Virus record (IMG/VR): IMGVR_UViG_3300028581_002269
Location: 1-49,366 of that record
From: a virus
Direction: 5' to 3' (one strand)
Length of the DNA stretch: 49,366 nucleotides
Of this stretch, positions 1 through 49,366 are shown in pieces; positions within the stretch are counted from its first letter, which is position 1, and every line of letters begins with the position of its first letter. Under the pieces are notes generated by a model, which saw nothing but the letters and a program-made list of their open reading frames with translations, was not told where the DNA came from and ran no database searches. The translations under genes and the position numbers were made by a program.

Positions 1-4
1 AATA

Positions 5-664
5 TTAATTATTGAATAGGTCTAAACCACTAAGTTCTTTAACGGATCTTACTGTATAATCTGAGGGTATACTTTCATTAAAAGTCTTTTCAATTTTAAT
101 AGTAAATTTACCTTCTGGTTTTGATTGTAAAATTTCTGGGTGGTCTGTAATCATAACATCTACATGGTTCCAACAGTCTGTCGTAGCTAATGTAAATTTA
201 ATATCTGGAATCATACAACCAGTTTTTGATAAGAAAAACAATGTTGACGGTACCGATCTACCAGCCTCACGACTTGTTATAATAAATTCGTGTTTACCAG
301 TTGAAAATAAACTTAAATCGTTTACTGTATTTACTGCTCCATCTATCATCTCTTCAGCGTAACCAAAAATTTCCAAACAACATTTATCGTAAATAAATTC
401 TTCAACTGTTATTTCATCGTCAGTAACACTTTCAGTTTCTAACATATCATCTGTTTTTAAAAATTCTCTTTCATTAAAATCAGGATTAAATTGAATTTCA
501 TTTCTAACAACTTCCTCTTGAGGGAAAGTAATCCACGCTTCTAAATCGTAATCACCAACAAATAATTCATCACCATCTTCTGGGTTAAAATATTTGGTAT
601 GTGTTTTTTCTATCTGACCGAAGAAGTTTCTTAACACACCGTTTATTGATACACCTATTTTCAT
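5..664 (-). CDS. Degenerate HAD-fold (nucleotidase-like) protein
   Basis: A 219-residue protein with the outline of a HAD-superfamily 5'(3')-nucleotidase. The N-terminus reads MKIGVSINGVLRNFF, where active members carry DxDGV. A middle strand reads FIITSREAG (motif II-like), and a late strand reads VDVMITDHPEIL (motif III/IV-like). Both motif I aspartates are replaced (Ser and Asn), so phosphatase activity is unlikely if the family call is right. It is the last gene before the left edge of the minus-strand run and starts 1 nt after the PhoH stop. The HAD assignment rests on motif pattern only; a structural or binding role is possible. Confidence 0.5.
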   Translation of the reverse strand: MKIGVSINGVLRNFFGQIEKTHTKYFNPEDGDELFVGDYDLEAWITFPQEEVVRNEIQFNPDFNEREFLKTDDMLETESVTDDEITVEEFIYDKCCLEIFGYAEEMIDGAVNTVNDLSLFSTGKHEFIITSREAGRSVPSTLFFLSKTGCMIPDIKFTLATTDCWNHVDVMITDHPEILQSKPEGKFTIKIEKTFNESIPSDYTVRSVKELSGLDLFNN

Positions 665-665
665 A

Positions 666-1460
666 TTAATCTTTTAATAATTGTTTTTTACCACCTTTAT
701 TAGATTTCTCCTCATCTATCTGATCGAAAACCTCTTCGATTATTTCTATAATCTTATTTCTAACAATATCTTCTTTATTTCTTAACTCAACGATACCAAA
801 ACTTTTTTTATCTCTAAATTTATCTATAACAACTTCTAAAGAACTATCTTTTTTATTACGAATATCTTTTTGTTTGATATCACCTAAAATAATCATTTTT
901 GAGTTTTCACCAATCCTGGTCATTAATGTTCTCATATTGTCTAAACTAATATTTTGAGCCTCATCCATAATAATAACAGAATTGTCAATACTTCTACCTC
1001 TAACGTATGCTATCGGTTTTATTTGAACATATCCTTGTTCTCTAAGTTTAGTCGTTAAACTTTCACCTACAATCTTATTAAAATTATCTAAAAATGAATC
1101 CATAAACGGTTCCATTTTTTCTTCCATAGTACCCTTTAGAAATCCTATCTCTTCATCTTTAAGTGTTGTTACAGACTTAACTAAGATTATCTTTTTAAAA
1201 GCGTTTTCTGGGTTTCTTAATAATTTTAATGCTTCAGCACAAGCTAAGAATGTCTTACCAGTACCTGGAAACCCAGAGGCTATTACAATTTCTTTTTCTT
1301 TAATGGCTTGAACTAACTTTTTTTGATTTTCAGTTTTAGGTTTAACATCTACTCTAATTGAATTGATTGTTTTATTTTCCTCTGGTTTTACTGATAAAAA
1401 ATTGTTTACAATTTCTTGTTCATCATCTGACAACCTTTTGTTTGGTCTTCTTTTACTCAT
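666..1460 (-). CDS. phoH: PhoH-family ATPase
   Basis: A 264-residue P-loop ATPase of the PhoH family, common in large phages and bacteria. Walker A is ASGFPGTGKT (residues 61-70), followed by an ACAEAL helix. Walker B is SVIIMDEAQN, followed by a region with MRTLMTRIGENSKMIILGD, as in PhoH/PhoL. The N-terminal 40 residues are a charged extension. PhoH proteins are thought to act in RNA metabolism, as ATPase or helicase partners of nucleases; the role in phages is unsettled. It sits between a 48-residue ORF and the HAD-like gene with gaps of 1-2 nt, so it is co-transcribed with them. Confidence 0.9.
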   Translation of the reverse strand: MSKRRPNKRLSDDEQEIVNNFLSVKPEENKTINSIRVDVKPKTENQKKLVQAIKEKEIVIASGFPGTGKTFLACAEALKLLRNPENAFKKIILVKSVTTLKDEEIGFLKGTMEEKMEPFMDSFLDNFNKIVGESLTTKLREQGYVQIKPIAYVRGRSIDNSVIIMDEAQNISLDNMRTLMTRIGENSKMIILGDIKQKDIRNKKDSSLEVVIDKFRDKKSFGIVELRNKEDIVRNKIIEIIEEVFDQIDEEKSNKGGKKQLLKD

Positions 1461-1462
1461 AG

Positions 1463-1609
1463 TTACTGACTAACGTTTACCGTTAAAATATAATTTTCAT
1501 TTTGATTCTTTATTTTTATAGCCTCTTCCATGTCATCAATTCTCGATACCAATAGCAAAGGTTCAAAGTCACAATCACCAATTCTGACTACTTCCCACAC
1601 TTCATACAT
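1463..1609 (-). CDS. Small hypothetical protein (48 aa)
   Basis: An intact 48-residue ORF that begins MYEVWEVVRIGDCDFEPLLL and ends in a polar tail. It fills exactly the space between the ColD-like gene (whose stop it overlaps by 8 nt) and phoH (2 nt before its start). That packing, and the lack of any other content here, support a real gene. The acidic DDMEEA segment and alternating hydrophobics suggest a small alpha/beta fold. No family is recognised. Confidence 0.6.
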   Translation of the reverse strand: MYEVWEVVRIGDCDFEPLLLVSRIDDMEEAIKIKNQNENYILTVNVSQ

Positions 1610-2759
1610 GATGTTTATTTATAATAGTAGTTATTTTTTGAATATCTTTTTCTGTTAGATCTTGATGGTTAGGTAGATAAAAACCCATTCTATCAATTAT
1701 ATCTGCATTAGGTAAATTAACTTTACCGTATTTTTCGTACCACATTGGTTTATTTGCCATGTTACCAGCAATTAAGGGTCTAACTTCTATACCGTTTTGT
1801 ATTAATTCTTCAGCAATAGACTCCCTATGTTCACTAACAACAGGTATAGCAAAACTAGATATAAAGTCACCCTCATCTACCCTAATATCAATTCTATTAC
1901 CCACAATACCACCGATATATGAAAAGAAATTTTTGTTTCTTTTTTCGGCGTAATCATCTAATCTGTCTATAGCTCTTAAACCAATAAACGCTTGTAAATC
2001 GGTTGACCTTAAATTAAACCCTGGTACATAAAACGTATACAAAGCTTCAAAATCACTACAATTGTGTTTTTCTCTAAGTTCTTTCTGTTTCCAAACTGGT
2101 AAATCCCTGTCCCACCCATGACTTCTCATCATGATTAACATGTGATAGAATTCTTCATCGTTCGTGTTAATAAATCCACCCTCAATTGTACTTAGGTGAT
2201 GACCAAAATACATTGAAAAAAACGAAGCTAAACCAAAACTACCTAAATATTGGTTCTTATATTTTGAACCCATACTTTCACAAACGTCCTCTAATAAGAT
2301 AACATCGTATTTCTCACATAGTGATATAATTTCATCCATTTTAGGTACTAAACCTAACGGTGAAACTAAAATTAAGGATGAGGGGTTATTTTTTTGGAAA
2401 ATCTCTTCAAGGTGAGTTAAATCACAGGACAAATCATCAAGATTACAGTCACACATAATAGGTTCTAACCCTAATAACATTGGACTACTAACATCTGTAG
2501 CCCAACTTAAAGCGGGTACCACTATCTTATTATTTTTAAGTCTGTTTAATTGTTTTAAAGCCGCGAGAGCTAGTAAAATAGCTGAAGATCCTGAATTTAT
2601 ATATACCGAATACTTAGTTCCAATTTTTTTAGCCCATTTATCTTCTAACTCAAAAGTTAGGTTACCCTTTGTTAATTTAGGTGATGGTTCTTGTTGTAAC
2701 CACTCAATTAATGCGTTAATATCCTCTCTATTAATTGTGTCGCTGACTAATTTTATCAT
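1602..2759 (-). CDS. ColD-like PLP-dependent sugar 3-dehydratase
   Basis: A 385-residue DegT/DnrJ/EryC1/StrS-fold PLP enzyme. Visible family features are the NSGSSAILLAL segment, the PALSWATDV strand, the cofactor-binding LLEDVCESMGSKY and the active-site loop FGHHLSTIEGG. The residue that forms the Schiff base in aminotransferases (Lys) is His188 here. That substitution is the hallmark of GDP-4-keto-6-deoxymannose 3-dehydratase (ColD, about 388 aa) and of RfbH-type dehydrases. The following SHGWDRDLP also fits ColD. Predicted reaction: removal of the 3-hydroxyl of GDP-4-keto-6-deoxymannose on the way to GDP-colitose. The next gene, overlapping by 29 nt, is a reductase able to supply the following step. 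Substrate is inferred. Confidence 0.75.
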   Translation of the reverse strand: MIKLVSDTINREDINALIEWLQQEPSPKLTKGNLTFELEDKWAKKIGTKYSVYINSGSSAILLALAALKQLNRLKNNKIVVPALSWATDVSSPMLLGLEPIMCDCNLDDLSCDLTHLEEIFQKNNPSSLILVSPLGLVPKMDEIISLCEKYDVILLEDVCESMGSKYKNQYLGSFGLASFFSMYFGHHLSTIEGGFINTNDEEFYHMLIMMRSHGWDRDLPVWKQKELREKHNCSDFEALYTFYVPGFNLRSTDLQAFIGLRAIDRLDDYAEKRNKNFFSYIGGIVGNRIDIRVDEGDFISSFAIPVVSEHRESIAEELIQNGIEVRPLIAGNMANKPMWYEKYGKVNLPNADIIDRMGFYLPNHQDLTEKDIQKITTIINKHHV

Positions 2760-3663
2760 TTAATAAATAATTTTTGTAAACTTTTTTTATACCACTACTT
2801 AAAGATGTAGGTTTGAAGTCGGGAAGTAAAGATTTTAATTTCTCATTAGAAATGTCTTTTCTGAATTGCCCGTTTGGTTTTGTTTTATCGTAAATAATTT
2901 TAAGATGTTTAGAATCACAAGCTTCTAAAGCTATATTAGCGATTTCTGAAATACTACAATTTTCATTTGTAGTTATATTAAAATTATCGTATATGTTTTT
3001 TTCTAACATTTGATTTATTACGTATGCTAAATCTTCAGAATACATAAACTGTCTTAATGGAGTACCATCACCATATAGAATAATATGGTCATTATTATTT
3101 TTATTTGCCTCATATATCTTCTTTACTAATGAAGTTACAAAGTGACTTTTTTTCTCATCATCCTTATCACCAATACCGTATAGGTTACACGGTGTTATGT
3201 AATTATATTTTGTACCATATTGTTTATTATAGGAATCTATTAACACAGCTAAACATCTTTTAGCGTAACCGTATGAGAAATTAGATTCCGTTGGTGGTCC
3301 AGTGTGTAAATCTTTTTCTTGTAGAGGGTAATGTTCAATAACGTCAGGATAAATACAACTACTTAACATAGTTAAAAATCTTTCTACGTTATAAAGATGT
3401 GAGTATTTAACCATTAAACTATTCATCAATATATTATCGATAAAATACTCAGCTGGTCTTTCAACATTGTCTAATATACCACCAACTTTGGCCGCTAAAT
3501 GTATAACAATATTTGGTTTTATAGTTTCAAACATTTTGATTACATCAGATTCTTTCCTTAAATCATATTCTTTAGAATCTACGTAAATTGCATTAGGTAT
3601 AAATTTTTTGAGTGCTGTACCCACTAGGCCAGAACCACCAGTAATTAGAATGATTTTTTCCAT
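2731..3663 (-). CDS. GDP-fucose/GDP-colitose synthase-like epimerase-reductase
   Basis: A 310-residue short-chain dehydrogenase of the extended NDP-sugar type, closest in motif pattern to GDP-L-fucose synthase (Fcl/WcaG) and its relative ColC. The NAD(P)-binding GGSGLVG lies near residue 9. The SSC triad residues are at 101-103 followed by IYP, and the YxxxK pair is Tyr131/Lys135. Downstream, LYG, SHFV and GDGTPLRQFMYSEDLA match the family. Start ATG at 3663 is chosen over a GTG 6 nt upstream because it forms a TAATG overlap with the GT2 gene. Pairing with the ColD-like gene favours a ColC role (3,5-epimerase and 4-reductase); fucose synthase is the alternative. Confidence 0.75.
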   Translation of the reverse strand: MEKIILITGGSGLVGTALKKFIPNAIYVDSKEYDLRKESDVIKMFETIKPNIVIHLAAKVGGILDNVERPAEYFIDNILMNSLMVKYSHLYNVERFLTMLSSCIYPDVIEHYPLQEKDLHTGPPTESNFSYGYAKRCLAVLIDSYNKQYGTKYNYITPCNLYGIGDKDDEKKSHFVTSLVKKIYEANKNNNDHIILYGDGTPLRQFMYSEDLAYVINQMLEKNIYDNFNITTNENCSISEIANIALEACDSKHLKIIYDKTKPNGQFRKDISNEKLKSLLPDFKPTSLSSGIKKVYKNYLLNDKISQRHN

Positions 3664-4283
3664 TAACACATGTTATAAAAATATAGTAAATTTGGTATCA
3701 CGTCTACTTTATAACCATTCTCATATAATCTAATATAAAAATCCCAATCCTCTTCTCTATTCATATTTGGGTTAAATTTCAAATCTTTAGCTATTTGTGT
3801 TTTAAACATAACAGTAGGGTGTGGTATGTGGTTTATCATTCTTAAATTTAATAAAGTCACATTTTTAATAAAATCATAGCCAGAATAACCTGGTATCGTT
3901 TTATTTTCTGGTAATAAACACATCATTGGTGTTGCCAAAAAATTACAATTTTCGTTTTTTAAAAAATACTCGTATTGTTGTTTAATTTTATCCAAATCCA
4001 TATAATCATCCGAATCTAACCAACAGGACAACCTTGTATCTGATAACTCTAGTATTCTATTTCTTGAATATCCACGCCCTTTATTACCGTCGTTTTCATA
4101 ATAAAAAATATTATTATGATTTTTTAGGTAACCTTCAACAATCTCTTTAGTGTTATCAGTAGAACCATCATTCAATACGACGATTTTAATGTCCTTATAG
4201 GTTTGATTTAATGCTGAGTCAATACACCTACCAATTTTAGATGCGTTGTTGTACGTGGGTATTAATATTGTTATAGTTTCCAT
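3663..4283 (-). CDS. GT2-family glycosyltransferase
   Basis: A 206-residue GT-A glycosyltransferase. The N-terminus ETITILIPTYNNASKIGRC and VVLNDGSTDNT are the classic GT2 nucleotide-sugar-binding start. The metal-binding DxD is LDSDD (Asp90, Asp92-93). The C-terminal REEDWDFYIRLYENG resembles the ED acceptor motif. It is short for the family and has no membrane segment, so it is a soluble transferase. TAATG overlaps on both sides indicate translational coupling within the glycan cluster. Sugar and acceptor cannot be read from sequence. Confidence 0.85.
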   Translation of the reverse strand: METITILIPTYNNASKIGRCIDSALNQTYKDIKIVVLNDGSTDNTKEIVEGYLKNHNNIFYYENDGNKGRGYSRNRILELSDTRLSCWLDSDDYMDLDKIKQQYEYFLKNENCNFLATPMMCLLPENKTIPGYSGYDFIKNVTLLNLRMINHIPHPTVMFKTQIAKDLKFNPNMNREEDWDFYIRLYENGYKVDVIPNLLYFYNMC

Positions 4284-5143
4284 TAATTAGGGTTTCTTGT
4301 TAGTTCTAAGATAGTTGGGTATGTAGATTTATCGTCAATATCTAATTCTGGATATTGATTTAAAGATTCGCCGTGAAAATAAACACCATATTTATGTAAC
4401 CAAGTGGAAATAGGTCCGAATTTATCAACCATTTCTTTATAACCTAACTCACCATATTTGTTATTTGTGAAGTGAACATCATCGACAATTCCGTGTTGTG
4501 ATGGGTTCCTATACGGAAATAAATCATATTTTTTTGACATAATACTTATTAAAGATTCATCATGTCTGTGATCTCTAAACCCAGGATAGTTAGGTTGGCC
4601 TAATTGATTTGGCATATCAGTTAATACTCTAGCATCACAAGAATATGTTAAACATTCTTGAAAAAATTTCTTGGTGAGTTCATTTTTCTTAAATAAAAAC
4701 CAACCACCCACTCTTTGGGCTGTATGCGTGAACTTAGGTGTGTCAGCATCCATAAGTAAAAACATATCTCTTTTAGTCCAAATATAGGCTAAATGATTTT
4801 GTCTAAATGTCATCAAAGATGTACCATCTCTTTCCATAGTATCGATTAAATAATCTATCTTATCTATAAAATGAGAACCCGCATCAGCGTAGAAAATATA
4901 ATCACCTTCCTTTACTGAATCATCGTTCAATAATTTAACCGCAAAATAGTATTTCCATAACCAATATCCAGCTCCCCTTGGTTGATTTAAAATAAATGAG
5001 TTTTTATTTCTGAATTCAGTATCGATATCATCAATTCTAAATTGGTAAGCCTTATCAAATCCACCAACTTCTATACCTGTTTTAGTACATCTTTCTTGTG
5101 TATTTAAAAATCTGTTGTGTGCGTAATTATATAATATTTTCAT
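4283..5143 (-). CDS. Putative glycosyltransferase
   Basis: A 286-residue soluble protein that resembles capsule or LPS glycosyltransferase-like proteins. Residues 56-70 (RGAGYWLWKYYFAVK) precede a strand ending in a metal-binding-like YADAGSHF (85-92). GGWFLFKKN and FRDHRHDESLISIMSKKY fit a GT-A-like fold with a His/Asp-rich distal site. The exact CAZy family is uncertain. It sits between a sugar-nucleotide reductase (17-nt overlap) and a GT2 gene (TAATG). Confidence 0.55.
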   Translation of the reverse strand: MKILYNYAHNRFLNTQERCTKTGIEVGGFDKAYQFRIDDIDTEFRNKNSFILNQPRGAGYWLWKYYFAVKLLNDDSVKEGDYIFYADAGSHFIDKIDYLIDTMERDGTSLMTFRQNHLAYIWTKRDMFLLMDADTPKFTHTAQRVGGWFLFKKNELTKKFFQECLTYSCDARVLTDMPNQLGQPNYPGFRDHRHDESLISIMSKKYDLFPYRNPSQHGIVDDVHFTNNKYGELGYKEMVDKFGPISTWLHKYGVYFHGESLNQYPELDIDDKSTYPTILELTRNPN

Positions 5144-6056
5144 AATATCTAATAGTTTCTTTAATACCTTCTTCAGGTGTTGTAAATGTAAAATCTGGAA
5201 AACATTCTTTAAACAACTTACTGGACATCACTTTTTTAGGTGCTCCTTCCTTTTTTGTTAAATCGTAGTTGATGATAAAATTTGTATGTAAGATGTTTTG
5301 TACCATACTTACAGAGTCTTTAATTGAAAAACCCATTTCTTGACCAATGTTTATTGGGTTGGGTAATTCTATACTGTTGTTATCTATAATATCTTTAATT
5401 AACCTTGCCACGTCCTCCATATAGACCCATTCTCTGATTGGGGTACCAGAACCCCATATCATAAATTCAGTGTCTCTATTCTTAATAGATTTCAACAATC
5501 TAAGAATAATACCGTTCATAGCGTGTGTTCTTTCTTCATCAGTATAATCAAAAGGACCGTAAGCATTTGGTACTAATAAATTAACTGTTTTTATACCATA
5601 CTCTTTCCTATAACATTCTGATAGGATAAAACCAATTTTTTTTGTGTTACCATAAGATTCTACCGATTCATGTACAACACCATTCCACCACTGACTTTCT
5701 TCCAACACCTCTAATGTCTCACCAGGGTAAGAACAGTTAGCTAATGGATTAATTAATAAAATATTTTTATTAACTTCTTTTATTACTTTAAAAATATTGA
5801 TAAACATTAAAGTATTATCACTACAAACTTCAGCTGAAATTTTAGACACATAACCAACACCACCAACGTGAGCTGCAGCGTTTATAATAATATCTGGATT
5901 AATTTTTTTAACAACATCAAGAAACTGTTCGTAATTTAAAATATCACAACCACTTCTTCTTGATTCTAAATGAATTTCATAGTTAGAATCTTTAAAAACC
6001 TTACTTAAGTTTTGACCCAAAAATCCGTAACCCCCTAAGATTAATATTTTTTTCAT
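5127..6056 (-). CDS. NAD-dependent sugar-nucleotide epimerase/reductase
   Basis: A 309-residue extended short-chain dehydrogenase. The Rossmann motif is GGYGFLG (8-14), then INAAAHVGGVG (58-68), NPLANCSYPG with Cys108, and the YxxxK pair Tyr135/Lys139. The second half has VPNAYGPFDY and GSGTPIREWVYMEDVARLI. The plan is that of GDP-L-fucose synthase relatives, making it a second, diverged copy in the cluster. It could use a different 4-keto sugar. Its stop overlaps the next gene and its start forms an ATGA junction with the acyltransferase gene. Confidence 0.75.
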   Translation of the reverse strand: MKKILILGGYGFLGQNLSKVFKDSNYEIHLESRRSGCDILNYEQFLDVVKKINPDIIINAAAHVGGVGYVSKISAEVCSDNTLMFINIFKVIKEVNKNILLINPLANCSYPGETLEVLEESQWWNGVVHESVESYGNTKKIGFILSECYRKEYGIKTVNLLVPNAYGPFDYTDEERTHAMNGIILRLLKSIKNRDTEFMIWGSGTPIREWVYMEDVARLIKDIIDNNSIELPNPINIGQEMGFSIKDSVSMVQNILHTNFIINYDLTKKEGAPKKVMSSKLFKECFPDFTFTTPEEGIKETIRYYENII

Positions 6057-6610
6057 TTATAATAATTTTTGAAAATATTTTTATTCTCTATTTCAGATAA
6101 GTCTCTTTTTTTAATAAGTTTTGCTGGTATTCCAGCATAAAGAGACCATTCTTTAAATTCTTGATTTTTTACTAAAGTATGAGCACCACAGGCAAAACCA
6201 TCTGGTATTAAAACATTTGGTAGTATACATGAATGTGCACCAACCGTTACAAAAGCCCCCAATTCTACAACCCCAACCTCACCACCGAACTGTTCTTCTG
6301 TCGGAACTGAAGGTAAATCTAATGAAACTTTACTATAATCACTAGAGGCACAATGTACTGAACAATGGTTAGATATTGTAGAATAATCCCCCATCTTAAA
6401 TTTACCAGCACCACCAGATATTGATACGTGTGAGGCGATGTGACAATTTTTACCTATTTCAATAGGACATGAAATATAAGCGAAATCGTCAATTATAGTG
6501 TCATCACCTATAACGCATTCTTCGGGTTTTCTTATTCTTACAGTTTTACCTATAATAACATTTTTACCACAATATTTTAACTTACTTTTATCGAAAAATA
6601 TGTTATCCAT
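6053..6610 (-). CDS. Hexapeptide-repeat acyltransferase
   Basis: A 185-residue left-handed beta-helix protein. Imperfect hexapeptide turns run through about residues 14-160, for example VIIGKTVRI, VIGDDTIIDDFAYI, IEIGKNCHIASHVSI and VELGAFVTVGAHSCI. GAHTLV then AGIPAKLIKKR at the end is typical of sugar O- or N-acyltransferases (acetyl-CoA donor). In this cluster it probably acetylates a sugar hydroxyl or an amino sugar made by the aminotransferase at 7322. Overlaps with both neighbours indicate coupling. Confidence 0.8.
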   Translation of the reverse strand: MDNIFFDKSKLKYCGKNVIIGKTVRIRKPEECVIGDDTIIDDFAYISCPIEIGKNCHIASHVSISGGAGKFKMGDYSTISNHCSVHCASSDYSKVSLDLPSVPTEEQFGGEVGVVELGAFVTVGAHSCILPNVLIPDGFACGAHTLVKNQEFKEWSLYAGIPAKLIKKRDLSEIENKNIFKNYYK

Positions 6611-7322
6611 TTTTTTTGTTTTTAGCTAGAATGTTACAATAATATATGTTTCGAATAGTATTATACATACCTTCTTGAGAAAAATCTAAATAAATTAAAC
6701 CATCATCTTGAACTAGATATAAATCGAAATTTTTTAAGAGTTCTAATAATTGGGATAATTCAACCCCACTTGAAGAAAAGGTACCGATACTGTATTCAAA
6801 AATAATATTATCTACAATATTAATTTCATCTTCTAACCCTTTAATAACATTAAACTCATAACCCTCAACATCTATCTTTAATAGGTCAATTTTTTTAATC
6901 CCACTATTCTTAACATAATCTTTAAGTTTAATACATTCAATTTTTTCTTTGATTCCATCTTGAACTCTTGATGGATTAACGGATTCCCATATATAATTAA
7001 AATTAAGTCTTTTATTGATACTTTCAGATTCTTTATAGATTTCTACAGTTTCATCACAGTCAGATAGACATAACTTATTTAGTTTGACATTAGTAAACCC
7101 ACGAAATTTTGAGACCAATCTTTCGAAGTTATATTCTATTGGTTCAAATAAGTGGTATATTGTTTTACTATTTATGTAGGGTAATTCAGAATCTCTAGCA
7201 CCCACATCTATAACAATTGAATCTGGGTTTATGATGTCTTTACAGATTAAAATCTCACCATTTTCATTCTCATTACTGTTAACCCCCATTAAACCACTTA
7301 AATTTCTTTTAGATAATATCAT
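6603..7322 (-). CDS. FkbM-family SAM methyltransferase
   Basis: A 239-residue class I methyltransferase. The SAM-binding motif is VIDVGARDSELPYI, followed by YHLFEPIEYNFERL, and IDLLKIDVEGYEFNVIKGLE is the FkbM family signature. FkbM proteins O-methylate sugars or polyketides. ATG at 7322 is preferred to a TTG at 7328 because it makes a TAATG junction with the aminotransferase gene. Likely target is a sugar of the cluster's glycan. Confidence 0.8.
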   Translation of the reverse strand: MILSKRNLSGLMGVNSNENENGEILICKDIINPDSIVIDVGARDSELPYINSKTIYHLFEPIEYNFERLVSKFRGFTNVKLNKLCLSDCDETVEIYKESESINKRLNFNYIWESVNPSRVQDGIKEKIECIKLKDYVKNSGIKKIDLLKIDVEGYEFNVIKGLEDEINIVDNIIFEYSIGTFSSSGVELSQLLELLKNFDLYLVQDDGLIYLDFSQEGMYNTIRNIYYCNILAKNKKNG

Positions 7323-8416
7323 TACCAACCACTTTTTATTGTTTCTATTATTTTATTCACGTCTTCATCTAATAATTTATCATGAATCGGTATGTGTATT
7401 TGATTATCATCAAAATATCTTTGATTGGTTAAAGAATAATCTTTGCCACCAAAAAGTGTATTCTTATCAATTCCTAAATGAACGACAGATGACGGTATAC
7501 CATTATCTTTTAGTTTGTTAATGAAATCAATTCTACGTTCAATTAACATTGGAAATAACCAGTATGAAGACTCTCTATCGTCTTTATACTCCATAAGTTT
7601 TAATCCTGGGATGTTTTGTAATGATTTCTCGTAAGTTTTCGCAATACTTTTTATTCTACTTAATTTAGTATCAATAGTTTCTAGATTACCTAAACCGATT
7701 GAGGCTGATATATCATTCATGTGGTATTTGAATCCCACATTTGTTATATCATATTCTCTTTCACCTAAAATTGATGGTATAGAATTCTCTCGGTCTATAT
7801 CAAACCATCTTAATCTTTTAACTAATTTAGAATCCGATTCTTTTAGACATGTTAATAAACCACCGTCACCAGTAGTTAAATGTTTAATAGCTTGAAAAGA
7901 GAATGATGTGAAATCTGATAAAGTACCGATTTCTTTATTTCTATATTTCGCACCTAAAGCGTGTGCGGCATCTTCAATTACAATTAAATTATGTTCTTTA
8001 GCTAACTGATTTATTTCTTCCATATCACAAGGGTATCCACCCCAATGAACAGGTATAATTGCTTTAGTTTTTTTAGTTATTTTTTGTTTTATAGATTCTA
8101 AAGATATATTACCATCTAAATTAATATCAGCGAATACTGGTTTAGCACCACACTGTAATATAACATGACCCGTAGCGACAAATGTTTGAGCGGGTAAAAT
8201 AACTTCATCACCTTCTTTAACCCCAGACGCAATTAAAGCTAATCTCATTGTGACGGTTCCACTATTTAATGTTACTGGGTTCGGGAAACCGTATTTCATA
8301 TTTAATTTTTCCTCAAATAAGTCAGCTCTTTTACCCGCTGAAATCATTGTAGATGTTAATACCTGATTAACGTACTCAATAGATTTATCTGAGATTGTCG
8401 TATTAAAAAAATCCAT
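7322..8416 (-). CDS. DegT/DnrJ-type sugar aminotransferase
   Basis: A 364-residue PLP enzyme. LNSGTVTMRLALIASG binds cofactor phosphate, VIEDAAHALGAKY binds the pyridine ring, and SFQAIKHLTTGDGG contains the Schiff-base Lys178. Unlike the His188 paralogue at 1602, this one keeps the lysine, so a true transamination of a 4-keto sugar (perosamine-synthase-like) is expected, with glutamate as usual donor. It is coupled to FkbM by TAATG and abuts the GT10-like gene. Confidence 0.85.
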   Translation of the reverse strand: MDFFNTTISDKSIEYVNQVLTSTMISAGKRADLFEEKLNMKYGFPNPVTLNSGTVTMRLALIASGVKEGDEVILPAQTFVATGHVILQCGAKPVFADINLDGNISLESIKQKITKKTKAIIPVHWGGYPCDMEEINQLAKEHNLIVIEDAAHALGAKYRNKEIGTLSDFTSFSFQAIKHLTTGDGGLLTCLKESDSKLVKRLRWFDIDRENSIPSILGEREYDITNVGFKYHMNDISASIGLGNLETIDTKLSRIKSIAKTYEKSLQNIPGLKLMEYKDDRESSYWLFPMLIERRIDFINKLKDNGIPSSVVHLGIDKNTLFGGKDYSLTNQRYFDDNQIHIPIHDKLLDEDVNKIIETIKSGW

Positions 8417-9207
8417 TATTTTAAGTAGTTTAAATAAATAAAGTCTTCAGCTGTAGGTAACTGTAAGGCTCTTTCAAAATTTTCTTTTACATATTCGAAT
8501 TTTGAGTTATATAAATCGACAGATAAATCAGAAACTTTAAAATCTTCGGTTAATCTAATAATACCGTTTTCATTAAAAAATTCACTAATATCTGGACTAC
8601 CCCAAAAAATAGGTATTGTACCCATGGCAAACGTGTCAGTTATTTTTTCAGTAAAAATAGATGGGTAATTATCATTTTCCATCGCTATTGAAAAATAGTA
8701 ATCTTTAAACCCAGCATCTTTAGTTGGTAAATAACCATGTCCCGATCCGTAAAGGTCTAATTTACCTCTAAGTTTATTAACCCAACCCAATCTATAACTG
8801 TGTCCTGGACACATATTTTTAGAAGAGGCAATCATAGAAACTAATTTAGATTTTGAGTGTATCCCAATATCTTTTACCCAAGGACATGCGTTTGGAATTG
8901 CGTATCTCATTTTAGGGCTTAAATCCAATAATCTTTTATCGTGTGTGAAAATTAACTCATACTCTTCATTTATAGTACCAATACTGGAAATAACTTTTTC
9001 TATTAACTTAACATTAATAGCACTAGATTCTGCAATCCAAGCGTATTTCTTTTTTGATTTATCACCCCAACCGTCTAAAATGGCCCAATCAATATGAATT
9101 GAAACATTAGAACTACCATCTTTAACCCATTTAACATGTTTATTTATGTTATGTGCGGACGAACAATCAACATGTTGAAATCCACCTCCCACCATATTAA
9201 TCACCAT
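8416..9207 (-). CDS. GT10-like alpha-1,3/4-fucosyltransferase
   Basis: A 263-residue protein with the C-terminal signature of GT10 fucosyltransferases. YYFSIAMENDNYPSIFTEKI runs into TDTFAMGTIPIFWG and SPDISEFF, which is the GDP-fucose-binding region. The N-terminal half has a Rossmann-like WAILDGWGD and AWIAESSAIN. GT10 enzymes are GT-B inverting transferases that use GDP-L-fucose, consistent with the fucose/colitose-type enzymes at 2731 and 5127. An ATG 12 nt further in is an alternative start. Confidence 0.75.
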   Translation of the reverse strand: MVINMVGGGFQHVDCSSAHNINKHVKWVKDGSSNVSIHIDWAILDGWGDKSKKKYAWIAESSAINVKLIEKVISSIGTINEEYELIFTHDKRLLDLSPKMRYAIPNACPWVKDIGIHSKSKLVSMIASSKNMCPGHSYRLGWVNKLRGKLDLYGSGHGYLPTKDAGFKDYYFSIAMENDNYPSIFTEKITDTFAMGTIPIFWGSPDISEFFNENGIIRLTEDFKVSDLSVDLYNSKFEYVKENFERALQLPTAEDFIYLNYLK

Positions 9208-9970
9208 GATTATCCCAAGTTAAAATATAGTTATTGGGGTGAGTTAATGGAACTTCAGCGATAAGTTTAGAATTAGGTATGGCGTTTTTTATTTCCTCTC
9301 TATTCATCATATCAACATTAAAATGGTGACCAATTTGATTTCCAGTGATATAACCAGATTTTGATTTATTAATAATTTTTTCTAAATATATTTTTTGAAT
9401 ACCTTTATTACATTCAGTGAATGCATAATTAGAAATTACAATATCATAATTTTTTTCTGGTAAACTATCGTATGTATAATAGTTTAAATTTTTATAACCA
9501 TATTTTTCTAAATATTTTTTAGTCAAACCCAAAACCTCTGGTAGGTCAACAAAATTATATTCATCTATATTAAAATAATCCATAATTAGTTTAGATTGTC
9601 CACCATAACCAACACCGATTTCTACAATTTTTTTATTAGCTAAAGAACCAAAAATACTCTCCAACTCACTTAAAACTTTAACATACCTCAATGTGGATGG
9701 TGATATTAATCCAAACGGATCCAAATACTCAACTTTTGTTGGATTGCCCTGTTCGTCATTTTCTTTAAATTTATTAATTTTAGATAAATCTAATCCAGTT
9801 TTTAATATAAAATCTATATATTTTTGACCGTATTCCTTACTTGTGTGTTCTAAAATTGTTGTATACTCAGAATTTTGTTTAAACTTAGAAAAGGCTTCTT
9901 CATTTTTAGATGCCTCTAAACAGACATTTTTATAGGAAAAATAATCGGATATTGATGTTGATGTTTTCAT
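9197..9970 (-). CDS. Putative sugar O-methyltransferase
   Basis: A 257-residue class I SAM methyltransferase resembling the 'putative sugar O-methyltransferase' group. The SAM motif is KIVEIGVGYGGQSKLI, the acidic strand YNFVDLPEVLGL, and the post-motif II region YDIVISNYAFTECNKGIQ. The first 110 residues are a helical cap that could hold the glycan acceptor. The ATG follows a leader made of repeated A5-6C units. It overlaps the GT10 gene by 11 nt. Confidence 0.65.
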   Translation of the reverse strand: MKTSTSISDYFSYKNVCLEASKNEEAFSKFKQNSEYTTILEHTSKEYGQKYIDFILKTGLDLSKINKFKENDEQGNPTKVEYLDPFGLISPSTLRYVKVLSELESIFGSLANKKIVEIGVGYGGQSKLIMDYFNIDEYNFVDLPEVLGLTKKYLEKYGYKNLNYYTYDSLPEKNYDIVISNYAFTECNKGIQKIYLEKIINKSKSGYITGNQIGHHFNVDMMNREEIKNAIPNSKLIAEVPLTHPNNYILTWDNHGD

Positions 9971-10015
9971 TTTTGTTTTTTGTTTTTTGTTTTTAAATTA
10001 TTACTATTATTATTA
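9971..10015. repeat. Low-complexity T5-6G and ATT microsatellites
   Basis: Four near-repeats of TTTTTG (9971-9994) are followed by an ATT/TTA run (9996-10015) that reaches the stop codon of the upstream methyltransferase. Read on the minus strand this is the A-rich leader of the gene starting at 9970. The homopolymer-like units could vary in length by slippage. Confidence 0.6.
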
Positions 10016-10792
10016 TTTTTTTATAATAAACGTTATTTCAGAATAAGTACCTTTTTCAATATATAATTCAGCAATATTGTTTTCTAAATACTCCGCCTCT
10101 TCGGTTGTCATAAAATCTGACTCAATTTTACCATGTCCTGTTTTATTTCTAGTTCTTAAGAAATTTTCAAACATCCAAAGTGTGTTTTTTTCCGTATATG
10201 GCCAAGAATTAAACTGATACTTACCACTACGGTCAATTTGCATACTCCTACTAGTATGTAAGTCTTCTACAACAAATAAACCTTTAGATTTTAAATGTTT
10301 AAACATGTATTTTAAGAATATTTGTTGACTTGACATTGTATGTGGGCCATCGTCAATAATAATATCATATTCCGATCCGAATTTCTCTATCACCTTTTCT
10401 AACCCAATCCTACCACCAACCATTTCTGGACGAACATATAATTCTTTCAACCAGGGATGTGTGATTTGGTTGAAATCATTTTCTGTAATAATTTCACCGT
10501 TACAAGCAAATATTTCAATGTTTGGGAATTGTTTAGTTTTATTAATCATACTATAATCACTAATATCTAAACCATATATTTTAGTATCGGGAAAATATTC
10601 CGACCAAGTTCTCAAAGAGGCCGCGGCAGTTTCAATTGTTGGTATAGTGCTTGTACTATAAACACCTAACTCTAATATTTTTTTAGGATCTTTAACAAAC
10701 TTATCAAAATACATTTGATAAAGTGGTGCGTAATTATGGTCTAAACTACTTTTATCTGTATTATTTTTTATCGCTAATTCGTTGATTGTCAT
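10013..10792 (-). CDS. MycE-like SAM O-methyltransferase
   Basis: A 259-residue methyltransferase like the sugar O-methyltransferases of macrolide clusters (MycE type) and related phage or capsule proteins. The N-terminal NNTDKSSLDHNYAPLYQMYF is a family hallmark. The SAM site is KILELGVYSTST, then SLRTWSEYFPDTKIYGLDIS. The catalytic region is YDIIIDDGPHTMSSQQ with the DD/H residues that bind metal in MycE, followed by LFVVEDLHTSRS. It is the third methyltransferase in the cluster. Confidence 0.7.
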   Translation of the reverse strand: MTINELAIKNNTDKSSLDHNYAPLYQMYFDKFVKDPKKILELGVYSTSTIPTIETAAASLRTWSEYFPDTKIYGLDISDYSMINKTKQFPNIEIFACNGEIITENDFNQITHPWLKELYVRPEMVGGRIGLEKVIEKFGSEYDIIIDDGPHTMSSQQIFLKYMFKHLKSKGLFVVEDLHTSRSMQIDRSGKYQFNSWPYTEKNTLWMFENFLRTRNKTGHGKIESDFMTTEEAEYLENNIAELYIEKGTYSEITFIIKK

Positions 10793-10793
10793 A

Positions 10794-11591
10794 TTAAATT
10801 ATTATTGAATTTTTAGGGTACGTATCTTCCAATCTATGACCTCTTAATGCCGGACCAAACCAGACTGATGGACATATTATTTTTTTGTCAGGATTTTTAT
10901 TTAAAATTGAAGCCCACAATGAAAATGAACTATTGGCTGTAATTATATTTTGACACATAGACATTAAGTTATGTTCAATTATCACATCACCACCTAGGGT
11001 CTTATCACCACCATCGATGAATACAAATTTATCACCGATAAAATTAGCTTTACACCAATCCATATCGTTAGAAAATACAATAAACAAAGTATCATCATCA
11101 AAATGACTCATAGCTTTATTATAATAATCCATACCTAACATTGGGTGGTACGCTGGAAAATTAGCGTAATCACCTCTACGAACATGTATTGCACAATTTT
11201 TTTTGGATAAAATTGGGTCGAAAGTGGTTTTAATAAAATCACTATATTCATCTTTCAGTTCTAAATAAGAAAAAACTAAATCTTTACAGTGTTCAAAATA
11301 TTTTTCCGACTGTAAATAACCACCAATATCCCAGTTTTTTGTTTTATCTGGTATAATAACTTCTTCAAAGTGATGGGGTCCTTCTCTGTCTATATAACCG
11401 CCTTTAATCAAATCCAATTCTGGTTTAGGTAATTGTGGTAACTCTTTTTTAAAATATTTGGAATACTTCCAAGTTGGAAATAAATAATCCATACCGTTTT
11501 TATTTGCTATACCTATTGTTGAGGCAATTTGATATAGTTGGTTACCGTACCAACCATATGTTCCGATGTTAGAAAAACTTAATGTTGACAT
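10794..11591 (-). CDS. GT11-like alpha-1,2-fucosyltransferase
   Basis: A 265-residue protein with the GT11 layout. The N-terminal TYGWYGNQLYQIASTIGIA corresponds to the family's G-x-GNQ-(L/M)-(F/Y)-Q motif. CAIHVRRGDYANF is the HxRRxDY GDP-fucose-binding motif, and IVFSNDMDWCKANF and MSMCQNIITANSSFSLW are the later family motifs. Its donor would be GDP-L-fucose or a close analogue such as GDP-colitose. It ends 1 nt before the neighbouring methyltransferase start. Confidence 0.85.
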   Translation of the reverse strand: MSTLSFSNIGTYGWYGNQLYQIASTIGIANKNGMDYLFPTWKYSKYFKKELPQLPKPELDLIKGGYIDREGPHHFEEVIIPDKTKNWDIGGYLQSEKYFEHCKDLVFSYLELKDEYSDFIKTTFDPILSKKNCAIHVRRGDYANFPAYHPMLGMDYYNKAMSHFDDDTLFIVFSNDMDWCKANFIGDKFVFIDGGDKTLGGDVIIEHNLMSMCQNIITANSSFSLWASILNKNPDKKIICPSVWFGPALRGHRLEDTYPKNSIII

Positions 11592-11594
11592 AAT

Positions 11595-12341
11595 TTATAA
11601 TTTATTAGTTATTTTAAGACAATATCTTTCGACAATCATCGGGAAATCCCTTTCGAAAAAATATATATCATTTTTTAATGTACCCATGACGTTGAAATTC
11701 CAATATATGTGACTACCTAAAACCACATGACTATAGTATGGGTATTCAATATCCGTTATTCTTTTATCCCAAAAAATAGGTTTAACTTTTTTAATAAAAT
11801 CATTAATAATACTACCTTTAATAGCGTAAAAAGTGTAGCTCACCATAAAATCTGTGTTTTTACACTCACTTTCACCTAAAAAAGTATCTAAAGAACTTTG
11901 AATAGATCCTTTAGTTGAACAAATACCAAACCAAGGAGAGAACAGACCCATTTCTGAATCGTTTTCAAAAAGTCTTTCAATTTCTTTATTTTTACCTAAA
12001 AAATTATCAAAAACATATGCTCTAAAGGTGTGTGCATCAGATGTTACACCTTTAGTATGTGCAAATACATATAAATCATATTCGTTACTTGACTCTTTCA
12101 ATAAACTTAAAGCGGATTGATATGATGAAACATCAGAATTAACTACAAGTTCTTCTGGTGTGATTTTATATTTAATGTTTCTTTGATTTAAAACTGTAAT
12201 CCATTCTTCACACGAAGGATTAACCCCAACATACACATCATAGTCAACATAGTTTTTTTCGAAGAAATTTAGAAATTCTTCACCAATGTAAACCTTATCT
12301 TTACTGGGGATATATGAAGCAAATATAACTGCCTTTTTCAT
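11595..12341 (-). CDS. RgpF-like glycan biosynthesis protein (tentative)
   Basis: A 248-residue soluble protein. YDLYVFAHTKGVTSDAHTFRAY and the following FLGKNKEIERLFENDSEMGL recall rhamnan-synthesis RgpF-like proteins, which bear a conserved H-T-K and a downstream invariant Gly-Leu strand. No DxD is obvious. It lies between GT11 and GT25 genes with gaps of 1-3 nt, which supports a role in the same glycan pathway. The function is not certain. Confidence 0.4.
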   Translation of the reverse strand: MKKAVIFASYIPSKDKVYIGEEFLNFFEKNYVDYDVYVGVNPSCEEWITVLNQRNIKYKITPEELVVNSDVSSYQSALSLLKESSNEYDLYVFAHTKGVTSDAHTFRAYVFDNFLGKNKEIERLFENDSEMGLFSPWFGICSTKGSIQSSLDTFLGESECKNTDFMVSYTFYAIKGSIINDFIKKVKPIFWDKRITDIEYPYYSHVVLGSHIYWNFNVMGTLKNDIYFFERDFPMIVERYCLKITNKL

Positions 12342-12342
12342 T

Positions 12343-12996
12343 TTATTTTTTCAGAAAATCATAATTCATCACAGCTCCCTGAATATCTGAAAAATCGGTT
12401 CTTTGCCAGGCTAAATGTGGATTTTTAAATCCATAAACATTTAATGTTTTATGTAGTTGGGCCATAAAATAATCTGCAGCTACAGAAGGTGTATATTTAG
12501 TTGTTTGGTTATTAAACACCATATCTATTTTGTCAGACATGAATTTAATTACAATATCATAAACATCTTCCTTAACACCATAAGCGTGAATAGCGTAACT
12601 ACCAAATAATCTTTGTACATTTTCAGATACAGGTGCGGCACCACCTACGTGGTTACCACCAAAGAATATCATTTCCCAATCTTTGGGTAGTTGTTTACTG
12701 AAGTTTTCAAATAGTATGTTAGTATCTGGGTGAAATTCAACATCATCTTCTAATATTAGAATATTTTTATACCCTTTTTCTTTAGCGTATTTTAAAACGT
12801 TAGTATGACTCATAGCTCCAGCTATCTCAGCATTATAAACACTACCCTGTGGTAATGTTAACTGTTTCCCGTCAACAGCAGAAAATCTTTCTACTTCTAG
12901 TCCTAATTTGGTGAATATCTTTTGACACTCTTCCCATCTATCGGCCCTTCTGTCAAGATTTATACAGTATATTTTATCAAAAAAATTATTTAACAT
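12343..12996 (-). CDS. GT25-family glycosyltransferase
   Basis: A 217-residue GT25 (lipooligosaccharide glycosyltransferase-like) protein. FDKIYCINLDRRADRW (6-21), VERFSAVDGKQL, GAMSHTNVLKYAKEKGYKN and ILEDDVEF (81-88) are the successive family motifs; the EDD is the metal/donor site. This family often transfers galactose or glucose. The protein overlaps the next upstream gene by 11 nt. Confidence 0.85.
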   Translation of the reverse strand: MLNNFFDKIYCINLDRRADRWEECQKIFTKLGLEVERFSAVDGKQLTLPQGSVYNAEIAGAMSHTNVLKYAKEKGYKNILILEDDVEFHPDTNILFENFSKQLPKDWEMIFFGGNHVGGAAPVSENVQRLFGSYAIHAYGVKEDVYDIVIKFMSDKIDMVFNNQTTKYTPSVAADYFMAQLHKTLNVYGFKNPHLAWQRTDFSDIQGAVMNYDFLKK

Positions 12997-13768
12997 TTTC
13001 GAATAGATTTTTTACTTTTTTAACTTTATGTAATGTACTTGGTAGCCCGCCCCATAAAACTTTATTAGGATATATCCAATTATCATAATGATTAACAATT
13101 CTATCGATATCATTATTAAAATTAACGGAAGCTGAACTGTTTTGTAACTTAACTCTTACATTATTTCTAATATAAGAACCGTGATGCATTTGAATTTGTT
13201 CCCTCTTTAGAACTATAGGTCTATCTGAAGGTACTAACCTTCTTGTAGGATCTACTAAAACTGGAGCTGGTGCTCCAATTACGTAACTTGACTCTGATTT
13301 GATTTTAAAGATTAAGGAAACATAATACTCTTCAGCTGGGTCTAATGAATACTCCCAACTTTTATAGTATGTTTGCATTTGGCAATAAGATGAATCATAA
13401 TCACCCTCTATTATATTTTTTTTGAGATTTTCGAATTCTGATGGTAGATAATATTCGTCAGAATCCATGGACATATGATGTGTACATCCGGCACCTTGAG
13501 ACAGGGATAACCCTATATTTCTTTTTTGAATTTCATTAGAGTGCCCACCTTTATTAACTTTAGGTGAGTATTCAAATAATTCATCTACTAAACCTTCTGA
13601 TTTTAATTTTTCCAACAACGGAACTAATCTCGAATCACAGGGGTTACCGAAGTTTGAAACTGTCTGATAAACTACACTCACGTAGTCCACATGTTCCCTT
13701 ATTTGTCTTATTGACCCTTCTAATAGTTCTTCTCCGTCAAATAAGTTATACGAAATTCCTAAACGCAT
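12986..13768 (-). CDS. Putative GT-A glycosyltransferase
   Basis: A 260-residue protein. LGISYNLFDGEELLEGSIRQ, VDYVSVVYQ and the strand THHMSMDSDEYYLP (DSD at 102-104) point to a GT-A-type transferase with a metal-binding DxD. The basic C-terminus and MHHGSYIRNNVRVK may form the acceptor side. Family number is unclear. It overlaps its two neighbours by 11 and 23 nt. Confidence 0.55.
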   Translation of the reverse strand: MRLGISYNLFDGEELLEGSIRQIREHVDYVSVVYQTVSNFGNPCDSRLVPLLEKLKSEGLVDELFEYSPKVNKGGHSNEIQKRNIGLSLSQGAGCTHHMSMDSDEYYLPSEFENLKKNIIEGDYDSSYCQMQTYYKSWEYSLDPAEEYYVSLIFKIKSESSYVIGAPAPVLVDPTRRLVPSDRPIVLKREQIQMHHGSYIRNNVRVKLQNSSASVNFNNDIDRIVNHYDNWIYPNKVLWGGLPSTLHKVKKVKNLFENVK

Positions 13769-15347
13769 TATCTATATCTCCCTGTTTTAAAAGTTTACTT
13801 CTTTCCATTAAAGCTTCGAAATCTCTTGCTTTAATGTTTGTGAAGTAATTATATGTTCTTTTATTGTTCAATATAAATGGGATTAACTTTTTTGTGTAGT
13901 CTTCCGATTCACGTTTAAGCTTTTCTTCACTCTTATTTCTTGTCTGACTTTCATAGTGATAACAAACAGCATCACCAACAAAAATATTTTCTCTATGACG
14001 ATTTATACATTGAACATTTAATTCAACATCTTCAAAACATTCTCTATAATTCGTATTAAAACCACCAATTTCATCGAACAGTTTTTTATTAATCATCAAG
14101 AATGCACCAGTATTACCAAAAACATTTCTGATTAAACAATCATGGTATGTATGATAAGATCTTAAACCATGGTGTGTAACACCAATACCCGCATCTTGTC
14201 TAACAAACATAACAATACCAGAATGTTGTACCGTGTTATCCCCATAATGAAGACGTGCACCTATAGTACCAACATTTTTCTTGTTCTTATTATAAACATC
14301 AATCATACGTTCGATTGCGTTATTAACAAGTTTAATGTCATTATTACAAAATAGTAAAACTTCAGTATCTTTTTCGATGTGGTTTTCAACTACATCATTA
14401 TTGATAACAGCGAAATTATAGAAATCGTATTCAATAAATCTTGCATCACCATGTCTATCTGAAAGGAATTTTTGACTTGAGCAGAACTGTTCGATTTCTT
14501 TTTTCTCTTCTGGGGTAGAACCTGTATCAGCTACATAAATTGTTATTCTAGTGCCAGGATAACCACCTTGTTTATAGATTGAATTGATGCAATCCTTTAA
14601 CATTTGAACATTACCTTTAGTCGGAATTATAATCCCAAGTTTAGGCCCTTCTTTAAGGTTTTTTGATTTAGTCTCAAACCTTAGTTCTGGTTTAATATTG
14701 TGTGGTAATTTTTCTTTATATTTTTCAATAAATTGTTCACGATTTTTTTCCCACTCGTCATTAGTTGCCCCCATTGATTTATGGGTGATTTTAATATCAA
14801 ACATAACACCAACCTTAACTCCACTCAAATGGTTGTTAAAAGTGAAATCTACATCGTAGAAATGGAATCCTTTGAAGGACTCGTCAAACCTATTTTTAAT
14901 TCTATCTTTATGGGCAACAAAAAATAGACCATCTAACATGACGGTCTCAATAATTTCATCACTAAAGTTGTTGGAGTACTTATTCTCCCAGGTCTTACCT
15001 TCATTAGTATGTGAAACAATTCCAACCATTTTAGTTGAATCCTGCCACCAACGACCAATTTCGGACATATCAGTGGTACCAGCCATACCAATAACACCAT
15101 AATCGGTGTTATTGAAATGTTTGATAACTTTCTTACCCCACCCTTCTTTTAGAATAATATCGTCATGACAAAATACTACAATTTTGTTTTTTGTATTATC
15201 TAAACCGTAGTTGTAACACTCAGTTAAAGACTTATCTCCGTTATTGATGATTTCAACAATCTCATAATCTTTTACACCAATAGTTTTCTTGATGTGTTCT
15301 TGAAATTGTTTATTAATACTGCGGGTAGAGTAAACTATACTAATCAT
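13746..15347 (-). CDS. Two-domain GT2-type glycosyltransferase
   Basis: A 533-residue protein with two transferase-like halves. Residues 1-210 resemble the StrF/GT2-like domain: SLTECYNYGLD, then VVFCHDDIILKEGWG (58-72) and VIGMAGTTDM. From about 235, GIIIPTKGNVQMLKDCINSI starts a standard GT2 domain with ADTGSTPEE, LLFCNNDIKLVN and NVFGNTGAFLMINKKLFDEI, plus an ED-type FEDVELNVQC. The second half resembles rhamnosyltransferases. A single polypeptide could add two sugars. Its start codon overlaps the stop of the small gene upstream (ATGA). Confidence 0.8.
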   Translation of the reverse strand: MISIVYSTRSINKQFQEHIKKTIGVKDYEIVEIINNGDKSLTECYNYGLDNTKNKIVVFCHDDIILKEGWGKKVIKHFNNTDYGVIGMAGTTDMSEIGRWWQDSTKMVGIVSHTNEGKTWENKYSNNFSDEIIETVMLDGLFFVAHKDRIKNRFDESFKGFHFYDVDFTFNNHLSGVKVGVMFDIKITHKSMGATNDEWEKNREQFIEKYKEKLPHNIKPELRFETKSKNLKEGPKLGIIIPTKGNVQMLKDCINSIYKQGGYPGTRITIYVADTGSTPEEKKEIEQFCSSQKFLSDRHGDARFIEYDFYNFAVINNDVVENHIEKDTEVLLFCNNDIKLVNNAIERMIDVYNKNKKNVGTIGARLHYGDNTVQHSGIVMFVRQDAGIGVTHHGLRSYHTYHDCLIRNVFGNTGAFLMINKKLFDEIGGFNTNYRECFEDVELNVQCINRHRENIFVGDAVCYHYESQTRNKSEEKLKRESEDYTKKLIPFILNNKRTYNYFTNIKARDFEALMERSKLLKQGDIDNAFRNFV

Positions 15348-15520
15348 ACTAATTGAAACTCTAAATTCTTAATCTCGTCGATTAATTTATTTAGGTCTCT
15401 ATTGGTATAGATTTTCTTTTTTGTTTTGGTACCACCCATGTAACATTCTTCTCTTGAAAAGGCATTCCACTCACCTGTATAGTTGTTGTAGTGGAAGTAA
15501 TAATCGTATAAATTTTCCAT
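15344..15520 (-). CDS. Small hypothetical protein (58 aa)
   Basis: A 58-residue ORF, MENLYDYYFHYNNYTGEWNA at its start, with a lysine-rich centre (TKTKKKIYT) and an amphipathic C-terminal helix (LNKLIDEIKNLEF). It occupies the whole space between the HslV-like gene and the two-domain glycosyltransferase and is joined to the latter by ATGA. Its leader is A/T-rich (AAAAAT units) like other genes here. No family is recognised. Confidence 0.6.
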   Translation of the reverse strand: MENLYDYYFHYNNYTGEWNAFSREECYMGGTKTKKKIYTNRDLNKLIDEIKNLEFQLV

Positions 15521-15529
15521 TTTTTATTT

Positions 15530-16021
15530 TTATTTTTTAATTTCTATAATATTAATTGGTTCTTCACATAAAATCGATAGATGACATGATGTTTTAATAG
15601 CATCATTCACACTTGAACCCAGATATAATGCCGCTAACGCGAAATCCATTCCAGCTCCAATAGCCGCGTAATCACTAACCTCTTTCACAAAGAAACCCTC
15701 AATCAAAAATACTTTATCTTGGAAGATGATGATATAACTGTTATGTAACTCAGTTGCTTCAGTTTTTTCACGTATCCAAGAATAAAACTCAAACATGTAT
15801 TCAGTCATAGCATAAACCGAAGATTCTCTTGGTTTTCTAGTTTGTGAGAATATTTGAAATAAAGCACCTTCTTGGGCTTGCCCAACATCTCCTACCACCA
15901 TCCATTCATTTTGGAATAATTTAGCTAATTTATCTTTTTCTTGGGTATACCCAGAAACTAAGATACTATCAGCACCTATGGTGATTTTATTTTTCTCTAC
16001 TTTTACCGCAACTACTGACAT
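15530..16021 (-). CDS. Proteasome/HslV-like Ntn-hydrolase peptidase
   Basis: A 163-residue protein with the fold pattern of HslV and 20S proteasome beta subunits. After removal of Met1 the chain starts SVVAVKV, giving Ser1 as N-terminal nucleophile. Asp17 (in TIGADS) and Lys33 (in KDKLAKL) fall exactly at the canonical catalytic positions. Later GAGMDFALAALYLG and the alternating strands match HslV's C-terminal half. HslV normally has Thr1; Ser1 occurs in some relatives. No HslU ATPase is in the window, so it may use the host's, act alone or serve as a decoy. SET-domain and dUTPase genes follow upstream with 1-nt spacing. Confidence 0.75.
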   Translation of the reverse strand: MSVVAVKVEKNKITIGADSILVSGYTQEKDKLAKLFQNEWMVVGDVGQAQEGALFQIFSQTRKPRESSVYAMTEYMFEFYSWIREKTEATELHNSYIIIFQDKVFLIEGFFVKEVSDYAAIGAGMDFALAALYLGSSVNDAIKTSCHLSILCEEPINIIEIKK

Positions 16022-16022
16022 A

Positions 16023-16328
16023 TTATTCTTTATTTGGGTTATAGAAGGTATATTGGACAGTTAACTCCTCACCTTCTTTAATTTCTTTAATGTTTTCTAA
16101 GAAAATAAAATCATCTTCATATACAACCCTACAATTTGGTGTTTCTGAGTGATTAAAGAACCCATCTAAAGGTGTTCTTGAATAACCATCTTGAAATCTA
16201 TTGTCTCTTATGTGTGTAACACCGATTCTAAAATCACTATCAATGTTATCGATAGCAAAAAGACCTAACCCTTCAATATGTGAAGGTTTAATTGTCAAAT
16301 ACTTCGGCATTGGTCTATATCCACCCAT
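16023..16328 (-). CDS. Small SET-domain protein
   Basis: A 101-residue SET-domain protein. HIEGLGLFAIDNI is the GxG-type SAM-binding start, GFFNHSETPNC is the NHxxxPNC signature, and IKEGEELTVQYTFY is the GEEL-x-Y motif with the catalytic tyrosine. It lacks pre- and post-SET zinc regions, so it is near the minimal size for a lysine methyltransferase. An internal ATG (MPKYL) could be the true start. Target unknown; bacterial SET proteins can modify ribosomal or nucleoid proteins. Confidence 0.8.
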   Translation of the reverse strand: MGGYRPMPKYLTIKPSHIEGLGLFAIDNIDSDFRIGVTHIRDNRFQDGYSRTPLDGFFNHSETPNCRVVYEDDFIFLENIKEIKEGEELTVQYTFYNPNKE

Positions 16329-16945
16329 TATTTCTTACCTGTTGAACCGAATCCGTTCTCACCTCTTTCGGTTTGAGAAAGTTCACTCGTTGATTCTAAT
16401 TTTATTAACTTACCAAAGTCACTACTAACTCTTGGTGCTATAACGCCTTGTGCAACTCTTTCACCTTGTTCGATAACACATTCCTTATCACTAAGATTGA
16501 TTAAAATAACTTTAACCTCACCACGATAACCAGTATCAACAGTTCCAAGAATCGCCATTAAACCTGTTTTAAATGAAAGACCACTTCTAGGTCTAATTTG
16601 TAACTCATAACCGTTTGGTAACTCAAAATATAAACCAGTAGGGATTAAAGCCCTCTCAAAAGGTTTCATTACGTATTTACCACCAACCTCAGTTAATTCA
16701 GCTCTTAAATCCATACCTGAATCACCTTCTTTTGCGTAATTAGGGTCTGGATTTTTCGATGTATTAACAAATTTAATTGGTAATTTATAATCGCTATAAT
16801 CACTTTCCTGGGTAAGTCCAAGAACATCGGAACTTTCCATCATTGCAATTAATTTATCTAATTCTTCTAACTCCTCTGGGGGTAGAAGGTTTAAGGATTT
16901 TAATTGTTTTAATTCCTTAATGTATTCATTCATATCATTACTCAT
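16328..16945 (-). CDS. dut: dUTP pyrophosphatase (dUTPase)
   Basis: A 205-residue trimeric-type dUTPase that converts dUTP to dUMP and PPi, limiting uracil in DNA and feeding dTMP synthesis. All five motifs are present: GDSGMDLRA (74-82), IRPRSGLSF (117-125), GTVDTGYRGEVKV (134-146), GERVAQGVIAP (161-171) and RGENGFGSTGKK (194-205). An N-terminal extension of about 50 residues, helical and rich in Leu/Glu, is not part of the enzyme domain. TAATG overlap with the SET gene. Confidence 0.95.
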   Translation of the reverse strand: MSNDMNEYIKELKQLKSLNLLPPEELEELDKLIAMMESSDVLGLTQESDYSDYKLPIKFVNTSKNPDPNYAKEGDSGMDLRAELTEVGGKYVMKPFERALIPTGLYFELPNGYELQIRPRSGLSFKTGLMAILGTVDTGYRGEVKVILINLSDKECVIEQGERVAQGVIAPRVSSDFGKLIKLESTSELSQTERGENGFGSTGKK

Positions 16946-17666
16946 AAGAATTGTATTTTTTTATAATTTCTATTGTTATTTTTATTTCAGATTCACAAAA
17001 TTCCATTACCTTATCTAGTTCACCATCCCAAAACAGTTTACTGATATCTTCACCTTTAATATATGAAGTAACTTCAATACCCATTAAGTTGGCTATTAAA
17101 TGTAATGAACTAAAACTTTTAAATCCACTAAAAGTCCAAATATCTCTTGTATCTATTGCTTTTATCTCCCAAGGTTTAGTTTCATGTGTTGGGAGTAGTG
17201 AAGGTGGTCTTAAACCGTTGATTAAGTACCTTTTACCTAAGTAAGGTAAGTCAAAACTTTTTATATTATGTCCACAAAGGGTATATTTCGAAGCTGCCGT
17301 ATTTAGAACGGTTCTAGTTTTTAAAAGTATCTCTCTTTCACTACCAGTAAAGGTGGTGATTTTAATTTCACCCTTAGAATCTAAAGCCCCTAGACTCACA
17401 CAAACGATTCTACCAAATTCTGGGTAAATTCCTGCACATTTTTCATACAAAAATTTAGAATCAATTCTATTCTCTTCTATGCCAGATTTGAAATCGGGAA
17501 ATCTTTCTGCAAGAGAAAACCTACTATCAGCAAATATTTTTGCTATAGTAGGGTTATTTTTCTCTAAATCAGAATAGGATTTTTCGTGTGAAACCGTGGC
17601 TATCTCAAGAAATAATAATTTGTTTTCATCAAAATTATTCTCTTGTGGTACCTTACTCATTTTCAT
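16938..17666 (-). CDS. PolB-like 3'-5' exonuclease with altered catalytic motifs
   Basis: A 242-residue protein resembling the Bacteroidota 'predicted 3'-5' exonuclease, PolB-like' group of DEDD nucleases. Shared features are YPEFGRIVCVSLGAL, LCGHNIKSFDLPYLGKRYLI, PWEIKAIDTRDIW and SFSSLHLIANLMGI. However, motif I, usually LFxDIET, is LFLEIAT (19-24; Asp to Glu, Glu to Ala). The final acidic motif (usually YCxxDV) is FCESEI. The exo II Asp is kept. Activity may be weak or lost. Confidence 0.7.
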   Translation of the reverse strand: MKMSKVPQENNFDENKLLFLEIATVSHEKSYSDLEKNNPTIAKIFADSRFSLAERFPDFKSGIEENRIDSKFLYEKCAGIYPEFGRIVCVSLGALDSKGEIKITTFTGSEREILLKTRTVLNTAASKYTLCGHNIKSFDLPYLGKRYLINGLRPPSLLPTHETKPWEIKAIDTRDIWTFSGFKSFSSLHLIANLMGIEVTSYIKGEDISKLFWDGELDKVMEFCESEIKITIEIIKKYNSYE

Positions 17667-17668
17667 TT

Positions 17669-18985
17669 TTAATTACTTAATTGTTCAACAATTTCTTTTG
17701 TTTCTTCTTTTTTCTCGTTAGCGAGTGACTTATAAAATTCAGCTCTATTCTTAGTAACAACATCGATATGATATCTACTGTTAACTGTATTATATAAATT
17801 TTCACCCATTTTCTTAATCATATCTGGATTGTTATGTAAAAACTTAATCGCTTTTAACCAATCTTTATGGTTTGTAACTGAGTTAATAAGGATGGCGTTA
17901 CCATTCTCATTTATTTTACCACCATACTCAATTACGTTGACTAAATCAATAGTGTAAGGTCCATAATTCTGTGCAATTAACGCTTTTTTATGGAATCCAG
18001 CCTCAATAACCTTAAGTTGTGATTTACACTTGTTAAAAATATGTTCTTTAATTGGCGCTAAGGAAATATCAAACATATTATAGTTAGATGCGTAAGTGGT
18101 AATGGGTTTGGTCCAAACTCTACGGTATGGTTCGTTAGAATCGTTGTAAGCTTTATCATTATCTTGATTATACGATAAAAGATGTTTTTTATATTCTGGA
18201 GAAAGTATACCATAATTATTGGTGAACATTTCTTCGTAACGACACCAAACACTTTCAATAGGTAAAATCTTTCTGGTTCTTTGCTCACCAGTTTGTTGAT
18301 TTGTCTCTGTAATATTACCTCTTAAGTCAAAACCACAAAGTACTAATTGTGTATCATTTTTACCCTCACCGTTCATCCAAATATTTAAGCCTTGTTTTAT
18401 CAAACCTAAATCATGTAAGTGAGAAGAACCACCTAACCAACCAATTCTAAATTTATCACTCTTAACATCTTTACACTGGAATTGTTCCTGTGAAGGGTCA
18501 ATAGCGTTAGGTACAACAATCACATTTTTATTAAGCTTTCTAATTTCATTAGCAAAAACTTCAGTTGTGGTCATAACCCAATCAACAATTCTAATATTAG
18601 ATTTGATTAATTCGTCAACCTTAGACTGTTTTAATAACATGTAGGCTGGGTGATCGGGAGTTGGCATCCAATAATCATCAATATCCATAATTGTTGTGAT
18701 ACCCATTTTTTTAAGCTTATCAAAGATATGCTTCGCAGCATCACCGTAAACAGGTTGTAATTGTCCATTGACAACGGTGTTAACAGCTCTATGGAAATGT
18801 ACTATATTAAATTGCTTTAAGTAGCTATCATCATCCCAATTAAGAGTGTCAGTTCCTGCTGTTACGATATCAACAAAAAATTCTTTAGGGTATAATTCTT
18901 GTAATTTTAAATGTGGGTCAACTGATCTAAACATCGAAACACCACTACGATCCGAAGGGATTACTAAAACTTTAATTTGGCTCAT
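17669..18985 (-). CDS. GT4-like glycosyltransferase
   Basis: A 438-residue GT-B transferase. The N-terminus SQIKVLVIPSDRSGVSMFRS is followed by VHFHRAVNTV and TTIMDIDDYWMP. The C-terminal domain starts NVIVVPNAIDPS and FRIGWLGGSSHLHDLGLI, and has a late GFHKKALIAQNYGP donor-binding segment. An upstream in-frame ATG (19,027) lies inside a terminator hairpin, so the ATG at 18,985 is taken as the start. It is separated from the main glycan cluster by the dut/exonuclease/SET/HslV group. Confidence 0.8.
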   Translation of the reverse strand: MSQIKVLVIPSDRSGVSMFRSVDPHLKLQELYPKEFFVDIVTAGTDTLNWDDDSYLKQFNIVHFHRAVNTVVNGQLQPVYGDAAKHIFDKLKKMGITTIMDIDDYWMPTPDHPAYMLLKQSKVDELIKSNIRIVDWVMTTTEVFANEIRKLNKNVIVVPNAIDPSQEQFQCKDVKSDKFRIGWLGGSSHLHDLGLIKQGLNIWMNGEGKNDTQLVLCGFDLRGNITETNQQTGEQRTRKILPIESVWCRYEEMFTNNYGILSPEYKKHLLSYNQDNDKAYNDSNEPYRRVWTKPITTYASNYNMFDISLAPIKEHIFNKCKSQLKVIEAGFHKKALIAQNYGPYTIDLVNVIEYGGKINENGNAILINSVTNHKDWLKAIKFLHNNPDMIKKMGENLYNTVNSRYHIDVVTKNRAEFYKSLANEKKEETKEIVEQLSN

Positions 18986-19015
18986 ATATTTTTTAAGACG
19001 ATTTGTTGTAAATAA

Positions 19016-19045
19016 AAAAACCGTCACATAAAAATGACGGTTTTT
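19016..19045. terminator. Bidirectional hairpin terminator
   Basis: AAAAACCGTCA (19016-19026) pairs with TGACGGTTTTT (19035-19045) around an 8-nt loop, with T-tracts on both strands. It ends the minus-strand transcript carrying 19,149-21,749. Confidence 0.85.
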
Positions 19046-19069
19046 ATACTTTTTGTAAAGGGTTTTTAA

Positions 19070-19126
19070 TTAACTTTTTCCTTTCGGTGTACCTTTTTTA
19101 CCTTTACATCCACAACCTTTTTCCAT
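19070..19126 (-). CDS. Possible 18-residue Gly/Lys/Cys peptide
   Basis: A tiny ORF, MEKGCGCKGKKGTPKGKS, between the gene at 19,149 and the terminator at 19,016-19,045. Its composition is not random-looking (six Lys, six Gly, two Cys), and it is the last ORF before the hairpin. No clear ribosome site is visible. It may be a real micro-protein or chance. Confidence 0.35.
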   Translation of the reverse strand: MEKGCGCKGKKGTPKGKS

Positions 19127-19148
19127 GATTAGTTTTTTTAATTTAGAA

Positions 19149-19814
19149 TTATCCTTTTCCTTTTACTTTTGGCATTGGCATTACCGTACCAGAAAAGGTG
19201 GTACTACCAGCTTTAAATTGTACATTTTCTTTAACTAAACGACTATCAAAATAGTGTTCAATAATTTTAGGTAGGGCTTTAGTTATTTCAGATGCTATTA
19301 ATTTTCTAATATAAGATTCGTCAATATCAATAGGTTGACTAATCTGTTCTCTTATAACTTTCTTTTTTGTTTCAGTTCTTCTAACAGGTTTATCATACAT
19401 GTCAGTTTCATCTTCTTCATTATAATAAGGACGATTAGTTTCAGATATACTATCAGAACCTCTTATTTGTCTAATCGCTTCTTCATCCACACCAGTTCCG
19501 TAATTAATATCACCTTGTGGTATCGGATTTTCCAACATTGCTCTTTTTATTGCTGGTGGCAATTTGGAATTTTTAACATCGGAATTATATGATGGATTAC
19601 CAATATCCTTTTTTATGTTAGTTACTGATGATTCCATCATTCTACCACCACTGTGTGCCATTTCTTCAGCGGTAATTAATTGGTCACCACTAATTTGGTC
19701 CATTAAACCTCTTGAATTTGATTTTTTAGGGGCACTCCCATCGAATTTCTCAGCAGCCTTATCTATCTGTTTAGCTTTCTTTAAAATTTCCATTAATTTA
19801 GGATCCATACTCAT
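19149..19814 (-). CDS. Hypothetical late protein
   Basis: A 221-residue hydrophilic protein of unknown family. Residues 1-45 are helical and Lys-rich; 45-150 are polar with many Asn, Asp and Arg and look disordered. Residues 165-195 (IDESYIRKLIASEITKALPK) form an amphipathic helix, and the C-terminus GTVMPMPKVKGKG is basic. It is last or next to last in a minus-strand operon whose first gene has the late-type ATATTTAT element, so a virion or assembly role is likely. Confidence 0.55.
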   Translation of the reverse strand: MSMDPKLMEILKKAKQIDKAAEKFDGSAPKKSNSRGLMDQISGDQLITAEEMAHSGGRMMESSVTNIKKDIGNPSYNSDVKNSKLPPAIKRAMLENPIPQGDINYGTGVDEEAIRQIRGSDSISETNRPYYNEEDETDMYDKPVRRTETKKKVIREQISQPIDIDESYIRKLIASEITKALPKIIEHYFDSRLVKENVQFKAGSTTFSGTVMPMPKVKGKG

Positions 19815-19815
19815 A

Positions 19816-20199
19816 TTAAAACCTTGCTTGTTTATAAATTGTTATCATACTCTTATCACCTCTATCATTATATTTTTGTGCGTTACGTGATCTATCTGAA
19901 ATAGGTGACCTAAAAGGAAAACTTACTTCATCCCAATCCCTAATCTTATCCAATAAAAAAGTCTTCCATCCTGGTTGTTCAGTATCTGTAACACCTCTAT
20001 ATTGATATGCACGAAGTATAGGGTTGCCAGCTTTTGAAAGACCTAATACATAAGGTTCGATATCCCTTTCACCTGCGTTAATAGTATCGTCGCCTTGATA
20101 ATAGATTCTGATTGGTTGGTGATTTGTTATCGCCCTCTCTACTTCCATTCTACTAGCTGCCTCTAAAATAACTTCATTTAAGATAGAGTAAAGTTTCAT
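19816..20199 (-). CDS. WYL-like domain protein
   Basis: A 127-residue protein. After a leader MKLYSILNEVILEAAS comes a WYL-like beta domain: AITNHQPIRIYYQGDD, GERDIEPYVLGLSKAGNPIL and RAYQYRGV, then a KTFLLDKIRDW strand. WYL domains bind nucleic acid or ligands in bacterial regulators such as PafBC. Here there is no HTH, so it is a lone sensor or binder. The leader's hydrophobic-x-Glu-Ala ending (VILEA) resembles T4 capsid-targeting peptides. It lies 1 nt from each neighbour. Confidence 0.6.
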   Translation of the reverse strand: MKLYSILNEVILEAASRMEVERAITNHQPIRIYYQGDDTINAGERDIEPYVLGLSKAGNPILRAYQYRGVTDTEQPGWKTFLLDKIRDWDEVSFPFRSPISDRSRNAQKYNDRGDKSMITIYKQARF

Positions 20200-20200
20200 C

Positions 20201-20551
20201 TTACCAATGTTCTTCAGGGAAGTTTTTGTTATTATATCCCATACCAGGTTTGTATTTATTACCCGACGAATACAATAAAGTATTTTTAGTTAAAATATCG
20301 GTTCTAGTACCTACTTGGTTGTTGGTTTCACCACGACCATGTTCATCATTATCACTTAACGCATTTACGTGTTGAGCGTTGTATCTGTCATTATCGTTGT
20401 CCTTATAATCATTAAGAACCGTTAGTTTCTTCCTTTCAGCATCAGCCGATTCTTTTAAACTTGGTAATTGGTTTAAAACCCCACCTGGTCCCATATCCTG
20501 AACACTGTCTGGATTTGTCAATACTGGTGATATTACTTGTCTGTGTGCCAT
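20201..20551 (-). CDS. Hypothetical late protein
   Basis: A 116-residue polar protein with few hydrophobic residues, rich in Asn, Asp and Gly (for example NDYKDNDNDRYNAQ). It is probably largely unstructured. It overlaps its upstream neighbour by 19 nt and precedes the WYL-like gene by 1 nt. No family is recognised. Confidence 0.55.
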   Translation of the reverse strand: MAHRQVISPVLTNPDSVQDMGPGGVLNQLPSLKESADAERKKLTVLNDYKDNDNDRYNAQHVNALSDNDEHGRGETNNQVGTRTDILTKNTLLYSSGNKYKPGMGYNNKNFPEEHW

Positions 20552-21045
20552 AATTGTTTGTTTTTATCAAAGATGCTTATTATGTTTTCCATTATCTTGA
20601 TCTCATAAATACCTTTATTATCGGAAATTTTACGAGAAGAAGAACTTACTTTTTGTTTTTTTATTTTTACATCATTTGTTGATATACCATCTTTTGTGTG
20701 AGTATCTTGAAATTGATTACTCATACCAGATTTCATTTTAACATCTTTAGGGTTTTTAATACCCTCTCTAGCTTTATATAATGTGTCATTAACCCAACCT
20801 TTCATTTTAGTACCACCGTTCAGAACATAAACAGTGTCATTTATAGTACCACCAAAAGTGTCAAAAAAATTCTTAATTAATTTAAGATTCTCATAACTAA
20901 TTTTTTTATTTGATAGTATAGTTTCAAGCCTTTTATAACCTTCAACATTTTTAGCACCTTTATACGCATTCATAATACGTTGAAGATGGTTATATAACTT
21001 TTCTGGTATATTCCAAGTGTATCCCTGTAATGAACTGTTTGCCAT
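20533..21045 (-). CDS. Hypothetical late protein
   Basis: A 170-residue protein. The N-terminal half is helical (IPEKLYNHLQRIMNAYKG, LETILSNKKISYENLKLIKN). The middle is a Lys/Ser/Thr-rich linker, and the last 25 residues form a hydrophobic strand-helix (YEIKIMENIISIFDKNK). Start and stop overlap the neighbours. Unknown family; probably late and structural by position. Confidence 0.55.
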   Translation of the reverse strand: MANSSLQGYTWNIPEKLYNHLQRIMNAYKGAKNVEGYKRLETILSNKKISYENLKLIKNFFDTFGGTINDTVYVLNGGTKMKGWVNDTLYKAREGIKNPKDVKMKSGMSNQFQDTHTKDGISTNDVKIKKQKVSSSSRKISDNKGIYEIKIMENIISIFDKNKQLWHTDK

Positions 21046-21749
21046 TATCTTAATTTTTTCAACATTTCTTGTTTATATTCAGCTGGGATGTCTACAGTAC
21101 CGATATTATTGATTAAATAATTCAATATCATACCTTTTTGTTCACCTGTGGCTTGGTTCTTTTCGATGATATCGATTAGACTTTTAACTTTTCTAACTAA
21201 AACTGGGTTATCTTCAGATATGTTGTCAACATCTGGAATACCGTTTTTACTTAGAACATCTTTAGATAGATTTTTTTTACTAATAATATCTTCAACATAT
21301 TCTTCCATTTTTTTTCTGGAAGCTTCTTTTAATTTCTCTTTAGGGTTATTAGTGAAAGGTGAAGTTTTTGGTTTCTGTACTGGTGACGGTTTTTTATTAC
21401 TCTTACCAGGCCATTTTTGTTTTTCTCTCACTTTTTGTGATGGTGTTAAAACCTCTTCAGTGTCATCCATATAAGAATATGTTGGCCCAGAAGACGGTTC
21501 AGAAGATACTGATGTAGATAAACCAACCGTACGGGCTGGCATCGGTACTAAAGACCATGGGAATTTTCTATAACCTTGTTGACGTTGTTGTGCAGTAGCG
21601 TTTTTAAGTTGATCACCATCTTCGGGGTTGTACATCGGGTCAATTGTACTATTTGAGGCTGATACAGAATTGTCGACACTCAATTTAACATTGTTACTAC
21701 CTATTCTAACACCACTTTGGCCTACAAATTCTTTTATCCAATTAATCAT
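21045..21749 (-). CDS. Hypothetical late protein, first gene of its operon
   Basis: A 234-residue protein from ATG 21,749 (MINWIKEFVGQSGVRIG). A longer reading from a TTG at 21,776 would run through the late-type element and is rejected. Residues 30-140 are Ser/Pro/Lys-rich and probably disordered; 140-234 are helical, ending in PAEYKQEMLKKLR. It is the leading gene of the 19,070-21,749 group. Family unknown; a prohead or scaffold-like role is only a guess from composition. Confidence 0.6.
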   Translation of the reverse strand: MINWIKEFVGQSGVRIGSNNVKLSVDNSVSASNSTIDPMYNPEDGDQLKNATAQQRQQGYRKFPWSLVPMPARTVGLSTSVSSEPSSGPTYSYMDDTEEVLTPSQKVREKQKWPGKSNKKPSPVQKPKTSPFTNNPKEKLKEASRKKMEEYVEDIISKKNLSKDVLSKNGIPDVDNISEDNPVLVRKVKSLIDIIEKNQATGEQKGMILNYLINNIGTVDIPAEYKQEMLKKLR

Positions 21750-21758
21750 ATAATCCGT

Positions 21759-21774
21759 TTTCTTTATAAATATC
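21759..21774 (-). promoter_or_regulatory. Late-type ATATTTAT element
   Basis: On the minus strand the sequence reads GATATTTATAAAGAAA, with 16 nt between ATATTTAT and the ATG at 21,749. Near-identical copies precede 41,451 and 46,645 on the other strand. Confidence 0.5.
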
Positions 21775-21791
21775 AAAGAAAAACCAATTAT

Positions 21792-24704
21792 TTACCCAAT
21801 GTTTCTTTTTAACCCAATACTTTCTTCGTTCTCAATAACAGATTCTTCCATATCTTTGAAACGGTCCTTATTCATATATTCAGGTGAAATACCTTTAATT
21901 CTCCAAAACTCTATTTCAGCGTCACTCATAGTCATTAACCCTTCAAGTGTATCTTGGTCTTCAGGTTTTGTCGGAATTCCGCCAACAAGTTCTAACTCTT
22001 TAGATGTGAAATATTGCTTAAATTCAGGATCTTCGATTAAAAGTGATTCTCTAACATGTAATGGAAAAGTAACCAAAAGTGGTTCCACTTTTTTATTAAA
22101 AGATTCAATATATTTTGGAACGTTATATTCACCAACTAAATCTGGATTCTTTTTAATCTCCTCTTCAGTGATTAAATAGGAATTAAATTTAACAGTACCC
22201 TCTGGTGGATCCTTTTTAGTCCTACTCAATGAAATATCGTTATGTGACTTACGTGTTCCATTATTAACATAATACATTGTATCACCCAAACTAGTTTGAA
22301 TGTTATCTCTAATAATTAACTCCATATGAGCCTGTCTAGGTAAATCTCGACCATTTTTATCTACACCCCTCTTACGATATGACTCAATACTTCTTTTAAC
22401 TTTAGCTTTATTCGCGATATGAATTAAAGGAACTTGTTTGTTATAGATACGTTCTAGATATTCATAGTAATAATCCACAAATTCTTTCCCTTTACCATCT
22501 AGTAACAATCTAATGGCTTTATGTAAAAATATTTCAATATATTTTTGGATTGTTTTACCCTTAATTGTATTACCAGTGAATTTTACTTTACCACCTTGTT
22601 TCAAAATAGCGTAATTCTTTCTTGAGAAGTTAACAGTTGAATCCATAATTTCATCAATATCTAATCCCATAACACCAAACATAAATCTTTCATTATATTC
22701 AGCAACATCCGCTTCAATACCTTCATAAACCACATCCTTTTTAACGAAACGATGTAATCCTTTACCAAGGTATTTACGTGAATCAACATCTTCTGGTGAT
22801 GAAAAGTTAACACCATCGGTATCTAATACTAATGGAGTATAACCTCTATCCATAAAGAATTTAATCATTGTACGAAGATATTGTCTACCCGTACAGGTAA
22901 TTTGTTCACCAATATCGATATCACCCCAAGGGAAAATATATGGTGCTGAAATAGAACCAAAAGCGGAGTTATTTAAAATCTTAATCGGTAATTGTTTTTT
23001 ATCATATTTCGATGCCAACATCTGATTACCAGCTGCCGCAGCTTCATTCATCAACCCTTTGTATTTGTTACGGGTATCATAAAGGTATAATAACATAGCT
23101 CTTAACGCACCAGTTATATCACTAACAGGAAATACTTCGTGTGTTAATTGAATTGACGGGTAGAGTGATGCGTAGTCAAATTTAGCTACCTTTCTACTAT
23201 ACCCTAAATGTAGTAACCTAGATAAACCACCAACAAAATCACGTTTAGGTGATGTATCTGGTAATGCTAAACCGTTTTCATAAGACCAAGCCATCATTAA
23301 TAATTTCCATAACGTAGCCGTACCCATTGTAATTGAACGTCCGAAAGTTGTCGGAACTAAAGATGACGTTAAGAAACCAGCTTGAGTGTAGATATCATCT
23401 ACTTGTTCAGTCTCCAATAAGTCATCCGTTAAGTATTCTGTAATTAAAAATCTACCATCTTTAATCTCCCACTTATCTTCATAACCGTCAATTACAACCA
23501 TTTCACCCTTCTTATTTTCATGAGTTTTAGGACTTGGTTTTACACCGTCTAAGTCGTACCACTGACCACTTGTTGGGTTATAGTTATAATTTTTATTTTC
23601 AGTCCATATTTTACCTAATTGACCACCATCTACATAAACCCGAGTTGGTCTTTCTACTTTAGCTTCTTTTGCTATGTATTTTAATCCAGCCTCTCTAATA
23701 TTAGAATTTAAAGCCTGTGCCTGTCTAACCCTATGTAGTGTATCTAAAATATTAATACCCCACATAACTGTTTGTTCGTAATTTTCAAGTTCAGCACCTA
23801 ATTTAAGTGATGCTGTTTTACGAACCATCGGGATTTCTGGATGTCTGGTTTTTATAACACCTTTGGATTCAATAGTTGTTGTTTTATCACCTCTTTTACT
23901 AAACTTAAATGTTTCGGTAGTCATATTTAGAATTTTCATTCTACCTAATATGTAATACCAGTCAAAATTCTCAGAATTATAACCAGTTATTACTGAAGCA
24001 TTACGTTCTGTTAATATTTCGAAAAATTTAGTTAACATTTTACGTTCTGTCTTTTCAGACCAAACGCCGTCTTCATTATAAGAATCGATTATTTGTCTAT
24101 ATCCACGATTATCTTTTATCCCTATCAAGAATATGTGTCCAGATTCTGGATCCAAAGAGGTTGTCTCAATATCAAATACCAACTTGTGTATATCGTTATA
24201 TTCTTCACAACCCTTAAATAATCTTTTACCTGTTTGAATCATGAATTGTTCAATCGGTTGGATTAATTGAATCATGTCTTTTCTCTTCCAAGGATCTAAA
24301 CCACCACGTTTAAAGAAGTTTATTAAATCTCTATAAGTTCCAGTTGTTTTAACAATGAATTTAAATCCGTCTTCAAGACGTTCATTATCATCTGTTCTAA
24401 GTTTCTCAGTAAAAATACCGTACTTCTTAGCCTCTTTACGCATTTTTTCAATATCATCACCGTAAAAGCCACTGCCTCTAAGTGATTTAGTCCATAAAAA
24501 GGGTGTAAATTTTTGGGTTTTTATCATCTTACCCTTTTTAGGGTCATCGATGAAAGTGTAAACTCTATTAGATTCGTCGACCGACCAATCACCTGTTTGG
24601 TCTAACTCTATTGCGACGATGTATTTTTCGGGGTCATGTCCTTCAAGGAACAATTTGATATCCTCAGGCGTTGCCTGAAGAATAGGTTCTTTTTCTTTTT
24701 TCAT
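21792..24704 (-). CDS. Family B DNA polymerase
   Basis: A 970-residue replicative polymerase with proofreading. The exonuclease has motif I KLVFDIETTS (Asp178, Glu180) and motif II ITGYNSENFDWYY (Asp248). Polymerase motif A is KFDYASLYPS (Asp510), motif B is KILNNSAFGS (from Lys575) and motif C is LDTDGV (Asp628, Asp630). The DTD of motif C and the SLYPS are as in T4/RB69 gp43 and other protein-independent B polymerases. Length is close to gp43 (about 900 aa). It is 89 nt downstream of the next gene, so it probably has its own promoter, but no late-type element is seen there. Confidence 0.95.
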   Translation of the reverse strand: MKKEKEPILQATPEDIKLFLEGHDPEKYIVAIELDQTGDWSVDESNRVYTFIDDPKKGKMIKTQKFTPFLWTKSLRGSGFYGDDIEKMRKEAKKYGIFTEKLRTDDNERLEDGFKFIVKTTGTYRDLINFFKRGGLDPWKRKDMIQLIQPIEQFMIQTGKRLFKGCEEYNDIHKLVFDIETTSLDPESGHIFLIGIKDNRGYRQIIDSYNEDGVWSEKTERKMLTKFFEILTERNASVITGYNSENFDWYYILGRMKILNMTTETFKFSKRGDKTTTIESKGVIKTRHPEIPMVRKTASLKLGAELENYEQTVMWGINILDTLHRVRQAQALNSNIREAGLKYIAKEAKVERPTRVYVDGGQLGKIWTENKNYNYNPTSGQWYDLDGVKPSPKTHENKKGEMVVIDGYEDKWEIKDGRFLITEYLTDDLLETEQVDDIYTQAGFLTSSLVPTTFGRSITMGTATLWKLLMMAWSYENGLALPDTSPKRDFVGGLSRLLHLGYSRKVAKFDYASLYPSIQLTHEVFPVSDITGALRAMLLYLYDTRNKYKGLMNEAAAAGNQMLASKYDKKQLPIKILNNSAFGSISAPYIFPWGDIDIGEQITCTGRQYLRTMIKFFMDRGYTPLVLDTDGVNFSSPEDVDSRKYLGKGLHRFVKKDVVYEGIEADVAEYNERFMFGVMGLDIDEIMDSTVNFSRKNYAILKQGGKVKFTGNTIKGKTIQKYIEIFLHKAIRLLLDGKGKEFVDYYYEYLERIYNKQVPLIHIANKAKVKRSIESYRKRGVDKNGRDLPRQAHMELIIRDNIQTSLGDTMYYVNNGTRKSHNDISLSRTKKDPPEGTVKFNSYLITEEEIKKNPDLVGEYNVPKYIESFNKKVEPLLVTFPLHVRESLLIEDPEFKQYFTSKELELVGGIPTKPEDQDTLEGLMTMSDAEIEFWRIKGISPEYMNKDRFKDMEESVIENEESIGLKRNIG

Positions 24705-24793
24705 AAGATTCTGTTTGGGATGGGCACAGTTACCACTCGTTTTATGTAATTAATATACTTAAAAAATCGTAAAAATTTGGGGATTTGTAAACC

Positions 24794-25183
24794 TTAACAG
24801 ACTATTTTAGCGTTAGTAAAACTGTCAAGTACATTTACGAAAAGGTCTTCTCTGATTGGTACAATTAATGAACATCCATCATCTAAGAAGTCGATTCTGA
24901 ATTCAGCACGATAACAACCAGCCATGTTTGTGTCTTTAACATTGAATTTATAACCAAGGTAGTATTCACCATCTTCTTGACAAATTTCTTTATCAACTGG
25001 AAGTAATAACCCCTGTTTATTGAACACTTTGTAGACACCTTTATCGTCCATCATTGAGAATGTGATGGCAGCATTTTCTAAACGGTCGTAAATTTTACGA
25101 AAATCACGTCTACCGTCGTTAATTACCTTTAATTTTAATAGAGGTAAGTTTGAATTTTTTCTTATAAAAAAGTTTTGTGCCAT
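24794..25183 (-). CDS. Putative beta-sandwich virion protein (BppU-N-like)
   Basis: A 129-residue protein with an alternating beta pattern: FFIRKNSNLPLLKLKVINDG, AITFSMMDDKGVYKVF, GEYYLGYKFNVKDTNMAGCYRAEFRI and SLIVPIREDLFVNVL. The arrangement resembles the N-terminal immunoglobulin-like domain of baseplate BppU-type proteins that link fibres to a baseplate. It closes the fibre gene block and is directly preceded by an ATATTTAT element. Structural role is inferred. Confidence 0.5.
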   Translation of the reverse strand: MAQNFFIRKNSNLPLLKLKVINDGRRDFRKIYDRLENAAITFSMMDDKGVYKVFNKQGLLLPVDKEICQEDGEYYLGYKFNVKDTNMAGCYRAEFRIDFLDDGCSLIVPIREDLFVNVLDSFTNAKIVC

Positions 25184-25199
25184 ATCTAATAAATATTAG
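25184..25199 (-). promoter_or_regulatory. Late-type ATATTTAT element
   Basis: Minus-strand CTAATATTTATTAGAT immediately precedes the ATG at 25,183. CTAAT and ATTAG flank the core as a short inverted repeat. Confidence 0.45.
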
Positions 25200-25263
25200 T
25201 TTTTAAACTATTGTTCATATAATTGATAATAAACCTGGTATTAAATATCTTATCACCATTTAA

Positions 25264-26139
25264 TTAATAAACAGTTTTATTTACAACACCTGTAAAAGCA
25301 GTGTCACTTGCCGCGTCTGTAAGCCAAGTTGGAGTACCTGAAATATCAACAGTTCCTTCAACATAACCCGCTAATGGATTTAAAGTGCTTAATGTTTTTA
25401 AAGTACAGCTTCCAAAGAGTTTAAAAATACCACCATATAATTGTGTGTTCACACAATATAAAGTTGCCCCACGAGATAAGTTTACATCTCCAAAAATTAG
25501 GCAACTCGATAAAGTTACCCTACCACTCCCACTAATATTAGTAATTAGTAACCCCCCTTTTAAATTAACATTAGCATTAGCATTGTTATCTACTCGTGTT
25601 AAATTATATTGCCCATCAATTAAAGAAATAAAAGCAAATGTTGATAATGTTAAATCTAAAGTAAGTATACTAGTTAATGCTATATTTTTATAAGTAACAA
25701 CATTAGAGCCACTACCTAAACCCGTAGAGGTAAAATTAATTGCACAATTAATAGTAGTATTAGGCGCAGATATGCCAATTAAGTTTAAATTTTCTGCTAT
25801 GTTTAAAGTACCAACAACTTCGTTTCCGTACCCATTAGGGTCAGGAAATACGTACGCGGTGTAAAGATTGGCGTTTGGTGGAAGTAATAGAACAGCATCA
25901 TTTAATTCAGTAAGTGTTTTAAATGGACGTTCAATTGAACCATCACCACCAACTGCAACCGTACCGTCTAAGTAAAAATCATAAGGGTTGTTTGGTAGTG
26001 GTGTTAATACCGTATTTAAATAACTAGTTAACCCACTCAAAGATATTTTTTGGGTTACGTGATTGTTATCTATTATAAATTCATTCCCACTGGTGGGATT
26101 AATATTTTCAGGAAATTCCCATATTTTTCTATTCGCCAT
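25264..26139 (-). CDS. Putative beta-helix fibre or appendage protein
   Basis: A 291-residue protein. The first 60 residues are an attachment-like head (IWEFPENINPTSGNEFIIDN). From about 65, GGDGSIERPFKTLTELNDAV is typical of the start of phage pectate-lyase-like beta helices. From 110 on there are repeated short strands (LNLIGISAPNTTINC, VTYKNIALTSILTLDLTL, VNLKGGLLITNISGSGRV). No catalytic pair is evident, so binding rather than cleavage is likely. Confidence 0.6.
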   Translation of the reverse strand: MANRKIWEFPENINPTSGNEFIIDNNHVTQKISLSGLTSYLNTVLTPLPNNPYDFYLDGTVAVGGDGSIERPFKTLTELNDAVLLLPPNANLYTAYVFPDPNGYGNEVVGTLNIAENLNLIGISAPNTTINCAINFTSTGLGSGSNVVTYKNIALTSILTLDLTLSTFAFISLIDGQYNLTRVDNNANANVNLKGGLLITNISGSGRVTLSSCLIFGDVNLSRGATLYCVNTQLYGGIFKLFGSCTLKTLSTLNPLAGYVEGTVDISGTPTWLTDAASDTAFTGVVNKTVY

Positions 26140-26155
26140 TATTTTATTTTTATTT

Positions 26156-26338
26156 TTATTCCCAAGTTATTCCAAACCCGTTATCTGTGATTATTGGTGA
26201 ACCGTTTTCATCAACAACTATCAAAAATGTACGGTGGTAATGGTCCACTTTTACATTGACCGCAAAATTCTGAGTTAGGTTGTACGATATGAGAACCACC
26301 AAAAGTATCGGGTCTACAATATCTTCTACAATCAACAA
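26156..26338 (-). CDS. Possible small ORF or frameshifted C-terminus of the LamG-like protein
   Basis: A 60-residue reading frame overlapping the 3' end of the gene at 26,211 by 128 nt. Its own part, after that gene's stop, reads IVVDENGSPIITDNGFGITW, which looks like a genuine protein end rather than noise. A +1 shift near TTT at about 26,222-26,227 would join it to the LamG-like protein. Separate translation is the alternative. Evidence is weak. Confidence 0.3.
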   Translation of the reverse strand: MLIVEDIVDPILLVVLISYNLTQNFAVNVKVDHYHRTFLIVVDENGSPIITDNGFGITWE

Positions 26339-28088
26339 AGAAGTTATTTCTTATTTCCAAAACATTTAAAGGTTTCTCATAGAATCTTAACTGAGATAGT
26401 TCACCTTCGAAACTACCTGCAAAATTTTGTTGTAACCATAGACCTCTATCAGAATAGTCTGGTCCACCAAAAGTTTGACTTTCGATTAAACCCTGAGTAC
26501 CACCACCCCAACTCATATTAAATGGTACCCCAATTTGTTTATCACTCCATTCGTTAAGAGCTCTAAGTTGTAGACCAATAAAATCATCTACCTTATATTT
26601 TACTAACCCATTAACCCAAAATTTTAACGTACCTGAAGGTAAAGTGTTTTTTATACCACTACCAGCTGTATATGTTACAGCTATATGATTCCAACTTGTT
26701 CCCGATGGAATAACGTTAGGTTCTGAATAACCCTCTTCCATCATAGTACCAGTAATTCTGTATTTATTATTATAACAACTACCAGATACTGTCATTTTTC
26801 TATAACCAATTCTACCATCGTCAGTAATTCTAAATCCTAAAGCGTTTTCAGATAGTTGGTCACAATATGAATAAGTTCTACCAGTGGTAATACTACTTTC
26901 ATTTGGAAAACATCTAGTAGAATTACAACAACTATTATTGTAAGGTGATGAAATGTTAAACCAATTTTGACCACCAGTTATGATGTTAGGATCAATCGGA
27001 CCTTCTTCAACACCACAACAACTATTATTTGTACATCCAGTACAAACACAATTACAGTTACAGGCCCACGGTGTTTTTATATTAAACCAACTTTGACTAC
27101 CGTCTGAAATATGTTCTTCAAAAGCTTTAGCTGCTGATGGTGATAATGGTATTCCAGTTGTCGTATTTAGACCAGTCTCACCAGAAAAATCATCCCAAAA
27201 TTTATTTTCAGCACGAGTACCGATATAGAAGAAAAAATTCTTATTATTTGGGTAGATATCATTTAGTGTTGTACCTGTCACACAAAAAGTAGTTCCAGTA
27301 TTACCAGAAGTAGTACCACTTGTAAATCCTGAAATACACTGACAAAACCCGTTATTTGATTGAATCCAAGTTTCCATTGACCACCCAACAGGAAAATCGG
27401 TTGGCATAACTTGCCAAGCCGTTGTTGCCGAAACGGATGTTAAAGTATATCCAGTACGACAACAAGAATCTATATGTTCTACTAATATCGGTGCCGGTAC
27501 ATCTCTATCTAATTTAAAAAATCCTTGATAAAACCCACCATCTAAACAAATAGTATTACCTACAGGACAACCTTCAGGCGTCATCGTATTTTGATGGAAC
27601 ATCCAAGGGTAAACATATTGTCCAGGACCTACAGTACAACCTGAAGTACAACCAGTCATCCCAGAACTACAACCAGAAAAGTTAAAACTAACGGTATAGG
27701 CTGTTACAGGATATAAAACTAATTTAGTACTAGCTGAAGTTATAACTAAAGTTTCACCAGAAAGACATGATACTCGACCATTATCAACACCTGTTAATCC
27801 CCAATCATTTAATGTAAATCCTGAAGATGGCGTTATGGTTCTACCAGACCATTCAATTAATGAGGTTAAAGATGTACCGTCTATTGTAGTATTAGAATTA
27901 TCAGTATCAAACCAAACAACTAAACCGTCTTCTATAATACTATATTTACAAGAATCCTTACAATTTGTGGCATATCCATAACAATCACCTAATCTATCAT
28001 TAGCTAAATTGAAATCCCAATACTCACTGTAAACAATGTTTATGGATTCAAAATTTTTAAAAAAATAGTTATTTTTTATATCCATCAT
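26211..28088 (-). CDS. Cys-rich LamG-like adhesion or fibre protein
   Basis: A 625-residue protein. Residues about 410-585 form a LamG/concanavalin-like jelly-roll: ALGFRITDDGRIGYRKM, SWNHIAVTYTAGSG, GTLKFWVNGLVKYKV and FAGSFEGELSQLRFYEKPLN. Similar domains bind sugars in phage receptor-binding proteins. An earlier jelly-roll-like segment spans 55-200. Residues 343-358 hold eight cysteines, and there are about 30 Cys overall, unusual for a virion protein. It is encoded between the 869-aa fibre protein and the beta-helix protein. Confidence 0.7.
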   Translation of the reverse strand: MMDIKNNYFFKNFESINIVYSEYWDFNLANDRLGDCYGYATNCKDSCKYSIIEDGLVVWFDTDNSNTTIDGTSLTSLIEWSGRTITPSSGFTLNDWGLTGVDNGRVSCLSGETLVITSASTKLVLYPVTAYTVSFNFSGCSSGMTGCTSGCTVGPGQYVYPWMFHQNTMTPEGCPVGNTICLDGGFYQGFFKLDRDVPAPILVEHIDSCCRTGYTLTSVSATTAWQVMPTDFPVGWSMETWIQSNNGFCQCISGFTSGTTSGNTGTTFCVTGTTLNDIYPNNKNFFFYIGTRAENKFWDDFSGETGLNTTTGIPLSPSAAKAFEEHISDGSQSWFNIKTPWACNCNCVCTGCTNNSCCGVEEGPIDPNIITGGQNWFNISSPYNNSCCNSTRCFPNESSITTGRTYSYCDQLSENALGFRITDDGRIGYRKMTVSGSCYNNKYRITGTMMEEGYSEPNVIPSGTSWNHIAVTYTAGSGIKNTLPSGTLKFWVNGLVKYKVDDFIGLQLRALNEWSDKQIGVPFNMSWGGGTQGLIESQTFGGPDYSDRGLWLQQNFAGSFEGELSQLRFYEKPLNVLEIRNNFFVDCRRYCRPDTFGGSHIVQPNSEFCGQCKSGPLPPYIFDSC

Positions 28089-30697
28089 TAAAGAGCTAAT
28101 TCAAGATTGTTCCAATAGGTTATTAATACCTTATACTCACCTGTGGTTAGTGCTTGTGGTGATGCTCCCACGTCTACAAAGTAGATGGTCGCTAAATCTG
28201 GATTTGGGAAATAATGTGGACCGTTTTCAAGTGTTGTCCTAAATAATGTGATGATATTGTGTGTTGGTATAAAACCTGTCCAACCAGAAGGACTCCATAT
28301 ACCCCCAATCGTACCGACTGAAGCACCGAATATAGATAGATCAGTTGTTTTTGTATATACTTGTATATCTGTTACTGTCCAACCAGAAGGTATGTATATA
28401 TTATATGTTCCACCAGTAGTATTACCAGATGTTAATAATTCTGTAATAAAATTAGGTCTTATAGGTCCATAAGTATTATAATCATTAACATTTAAATGAC
28501 CTACATAAGCGTTAACACTACTAGCCCCAGCAACAACTTTTTCTGTATACGTTGTATCGGGTGTTGTTGTTGTTATGTTTGAACCTAGTATAAAAGTGTT
28601 GGGGTTAGCGGCTATATTACTGGTACCACCCACAATGGTTGAGTATGTATAATTTACTGTATTATTGGTACCACCTAAAATAGTTGAAAAATTAACCGCG
28701 GCTGAAATTGAATTACTTTCACCGTTAAGTATGGAATTCCAACCACCTAAAATACCTAAAACTGTAATATCATTACCAAAACCATTACCAATTAAACTAT
28801 ATCTTGAATTAGTAATTATATTTGTACTACCACCACCAATTAAACTATATGTTGATGGGAATATAGGACCATCAATTGTATTAGTAAGACCGTTTATTAT
28901 TGTACTATTTGCACTATTACTAATTAAATGAGTGGTACCATTAACAATTGTAGATCTAGGACTACCAGTTATAGTATTAGACTGACCATTAATGATTGAT
29001 GAGGCAATCCCTTGAACAATATTTGATAATCCACCTAATACCAAAGCCCTATTTGAAAGGGTAAAATTGTTTCCTGAAAGTGTTACAATATCGTAAGTGT
29101 TTGGCCCAAATATATAAGGTGATGTCATTCCAGAGATAACCCCAGTTCCACCACTTCCTGACGCTACTGTTTGCCAAGTTACAATTCCGGCACCGTTCGT
29201 TGTCATTACCTGACCAACAGTTCCGTCTATATTGGGTAATGTGAATTTATTATTAATATTAACACTATTACCTAAATAAATGGTATTAGCGGTAAAAGCT
29301 GTTAATCCGTAACCACCTAATACAGCTGAATTATTCGATCCACTACGTATTGTTGCGTTTTGTGCTGATATAAAACTTCCCGCTGTTGGTCTATTATCTT
29401 TTGATTGTGTATCTAACCCAGTGTTGTCAGCAACTATAATATCTCCTTCAATACCAGAACCCCCAAGGAAACTATAAGCATCCCCCTTTAAAAAAGCGTA
29501 AGAAGATCCTTGAAATTGGAGTGATGTTGAACTAGCGGCTACATAATCACCACCTAATATACTAACACCACCACCTGGGATAGATATGCTAGGTTCGAAT
29601 ACTGTAATAACATTGGTAAAACCATGACCAACATTTAACTGACCACCAAAAGGATTTTTTGACATTGCGAGATGGAAACCAGTTGTTGTACCACTCTCTG
29701 TATCTAATAATAAACTATCATCATTTAATGCTAATTGACTAGTAGTACCTAATGATTGGATAATTTTATTACTACCCATCACCAAACTGTCTTTTACATT
29801 TATAGGTGAACATCCATATAAATTATGAACATATAGGTCAGTAATACAACTTGCTGAAGTATTACCTGTAAATTGTACAATAGTTGTTCCAGTACCAGAA
29901 GGAGCTGGTTGCCAAGTTGCACCACCAAAAGTATCAGAAGTTAAAACATATCCAGCAACTGGACCAGTTTCTATAGTTATAGTTACACCAGTTCTAATCA
30001 CTAATGAAGCTGTATTATCCCAAGTAAATTGACCGTTGTCGGTTACATCTAAATGGTCTAAAGACGCACTACTAGTGATTCTAAAAGTATTAAACATACC
30101 CGTACCCTCACCCTTAAGATGAAGTATTGTTTGGGGGTTAAAACTTGGTGAACCGATAGCCACATGAGCCCCATTTTCACCTATTAATACGGGATTTGTA
30201 TTTACAGGTTGAATATGTAAGGATGCCGGTGCTAATCCACAACTATGAATATTTGATACCCACATATCGGTAATACAATCACCTGAAGTATTACCTGTAA
30301 ATTGTACATAAACATATGTAGTCCCACTACCACCACCACTAGTTCCACCCGTTAAAAAATATGAGGCAGGAAACCAAGAGACGTGCCCTTGTGCGTCCAA
30401 ACCACCTAAGATGTAACCTGTAACGTTTACTGTTGTAGTTGCTGACGTACCACTTATTAATTGAATTGGGGGTTTAACTATTAGTGAGGTTAATTCACCA
30501 TAATTACGATAACCAGATAATCCAGCTAAAATATATTGTGTACTAGCTGATGTACTACCCGTAAAATCTAATACTGGAGCATTTATTTGAAGGTACCCCG
30601 TACTATTTATATGGGTTTTACCAGATAAGGATATAGTGTTACCACTATATTGAACCTGTTGTCTATCTTCAAAATTGGGTCTTGTAAAAAATGGCAT
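28088..30697 (-). CDS. Large tail fibre with YadA-like head repeats
   Basis: An 869-residue fibre protein. Residues 1-120 are an N-terminal attachment region with beta repeats. A motif VQFTGNTS-x-x-CITD occurs twice (131-144 and 274-287), a tandem duplication also visible in the DNA. Residues 490-510 (DGTVGQVMTTNGAGIVTWQT) are a shaft motif common in Bacteroidota phage fibres. Residues 550-710 carry about ten YadA/Hep-Hag-like turns (LGGLSNIVQG, IINGQSNTIT, ILGGTNNTV, IVGGTSNIA), which form a trimeric left-handed beta-roll. The last 150 residues are a likely tip domain. Coupled to the LamG-like gene at 28,088. Confidence 0.85.
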   Translation of the reverse strand: MPFFTRPNFEDRQQVQYSGNTISLSGKTHINSTGYLQINAPVLDFTGSTSASTQYILAGLSGYRNYGELTSLIVKPPIQLISGTSATTTVNVTGYILGGLDAQGHVSWFPASYFLTGGTSGGGSGTTYVYVQFTGNTSGDCITDMWVSNIHSCGLAPASLHIQPVNTNPVLIGENGAHVAIGSPSFNPQTILHLKGEGTGMFNTFRITSSASLDHLDVTDNGQFTWDNTASLVIRTGVTITIETGPVAGYVLTSDTFGGATWQPAPSGTGTTIVQFTGNTSASCITDLYVHNLYGCSPINVKDSLVMGSNKIIQSLGTTSQLALNDDSLLLDTESGTTTGFHLAMSKNPFGGQLNVGHGFTNVITVFEPSISIPGGGVSILGGDYVAASSTSLQFQGSSYAFLKGDAYSFLGGSGIEGDIIVADNTGLDTQSKDNRPTAGSFISAQNATIRSGSNNSAVLGGYGLTAFTANTIYLGNSVNINNKFTLPNIDGTVGQVMTTNGAGIVTWQTVASGSGGTGVISGMTSPYIFGPNTYDIVTLSGNNFTLSNRALVLGGLSNIVQGIASSIINGQSNTITGSPRSTIVNGTTHLISNSANSTIINGLTNTIDGPIFPSTYSLIGGGSTNIITNSRYSLIGNGFGNDITVLGILGGWNSILNGESNSISAAVNFSTILGGTNNTVNYTYSTIVGGTSNIAANPNTFILGSNITTTTPDTTYTEKVVAGASSVNAYVGHLNVNDYNTYGPIRPNFITELLTSGNTTGGTYNIYIPSGWTVTDIQVYTKTTDLSIFGASVGTIGGIWSPSGWTGFIPTHNIITLFRTTLENGPHYFPNPDLATIYFVDVGASPQALTTGEYKVLITYWNNLELAL

Positions 30698-30698
30698 A

Positions 30699-31835
30699 TT
30701 ATATTACTGTAATACCTAATGGTCTATATTGTAATGCTTTATTTAACATTTCAGCTTCAGTAGCTTTACGTGTTAACATAGCTTCTGGTCTTAATCTTTC
30801 TAATCTCTCATTTAGTCTCTCCATTAGAGCTACTCTATCTTCTTTTGATTCACTTAATAGTGATTCATAATCCATAGTTACTTCAGCGTCAGTAACACCT
30901 AGTACACCACCAAATTTACCACGAACCCTACCTAAAGTTTCTTTACATAAAGCAGTAAAGTAATCTCTTACCCATTGTTTAGATGGTGTATTTAATTCAC
31001 TAAAATTAACTACATCGACAGGAACGTCAGATGGTAATTTAACAATATCTTTATTTGCGTTTAAACATCTTTGTCTTTCTTCGTCAGATGTGGTTTCGTA
31101 ATACCAATACCATACTCTAGCGTTGTTAACAGACTGACCGTTTAACCCTATTCCACCAAAAGCAACTCTACTACCTGGAGTTGGAATTAGGTGAAGTAAT
31201 CTAGTCCCGTTTGGGCCAGCGGTTAACCTATAAATTAAATCTGAACTTATTAATCTTTGTTTTAAATTATAGTCAGCGTTTCTTAATACAATATCAAAAG
31301 ATGTGGTTAAATAAGAACCACCATAACCAAATCCACCGCCGGCAAATTGAGCTCCACCGAAACCGGCAGCAAAACCACCATAACCCCCACCAAATCCATT
31401 ACTAGAAAATAATGCTAAATCTACAGTTGGTGGTTGATAATATAATACCTCATTTAACTCTCTACCAGCTGGGATAGAATATGTTTGTTGACCGTTTCTT
31501 AATGAAACAAAATCTTGTTTAAGTTCCCAAGGTCCACGAGCTTGTAGACCAACAATTTTTGAATAGGCATATGTAAATGAATCTTCATAACCTAAACCTC
31601 TAGTTGTTAAAGCTTTGGTTAAATCTGCAGTATCTAAATTGATACCATCTAAAGATGACCATTGAGTTTCAATTAACCATTCGTTTATATAAGACGAATG
31701 ATCTTCAACAGCGATTTCTAATAGGGTGCACATTTGTTCGTCATCCAACTCAACTTTCCTGAGTGGTGCTCCTAATCTATGTTTAACTTGACGAAATACT
31801 TTCTGTTTTTCCGCTTCTTCTATAACAAGTGACAT
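30699..31835 (-). CDS. Virion structural protein, possible gp13-like neck protein
   Basis: A 378-residue protein. The N-terminal VKHRLGAPLRKVELDDEQM then LEIAVEDHSSYINEWLIE is a helical pattern shared with neck or portal-adapter proteins (T4 gp13 type). Residues about 195-245 form a beta region (LLHLIPTPGSRVAF, VWYWYYET). An insert at 143-175 is almost entirely Gly, Phe, Ala and Tyr. It stands at the head of the fibre gene block, next to a late-type element, and 2 kb from gp14- and gp15-like genes on the other strand. The gp13 call is tentative; a structural role is more certain. Confidence 0.55.
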   Translation of the reverse strand: MSLVIEEAEKQKVFRQVKHRLGAPLRKVELDDEQMCTLLEIAVEDHSSYINEWLIETQWSSLDGINLDTADLTKALTTRGLGYEDSFTYAYSKIVGLQARGPWELKQDFVSLRNGQQTYSIPAGRELNEVLYYQPPTVDLALFSSNGFGGGYGGFAAGFGGAQFAGGGFGYGGSYLTTSFDIVLRNADYNLKQRLISSDLIYRLTAGPNGTRLLHLIPTPGSRVAFGGIGLNGQSVNNARVWYWYYETTSDEERQRCLNANKDIVKLPSDVPVDVVNFSELNTPSKQWVRDYFTALCKETLGRVRGKFGGVLGVTDAEVTMDYESLLSESKEDRVALMERLNERLERLRPEAMLTRKATEAEMLNKALQYRPLGITVI

Positions 31836-31840
31836 GTTCG

Positions 31841-31859
31841 ACTTTTATTCATAAATATC
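31841..31859 (-). promoter_or_regulatory. Late-type ATATTTAT element
   Basis: Minus-strand GATATTTATGAATAAAAGT, 15 nt from the core to the ATG at 31,835. It would drive the neck-like and fibre genes. Confidence 0.5.
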
Positions 31860-31886
31860 GCCGAATAGTTAATGTTTAGAACATCA

Positions 31887-33728
31887 TTAGATAAAGTTGT
31901 GTTTCTTAACGGAAGTTTTTATTAAATCCATGAAATCTGTCATAATATCCATTTCTTGGTGTTCTTCACCCATAACAGTATTGATAATTCCACGTTTTCT
32001 TTGGAGGGTATCGAATATCATAGTTTGTACTGTGTTCTCAAATAATGGATAGTAAACATTTACTGTTTTATCTTGTCCAATACGGTAACATCTATCTTCT
32101 GCTTGACTATGATTAGCGGGTACGAAATCTAAATCATTCATGATAACTTCTGAAGCTGCGGTTAGTGTAATAGCTGAACCAGCTGAAATTATGTTACCTA
32201 TGAATACTTTTATTCTGTCATCTCCCTGGAAAGAGTCAATAGATTTTTGTTTTTCTTTTTCATTCATTGGGCCGTGATGGCATACGGCAATATCACCAAG
32301 TCTACGTTTTAATTCTAGAAGTGAATCCGTGAAACAGGTAAAAATAATAACTTTATGACCTTCTTCTATAGCCTTTTCAGCTAATTCGACTGTATGTTGA
32401 ACCATCTCCATAGCTAAAAATTTACGTAAAACCACTAATTCAACCATATGTCTACCAGCACCAAGATTCTTACCCTCACTTTTTGCCCATTCAAGATATT
32501 CTTCGAAAACAGATTCATATCTTTTTCTATCATCAACCTCAACATAATAAGGTGATATAATTTTAGGTGGTAAATCTAGATGATCTTCTTTCTTTCTTCT
32601 TAAAACCAAATTTGTAGTTCTTTTATGTAACTCTTCTAAATTTGAAGCACCGTCAGTAATCCAAATAATTCTCTCCTTACCTAATTTAGTTTTTTTCCTG
32701 AATTTTTTTGCCGCACAATAACGAAAAGCGAAGAATTGCCAATTTGATGTTACAGGGGAATCACAAAGGTGTAGTAAATTATAATAATCCATTGGACGAT
32801 TAGCTATTGGTGTTCCAGTTAATAACCACCTTCTTTTAATTGGTTTAGCAATCTCATTTACAATTTTAGTTCTATCTGCTTTTGGGTTTTTAACATAATG
32901 AGCCTCATCTAATATTAATAAATCAAATCCCTCATCAACTAGAAATCTTTTAATTTCATAGTCCTTATATTTTTTTCTACCGTCAATTAATGTATGGAAT
33001 TTATTTAATATATCGTAATTAATGATAGTGAACCTTTTAGGGTCCCAATGTCCAGATTTGATTATAGAAATTTCATCTTCATCAACAAAATTCATAATCT
33101 CACGTTTCCAATTAATTTTAGCGTTTGCTGGACAGATAACTAATACTTTCTCAGCTTTAACTTCTAGAGCCGACACAATTGACATAAAGGTTTTACCCAA
33201 ACCCATATCATCAGCTAAAATACATTTGTTTTTCTTATATAAAAATTTAATACCCGATTCTTGATGTTTAAACGGTACCCTATTTTTCTTATCTAGTTCT
33301 ATGTATTTTTCAAAATCTATTGTAACATCATCTAGGTTCTCTTCAAATAAGTCTGTATGTACTTGTGTTTTTGGGAGATAGTATAATGCTGATTCTTTTT
33401 GGTTTTTATATAACTTACCTCTAATATGATATGATTTATCACTCTCAGCTAAGAGTTTTTCTATGAAAACACGTTCTGGAACGTTTTTTAATTTGTATTT
33501 TTCTTTTAGTTGTTCACCTAAGTATGGTGCTATATCAACAACTTTATTGATATCAATTGGTTCTCTTTCAAAATTTTCTTCAATGTAACTTATTTGACTA
33601 GGTGTGAGCAAGAAAAACCCATCCATATCTAATTTTTTCTTCATTTTTAAGATATGTTCATTAGTTCCTTCGTAGGTTCGAATTCTATCTAATGTCGTTT
33701 TATTCTTTAATTTGGTTAGATCCACCAT
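31887..33728 (-). CDS. SNF2-family helicase/translocase
   Basis: A 613-residue SF2 ATPase of the Snf2 group. The motifs are Q-like FKHQESGIKFL, Walker A LADDMGLGKT (171-180), motif Ia VLVICPANAKINWKRE, DEAH box LLILDEAHYVKNP and motif III LLTGTPIANRP. The C-terminal RecA domain has VIIFTCFTDSL, MNDLDFVPANHSQAEDRCYR and IGQDKTVNVYY. The pattern is close to SMARCAL1-like annealing or remodelling helicases. It may act in replication restart or recombination, as UvsW does in T4. ATG at 33,728 is preceded by a late-type element. Confidence 0.9.
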   Translation of the reverse strand: MVDLTKLKNKTTLDRIRTYEGTNEHILKMKKKLDMDGFFLLTPSQISYIEENFEREPIDINKVVDIAPYLGEQLKEKYKLKNVPERVFIEKLLAESDKSYHIRGKLYKNQKESALYYLPKTQVHTDLFEENLDDVTIDFEKYIELDKKNRVPFKHQESGIKFLYKKNKCILADDMGLGKTFMSIVSALEVKAEKVLVICPANAKINWKREIMNFVDEDEISIIKSGHWDPKRFTIINYDILNKFHTLIDGRKKYKDYEIKRFLVDEGFDLLILDEAHYVKNPKADRTKIVNEIAKPIKRRWLLTGTPIANRPMDYYNLLHLCDSPVTSNWQFFAFRYCAAKKFRKKTKLGKERIIWITDGASNLEELHKRTTNLVLRRKKEDHLDLPPKIISPYYVEVDDRKRYESVFEEYLEWAKSEGKNLGAGRHMVELVVLRKFLAMEMVQHTVELAEKAIEEGHKVIIFTCFTDSLLELKRRLGDIAVCHHGPMNEKEKQKSIDSFQGDDRIKVFIGNIISAGSAITLTAASEVIMNDLDFVPANHSQAEDRCYRIGQDKTVNVYYPLFENTVQTMIFDTLQRKRGIINTVMGEEHQEMDIMTDFMDLIKTSVKKHNFI

Positions 33729-33730
33729 AT

Positions 33731-33746
33731 GACAAAATAAATATAG
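33731..33746 (-). promoter_or_regulatory. Late-type ATATTTAT element
   Basis: Minus-strand CTATATTTATTTTGTC, 8 nt from the core to the helicase ATG. It lies in the divergent region shared with the gp14-like gene. Confidence 0.4.
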
Positions 33747-33783
33747 TGTTTGACTGTGGAAAATAAAGAAAATGGTACATATT

Positions 33784-33799
33784 CAAATATTTATTAAAA
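33784..33799 (+). promoter_or_regulatory. Late-type ATATTTAT element
   Basis: Plus-strand AAATATTTATTAAAAT, 18 nt from the core to the ATG at 33,813; mirrors the element for the divergent helicase gene. Confidence 0.45.
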
Positions 33800-33812
33800 T
33801 ATAAGTGTGCAT

Positions 33813-34331
33813 ATGGTTAAGCGTAAATTCCCTATAAATAGGATGGGCAAATTTTTTGATGAGATTGATTTCGGTATTGAAAACGAAATGTCTCGTGAAT
33901 ATGTCGAGGGTGACTTAAACATAGTGGTTGTTTTATTTCAAGTAGATAGGAAAGAAACACAAACTGATGATGTTTATGGAGAAGCTAAAACAAATGAAAT
34001 TAGATTTAAAGCACCTAAAGAATTAAGAGTTAAACTAGCCTTAGATGAGGCTGAGAATAAAACCTATTCTGAAGGTATGAATAGGTATCTGGATTACGGC
34101 CAATTTAAATTCCATATTTTTCAAGAACAATTAGAAGAATTAAGTGCTGAAATTAGTTACGGTGATTATATCGGTTATTCCGATAGAGAAGATAATATAA
34201 AATATTTTACAGTTAACAATGATGGTAAGATATTTTCAGATAACGCACATACAAGAATTGGGTATAAGGGGTATTATAGAACAATCACCTGTATTACAGC
34301 TGACGCTAACGAGTTTTTACCAAATTATTAA
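33813..34331 (+). CDS. gp14-like neck protein (tentative)
   Basis: A 172-residue protein starting MVKRKFPINRMGKFFDEI; a GTG two codons upstream is an alternative. DDVYGEAKTNEIRFKAPKEL, then DYGQFKFHIFQEQLEELSAE and SYGDYIGYSDREDNIKYF, follow the order of features in T4 gp14: a GE(D) turn, a basic/aromatic strand and a P/GD-type loop before a hydrophobic strand. It is shorter than gp14 (256 aa). The next gene, 3 nt on, is gp15-like, as in T4. Neck proteins close the head and dock the tail. Confidence 0.5.
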   Translation: MVKRKFPINRMGKFFDEIDFGIENEMSREYVEGDLNIVVVLFQVDRKETQTDDVYGEAKTNEIRFKAPKELRVKLALDEAENKTYSEGMNRYLDYGQFKFHIFQEQLEELSAEISYGDYIGYSDREDNIKYFTVNNDGKIFSDNAHTRIGYKGYYRTITCITADANEFLPNY

Positions 34332-34334
34332 TAA

Positions 34335-35375
34335 ATGGCTTTACCTAAGAAATATAAAAAAGATTTAAATGTTAAAAGGGTTGCTCTTGATGGGGGACCT
34401 AAAAAATATATTGATGATTATCATGACCAAAATAAGGCTAACTTACCACGTGGTGTAGACCACGCTGATTTAGATAATGGATTTGTTGATTGGGTTGGTA
34501 ATGATTTAGGTATTGTTATAGACGACAATAAAGTTCCAGTAACTTTTTTAACAGCACAAAGATGGGCTGAATTCACAAGAACTTGGCAAAATTCCGATAA
34601 GTATAAAAATATTAAAATACCTTTTGTATCTGTAGTTAGAAAACCAGATGCACAACCAGGTACTAATCCAGCTGATTTTAAAATACCAGTTAGAAAAACT
34701 TTTCCCTATATGACTATTCCAACTTGGGATGGTAATAAGAAAGGTTCAGATGTTTATATGATACCACAACCCGTTGGAGTTGATTTAACATATACTATCA
34801 GATTTTTCACCTTCAGAATGAATGAATTAAATAAGTTAAACCAAAAGGTTTTAACAACTTTCGCTTCAGCACAAGCATATGTCAATATAAAGGGTCATTA
34901 CTTCCCTATTTATCTAGAAAGTATTGGTGACGAATCAACAATAGATGATATTGAGGGTAAACGATATTATGTTCAAACATACGAATTAAGAATGGCGGCA
35001 TATATTTTAGATGAGGATGAATTTGAGATTAAACCAGGTCTAGAAAGAGCAATACTTTCTTATGAGGTTGAATCTAAAAAGCCTAAAGTTGTCGTTAATA
35101 AAATTAAAGATGAAACTAAAAATGATAAGACCGTAAGTTTTATCATACAATTTCTACCTAGTTCACCAACGACTATAACATTTCAATCTGATTCAGTAGC
35201 TAGTTTTACATCTATTGATACGAATAACATTTCATCAATCACATTCTATATTAACTCAATCCCAACTTCGGTACCATTTTCTGTTACCGAAACGGACATG
35301 ATTAGCATAAGTATAGTAAGAACTAATTCTACTCAGTTATCTGAGTTAATACTAAGAGGAACAGTACCATTATAA
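34335..35375 (+). CDS. gp15-like tail terminator/completion protein
   Basis: A 346-residue protein. NKVPVTFLTAQRWAEFTRTW, GVDLTYTIRFFTFRMNELNK and YYVQTYELRMAAYILDEDEF correspond in order to the beta-hairpin, central strand-helix and C-terminal strand of T4 gp15 (272 aa), which caps the tail and joins it to the neck. Residues about 255-346 are an extra Thr/Ser-rich beta domain (VSFIIQFLPSSPTTITF) not found in T4. It overlaps the next short ORF at ATGA. Confidence 0.6.
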   Translation: MALPKKYKKDLNVKRVALDGGPKKYIDDYHDQNKANLPRGVDHADLDNGFVDWVGNDLGIVIDDNKVPVTFLTAQRWAEFTRTWQNSDKYKNIKIPFVSVVRKPDAQPGTNPADFKIPVRKTFPYMTIPTWDGNKKGSDVYMIPQPVGVDLTYTIRFFTFRMNELNKLNQKVLTTFASAQAYVNIKGHYFPIYLESIGDESTIDDIEGKRYYVQTYELRMAAYILDEDEFEIKPGLERAILSYEVESKKPKVVVNKIKDETKNDKTVSFIIQFLPSSPTTITFQSDSVASFTSIDTNNISSITFYINSIPTSVPFSVTETDMISISIVRTNSTQLSELILRGTVPL

Positions 35376-35563
35376 TGACAGATTTTTGTGGAAATAGTGA
35401 TATAACTAAAATTTTTATTGTTGAACCATCTGGAGCACAACAAATACTTTCTGCCTCAACTTTAAACATAACGGGTGATTTAACTGTAGACGGAAATATT
35501 ATTAATTGTGGTACTGGTAGACTTAAGATAGTTCGTCACCGTAGATATCTTTTTTTATTTTAA
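35375..35563 (+). pseudogene. Truncated structural or fibre-like ORF
   Basis: A 62-residue ORF coupled by ATGA to the gp15-like gene. ILSASTLNITGDLTVDGNII resembles the start of the repeat shafts of fibre proteins in this genome. After residue 48 the sequence turns basic and irregular (GRLKIVRHRRYLFLF), exactly where it runs antiparallel into a minus-strand gene. It is probably the remnant of a longer structural gene, or a small accessory protein. Confidence 0.4.
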
Positions 35564-35705
35564 CAGTATTTGTTTTTTCTTTACAACCCTCACGAATTAA
35601 TTTTTCTACAAAAGCAAACATTCTTAAACCATTATCTTCACAATAGTTTTTTAATAACTCGTGTGTCGTGGTAGTTATCTTAATATTTTTATCTCTTTTT
35701 AACAT
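35523..35705 (-). CDS. Small ribbon-helix-helix-like DNA-binding protein
   Basis: A 60-residue protein. KNIKITTTTHELLKNYCEDN then GLRMFAFVEKLIREGCKEK fits a ribbon (basic strand) followed by two helices, as in Arc/CopG-type regulators or plasmid-partition proteins. The C-terminal tail is charged. It is encoded on the minus strand inside the plus-strand tail operon and overlaps the truncated ORF by 41 nt. A pair of 16-nt direct repeats lies 15-53 nt upstream of its start, a plausible operator. Confidence 0.55.
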   Translation of the reverse strand: MLKRDKNIKITTTTHELLKNYCEDNGLRMFAFVEKLIREGCKEKTNTVKIKKDIYGDELS

Positions 35706-35720
35706 ATATTATTACATAAA

Positions 35721-35758
35721 TATCACACTAGTCATATAAAAGTATTACACTAGTCATA
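35721..35758. repeat. Direct-repeat pair, candidate operator
   Basis: TATCACACTAGTCATA (35721-35736) and TATTACACTAGTCATA (35743-35758) differ at one base and are spaced 22 nt start to start, two helical turns. Each holds the palindrome ACTAGT. They lie between the RHH-like gene and the sheath gene. Confidence 0.6.
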
Positions 35759-35805
35759 CTAATACAGATTTATTCTTTACTTTAAAAAACTTTTGAAAAA
35801 GAAGC

Positions 35806-35821
35806 TAATATTTATAATAAA
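35806..35821 (+). promoter_or_regulatory. Late-type ATATTTAT element (sheath)
   Basis: TAATATTTATAATAAA, 38 nt upstream of the sheath ATG when counted from the core. The leader after it is A-rich. Confidence 0.5.
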
Positions 35822-35854
35822 AAGAAAATAACTCTTTAAAAAATAAAAACAATA

Positions 35855-38623
35855 ATGGCTTCACAAAAAGTATTTGTATCACCAGGTGTATTTACATCAG
35901 AAAAAGATTTAACCTTTGTAGCACAACAAGTTGGTGTAACTACATTGGGTCTCGCAGGTGAGACTGTCAAAGGACCAGCTTTCGAACCAATATTCATTAC
36001 AAATTATAATGAATATTTAACAATTTTCGGTGGTTTAAATCCAGAAAAATTTGATAACGGTAAACCAAAATATGAGACATCTTATATTGCAAAAAGTTAT
36101 TTAACCGAATCAAATCAATTATTCGTAACTAGAACTCTAGGATTAACTGGTTTTGACGCTGGTGATGCTTGGGCAGTAGTTTCTGAAGCTGGTTACGACC
36201 CAACAACAATTATTACTGGTGTTACAACCTTATTTACTGCTGATTTTACTGGTAGTACTTACGCGAATATCACAAATATTAACGCACAATATTTATACAC
36301 ATTAGGTTTATTTCCTAATGGTCCAACATTAACAACAGCTAACGTACCAGGTGTTTCGGTAACATACCCACAAGGTATTGTTTTCAGTAAACAAGCTGGT
36401 TCATTTACTGGTGTTTCAGCAACGGTACTTCTTTCAAATTTATCTGGATTAAGTGGTACTATTTCTGGTACTGTTACAACTTACATTGCAAGTGCTTATA
36501 CAGCATATGAAGGTATGGTATTAGCGGTTTTAAGATCTAGAGGTAGATATATTAGTGATATCCTAAATTGGAGTACAGACCAATCGATTAATGGTTTAGT
36601 TGCTAATATGACAGGAGCATTAACAAATCCTTTAGGACAATTTGTATTATCAGCATCCTCAGTAGGTTTAACTGGTAGTACTTTCACATATGATGTATCT
36701 CTTGATAAAACAAGTAGAAATTACATACCTGGAGTATTAGGTGTTGATTGTCACGATAGAGGTAGTTTAGTTTATGTTGATGAAATTTATACTAACAACA
36801 CACAAGATTTAATTGATAACGGTTACATTATGGGTTTAAAAGAAGATTTAATTTATATACCATATAATAGTAACTATAAACAACAATATCAAACACCAGA
36901 AACACCTTGGGTTGTATCTGAATTACGAGGTAATGTTGTTGTTAAATTATTTAAATTTATTTCAATTTCTGATGGTTCATCAGCAAATCAAGAAATAAAA
37001 ATCTCTATTCAAAATATTAAGCCAGATACAAAAGAGTTTGATATTATTATTAGACAATGGAATGATACTGACGCAAGACCGTCTATCCTCGAAAGTTACC
37101 CTAAGTGTAACATGGACCCATCTTCAAACAACTATGTTGCAAGAAGAATCGGTACCGCTGATGGAGAAAACGTATTAAACAGTAGATTCGTAATGTTGGT
37201 TATGAACGCTAACGCACCAATTGACGCTTTCACAGCTGGTTTTGAAGGTTATATCGTAAGTAATTATGTAGGTACTAACGGTACTGCATTAGCTCCGATG
37301 ATTGACTATAAGATTCAATACTTCCCTGAGAATGAAAGAATTAAAAAGGTATACCTTGGTATTACTGATACTTTAGGTATCGACGAAGATATGTTTAACT
37401 GGAAAGGTTTAACGAACGGTGATAACTATTGGACAGCAACAACTAAAGGTTTCCACATGGATAGTGGAGCTACTGTAGCTGGTAATTTTGAATGTGGTCT
37501 TTACCAATTCAGAGATGGTGTGGGTATCGAAGGTACTGATTATGAAAGTATTTCAGCAAGAAAATTCACTTTCGTTCCGTATCTTGGATTTGATGGTTGG
37601 GATTGTTACAGAAGAAGTAGGACTAATACTGATAGATATAGAGTTGGTAAAGTTGGTTTCACAACTGGTGTAGCACAAGGACAATTTATCCAATTAGGGC
37701 CACAAGACGGTACATCCGATTTATACGCTTATTGGAACGCTATCAATACATTTAAAAACCCTGAAGCGGTTAACATTAACGTGTTCGCATCTCCTGGGAT
37801 TGACTATACTGATAACAACTATCTTGTTCAAGAAACAATCGATTTAATCGAAGAAGAAAGAGCTGACTCAGTTTATATTGTAACTTCTCCTGAGAATGTT
37901 ACTTATGATACCGCTGACCAATTAGTGGGTATTGGATTTAATTCTGTATCAATTGATACGGCAGATGCACTTGTTAATTTATTAGACGCAGCGGATATTG
38001 ATTCTAACTACACAGCCACATACTGGCCTTGGGTACAAGAAAGAGACACTGAAAATACTGTTAACATTTGGTTACCACCAACATTAGAAGTTTGTAAGAA
38101 TATTGCATTAACCGATAATGTCGCTTTCCCTTGGTACGCAGTAGCTGGTTACAATAGAGGTCTTACAAACGCTATTCAAGCTAGAATTAAATTAACTGAA
38201 GATGATAGAGATACTTTATATGAAGGACGTGTTAATCCAATGGCAACTTTCTCAGATGTGGGTGTTGTAATTTGGGGTAATAAAAACTTACAGGTTAAAG
38301 ATTCTGTTCTTGACAGATTAAATATCAGAAGATTATTATTACAAGCTCGTAAATTAATTACAGCAGTTGGTGTTAGATTGTTATTCGAACAAAATGACCA
38401 AATCGTTAGAAATCAATTCTTGAACTTAGTAAACCCAATCTTGGATAATATCAGAAAAGAAAGAGGTTTAGCAGACTTTAGGGTACAATTATCTAACGAC
38501 CCAGAAGAAATCGATAGAAATGAAATGAGAGGTAAGATTTTCTTAAAACCTATCCCATCATTAGAATTCATTATTATCGAGTTCAACGTAACTACAACTG
38601 GAGCATCATTTGATAATATCTAA
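35855..38623 (+). CDS. Contractile tail sheath protein (gp18-like)
   Basis: A 922-residue sheath subunit. The N-terminus SQKVFVSPGVFTSEKDLT is typical of sheath arm strands. The C-terminal domain has RINPM-like GRVNPMATFSDVGVVIWGN, then NIRRLLLQARKLITAVGVRL and KIFLKPIPSLEFIIIEFNVT, which form the conserved inner, polymerising layer. It is longer than T4 gp18 (659 aa); the extra mass is probably in outer domains at about 115-340 and 400-650. A strong terminator follows. Confidence 0.93.
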   Translation: MASQKVFVSPGVFTSEKDLTFVAQQVGVTTLGLAGETVKGPAFEPIFITNYNEYLTIFGGLNPEKFDNGKPKYETSYIAKSYLTESNQLFVTRTLGLTGFDAGDAWAVVSEAGYDPTTIITGVTTLFTADFTGSTYANITNINAQYLYTLGLFPNGPTLTTANVPGVSVTYPQGIVFSKQAGSFTGVSATVLLSNLSGLSGTISGTVTTYIASAYTAYEGMVLAVLRSRGRYISDILNWSTDQSINGLVANMTGALTNPLGQFVLSASSVGLTGSTFTYDVSLDKTSRNYIPGVLGVDCHDRGSLVYVDEIYTNNTQDLIDNGYIMGLKEDLIYIPYNSNYKQQYQTPETPWVVSELRGNVVVKLFKFISISDGSSANQEIKISIQNIKPDTKEFDIIIRQWNDTDARPSILESYPKCNMDPSSNNYVARRIGTADGENVLNSRFVMLVMNANAPIDAFTAGFEGYIVSNYVGTNGTALAPMIDYKIQYFPENERIKKVYLGITDTLGIDEDMFNWKGLTNGDNYWTATTKGFHMDSGATVAGNFECGLYQFRDGVGIEGTDYESISARKFTFVPYLGFDGWDCYRRSRTNTDRYRVGKVGFTTGVAQGQFIQLGPQDGTSDLYAYWNAINTFKNPEAVNINVFASPGIDYTDNNYLVQETIDLIEEERADSVYIVTSPENVTYDTADQLVGIGFNSVSIDTADALVNLLDAADIDSNYTATYWPWVQERDTENTVNIWLPPTLEVCKNIALTDNVAFPWYAVAGYNRGLTNAIQARIKLTEDDRDTLYEGRVNPMATFSDVGVVIWGNKNLQVKDSVLDRLNIRRLLLQARKLITAVGVRLLFEQNDQIVRNQFLNLVNPILDNIRKERGLADFRVQLSNDPEEIDRNEMRGKIFLKPIPSLEFIIIEFNVTTTGASFDNI

Positions 38624-38632
38624 TAAATTATA

Positions 38633-38662
38633 AAAAGAACCTATGTAAAAATAGGTTCTTTT
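38633..38662 (+). terminator. Hairpin terminator after sheath gene
   Basis: AAAAGAACCTAT (38633-38644) pairs with ATAGGTTCTTTT (38651-38662), a 12-bp stem with a 6-nt loop, 10 nt after the sheath stop. Confidence 0.85.
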
Positions 38663-38673
38663 ACTAATATAAA

Positions 38674-38689
38674 CATATTTATATAAAAA
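38674..38689 (+). promoter_or_regulatory. Late-type ATATTTAT element
   Basis: Element ACATATTTATATAAAA-like, core 15 nt before the ATG at 38,698 and just after the sheath terminator, so a new transcript can start here. Confidence 0.5.
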
Positions 38690-38697
38690 CAAAAAAC

Positions 38698-38886
38698 ATG
38701 TCAAAAATTGTTAAAAAGAAAGACCTTGATGTACTTATTGAAAGTACCCTTAAAAAGGCAGGCATTGAAACTCCTAAAAAAAAGGTTGTTACAGAATCAA
38801 AGGTTAAAGCTGAAGTTCTTACTGAAGATTTTAAGAAAGAATTAGCTCAATTTAATAAGCTTACTAACTTCAAATACAAATACTAA
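38698..38886 (+). CDS. Small Lys-rich late protein with CTS-like start
   Basis: A 62-residue basic protein starting MSKIVKKKDLDVLIESTLKK. The LIES at 13-16 gives a hydrophobic-x-Glu site resembling prohead-protease targets, and VLTED recurs near residue 40. It is between the sheath and the 208-aa late protein. It may be an internal capsid peptide. No family is recognised. Confidence 0.5.
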   Translation: MSKIVKKKDLDVLIESTLKKAGIETPKKKVVTESKVKAEVLTEDFKKELAQFNKLTNFKYKY

Positions 38887-38893
38887 AACAAAA

Positions 38894-39520
38894 ATGGCAA
38901 CTGTAAAAAGATATAGAATCAACAAAGAACAACTTGAAAGAGTAGTTGAGAACTTTGTTATGGAGGCAGCTTCAATTAACAATAAGAAGGCTCCAGTTAA
39001 GAACCACATCCCTTCACAAGGTGCTGAGGCAAAAAAACACATTAAAAATAAGATGTCAGGTAAGATGGTAGAAAAAGGTGAAGGGGTTCCTGCGGCAGGA
39101 AAACTTCAAAAGAAATTACCTCAAGCAGCTGACGCAAAAAAACATATGTCTTCAGCTAAAGCAACCCATTCAAACAAAGCCAAAATGGTTAGAGAACACT
39201 ATAGCAAAGAATTAATGAACGAGGGTGTTGGTGAAATGTGGGACAAACTTATGAAATGGATGGGTCACAGATGGGACCAAAAGAAAGCTGAACAAGCTTG
39301 GAACCAAGTTTATGTTAAAAACGCTGAAAAGATGTCAAAAGCATATGCTAACGGTGATGTTCAAGATTTCAAAAACGCTGTTATGAAATTTATGAAAGCT
39401 AACGCTGGTCTTCCTATCCTTGCTGGTAACGGTAAAAACGCTGAATGGAACGATGAAGAAAAAGAATTTAAACGTCTAGGTTCTAAACTTGGTGGACCAG
39501 GTGGAGTAGTAGGTGGATAA
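38894..39520 (+). CDS. Late protein with CTS-like N-terminus
   Basis: A 208-residue basic protein. The N-terminal INKEQLERVVENFVMEAAS is an amphipathic helix ending in the FVMEA site. Residues 43-90 hold two related segments (AEAKKHIKNKMSGK and ADAKKHMSSAKA). The C-terminal 100 residues are helical (MWDKLMKWMGHRWDQ, MSKAYANGDVQDFKNAVMKF) and end in a Gly-rich tail. It lies just before a bidirectional terminator. The profile fits an internal, DNA-associated virion protein; function is unknown. Confidence 0.55.
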   Translation: MATVKRYRINKEQLERVVENFVMEAASINNKKAPVKNHIPSQGAEAKKHIKNKMSGKMVEKGEGVPAAGKLQKKLPQAADAKKHMSSAKATHSNKAKMVREHYSKELMNEGVGEMWDKLMKWMGHRWDQKKAEQAWNQVYVKNAEKMSKAYANGDVQDFKNAVMKFMKANAGLPILAGNGKNAEWNDEEKEFKRLGSKLGGPGGVVGG

Positions 39521-39537
39521 TTAAATTATTAGATATA

Positions 39538-39569
39538 AAAAAACCCTAACATTACTGTTAGGGTTTTTT
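39538..39569. terminator. Bidirectional hairpin terminator
   Basis: AAAAAACCCTAACA (39538-39551) pairs with TGTTAGGGTTTTTT (39556-39569) around TTAC. It separates the converging 208-aa gene and the lipoprotein gene and serves both. Confidence 0.9.
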
Positions 39570-39592
39570 GTTTTATAACGTGTCGAACGTCT

Positions 39593-40054
39593 TTATTTTA
39601 ATCTACTCTTATCCACTATGACAACATATATTGTGTCAATAACTTTTCCAGTAACTTCTTTTGGATTTTCTGATTTACCGTTAAAGGTGTTTCCAAAATT
39701 TTTCTCAAGAACTTCCATTTTATTAACAAAATAATCCGTCTCACCACGATTACCAAGCCAATTCCATCCAGACACTTGAGTATATGTAAGTTTAACTTTC
39801 CAACCGTATTCAGCCGCACTATCCAATTGTGCCACCAACCCATCTGGTTCGTTATCATTATCAATCGAAAAATCCCAACTATCTGTTGAGGTCATTCCTG
39901 TTTGGGTAATGTTAAGGTGACCTTCCCATGTATCCCAAATAAGACCTTTCTTGGCAAGTTTGTTTACTGTTCCAATACGTTCACCGTTTGAATAGTTGTT
40001 ACTACAAGAAGTTAAGAATAGAACCCCTACTATTAATGCTAAAAATTTTTTCAT
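39593..40054 (-). CDS. Phage-encoded lipoprotein
   Basis: A 153-residue lipoprotein starting MKKFLALIVGVLFLTSCSNN: basic n-region, hydrophobic core, lipobox LTSC with Cys17. An upstream in-frame start (40,111) lies within clpP and is rejected. The mature domain is a mixed beta protein (WEGHLNITQTGMTSTDSWDF, GWKVKLTYTQVSGWNWLG). It would be lipid-anchored in the host envelope. Known phage lipoproteins commonly block superinfection or adsorption, which is a possible role here. Start is 4 nt after the clpP stop, so they share a transcript. Confidence 0.8.
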   Translation of the reverse strand: MKKFLALIVGVLFLTSCSNNYSNGERIGTVNKLAKKGLIWDTWEGHLNITQTGMTSTDSWDFSIDNDNEPDGLVAQLDSAAEYGWKVKLTYTQVSGWNWLGNRGETDYFVNKMEVLEKNFGNTFNGKSENPKEVTGKVIDTIYVVIVDKSRLK

Positions 40055-40058
40055 CTTA

Positions 40059-40763
40059 TTATTTTTTAATTGTTTTTTGTAAAGGTTTAATAACTTCATC
40101 AATAATTCCATACGCTAAAGCGTCGTCTGCTGATAACCATAAATCACGTGAAGCATCGTCAGCAACTTGTTCACGAGTTTTACCACAATAACCACCCAAT
40201 AATTCAAAAAGAATTTCATTGGTTTTTTCCCATTCTTTCATTGTGATACGGGCGTCTTGGATATTACCCATTGCTCCACCACTTGATTGGTGTAACATTG
40301 TTTTTGAGAATCTTAAGGAACTTCTCATACCTTTTGTTCCAGCTCCCAATAAAACTGAACCCATTGATGCCGCCATACCAGTATTAATGGTGGCGATTGG
40401 GGCTTTGATGTATTCCATTACATCAACAATACTCAAACCTGACTTCACAGACCCACCAGGTGAGTCTATATGCATCGTAATGGTTTTCTTATGGTCTTGT
40501 TGGTCTAAGAATAAAAGTTGTGCCTGTACAACCGTAGACATTCTATCATTTACTGGACCAGCAACCCATAGGATTCTATCCATCATCAATCTAGAAAAGA
40601 TATCAATTTGTGTTGCTCTCATTTCTCTTTCTTCCAAGACATAGGGAGTCATACTACCTTGGATTGTCACAGGAACCTCTGACATAAAGTTTTGGTAAGC
40701 GTGCAACGTGTTAGAACCAACCCCTTGGTCTTTAATTGCAAATTTTTCGAATTCGTTTAACAT
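40059..40763 (-). CDS. clpP: ClpP-family serine protease
   Basis: A 234-residue ClpP. The catalytic triad is visible: Ser133 in GMAASMGSVLL, His158 in TMLHQSSGG and Asp207 in SRDLWLSADDALAYGIID. EEREMRATQIDIFSRLMMDR and IDSPGGSVKSGL are family motifs; the ERxxxxxDIFSRLMMDR style is that of Bacteroidota ClpP. The protein has a longer N-terminus than usual, and no ClpX/ClpA is in the window. It may assemble with host ATPases, act on virion proteins, or mature a prohead. It is a minus-strand gene between tail genes, followed by the lipoprotein gene. Confidence 0.92.
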   Translation of the reverse strand: MLNEFEKFAIKDQGVGSNTLHAYQNFMSEVPVTIQGSMTPYVLEEREMRATQIDIFSRLMMDRILWVAGPVNDRMSTVVQAQLLFLDQQDHKKTITMHIDSPGGSVKSGLSIVDVMEYIKAPIATINTGMAASMGSVLLGAGTKGMRSSLRFSKTMLHQSSGGAMGNIQDARITMKEWEKTNEILFELLGGYCGKTREQVADDASRDLWLSADDALAYGIIDEVIKPLQKTIKK

Positions 40764-40789
40764 GTTTATATAAATTTTGTTTAAACAAT

Positions 40790-40805
40790 GATATTTATAA
40801 TAAAA
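40790..40805 (+). promoter_or_regulatory. Late-type ATATTTAT element, first of a pair
   Basis: GATATTTATAATAAAA, followed by an inverted repeat and a second copy at 40,838, upstream of the tail tube gene. Confidence 0.45.
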
Positions 40806-40824
40806 TTAGCAGTCAATCTGCTAA
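40806..40824 (+). other. Short hairpin between the paired late elements
   Basis: TTAGCAG (40806-40812) and CTGCTAA (40818-40824) form a perfect 7-bp stem with loop TCAAT. It could be a protein-binding site or weak terminator. Confidence 0.5.
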
Positions 40825-40837
40825 AAATAAAATAGAG

Positions 40838-40854
40838 CATATTTATAATAAAAA
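40838..40854 (+). promoter_or_regulatory. Late-type ATATTTAT element, second of a pair
   Basis: CATATTTATAATAAAAA with the core 37 nt before the tail tube ATG; shares 14 bases with the first copy. Confidence 0.5.
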
Positions 40855-40883
40855 GATAACAACTTAAACAAAAAGACATTACT

Positions 40884-41372
40884 ATGGCAGATTTACTAAT
40901 GAGGATGCCGGTTCCTTACGAACCAAAAAAGCAGAACCGATTCATACTTAGATTCCCTTCACCTCTTGGAATTCAAGAGTGGTTTGTGAAAACAGCATCA
41001 AGACCTAAAATTTCTCAAGAGGAAACAGAAATTCAATTTCTTAACACATCAACTTGGGTAATTGGTCGTTTTACTTGGGATACTATTGACGTTACATTCC
41101 GTGACCCAATTGGTCCTTCAGCGGCACAAGCAATTATGGAGTGGGTACGTCTTCACTCTGAATCAGTAACAGGTCGTCAAGGTTATGCAGCTGGTTATAA
41201 GAAAGACATTGAATTAGAATTATTAGACCCAACAGGTGTTGTAATTGAAAAATGGATTCTTCAAGGTACAATGTTAACAAACGTTGACTTTGGTGGGTTA
41301 GATTATTCAACTTCTGAAATTGCTGAAATTACTGGAACTTTACGTTTCGATAGAGCTATTCACGTATTCTAA
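40884..41372 (+). CDS. Tail tube protein (gp19-like)
   Basis: A 162-residue tube subunit, essentially the length of T4 gp19 (163 aa). NRFILRFPSPLGIQEWFVKT, WDTIDVTFRDPIGPSAAQAI, YKKDIELELLDPTGVVIEKW and STSEIAEITGTLRFDRAIH follow the strand order of the family's beta-barrel fold. It forms the rigid inner tube inside the sheath. A terminator hairpin follows, so it is monocistronic, matching its high copy number. Confidence 0.9.
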   Translation: MADLLMRMPVPYEPKKQNRFILRFPSPLGIQEWFVKTASRPKISQEETEIQFLNTSTWVIGRFTWDTIDVTFRDPIGPSAAQAIMEWVRLHSESVTGRQGYAAGYKKDIELELLDPTGVVIEKWILQGTMLTNVDFGGLDYSTSEIAEITGTLRFDRAIHVF

Positions 41373-41393
41373 TTATTTTACAACAAATTATAC

Positions 41394-41422
41394 AAAATCC
41401 TCACTCAAAAGGTGGGGATTTT
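41394..41422 (+). terminator. Hairpin terminator after tail tube gene
   Basis: AAAATCCTCAC pairs with GTGGGGATTTT (one T-G pair) around a loop of about 7 nt and ends in a T-run. Confidence 0.75.
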
Positions 41423-41434
41423 TTATGATTCCAT

Positions 41435-41450
41435 CGATATTTATAAAGAA
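41435..41450 (+). promoter_or_regulatory. Late-type ATATTTAT element
   Basis: CGATATTTATAAAGAA, directly before the ATG at 41,451 (6 nt from the core). The same 13 bases occur at 46,624 and, on the minus strand, at 21,759. Confidence 0.5.
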
Positions 41451-41942
41451 ATGAAAAACTTAATCCGTAAGATATTAAAGGAACAAGAAAACGAGTTTGA
41501 CTGGGTGAAAGATATAAACCCTAGTGAGGCTGAAAAACTTGTTATACAACCTTTTAGAGATATGGATTACGAATATAGTACCGATTTTGTAAGTGAAATG
41601 GTACCTTTATTAATAGAAAAGGGTATCACAAGACCAGAAGATTTAACTGAAATCGGTAGGGAAATTAAAAAGGAATTTAGTCGTTCTTATTATAGAGCTT
41701 ATGATAGTGGATATGATAGTGGACAAAATGACTGTGGTTGTGATTATTGTTGTGATGACATGTATTATATCGATGATGTGAGAGAAAAAGAAAAAGAGGC
41801 TCGTGAAGAAGGTTATGAGGAGGGTCAAGAGACGGGTTATGAAGCAGGAAAATCTGAAATGCAAGATAAAATTGAGGAATTAGAAGAACAAATTGAAGAA
41901 TTACAGGCTAGATTAGCTGGTAGTAACGATGATTTAAATTAA
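41451..41942 (+). CDS. Cys-motif coiled-coil late protein A
   Basis: A 163-residue protein from ATG 41,451. A start at 41,412 would run through a terminator and the late element and is rejected. The N-terminus MKNLIRKILKEQENEFDWVK nearly matches the next gene's. Residues 95-101 are CGCDYCC, and 110-160 a long charged coiled coil (REKEKEAREEGYEEGQE). The Cys cluster may bind metal. It is a paralogue of the protein that follows; both lie between tube and hub genes and may be packaged. Confidence 0.6.
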   Translation: MKNLIRKILKEQENEFDWVKDINPSEAEKLVIQPFRDMDYEYSTDFVSEMVPLLIEKGITRPEDLTEIGREIKKEFSRSYYRAYDSGYDSGQNDCGCDYCCDDMYYIDDVREKEKEAREEGYEEGQETGYEAGKSEMQDKIEELEEQIEELQARLAGSNDDLN

Positions 41943-41953
41943 TAAGAAGGTTA

Positions 41954-42400
41954 ATGAGAGATTTAATTAAGAAAATATTAAAAGAACAGGAAGACCATTT
42001 TGAATGGGTTAAGGATCTTGATGTTCATATTGCCGAAAAAGAGATTAAAAAAGATTTCATAAAAGCTGACCATGATTATGACTTTGGGGGTGAGGGACTT
42101 TATCAAATGTTGATTGGTGCTGGTGTCCACGATTTAGAAAAATTAAAAGAAATTGGGGAATACGTATATCAACAAGCTGATAATACATACACTTACGCGC
42201 AAGATAATTACGACTATAGTTGTGATGGATGTTGTGACGATTATGTATATGAAGATGTGGTTTCTGATAGAGAAGATACAGCACGTGAAGAGGGTAGGGA
42301 AGAAAGGCAGGAAGAAATTGATGACCTAAAAAGTCAAATAGATGAACTAAATTCAACAATTGAAGAATTACGCAATCAAATTATAAGTGGTGAGGAGTAG
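41954..42400 (+). CDS. Cys-motif coiled-coil late protein B
   Basis: A 148-residue paralogue of protein A. The N-terminus MRDLIKKILKEQEDHFEWVK aligns residue for residue. The Cys motif is CDGCC (90-94), and the coiled coil has DREDTAREEGREERQEEIDD then SQIDELNSTIEELRNQI. The spacing of the blocks matches protein A with small deletions. This indicates a recent tandem duplication followed by divergence. Function unknown; a scaffold or metal-binding internal protein is possible. Confidence 0.6.
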   Translation: MRDLIKKILKEQEDHFEWVKDLDVHIAEKEIKKDFIKADHDYDFGGEGLYQMLIGAGVHDLEKLKEIGEYVYQQADNTYTYAQDNYDYSCDGCCDDYVYEDVVSDREDTAREEGREERQEEIDDLKSQIDELNSTIEELRNQIISGEE

Positions 42401-43760
42401 AATTAAAAAAATATTATCCGAAATACAAGTCCCACATCACTATCAACCAACAGGAAATAGTTGTGGTCCGACTTGTTTAAAGATGGTTCACGATTTTTTT
42501 GTTGGTAACAGGTTTAAAATATCTGATATATGTCGTGCTTGTGGTACTGATTGGGTTGTTGGAACACCTCCTGATAGAATGGTCAAAGGTCTTAAATACA
42601 TGGGTATTGAATATATTGAACATATGAGTGAAGAAGATCCTTATCAATCACTTAAAGACTCTATCGACAAAGGACACCCTTGTGTTGTTAGAGCAAACGT
42701 TCAAGGAACACCACATTGGATTATTGTTGTTGATTATGACCATGATACACTTATGGTAAACGATCCTTGGTTGGGTAGATTACTTTATGAAATTGATGGA
42801 TTTGATGAGATTTGGTTCTCTGGTAGAGACAAAATACGTGAATATTTTTATTATGAAATAACAAATGCCAATGAAGATATATATCCAGATGATGATATAG
42901 AAGATGAAGAGTTTCCAGAAGATGAGAGAGAAGATTTTATGACAGAAGAATCTGAAACCACCGAAAAAGAATGGTGGGAGGATTGGACTGACGAGGATAT
43001 TAGTTATTTTATTCATGAACTACAATCTGTTCATGGGGTTACAGCAAATGTCGCTGAAGTACAAGAATTTTCAAATGAGGTTGATGTAACGGATTTATCT
43101 ATTGAACAATTTGCAGAAGAATTTGTTAGTTGGTTAAAAGATGGTGATGATTATGTTAGTGATGAGGAGGAAGAGGTTGATGGTGATCCAAACCAATTAG
43201 AAATAGAATTTCCAGAAGATAAAAAAACATATTCTGAAGGAATAGAAATATCTAATTTTGAAGATGAAGATGAGATTCTTGACGCCTTAAGAGTTGGTTT
43301 GAAGGTTTTTGAGGGTCAAATGACACCAAAGGCATTAATAAAATACCTTTCTGAGGCCACCGATTGGGATATATCTGTTAAAGCAACTTATCAAGGTAAG
43401 GTGGTTGGATTTTATTTTTTAGCTGAAAATCAAATTGCTGATTATATGTTACACTATATGCAAAGAGATTATAATTGTTACTCGCCAGAAGAATGTGAAG
43501 AAAAAAACCCAGGTTCAATTAAGGTTAATCCAATGGAATTCCAAAATTTAGATGGTGTTGAGGGCGTGGCTTTAGGTATTGACCCAGAGTATAAAGGGTT
43601 AGGTATTGGTAAAAAATTAATAGAATACTCACAAAGTTTACCCTATGATTATCTTTGGGGTCAACAATACGAACATTTAGAAAACATTGACCATTGGACT
43701 AAGAGACGTGAAATCGCAGCTTACTTTCCAGGATTATACCTAACATATCAAATGTTATAA
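42390..43760 (+). CDS. C39-like peptidase fused to GNAT acetyltransferase
   Basis: A 456-residue two-domain protein. The start chosen is GTG 42,390 because it gives MRSRIKKILSEI, matching the N-termini of the two genes before it (a GTG one codon earlier is possible). Residues 15-145 are a papain-like C39/C70-type domain with Cys25 (GNSCGPTCL), His109 (GTPHWIIVV) and Asp125 (MVNDPW). An acidic linker with a WxxWTDEDISYFIHEL region spans 150-285. Residues about 305-456 are a GNAT domain with the acetyl-CoA loop GIDPEYKGLGIGKKL. It overlaps the paralogue B gene by 11 nt. Substrates are unknown; self-processing or host-protein modification after injection is possible. Confidence 0.75.
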   Translation: MRSRIKKILSEIQVPHHYQPTGNSCGPTCLKMVHDFFVGNRFKISDICRACGTDWVVGTPPDRMVKGLKYMGIEYIEHMSEEDPYQSLKDSIDKGHPCVVRANVQGTPHWIIVVDYDHDTLMVNDPWLGRLLYEIDGFDEIWFSGRDKIREYFYYEITNANEDIYPDDDIEDEEFPEDEREDFMTEESETTEKEWWEDWTDEDISYFIHELQSVHGVTANVAEVQEFSNEVDVTDLSIEQFAEEFVSWLKDGDDYVSDEEEEVDGDPNQLEIEFPEDKKTYSEGIEISNFEDEDEILDALRVGLKVFEGQMTPKALIKYLSEATDWDISVKATYQGKVVGFYFLAENQIADYMLHYMQRDYNCYSPEECEEKNPGSIKVNPMEFQNLDGVEGVALGIDPEYKGLGIGKKLIEYSQSLPYDYLWGQQYEHLENIDHWTKRREIAAYFPGLYLTYQML

Positions 43761-43776
43761 CTATTTATAAATAAAA
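43760..43776 (+). promoter_or_regulatory. Late-type element variant
   Basis: ACTATTTATAAATAAAA, lacking the first A of the core, 5 nt before the ATG at 43,782; overlaps the stop codon region of the previous gene. Confidence 0.35.
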
Positions 43777-43781
43777 CCACA

Positions 43782-44420
43782 ATGAGAAAACAAGATAAAT
43801 TAAAAGTAATTATGGAAGCCAATCAAAGGGTGGAAAATTCTTACTTAAAATCTAAGGGATTATTAAAAGAGGATTATTCTTTATCACAAAATAAAGAAGT
43901 ACAAGATATCGCTAAAGATTTAGCGTCAGACCCAGAAACCCTTAAAAAAGCCATCAAAGAATTAATCTCAATGGGTGTACCAAAAGAGGTTTTAGTTCAG
44001 TCAGTAAAAGCAATAAAACATGGTGAATCTATTGATTCCATTGTAAAACCAGCTGTAGATTCTATTTCAGAAGGTTATTCAGTTAATGAAGTTGAAGATA
44101 AACCATTACCAACATATAAAGGTGATATCGAATCTTCCGATTCAGAGGTTGAAAAGAAAGAAGATAAAAACGATTATTTAATGGGCAGTAAAGTTACACC
44201 ATTGAGTGGTGCTGGTATAGGTGGTACTCTCGGGACTGTTCTTGGTTCTTTATTTAGTGCTGGTGTAATGACTGGTGGTGGTAACCTTGAAGACCCTAAA
44301 ACTTATTTAATACCTTTAATTTGGGTTGTTGCGGCAGCTGCCGCAGGTGGTGTTGTTGGTAAAACAATCAAAAAACACGATGATGAATTTGCCGAGTATA
44401 AAAGAAGTAGTAATGAATAA
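43782..44420 (+). CDS. Membrane-active late protein with CTS-like start
   Basis: A 212-residue protein. The N-terminus QDKLKVIMEANQRVENSY has the IMEA site, and a second helix SKGLLKEDYS follows. Residues 50-110 are helical. From about 142 there are two hydrophobic, Gly/Ala-rich stretches (SGAGIGGTLGTVLGSLFSAG and YLIPLIWVVAAAAAGGVVGK) like a glycine-zipper hairpin, with charged ends. This would suit insertion into a membrane, perhaps as part of a DNA ejection channel. Family unknown. Confidence 0.6.
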   Translation: MRKQDKLKVIMEANQRVENSYLKSKGLLKEDYSLSQNKEVQDIAKDLASDPETLKKAIKELISMGVPKEVLVQSVKAIKHGESIDSIVKPAVDSISEGYSVNEVEDKPLPTYKGDIESSDSEVEKKEDKNDYLMGSKVTPLSGAGIGGTLGTVLGSLFSAGVMTGGGNLEDPKTYLIPLIWVVAAAAAGGVVGKTIKKHDDEFAEYKRSSNE

Positions 44421-44423
44421 TTA

Positions 44424-44451
44424 AAAAAGGGACTTTTAAGTCCCTTTTTTG
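44424..44451. terminator. Bidirectional hairpin terminator
   Basis: AAAAAAGGGACTT pairs with AAGTCCCTTTTTT, ending the 43,782 gene and the convergent peptidase gene. Confidence 0.85.
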
Positions 44452-44452
44452 T

Positions 44453-45472
44453 TTACCAATTAAATCTGTCTTCATCCCAGTGACGACCATAATAAGAAGA
44501 TCCACCCTTATCACGGTTTGTATATAGATACTCACCACTATTAAAAAGGTCGGCCCAATCATCATATTCTTTTTCATCACCATCTTTCTCCTTACCTTCA
44601 GTAAGAAGTTTTTGACCACCAGTATCGGGTTTTTGGGTCTTTTTATAACTACCAGTACCGTAACCACCATTCCAAGAATATGTTCTTTCTTCTTTTGGGT
44701 TTTCGTATCTGTTTTCACCTAGTTGTTCAAGTAATTTCAAACCAAGTTCATAACCGTTTTGAACATCATCAACTTTTACATATTCATTGTCAGAATGCAT
44801 TCTGTAATAACCAGCTGCTAAATTCAAACATGCGATGTTAAATTTCTCAAATATTTGCCAAACATCGGTATAAGGGTGATAAGCCCAATTTGTAATACCA
44901 TGTTCTCTGATTAAACCAGAAACCTTATCAGAAAATTCTGATTTTTGGTTGAACAAGTATCTACCCATTAATGTTAAACTCATTGAATCCCCTTCAGGAG
45001 AATCGTATTGAATTACATAACCAACATTCTTGAAGAACTCTGGGTCAGCGTATTGACTACCCTTACAACCAATTTCTTCCGAAACAAATAAAGCTATTTT
45101 AACGTTTGGTAATGTGTCTAACATTTCAAGACATAAGTACACACCACATTTATCATCACCACCACATCCTGATGGCATGTTGTTCGTTTTATCGATACCT
45201 CTAAGAATAGTTTCACCATTCTTTTCTTCCTGAATGATAACTAAGTTTTCATTCACCTTATGTACTGTGTCTGTGTGTGCAATAAAACAAGGATACCATT
45301 CTGCGGTACCTTTCGTCACATAAACATTCCCCCACTCGTCAACGGTCGGTTCATACCCTTTTTCTGTTAACGTCTTTCTCAAATACTCAATCATGAGTGC
45401 TTCATCCCTAGAATAAGTAGGAACTGAAAGCACTTCTTTTAAACGATTAAGTTTATCTTCTGTCATTTTCAT
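44453..45472 (-). CDS. M20-like zinc peptidase
   Basis: A 339-residue M20-type (PepT-like) di-zinc exopeptidase. CFIAHTDTVH gives the His66/Asp68 metal site, GCGGDDKCGVY contains the bridging Asp106, and FVSEEIGCKGS has the catalytic Glu132 and metal Glu133. QYDSPEG (Asp157) and YRMHSDNEYV supply the later ligands. It has a C-terminal tail of about 80 polar residues. Such enzymes are rare in phages. It is on the minus strand between late plus-strand genes and starts opposite the gp26-like gene. Confidence 0.8.
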   Translation of the reverse strand: MKMTEDKLNRLKEVLSVPTYSRDEALMIEYLRKTLTEKGYEPTVDEWGNVYVTKGTAEWYPCFIAHTDTVHKVNENLVIIQEEKNGETILRGIDKTNNMPSGCGGDDKCGVYLCLEMLDTLPNVKIALFVSEEIGCKGSQYADPEFFKNVGYVIQYDSPEGDSMSLTLMGRYLFNQKSEFSDKVSGLIREHGITNWAYHPYTDVWQIFEKFNIACLNLAAGYYRMHSDNEYVKVDDVQNGYELGLKLLEQLGENRYENPKEERTYSWNGGYGTGSYKKTQKPDTGGQKLLTEGKEKDGDEKEYDDWADLFNSGEYLYTNRDKGGSSYYGRHWDEDRFNW

Positions 45473-45553
45473 ATGTTTGTTTAGATTTATACGTAAAGAT
45501 AATAATAATTCTCAGAAAGAACAAATCTTTCACGAGAAAAAACCGAAAATAAT

Positions 45554-45569
45554 GTATTTATTTATAGAA
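45554..45569 (+). promoter_or_regulatory. Late-type element variant
   Basis: GTATTTATTTATAGAA about 65 nt before the gp26-like ATG, in the 162-bp divergent region. Read on the other strand it contains TATAAATA, the T4 late box, towards the peptidase gene. Confidence 0.3.
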
Positions 45570-45634
45570 CCTTTACAATTATAGATATAGTTTTAAAGTT
45601 ATTCTGAATAACAAAGTTAAAAAAAGTTTTTAAT

Positions 45635-46414
45635 ATGTCAAAACAAAATCAACAACAAGCTCAAGATATTCAATTCCAAGCTCCGTTTGACGTTCTACCT
45701 TTACCATCTAAGGGGTTATTGTATCCTGGACAGGTTGGTACAGTTAAAGTGGAATATATGACAGCAATGGATGAGAACATCCTAACATCACCTAACTTAA
45801 TTAAGAATGGTAAAGCCATTGAAATATTGTTAGAAAGAAAGATTAAAGAATCCCCAGTACCTTTCGACCAATTATTAGTTGGCGATAGAAACGCCATTAT
45901 GATTTGGTTAAGAGCAACAGGATACGGTGAGATGTACCCAGTTAAAATAACAGATCCTACAAGTGGTGTTGAATTTGAACATGAATTCGATTTAAGTGCT
46001 TTAGCCTCAAAAGAATTACCAGATGGTGTAACACCAGATGAAAGAGGTGAGTTCTCTTTTGATTTACCTAGAAGTAAGAAAAAAATTAAATTTACATTAT
46101 TAACTGTTGGTGATGAACGTTCTATTGTTAATAGGGCTGATAAATATGAGAAAGCAACAAAGTCTCAAATTTCAAACACATTAACATATAGGTTACAAGC
46201 ACAAATTAAAGAAGTTGATGGTAATAGGGATTCTAATTACATTCAACAATTCGTTAATGTGATGCCAGCATTCGATTCTCTTAAATTTAGAGAATATTCA
46301 GATAACATTGAACCAGGAATTGAGATGTCGGCCGAAGTGGAGGGACCGACAGGCACATTTCAAGCTCCAATTACCCTCGGACTCAACTTTTTTTGGCCTA
46401 ACGTCAGAGTATAA
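45635..46414 (+). CDS. gp26-like baseplate hub/tail assembly chaperone
   Basis: A 259-residue protein of the T4 gp26 'T4_baseplate' family. DVLPLPSKGLLYPGQ, VEYMTAMDENILTSPNLIKN, FDQLLVGDRNAIMIWLRATG and EFDLSALASKELPDG are the hallmark segments, and the protein ends in FFWPNVRV. It helps to build the baseplate hub and tail. The stop lies inside another open frame (+1) that codes a conserved-looking helical domain (46,443-46,589), so a frameshift product is possible at the seven-T run 46388-46394. The tape measure lies downstream, as in chaperone loci. Confidence 0.85.
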   Translation: MSKQNQQQAQDIQFQAPFDVLPLPSKGLLYPGQVGTVKVEYMTAMDENILTSPNLIKNGKAIEILLERKIKESPVPFDQLLVGDRNAIMIWLRATGYGEMYPVKITDPTSGVEFEHEFDLSALASKELPDGVTPDERGEFSFDLPRSKKKIKFTLLTVGDERSIVNRADKYEKATKSQISNTLTYRLQAQIKEVDGNRDSNYIQQFVNVMPAFDSLKFREYSDNIEPGIEMSAEVEGPTGTFQAPITLGLNFFWPNVRV

Positions 46415-46442
46415 TTTAGGTCTTAAAAGAGAAATATATTAT

Positions 46443-46589
46443 ATGGTAAAACATATGAGATTTTCTTACGAATCAACGTTAAGTATGCCAATCTGGGAAA
46501 GAAGAATCTATCTCGACATGTGGCAACAAGAATTAGAAGAACAAAAGAAAGAATACGACAAAGCTAAAACAAAAGGAAAATCAAGATAA
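46443..46589 (+). CDS. Small chaperone domain, free-standing or frameshift extension of gp26-like protein
   Basis: A 48-residue ORF (MVKHMRFSYESTLSMPIWER at its start), ending in a Lys-rich helix (EEQKKEYDKAKTKGKSR). The open frame extends upstream to 46,395 and beyond, giving GLTSEYNLGLKREIYY. The FSYExxLxMPxWERRIY pattern resembles small tail-assembly-chaperone/gp51-type proteins. It can be made from its own ATG or as a +1 fusion with the gp26-like protein (about 317 aa). Terminator follows. Confidence 0.6.
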   Translation: MVKHMRFSYESTLSMPIWERRIYLDMWQQELEEQKKEYDKAKTKGKSR

Positions 46590-46592
46590 AAG

Positions 46593-46610
46593 ATGGGACG
46601 AAAGTCCCAT
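46593..46610 (+). terminator. Hairpin terminator with GAAA loop
   Basis: ATGGGAC and GTCCCAT with the GAAA tetraloop (46600-46603), then TTTT. Sits 4 nt after the stop at 46,589. Confidence 0.8.
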
Positions 46611-46623
46611 TTTTAATTTAAGT

Positions 46624-46639
46624 GATATTTATAAAGAAA
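46624..46639 (+). promoter_or_regulatory. Late-type ATATTTAT element
   Basis: GATATTTATAAAGAAA, core 12 nt before the ATG at 46,645, directly after a terminator. Confidence 0.5.
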
Positions 46640-46644
46640 TCATT

Positions 46645-48516
46645 ATGAGCATTAATACCTTAATTAAAAAAGTCACATCAGACAAGATACTGTTAGAATA
46701 TATCATGACTGAAGCTAAACCAACTTCAGTTACTGGTGATGAGGCTGCAGCATCTGGAGCTAGAGGTGAGATGGCCGCTGGAAGAGCTAAAGAAATAATG
46801 GCTCGTATGGGTGTTAATTTACCAGAACTAGACACTATTTTTTCAATACAACAATTATCTGTTGAACCTTTTAAATTAAGTTACGTTTTACAGGATTTAT
46901 TAGATAACCCAGAGGAACTAACACTACCAAAATCACAAACATTTACTGGATTAGCTAGGGTTGTTAAAGATTCTAATAATTTAATTTTAGAATTCAAACC
47001 ACAAAATAGTGAATCAACTTTTTTAATAAAATTTACTGAAAGTAATGAGGTCTATACTGTATTACCAGGTACCAAGAAAAAAATAATTGCTTTAGCTGTG
47101 GGTGAAAGTGAGGGTAAATTTTATACGGTAGAGTTTGGTCCTTCTTTTGTTACCACAATAAAAAGTGGTGATTTAGAAACAGAGGGTGAGGAATACAAAG
47201 TGGGTGATACGGTTGATTTTACAACTGATGGTGGAGAGAACGGTAAAGGTGGTATTACTAAAATAGACGGTGATAATTTTACGATAGGTGATGGTAAGGG
47301 TGGTACCGTTATCGTTAATAGAAAAAATATTAAAAAAGGTGGAGAAGATAATAATTCTACTCAGAATGAAAAGGAAGGTAATTTTTATAACGGAAAAGAT
47401 TTAAAGGAGGTTAACGCTAAGCTTTCCAGTACGAAAGATAAAGCTCGTTGGTTTAACATATTAACAGCGTACAAAGACGACCCAGAATTCCAAAAGATTT
47501 TTTTAGATGCTATTATTGATGGGACAAAATCTATTAAAATAAATCAACAACCACTTTTAACAGCCTTAAAGGGTTTAAAATCACAAGGGTTATTAGAAGC
47601 ACCAACTTCAATGTCTGGTAATCAAAGAAAATATTTAAAGGTTAAACTAAACCTACAGAATTTTATGTTCGATGTTTTTTCTATTTTCGCTAAGGTAGCA
47701 AAAAATGGTAGAAACTCACAAACTTTTCAAGTTATTAAAGATTTCTATAAACAACTATACTTTATAGCTACTAAGGGTAAAACTAGTATTGCCGATGTAC
47801 AAACAAGAAAACAACTTTGGAAAAAATTAGTAGGAAGTTTTAAAAACTTTTTAGTTAGTTTTTCAAAACTATCCGAAATGATTAAAGGTAATGGGAAACA
47901 AAATAGTGGTAAGAATGTGAAAGTAAAAAACATGCCAAAGGCGTCAATGTCAAATACTGGAGTGGCAGAAGATTTTTATCGTTACATATCAGATAATACA
48001 GAGTTAATATTTGAAGCTGACGAAGATCAAAAAAAATCTAATACAACAGCAAAAATATATTTAAAGGGTATAGTTTTAGGTCCAAAGGGTAAAGCTAAAA
48101 AAGATGGTGATATTGAGACCACTTATGGCGGTGGGGGTAAAGGGGGTGAACAAGGTAAGCCGTTAACCAATACCTCAATGGAGGATAAGAAATTTTACCC
48201 AGTTATTGGTAGGTTATATGATGTTGAAAAATCTGATACCCCTTCCGATTTAAACGTAAAAGAAATAATAAATTTATTTAATCAGGGTGATCAAAACCTA
48301 GAGATTAGAAAAAGTATGAGTGGTGATAAAGGTGAAAACTTTTCTATCATTATCAAAAAATCAGGATCTGGTGATGGGTTTTTAATGGTAAAACCAAAAG
48401 ATGGTGGTCTAATTAATTGGACCTCTTCTAAACCTATTGATGTTTTAATAGGTAAGAAAGCTTTGGGTTATCCACAAGAACCTTTTGAAGGGGTCTTAAT
48501 ACTAAAAAATAGATAA
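46645..48516 (+). CDS. Large late protein with CTS-like N-terminus
   Basis: A 623-residue protein. The N-terminus MSINTLIKKVTSDKILLEY then IMTEAKP has the hydrophobic-x-Glu site, followed by an Ala/Gly-rich segment. Residues 90-230 are a beta region with KVGDTVDFTTDGGENGKGGI, like a KOW/Tudor-type barrel. A helical domain of about 150 residues follows (FNILTAYKDDPEFQKIFLDA), and a Gly/Lys-rich C-terminal third. No family is recognised. It ends with TAATG overlapping the tape measure start. Confidence 0.6.
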   Translation: MSINTLIKKVTSDKILLEYIMTEAKPTSVTGDEAAASGARGEMAAGRAKEIMARMGVNLPELDTIFSIQQLSVEPFKLSYVLQDLLDNPEELTLPKSQTFTGLARVVKDSNNLILEFKPQNSESTFLIKFTESNEVYTVLPGTKKKIIALAVGESEGKFYTVEFGPSFVTTIKSGDLETEGEEYKVGDTVDFTTDGGENGKGGITKIDGDNFTIGDGKGGTVIVNRKNIKKGGEDNNSTQNEKEGNFYNGKDLKEVNAKLSSTKDKARWFNILTAYKDDPEFQKIFLDAIIDGTKSIKINQQPLLTALKGLKSQGLLEAPTSMSGNQRKYLKVKLNLQNFMFDVFSIFAKVAKNGRNSQTFQVIKDFYKQLYFIATKGKTSIADVQTRKQLWKKLVGSFKNFLVSFSKLSEMIKGNGKQNSGKNVKVKNMPKASMSNTGVAEDFYRYISDNTELIFEADEDQKKSNTTAKIYLKGIVLGPKGKAKKDGDIETTYGGGGKGGEQGKPLTNTSMEDKKFYPVIGRLYDVEKSDTPSDLNVKEIINLFNQGDQNLEIRKSMSGDKGENFSIIIKKSGSGDGFLMVKPKDGGLINWTSSKPIDVLIGKKALGYPQEPFEGVLILKNR

Positions 48517-49366
48517 TGGCGAACGAAGGTAACTTTAAAAGAAACAAAAAGGACGAAATAGAGTTTCTCAAAATTCAACAAGACATTAAGGAGAACTTTA
48601 AGAGTCAGGTAGACTCCATACAATCATATGCTGAATGGCAAGCAAAGATTGGTAAGATATGGAAAGAACTTAAAACAATGCAAGCAGAAATCCTCGAATT
48701 AGAAAAAGAGGGTACAAAGGAGTCGTTAAAAAAGGCTAAGGTTTTAAGAAAAGAATACGACCAACTATTAGAAGTTAATAAAGAATTAAGGAAACAAGGT
48801 TCCCTACTTAAAGCTAGCGCTAACATTTTAGACAAACAGTTTTTAGGTGTAGTAGGTAATATTTTAACTAAGTGGTTTGATTTTGATGAGGCTGTTCGTA
48901 AAACAGCTAATACCATGGGTATATCTGGTCAAAGGATGAGTGTCATGCAAACCAACATCATTAATGCCGGAATGAAAACCGCTGCGTGGGGTGTATCTGC
49001 TACAGCTCTAGCTGAGGCACAAGGTTCTTATTCTGACGAATTAGGTCGTTCCGTTATATTAAGTGAACAAGCCCTTGAGAATATGGCTATACTAGGAACC
49101 AAAACTGGTTTGGGTGTTGATGGTATTTCTCAAATGGCAGCTCAAATGGAGGCGTTTGGTTTGGGAGCGACAAAGTCTGTTGAGTTGGTAACACAACTTT
49201 CTTCTGATGCTGAATCAATAGGTGTTAACTCAGCCAAGGTACTTAAAAGTTTTCAATCAAATTTAGGTTTAATGAATAAATTAAACTTTAAGAACGGTGT
49301 TAAAGGAATGATGGCAATGTCCAAATATTCTGAGAAATATAAATTAGATATGAATTCTGTGGCAGC
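48516..49366 (+). CDS. Tape measure protein, N-terminal part (runs off the window)
   Basis: An open frame of 283 codons with no stop before the window end. It starts MANEGNFKRNKKDEIEFLKI. The first 100 residues are a coiled coil (ETLE-like ELKTMQAEILELEKEG, KKAKVLRKEYDQLLEVNKEL). Then FDEAVRKTANTMGISGQRM and GVSATALAEAQGSYSDELGR, GLGVDGISQMAAQMEAFGLG are typical of tape measure proteins. Position just downstream of chaperone-type genes supports this. The protein sets tail length and guides DNA. The rest lies outside. Confidence 0.75.
   Translation, partial: MANEGNFKRNKKDEIEFLKIQQDIKENFKSQVDSIQSYAEWQAKIGKIWKELKTMQAEILELEKEGTKESLKKAKVLRKEYDQLLEVNKELRKQGSLLKASANILDKQFLGVVGNILTKWFDFDEAVRKTANTMGISGQRMSVMQTNIINAGMKTAAWGVSATALAEAQGSYSDELGRSVILSEQALENMAILGTKTGLGVDGISQMAAQMEAFGLGATKSVELVTQLSSDAESIGVNSAKVLKSFQSNLGLMNKLNFKNGVKGMMAMSKYSEKYKLDMNSVA

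Follow-up and report, generated by a model that had tools for sequence, protein, structure and literature searches.

Which glycan would a phage make with a dense block of sugar genes and no visible means of export, and what would carry that glycan? The question is raised by a cluster in a stretch of phage DNA of 49,366 nucleotides (the window), which was compared with related phage records and with known glycan loci.

Gene content of the cluster

The cluster occupies positions 1602-15347 of the minus strand, is 99.7% coding, and holds 16 ORFs of 185-533 aa with every frame intact; in 50 shuffled versions of this sequence no ORF exceeded 161 aa. The initial annotation had correctly recognized the locus, counting 14 overlapping genes with start-stop overlaps throughout; we found 16 ORFs, with overlaps at 11 of the 15 junctions and gaps of 1-42 bp at the remaining four. 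HMM searches bore out most of the families that it had named (Table 1), namely (i) two fucose/colitose-type reductases, both GFS-type SDRs, (ii) a ColD-like dehydratase and a sugar aminotransferase, both DegT members, (iii) glycosyltransferases of the GT2, GT10, GT11 and GT25 families, and (iv) an acyltransferase of the hexapeptide family, as well as a two-domain Glyco_tranf_2_5 and GT2 protein. Two of its three methyltransferases (FkbM and NanM-type) were recovered by HMM, while the third, MT259, has a weak Pfam and a PHROG match; the GT4 gene that it had placed nearby is likewise backed by PHROG. Compared by Megablast with annotated phages, the cluster had no match.

Table 1. Predicted features of the cluster and its flanks, with positions in the window
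Feature	Position	Strand	Evidence
DUF219, function unassigned, right-hand conserved anchor	5..664	-	no Pfam match
PhoH-like ATPase, right-hand anchor	666..1460	-	Pfam PhoH 7e-61
Gap, place of GMD in relatives	1461..1601	-	small ORF of ~48 aa only, read directly
ColD-type PLP-dependent GDP-4-keto-6-deoxymannose 3-dehydratase (predicted)	1602..2759	-	E. coli ColD 7e-59
GFS1, GDP-fucose synthase-family SDR, read as ColC (GDP-colitose synthase)	2731..3669	-	GDPFucSynFcl 9e-62
GT2 glycosyltransferase	3663..4283	-	Pfam Glycos_transf_2 8e-31
GTx286, possible glycosyltransferase	4283..5143	-	no Pfam or NCBIfam match
GFS2, second GFS-family SDR	5127..6056	-	GDPFucSynFcl 9e-40
Hexapeptide (left-handed beta-helix) sugar acyltransferase	6053..6610	-	Pfam Hexapep 3e-13
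FkbM-type methyltransferase	6603..7328	-	Pfam Methyltransf_21 8e-15
DegT-family sugar aminotransferase	7322..8416	-	Pfam DegT 1e-92
GT10 fucosyltransferase-family glycosyltransferase	8416..9207	-	Pfam Glyco_transf_10 1e-7
NanM-type putative sugar O-methyltransferase	9197..9970	-	TIGR04371 71.6 bits, cut-off 44
MT259, probable methyltransferase	10013..10792	-	Pfam weak, E 0.002; PHROG 21658 'methyltransferase' 8e-16
GT11, alpha-1,2-fucosyltransferase family	10794..11591	-	Pfam Glyco_transf_11 3e-21; HxRRxD motif
X248, possible glycosyltransferase	11595..12341	-	no Pfam match
GT25-family glycosyltransferase	12343..12996	-	Pfam Glyco_transf_25 5e-14
X260, GT-A-fold glycosyltransferase (modelled), left-hand anchor	12986..13768	-	no Pfam match; structure model
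GT2dbl, two-domain glycosyltransferase, left-hand anchor	13746..15347	-	Pfam Glyco_tranf_2_5 2e-32 and Glycos_transf_2 4e-17
dUTPase, exonuclease-like and GT4 flank	16328..19027	-	dUTPase 5e-22; G033 identity 88/82/97%
GT4	17669-19027	-	no Pfam match; PHROG 7162 'glycosyltransferase' 5e-41

With no Pfam match for either GTx286 or X248, a role as glycosyltransferases is inferred for both; relatives of GTx286 occur only within other glycan islands, and X248 has island relatives in G029 and G032, at 40-41% identity. Profile-based sequence searches of the PDB found no relative for X260 or GT4. X260 models as a GT-A glycosyltransferase (pLDDT 77), with its best Z score, 13.4, to ThuS, followed by the WrtF fucosyltransferase. 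We did not read its Foldseek matches to the peptide glycosyltransferases SunS, ThuS and ColGalT1 as favouring a protein acceptor, since transferases for polysaccharide and teichoic acid score just as well. The model of GT2dbl (pLDDT 65) was too weak and was set aside. GFS2 keeps the Tyr/Lys pair, with Ala replacing the catalytic Ser (LANCSYP, against S-x-C in all others aligned), and the DegT aminotransferase retains its Lys (FQAIKHLTTGDGG), its top PDB matches being sugar aminotransferases. The hexapeptide acyltransferase has a 79% relative in G031.

The phage belongs to an aquatic T4-like lineage that probably infects Bacteroidota, a host suggested by the Shine-Dalgarno-like motif being found at 0 of 30 starts (background 5%) and by the annotated phage relatives of X260, which are Prevotella Lak phages only.

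A probable GDP-L-colitose route

The GDP-L-colitose of enteric O-antigens is made by ColA/GMD, ColB, ColD and ColC. The ColD of the window has E. coli ColD as its best PDB match, with the His-for-Lys site aligned, and His187-His188 is invariant across 12 phage homologues. Twenty-nine ColDs from phages group in a single clade (support 100/99), which suggests a phage-specific, long-standing lineage rather than a recent acquisition from hosts. GFS1, which lies directly upstream of ColD in 26 loci, matches GDP-fucose synthase in the PDB (5e-54), keeps the family fold and the catalytic S-x-C, Tyr-Lys and His, and scores 209 against an NCBIfam equivalog cut-off of 500, well below it. Because of its constant place beside ColD we read GFS1 as ColC, the latter and fucose synthase being inseparable by sequence here.

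The usual partners of ColD in the relatives form a single block, GFS1/ColC-ColD-GMD, which is the GDP-L-colitose pathway and of which the window holds the first two members. A GMD is encoded by 24 of the 26 relatives: in 23 it follows ColD immediately or almost so, and in one it lies close by. Of the other two records, one ends inside the start of GMD and one is without it. In the window, as in the phage of G030/G031, GMD is missing at this place. A search of the whole 49.4 kb record, a linear fragment of the genome, found no GMD, in agreement with the initial annotation; reading the sequence between ColD and PhoH disclosed no relic of it, and the joined ~95 kb of G030/G031 has none at any other place either. 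The initial annotation further had the enzyme come from the host or another part of the genome; in this phage group, however, it is more than a host function, given that 24 of 26 relatives encode it.

Colitose is thus probably a product of the locus, as judged from its genes. Since GT10 and GT11 are also present in islands lacking ColD, they need not transfer colitose. The window shares with the enteric colitose loci the active-site His of ColD and the adjoining GFS-type reductase, and differs from them in that no Wzx was found, in that GMD is not in place, and in being part of a phage genome. A literature search for colitose and phage, judged by title, returned nothing on phage-encoded colitose. 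In the available part of its description, cyanophage S-SCSM1 has GDP-fucose and GDP-galactose steps, with no ColD named (PMC9602691). In Synechococcus phage ACG-2014f, gp223-gp226 are GMD, a GFS-type protein, a ColD-like protein with FGHH, and GT11; this ColD is only 31-32% identical and is annotated as an aminotransferase or hypothetical protein. As far as the available descriptions go, both phages resemble the present group in encoding GMD and a GFS-type reductase together with fucosyltransferase-family genes.

Exchange of the island between fixed neighbours

The neighbours of the cluster are fixed, with GT4-Exo-dUTPase-GT2dbl-X260 on one side and PhoH-DUF219 on the other (DUF219 shares 95% identity with its counterpart in G033 and 70-72% with those of other close relatives). 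Against the closest relative, G033, the main flanking blocks show 79-91% identity at nucleotide level, and flank proteins are mostly 75-98% identical (X116, 67%; fibre genes excepted). In contrast, no nucleotide match exists over positions 1360-12733 (~11.4 kb) save for 402 bp of GT10 at 66%, and the island proteins are 23-45% identical or absent. The first breakpoint lies in the first ~40 codons of PhoH, whose first 44 aa are 41-59% identical to G033, down from 91-100%; the second is in the 5' half of GT25, the nucleotide match stopping at 12734. The same slot of G033 carries RfbH (468 bits, cut-off 423) of the CDP-dideoxyhexose set, along with a dTDP-glucose-4,6-dehydratase-like SDR, an acetolactate-synthase-like TPP enzyme and a DmpF/DmpG pair. 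Three further island types were seen in G028, G029 and G032. Island versions recur across records (G027/G028, 99.997% identical over 60 kb; G030/G031, 99.98% over 28 kb), which makes assembly artefacts unlikely for these pairs. The identity of ColD is uncorrelated with that of DUF219 (rho 0.01, against 0.73-0.75 for flank genes among themselves, the pairs being non-independent), which supports exchange of ColD independently of the flank genes.

Judged from these comparisons, the locus represents one version of a hypervariable island whose content is swappable, a feature that the initial annotation had missed and the more telling one. It combines a conserved core, with GT4, GT2dbl and X260 71-92% identical in near relatives (GT2dbl, 71-92%; X260, 81-90%), with a variable decoration in which the other island genes are replaced. 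The constant transferases show dN/dS values of 0.06-0.09 (0.06 for both X260 and GT2dbl), indicating strong purifying selection. Such great differences in island content among relatives would also be expected of a plastic region holding a chance collection of acquired sugar genes with no joint product. We consider this very improbable, because all 16 frames are intact and tightly packed, the GFS1-ColD-GMD block is retained, the constant transferases are under the selection just described, and a GT2-GT11-GT10 fusion in one chain exists in a relative (L013), which itself speaks for joint action on one glycan.

Among marine T4-like phages, pelagimyophages and cyanomyophages have a host recognition cluster that is likewise large, hypervariable and rich in glycosyltransferases, its content being replaced between conserved modules (PMC7029224); it lies between VrlC and gp14 and holds the tail fibres. 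The present island lies between dUTPase/GT2dbl and PhoH and is separate from the candidate fibre genes (25264-30697, also variable between relatives). Nor is the host recognition cluster described as a whole-pathway swap, whereas the islands here carry complete or near-complete dideoxyhexose routes. Hypervariable glycosyltransferase islands are thus known in marine T4-like phages; the swapping of whole pathways, and colitose, appear to be new.

Export and the acceptor of the glycan

Hydropathy scanning of the cluster flagged one stretch, in the hexapeptide acyltransferase, which was judged a false positive, and revealed no multi-pass protein (GtrABC/Oac-type transferase, flippase or acyltransferase) in the window. 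A search for Wzx (PF13440) over 12 records, the window plus 11 relatives, found nothing (control positive in 14/14), and the 12 records likewise gave no match to the initiating phosphoglycosyltransferase (PF02397; control positive in 10/14). Four of the records are of 154-210 kb, and hydropathy scanning of these large relatives found no flippase- or polymerase-like membrane protein. Together with the gene families, these searches uphold the initial view of a phage-encoded glycan factory that has enzymes of the fucose/colitose type but no visible export genes or convincing membrane segment.

Since no flippase, polymerase or lipid-carrier transferase was found in these phages, the acceptor would most likely be a virion protein, next a host glycan precursor, and least likely DNA. 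We propose, with confidence evenly balanced, that the locus specifies a serotype-like branched glycan, made in the cytoplasm from a swappable bank and attached to a virion protein. The fixed flanking transferases (GT4, GT2dbl, X260 and GT25) would work beside a replaceable bank of sugar, transferase, methyl and acyl genes. GDP-4-keto-6-deoxymannose, supplied by a GMD of the host or by one encoded in another part of the phage genome, would be converted by ColD and the ColC-like reductase to GDP-L-colitose, and the keto-sugar aminotransferase and acyltransferase would yield an N-acylated amino sugar. Soluble transferases would then build a short, branched, methylated glycan, whose sugar order we infer, in the cytoplasm; with a virion protein as acceptor, a swap of the bank would alter the particle coat. 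Counted against this proposal are the lack of GMD at its usual place in the window and the variability of the fibre genes, which fits host-surface explanations equally well.

The foremost of these explanations, to which we give a substantial but minority share of belief, is that the island edits the surface glycan of the host, blocking competing phages or the sticking of progeny to debris. Colitose- and RfbH-type sugars are O-antigen sugars, and tail-fibre genes vary together with the island. Such genes are, moreover, usually read as host-glycan editing in cyanophages and pelagimyophages (PMC9602691; PMC7029224). Against this explanation, known O-antigen-converting phages use membrane proteins that are missing here, no membrane transferase being found in the island or the four large relatives, and ColD belongs to what appears to be an old phage clade rather than a recent host acquisition.

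Attachment to modified bases of phage DNA, guarding against restriction as in T4-like phages, is improbable. It is known for T4 relatives such as RB69, according to the accessible part of the source (PMC6024577), and GT4 and the constant transferases adjoin PolB and dUTPase. However, PF00303 (thymidylate synthase/dCMP hydroxymethylase) was absent from the large relatives G009, G014, G022 and G034, and its matches elsewhere among the relatives (200-318 bits) are taken for ordinary thymidylate synthases; nor would base glucosylation need as many as eight transferases or swapped dideoxyhexose pathways. A Tet_JBP search gave no match, but with its positive control silent too it was left out of the evidence.

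Glycans on virion proteins have precedents. In the capsid glycans of chloroviruses, a conserved core carries decoration that is virus-specific and partly methylated (PMC9614988), and these glycans are like the present case in their virus-encoded soluble enzymes and in pairing conserved core genes with variable decoration genes; they differ in belonging to eukaryotic algal viruses, in being N-linked and in being chemically proven, whereas the window is known from gene content alone. Mycobacteriophages reportedly glycosylate capsid and tail tube subunits with phage-encoded enzymes (Freeman et al. 2023, via PMC12619734); the phages and their gene sets differ from those described here.

Overall, we suggest, at slightly less than an even chance, that this is a lineage with phage serotypes, in which a recombination-prone locus swaps dideoxyhexose and rare-sugar pathways and thereby the virion coat, a counterpart of O-antigen switching. 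The window and G033, with almost the same particle genes and different predicted glycans, make the question concrete. If the proposal is true, some phages would change their sugar coat by cassette exchange between fixed neighbours, as bacteria change their O-antigens; a testable function could be assigned to the glycosyltransferase islands, so far unexplained, of aquatic T4-like phages; colitose and RfbH-type sugars would join the probable products of phages; and these loci would offer soluble enzymes for rare-sugar synthesis.

Gene content and probable host

The 49,366-bp window (32% GC) corresponds to a linear virus record from IMG/VR and carries tail sheath, tube and baseplate-type genes of the T4-like kind; the best annotated relatives of the sheath are Microcystis and Flavobacterium phages (31-36%). 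The coding share of the glycan island (minus strand, 1602-15347) reaches 99.7%. Its 16 ORFs span 185-533 aa; in the shuffle control (n = 50), ORF length peaked at 161 aa. Genes overlap at 11 of the 15 junctions and are separated by 1-42 bp at the other four. Families were assigned using Pfam, NCBIfam and PHROGs, and GTx286 and X248 were left without assignment by these checks. X260 has no family match and is predicted, by its structure model, to be a GT-A glycosyltransferase.

None of 30 start regions carries a Shine-Dalgarno-like motif (background 5%), and their leaders are 51% A; Shine-Dalgarno-free starts with A-rich leaders are a pattern known for Bacteroidota. The sole annotated phage relatives of X260 are Prevotella Lak phages, and Salinibacter phages are among the nearest relatives of PolB. 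From these sequence features we infer that the host probably belongs to the Bacteroidota.

Features of the window and of related loci
Feature	Position	Observation
DUF219	5-664	Conserved anchor
PhoH	666-1460	Conserved anchor
ColD	1602-2759	ColD-like product
GFS1	2731-3669	GDP-fucose-synthase-family SDR
GTx286	4283-5143	Island ORF
GFS2	5127-6056	GDP-fucose-synthase-family SDR
X248	11595-12341	Island ORF
X260	12986-13768	Constant transferase
GT2dbl	13746-15347	Constant transferase
HslV-peptidase-like protein	15530-16021	PHROG 1040; 77-83% conserved, adjoins island
SET-domain protein	16023-16328	101 aa, 36.7 bits (cut-off 22.4); no match among the near relatives compared
GT4	17669-19027	Constant transferase
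Candidate fibre/adhesin genes	25264-26139; 28088-30697	Absent or partly matched in close relatives; neighbours of both 88-97% identical in G033
ClpP-family protease	40059-40763	198 bits, amid tail genes
Tail-region proteins	43782-44420; 48516-49364	One single membrane-like stretch only
Tape-measure-like gene		Cut off at record end
Island of G033	L181:8871-16529	RfbH, acetolactate-synthase-like TPP enzyme, acetaldehyde dehydrogenase and 4-hydroxy-2-oxovalerate aldolase (DmpF/DmpG pair)
Fused transferase	L013:5191-7584; L020:5188-7581	GT2, GT11 and GT10 domains, 798 aa
ACG-2014f gp223-gp226	L073:10044-13957	GMD, GFS-type, ColD-like (FGHH kept), GT11

A swappable island and exchange between lineages

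Hypervariable glycosyltransferase islands have already been described in marine T4-like phages (PMC7029224). The present island is swappable. Among relatives collected via GT2dbl, common neighbours lie on one side (PolB ... GT4 - exonuclease-like - dUTPase - Ntn163 - GT2dbl - X260) and on the other (PhoH - DUF219), and the gene content between them differs. In G033, the closest relative, the main flanking blocks share 79-91% nucleotide identity with the window; within positions 1360-12733, only 402 bp of GT10 can be aligned (66%). One breakpoint lies within the first ~40 codons of PhoH, the other in the 5' half of GT25. RfbH of G033 scores 468 bits, above the curated cut-off, and the slot also holds a dTDP-glucose-4,6-dehydratase-like SDR. 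RfbH is a CDP-dideoxyhexose enzyme, and TPP enzymes of the acetolactate-synthase-like kind occur in branched dideoxysugar routes, e.g. that of yersiniose. Three relatives (G028, G029 and G032) carry yet other gene sets, and three loci (L171, L172 and L179) very short islands. The window and G033 versions come from one record each; some versions recur in independent records at 99.98-99.997% identity, which argues that these are real. The probable fibre or adhesin genes form a second hypervariable spot.

Pairwise identities (descriptive correlations, the pairs being non-independent) run in step for flank genes (PhoH/DUF219, rho 0.73; GT4/dUTPase, rho 0.75); for ColD, rho is 0.01 against DUF219 and a weak 0.30 against PhoH. 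ColD remains 66-73% identical to that of the window even in phages whose PhoH is just 32-38% identical. All 29 phage ColDs fall into one clade (support 100/99); the row closest to it from outside is a contig of 4.6 kb with the label Blastocatellia (L074). ColD has thus been in circulation among phages for a long time. The L074 sequence, the closest "cellular" ColD (59%), lies on a contig that may be misbinned phage DNA.

A candidate colitose pathway

The best PDB relative of the ColD-like product is E. coli ColD, and the His in place of the aminotransferase lysine is kept in the window and invariant in 12 phage homologues. GFS1 adjoins ColD, upstream, in 26 fetched loci (22 once identical copies are merged), and GDP-mannose 4,6-dehydratase (GMD) was found in 24 of 26 records searched, mostly directly after ColD. 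Since the GDP-L-colitose pathway consists of GMD, ColD and a GFS-type reductase, GFS1, whose sequence does not here separate fucose synthase from GDP-colitose synthase (ColC), is best read as ColC. In the window, the usual place of GMD is taken up by 141 bp that include a small ORF, and no GMD was found elsewhere in the 49,366-bp record; the near relative G030/G031 (joined, ~95 kb) likewise has ColD and lacks GMD. Host supply of GDP-4-keto-6-deoxymannose is plausible, the more so because near islands that lack GDP-sugar genes (G028) also carry GT10 and GT11.

The activity of GFS2 is doubtful because Ala stands where SDR-family enzymes have their catalytic Ser, a residue kept in its 48% relative in G031. 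The lysine of the DegT aminotransferase is retained; together with the hexapeptide acyltransferase, this enzyme points to an N-acylated amino sugar.

Cyanophages with GDP-fucose genes are already described (PMC9602691). In Synechococcus phage ACG-2014f, the consecutive genes gp223-gp226, annotated only as epimerases, aminotransferase and glycosyltransferase, are likely an unrecognised colitose cassette. No paper on phage-encoded colitose was found in the literature searched, which covers few subscription journals.

Proposed acceptor and glycan plan

Neither the PF13440 flippase (control 14/14) nor the PF02397 initiating transferase (control 10/14) was found in 12 records, four of them of 154-210 kb. 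No membrane protein resembling a flippase or polymerase emerged from a hydropathy scan of these four large genomes; the long proteins that it flagged resemble tape-measure or virion proteins. As these searches found no carrier or export genes, a virion protein would be the most parsimonious acceptor, a reading to which we give about an even chance. Host lipid-linked precursors, the interpretation commonly given to such genes (PMC7029224; PMC9602691), are a somewhat less probable acceptor, and DNA is the least likely. Variation of the fibre genes is explained no better by the virion-protein than by the host-precursor reading.

Against G033, GT4, GT2dbl and X260 show dN/dS of 0.06-0.09, and their conservation equals that of replication genes; these constant transferases would assemble the attached inner portion of the glycan. 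Most islands contain GT25, GT11 and GT10, and the fusion of GT2, GT11 and GT10 in one chain indicates joint action on a single glycan. Synthesis and attachment of the outer sugars would fall to the replaced genes; in the window, these sugars are probably colitose and an N-acylated amino sugar, with methyl groups added. Such a glycan would follow the same plan as chlorovirus capsid glycans, a conserved core with virus-specific decoration (PMC9614988).
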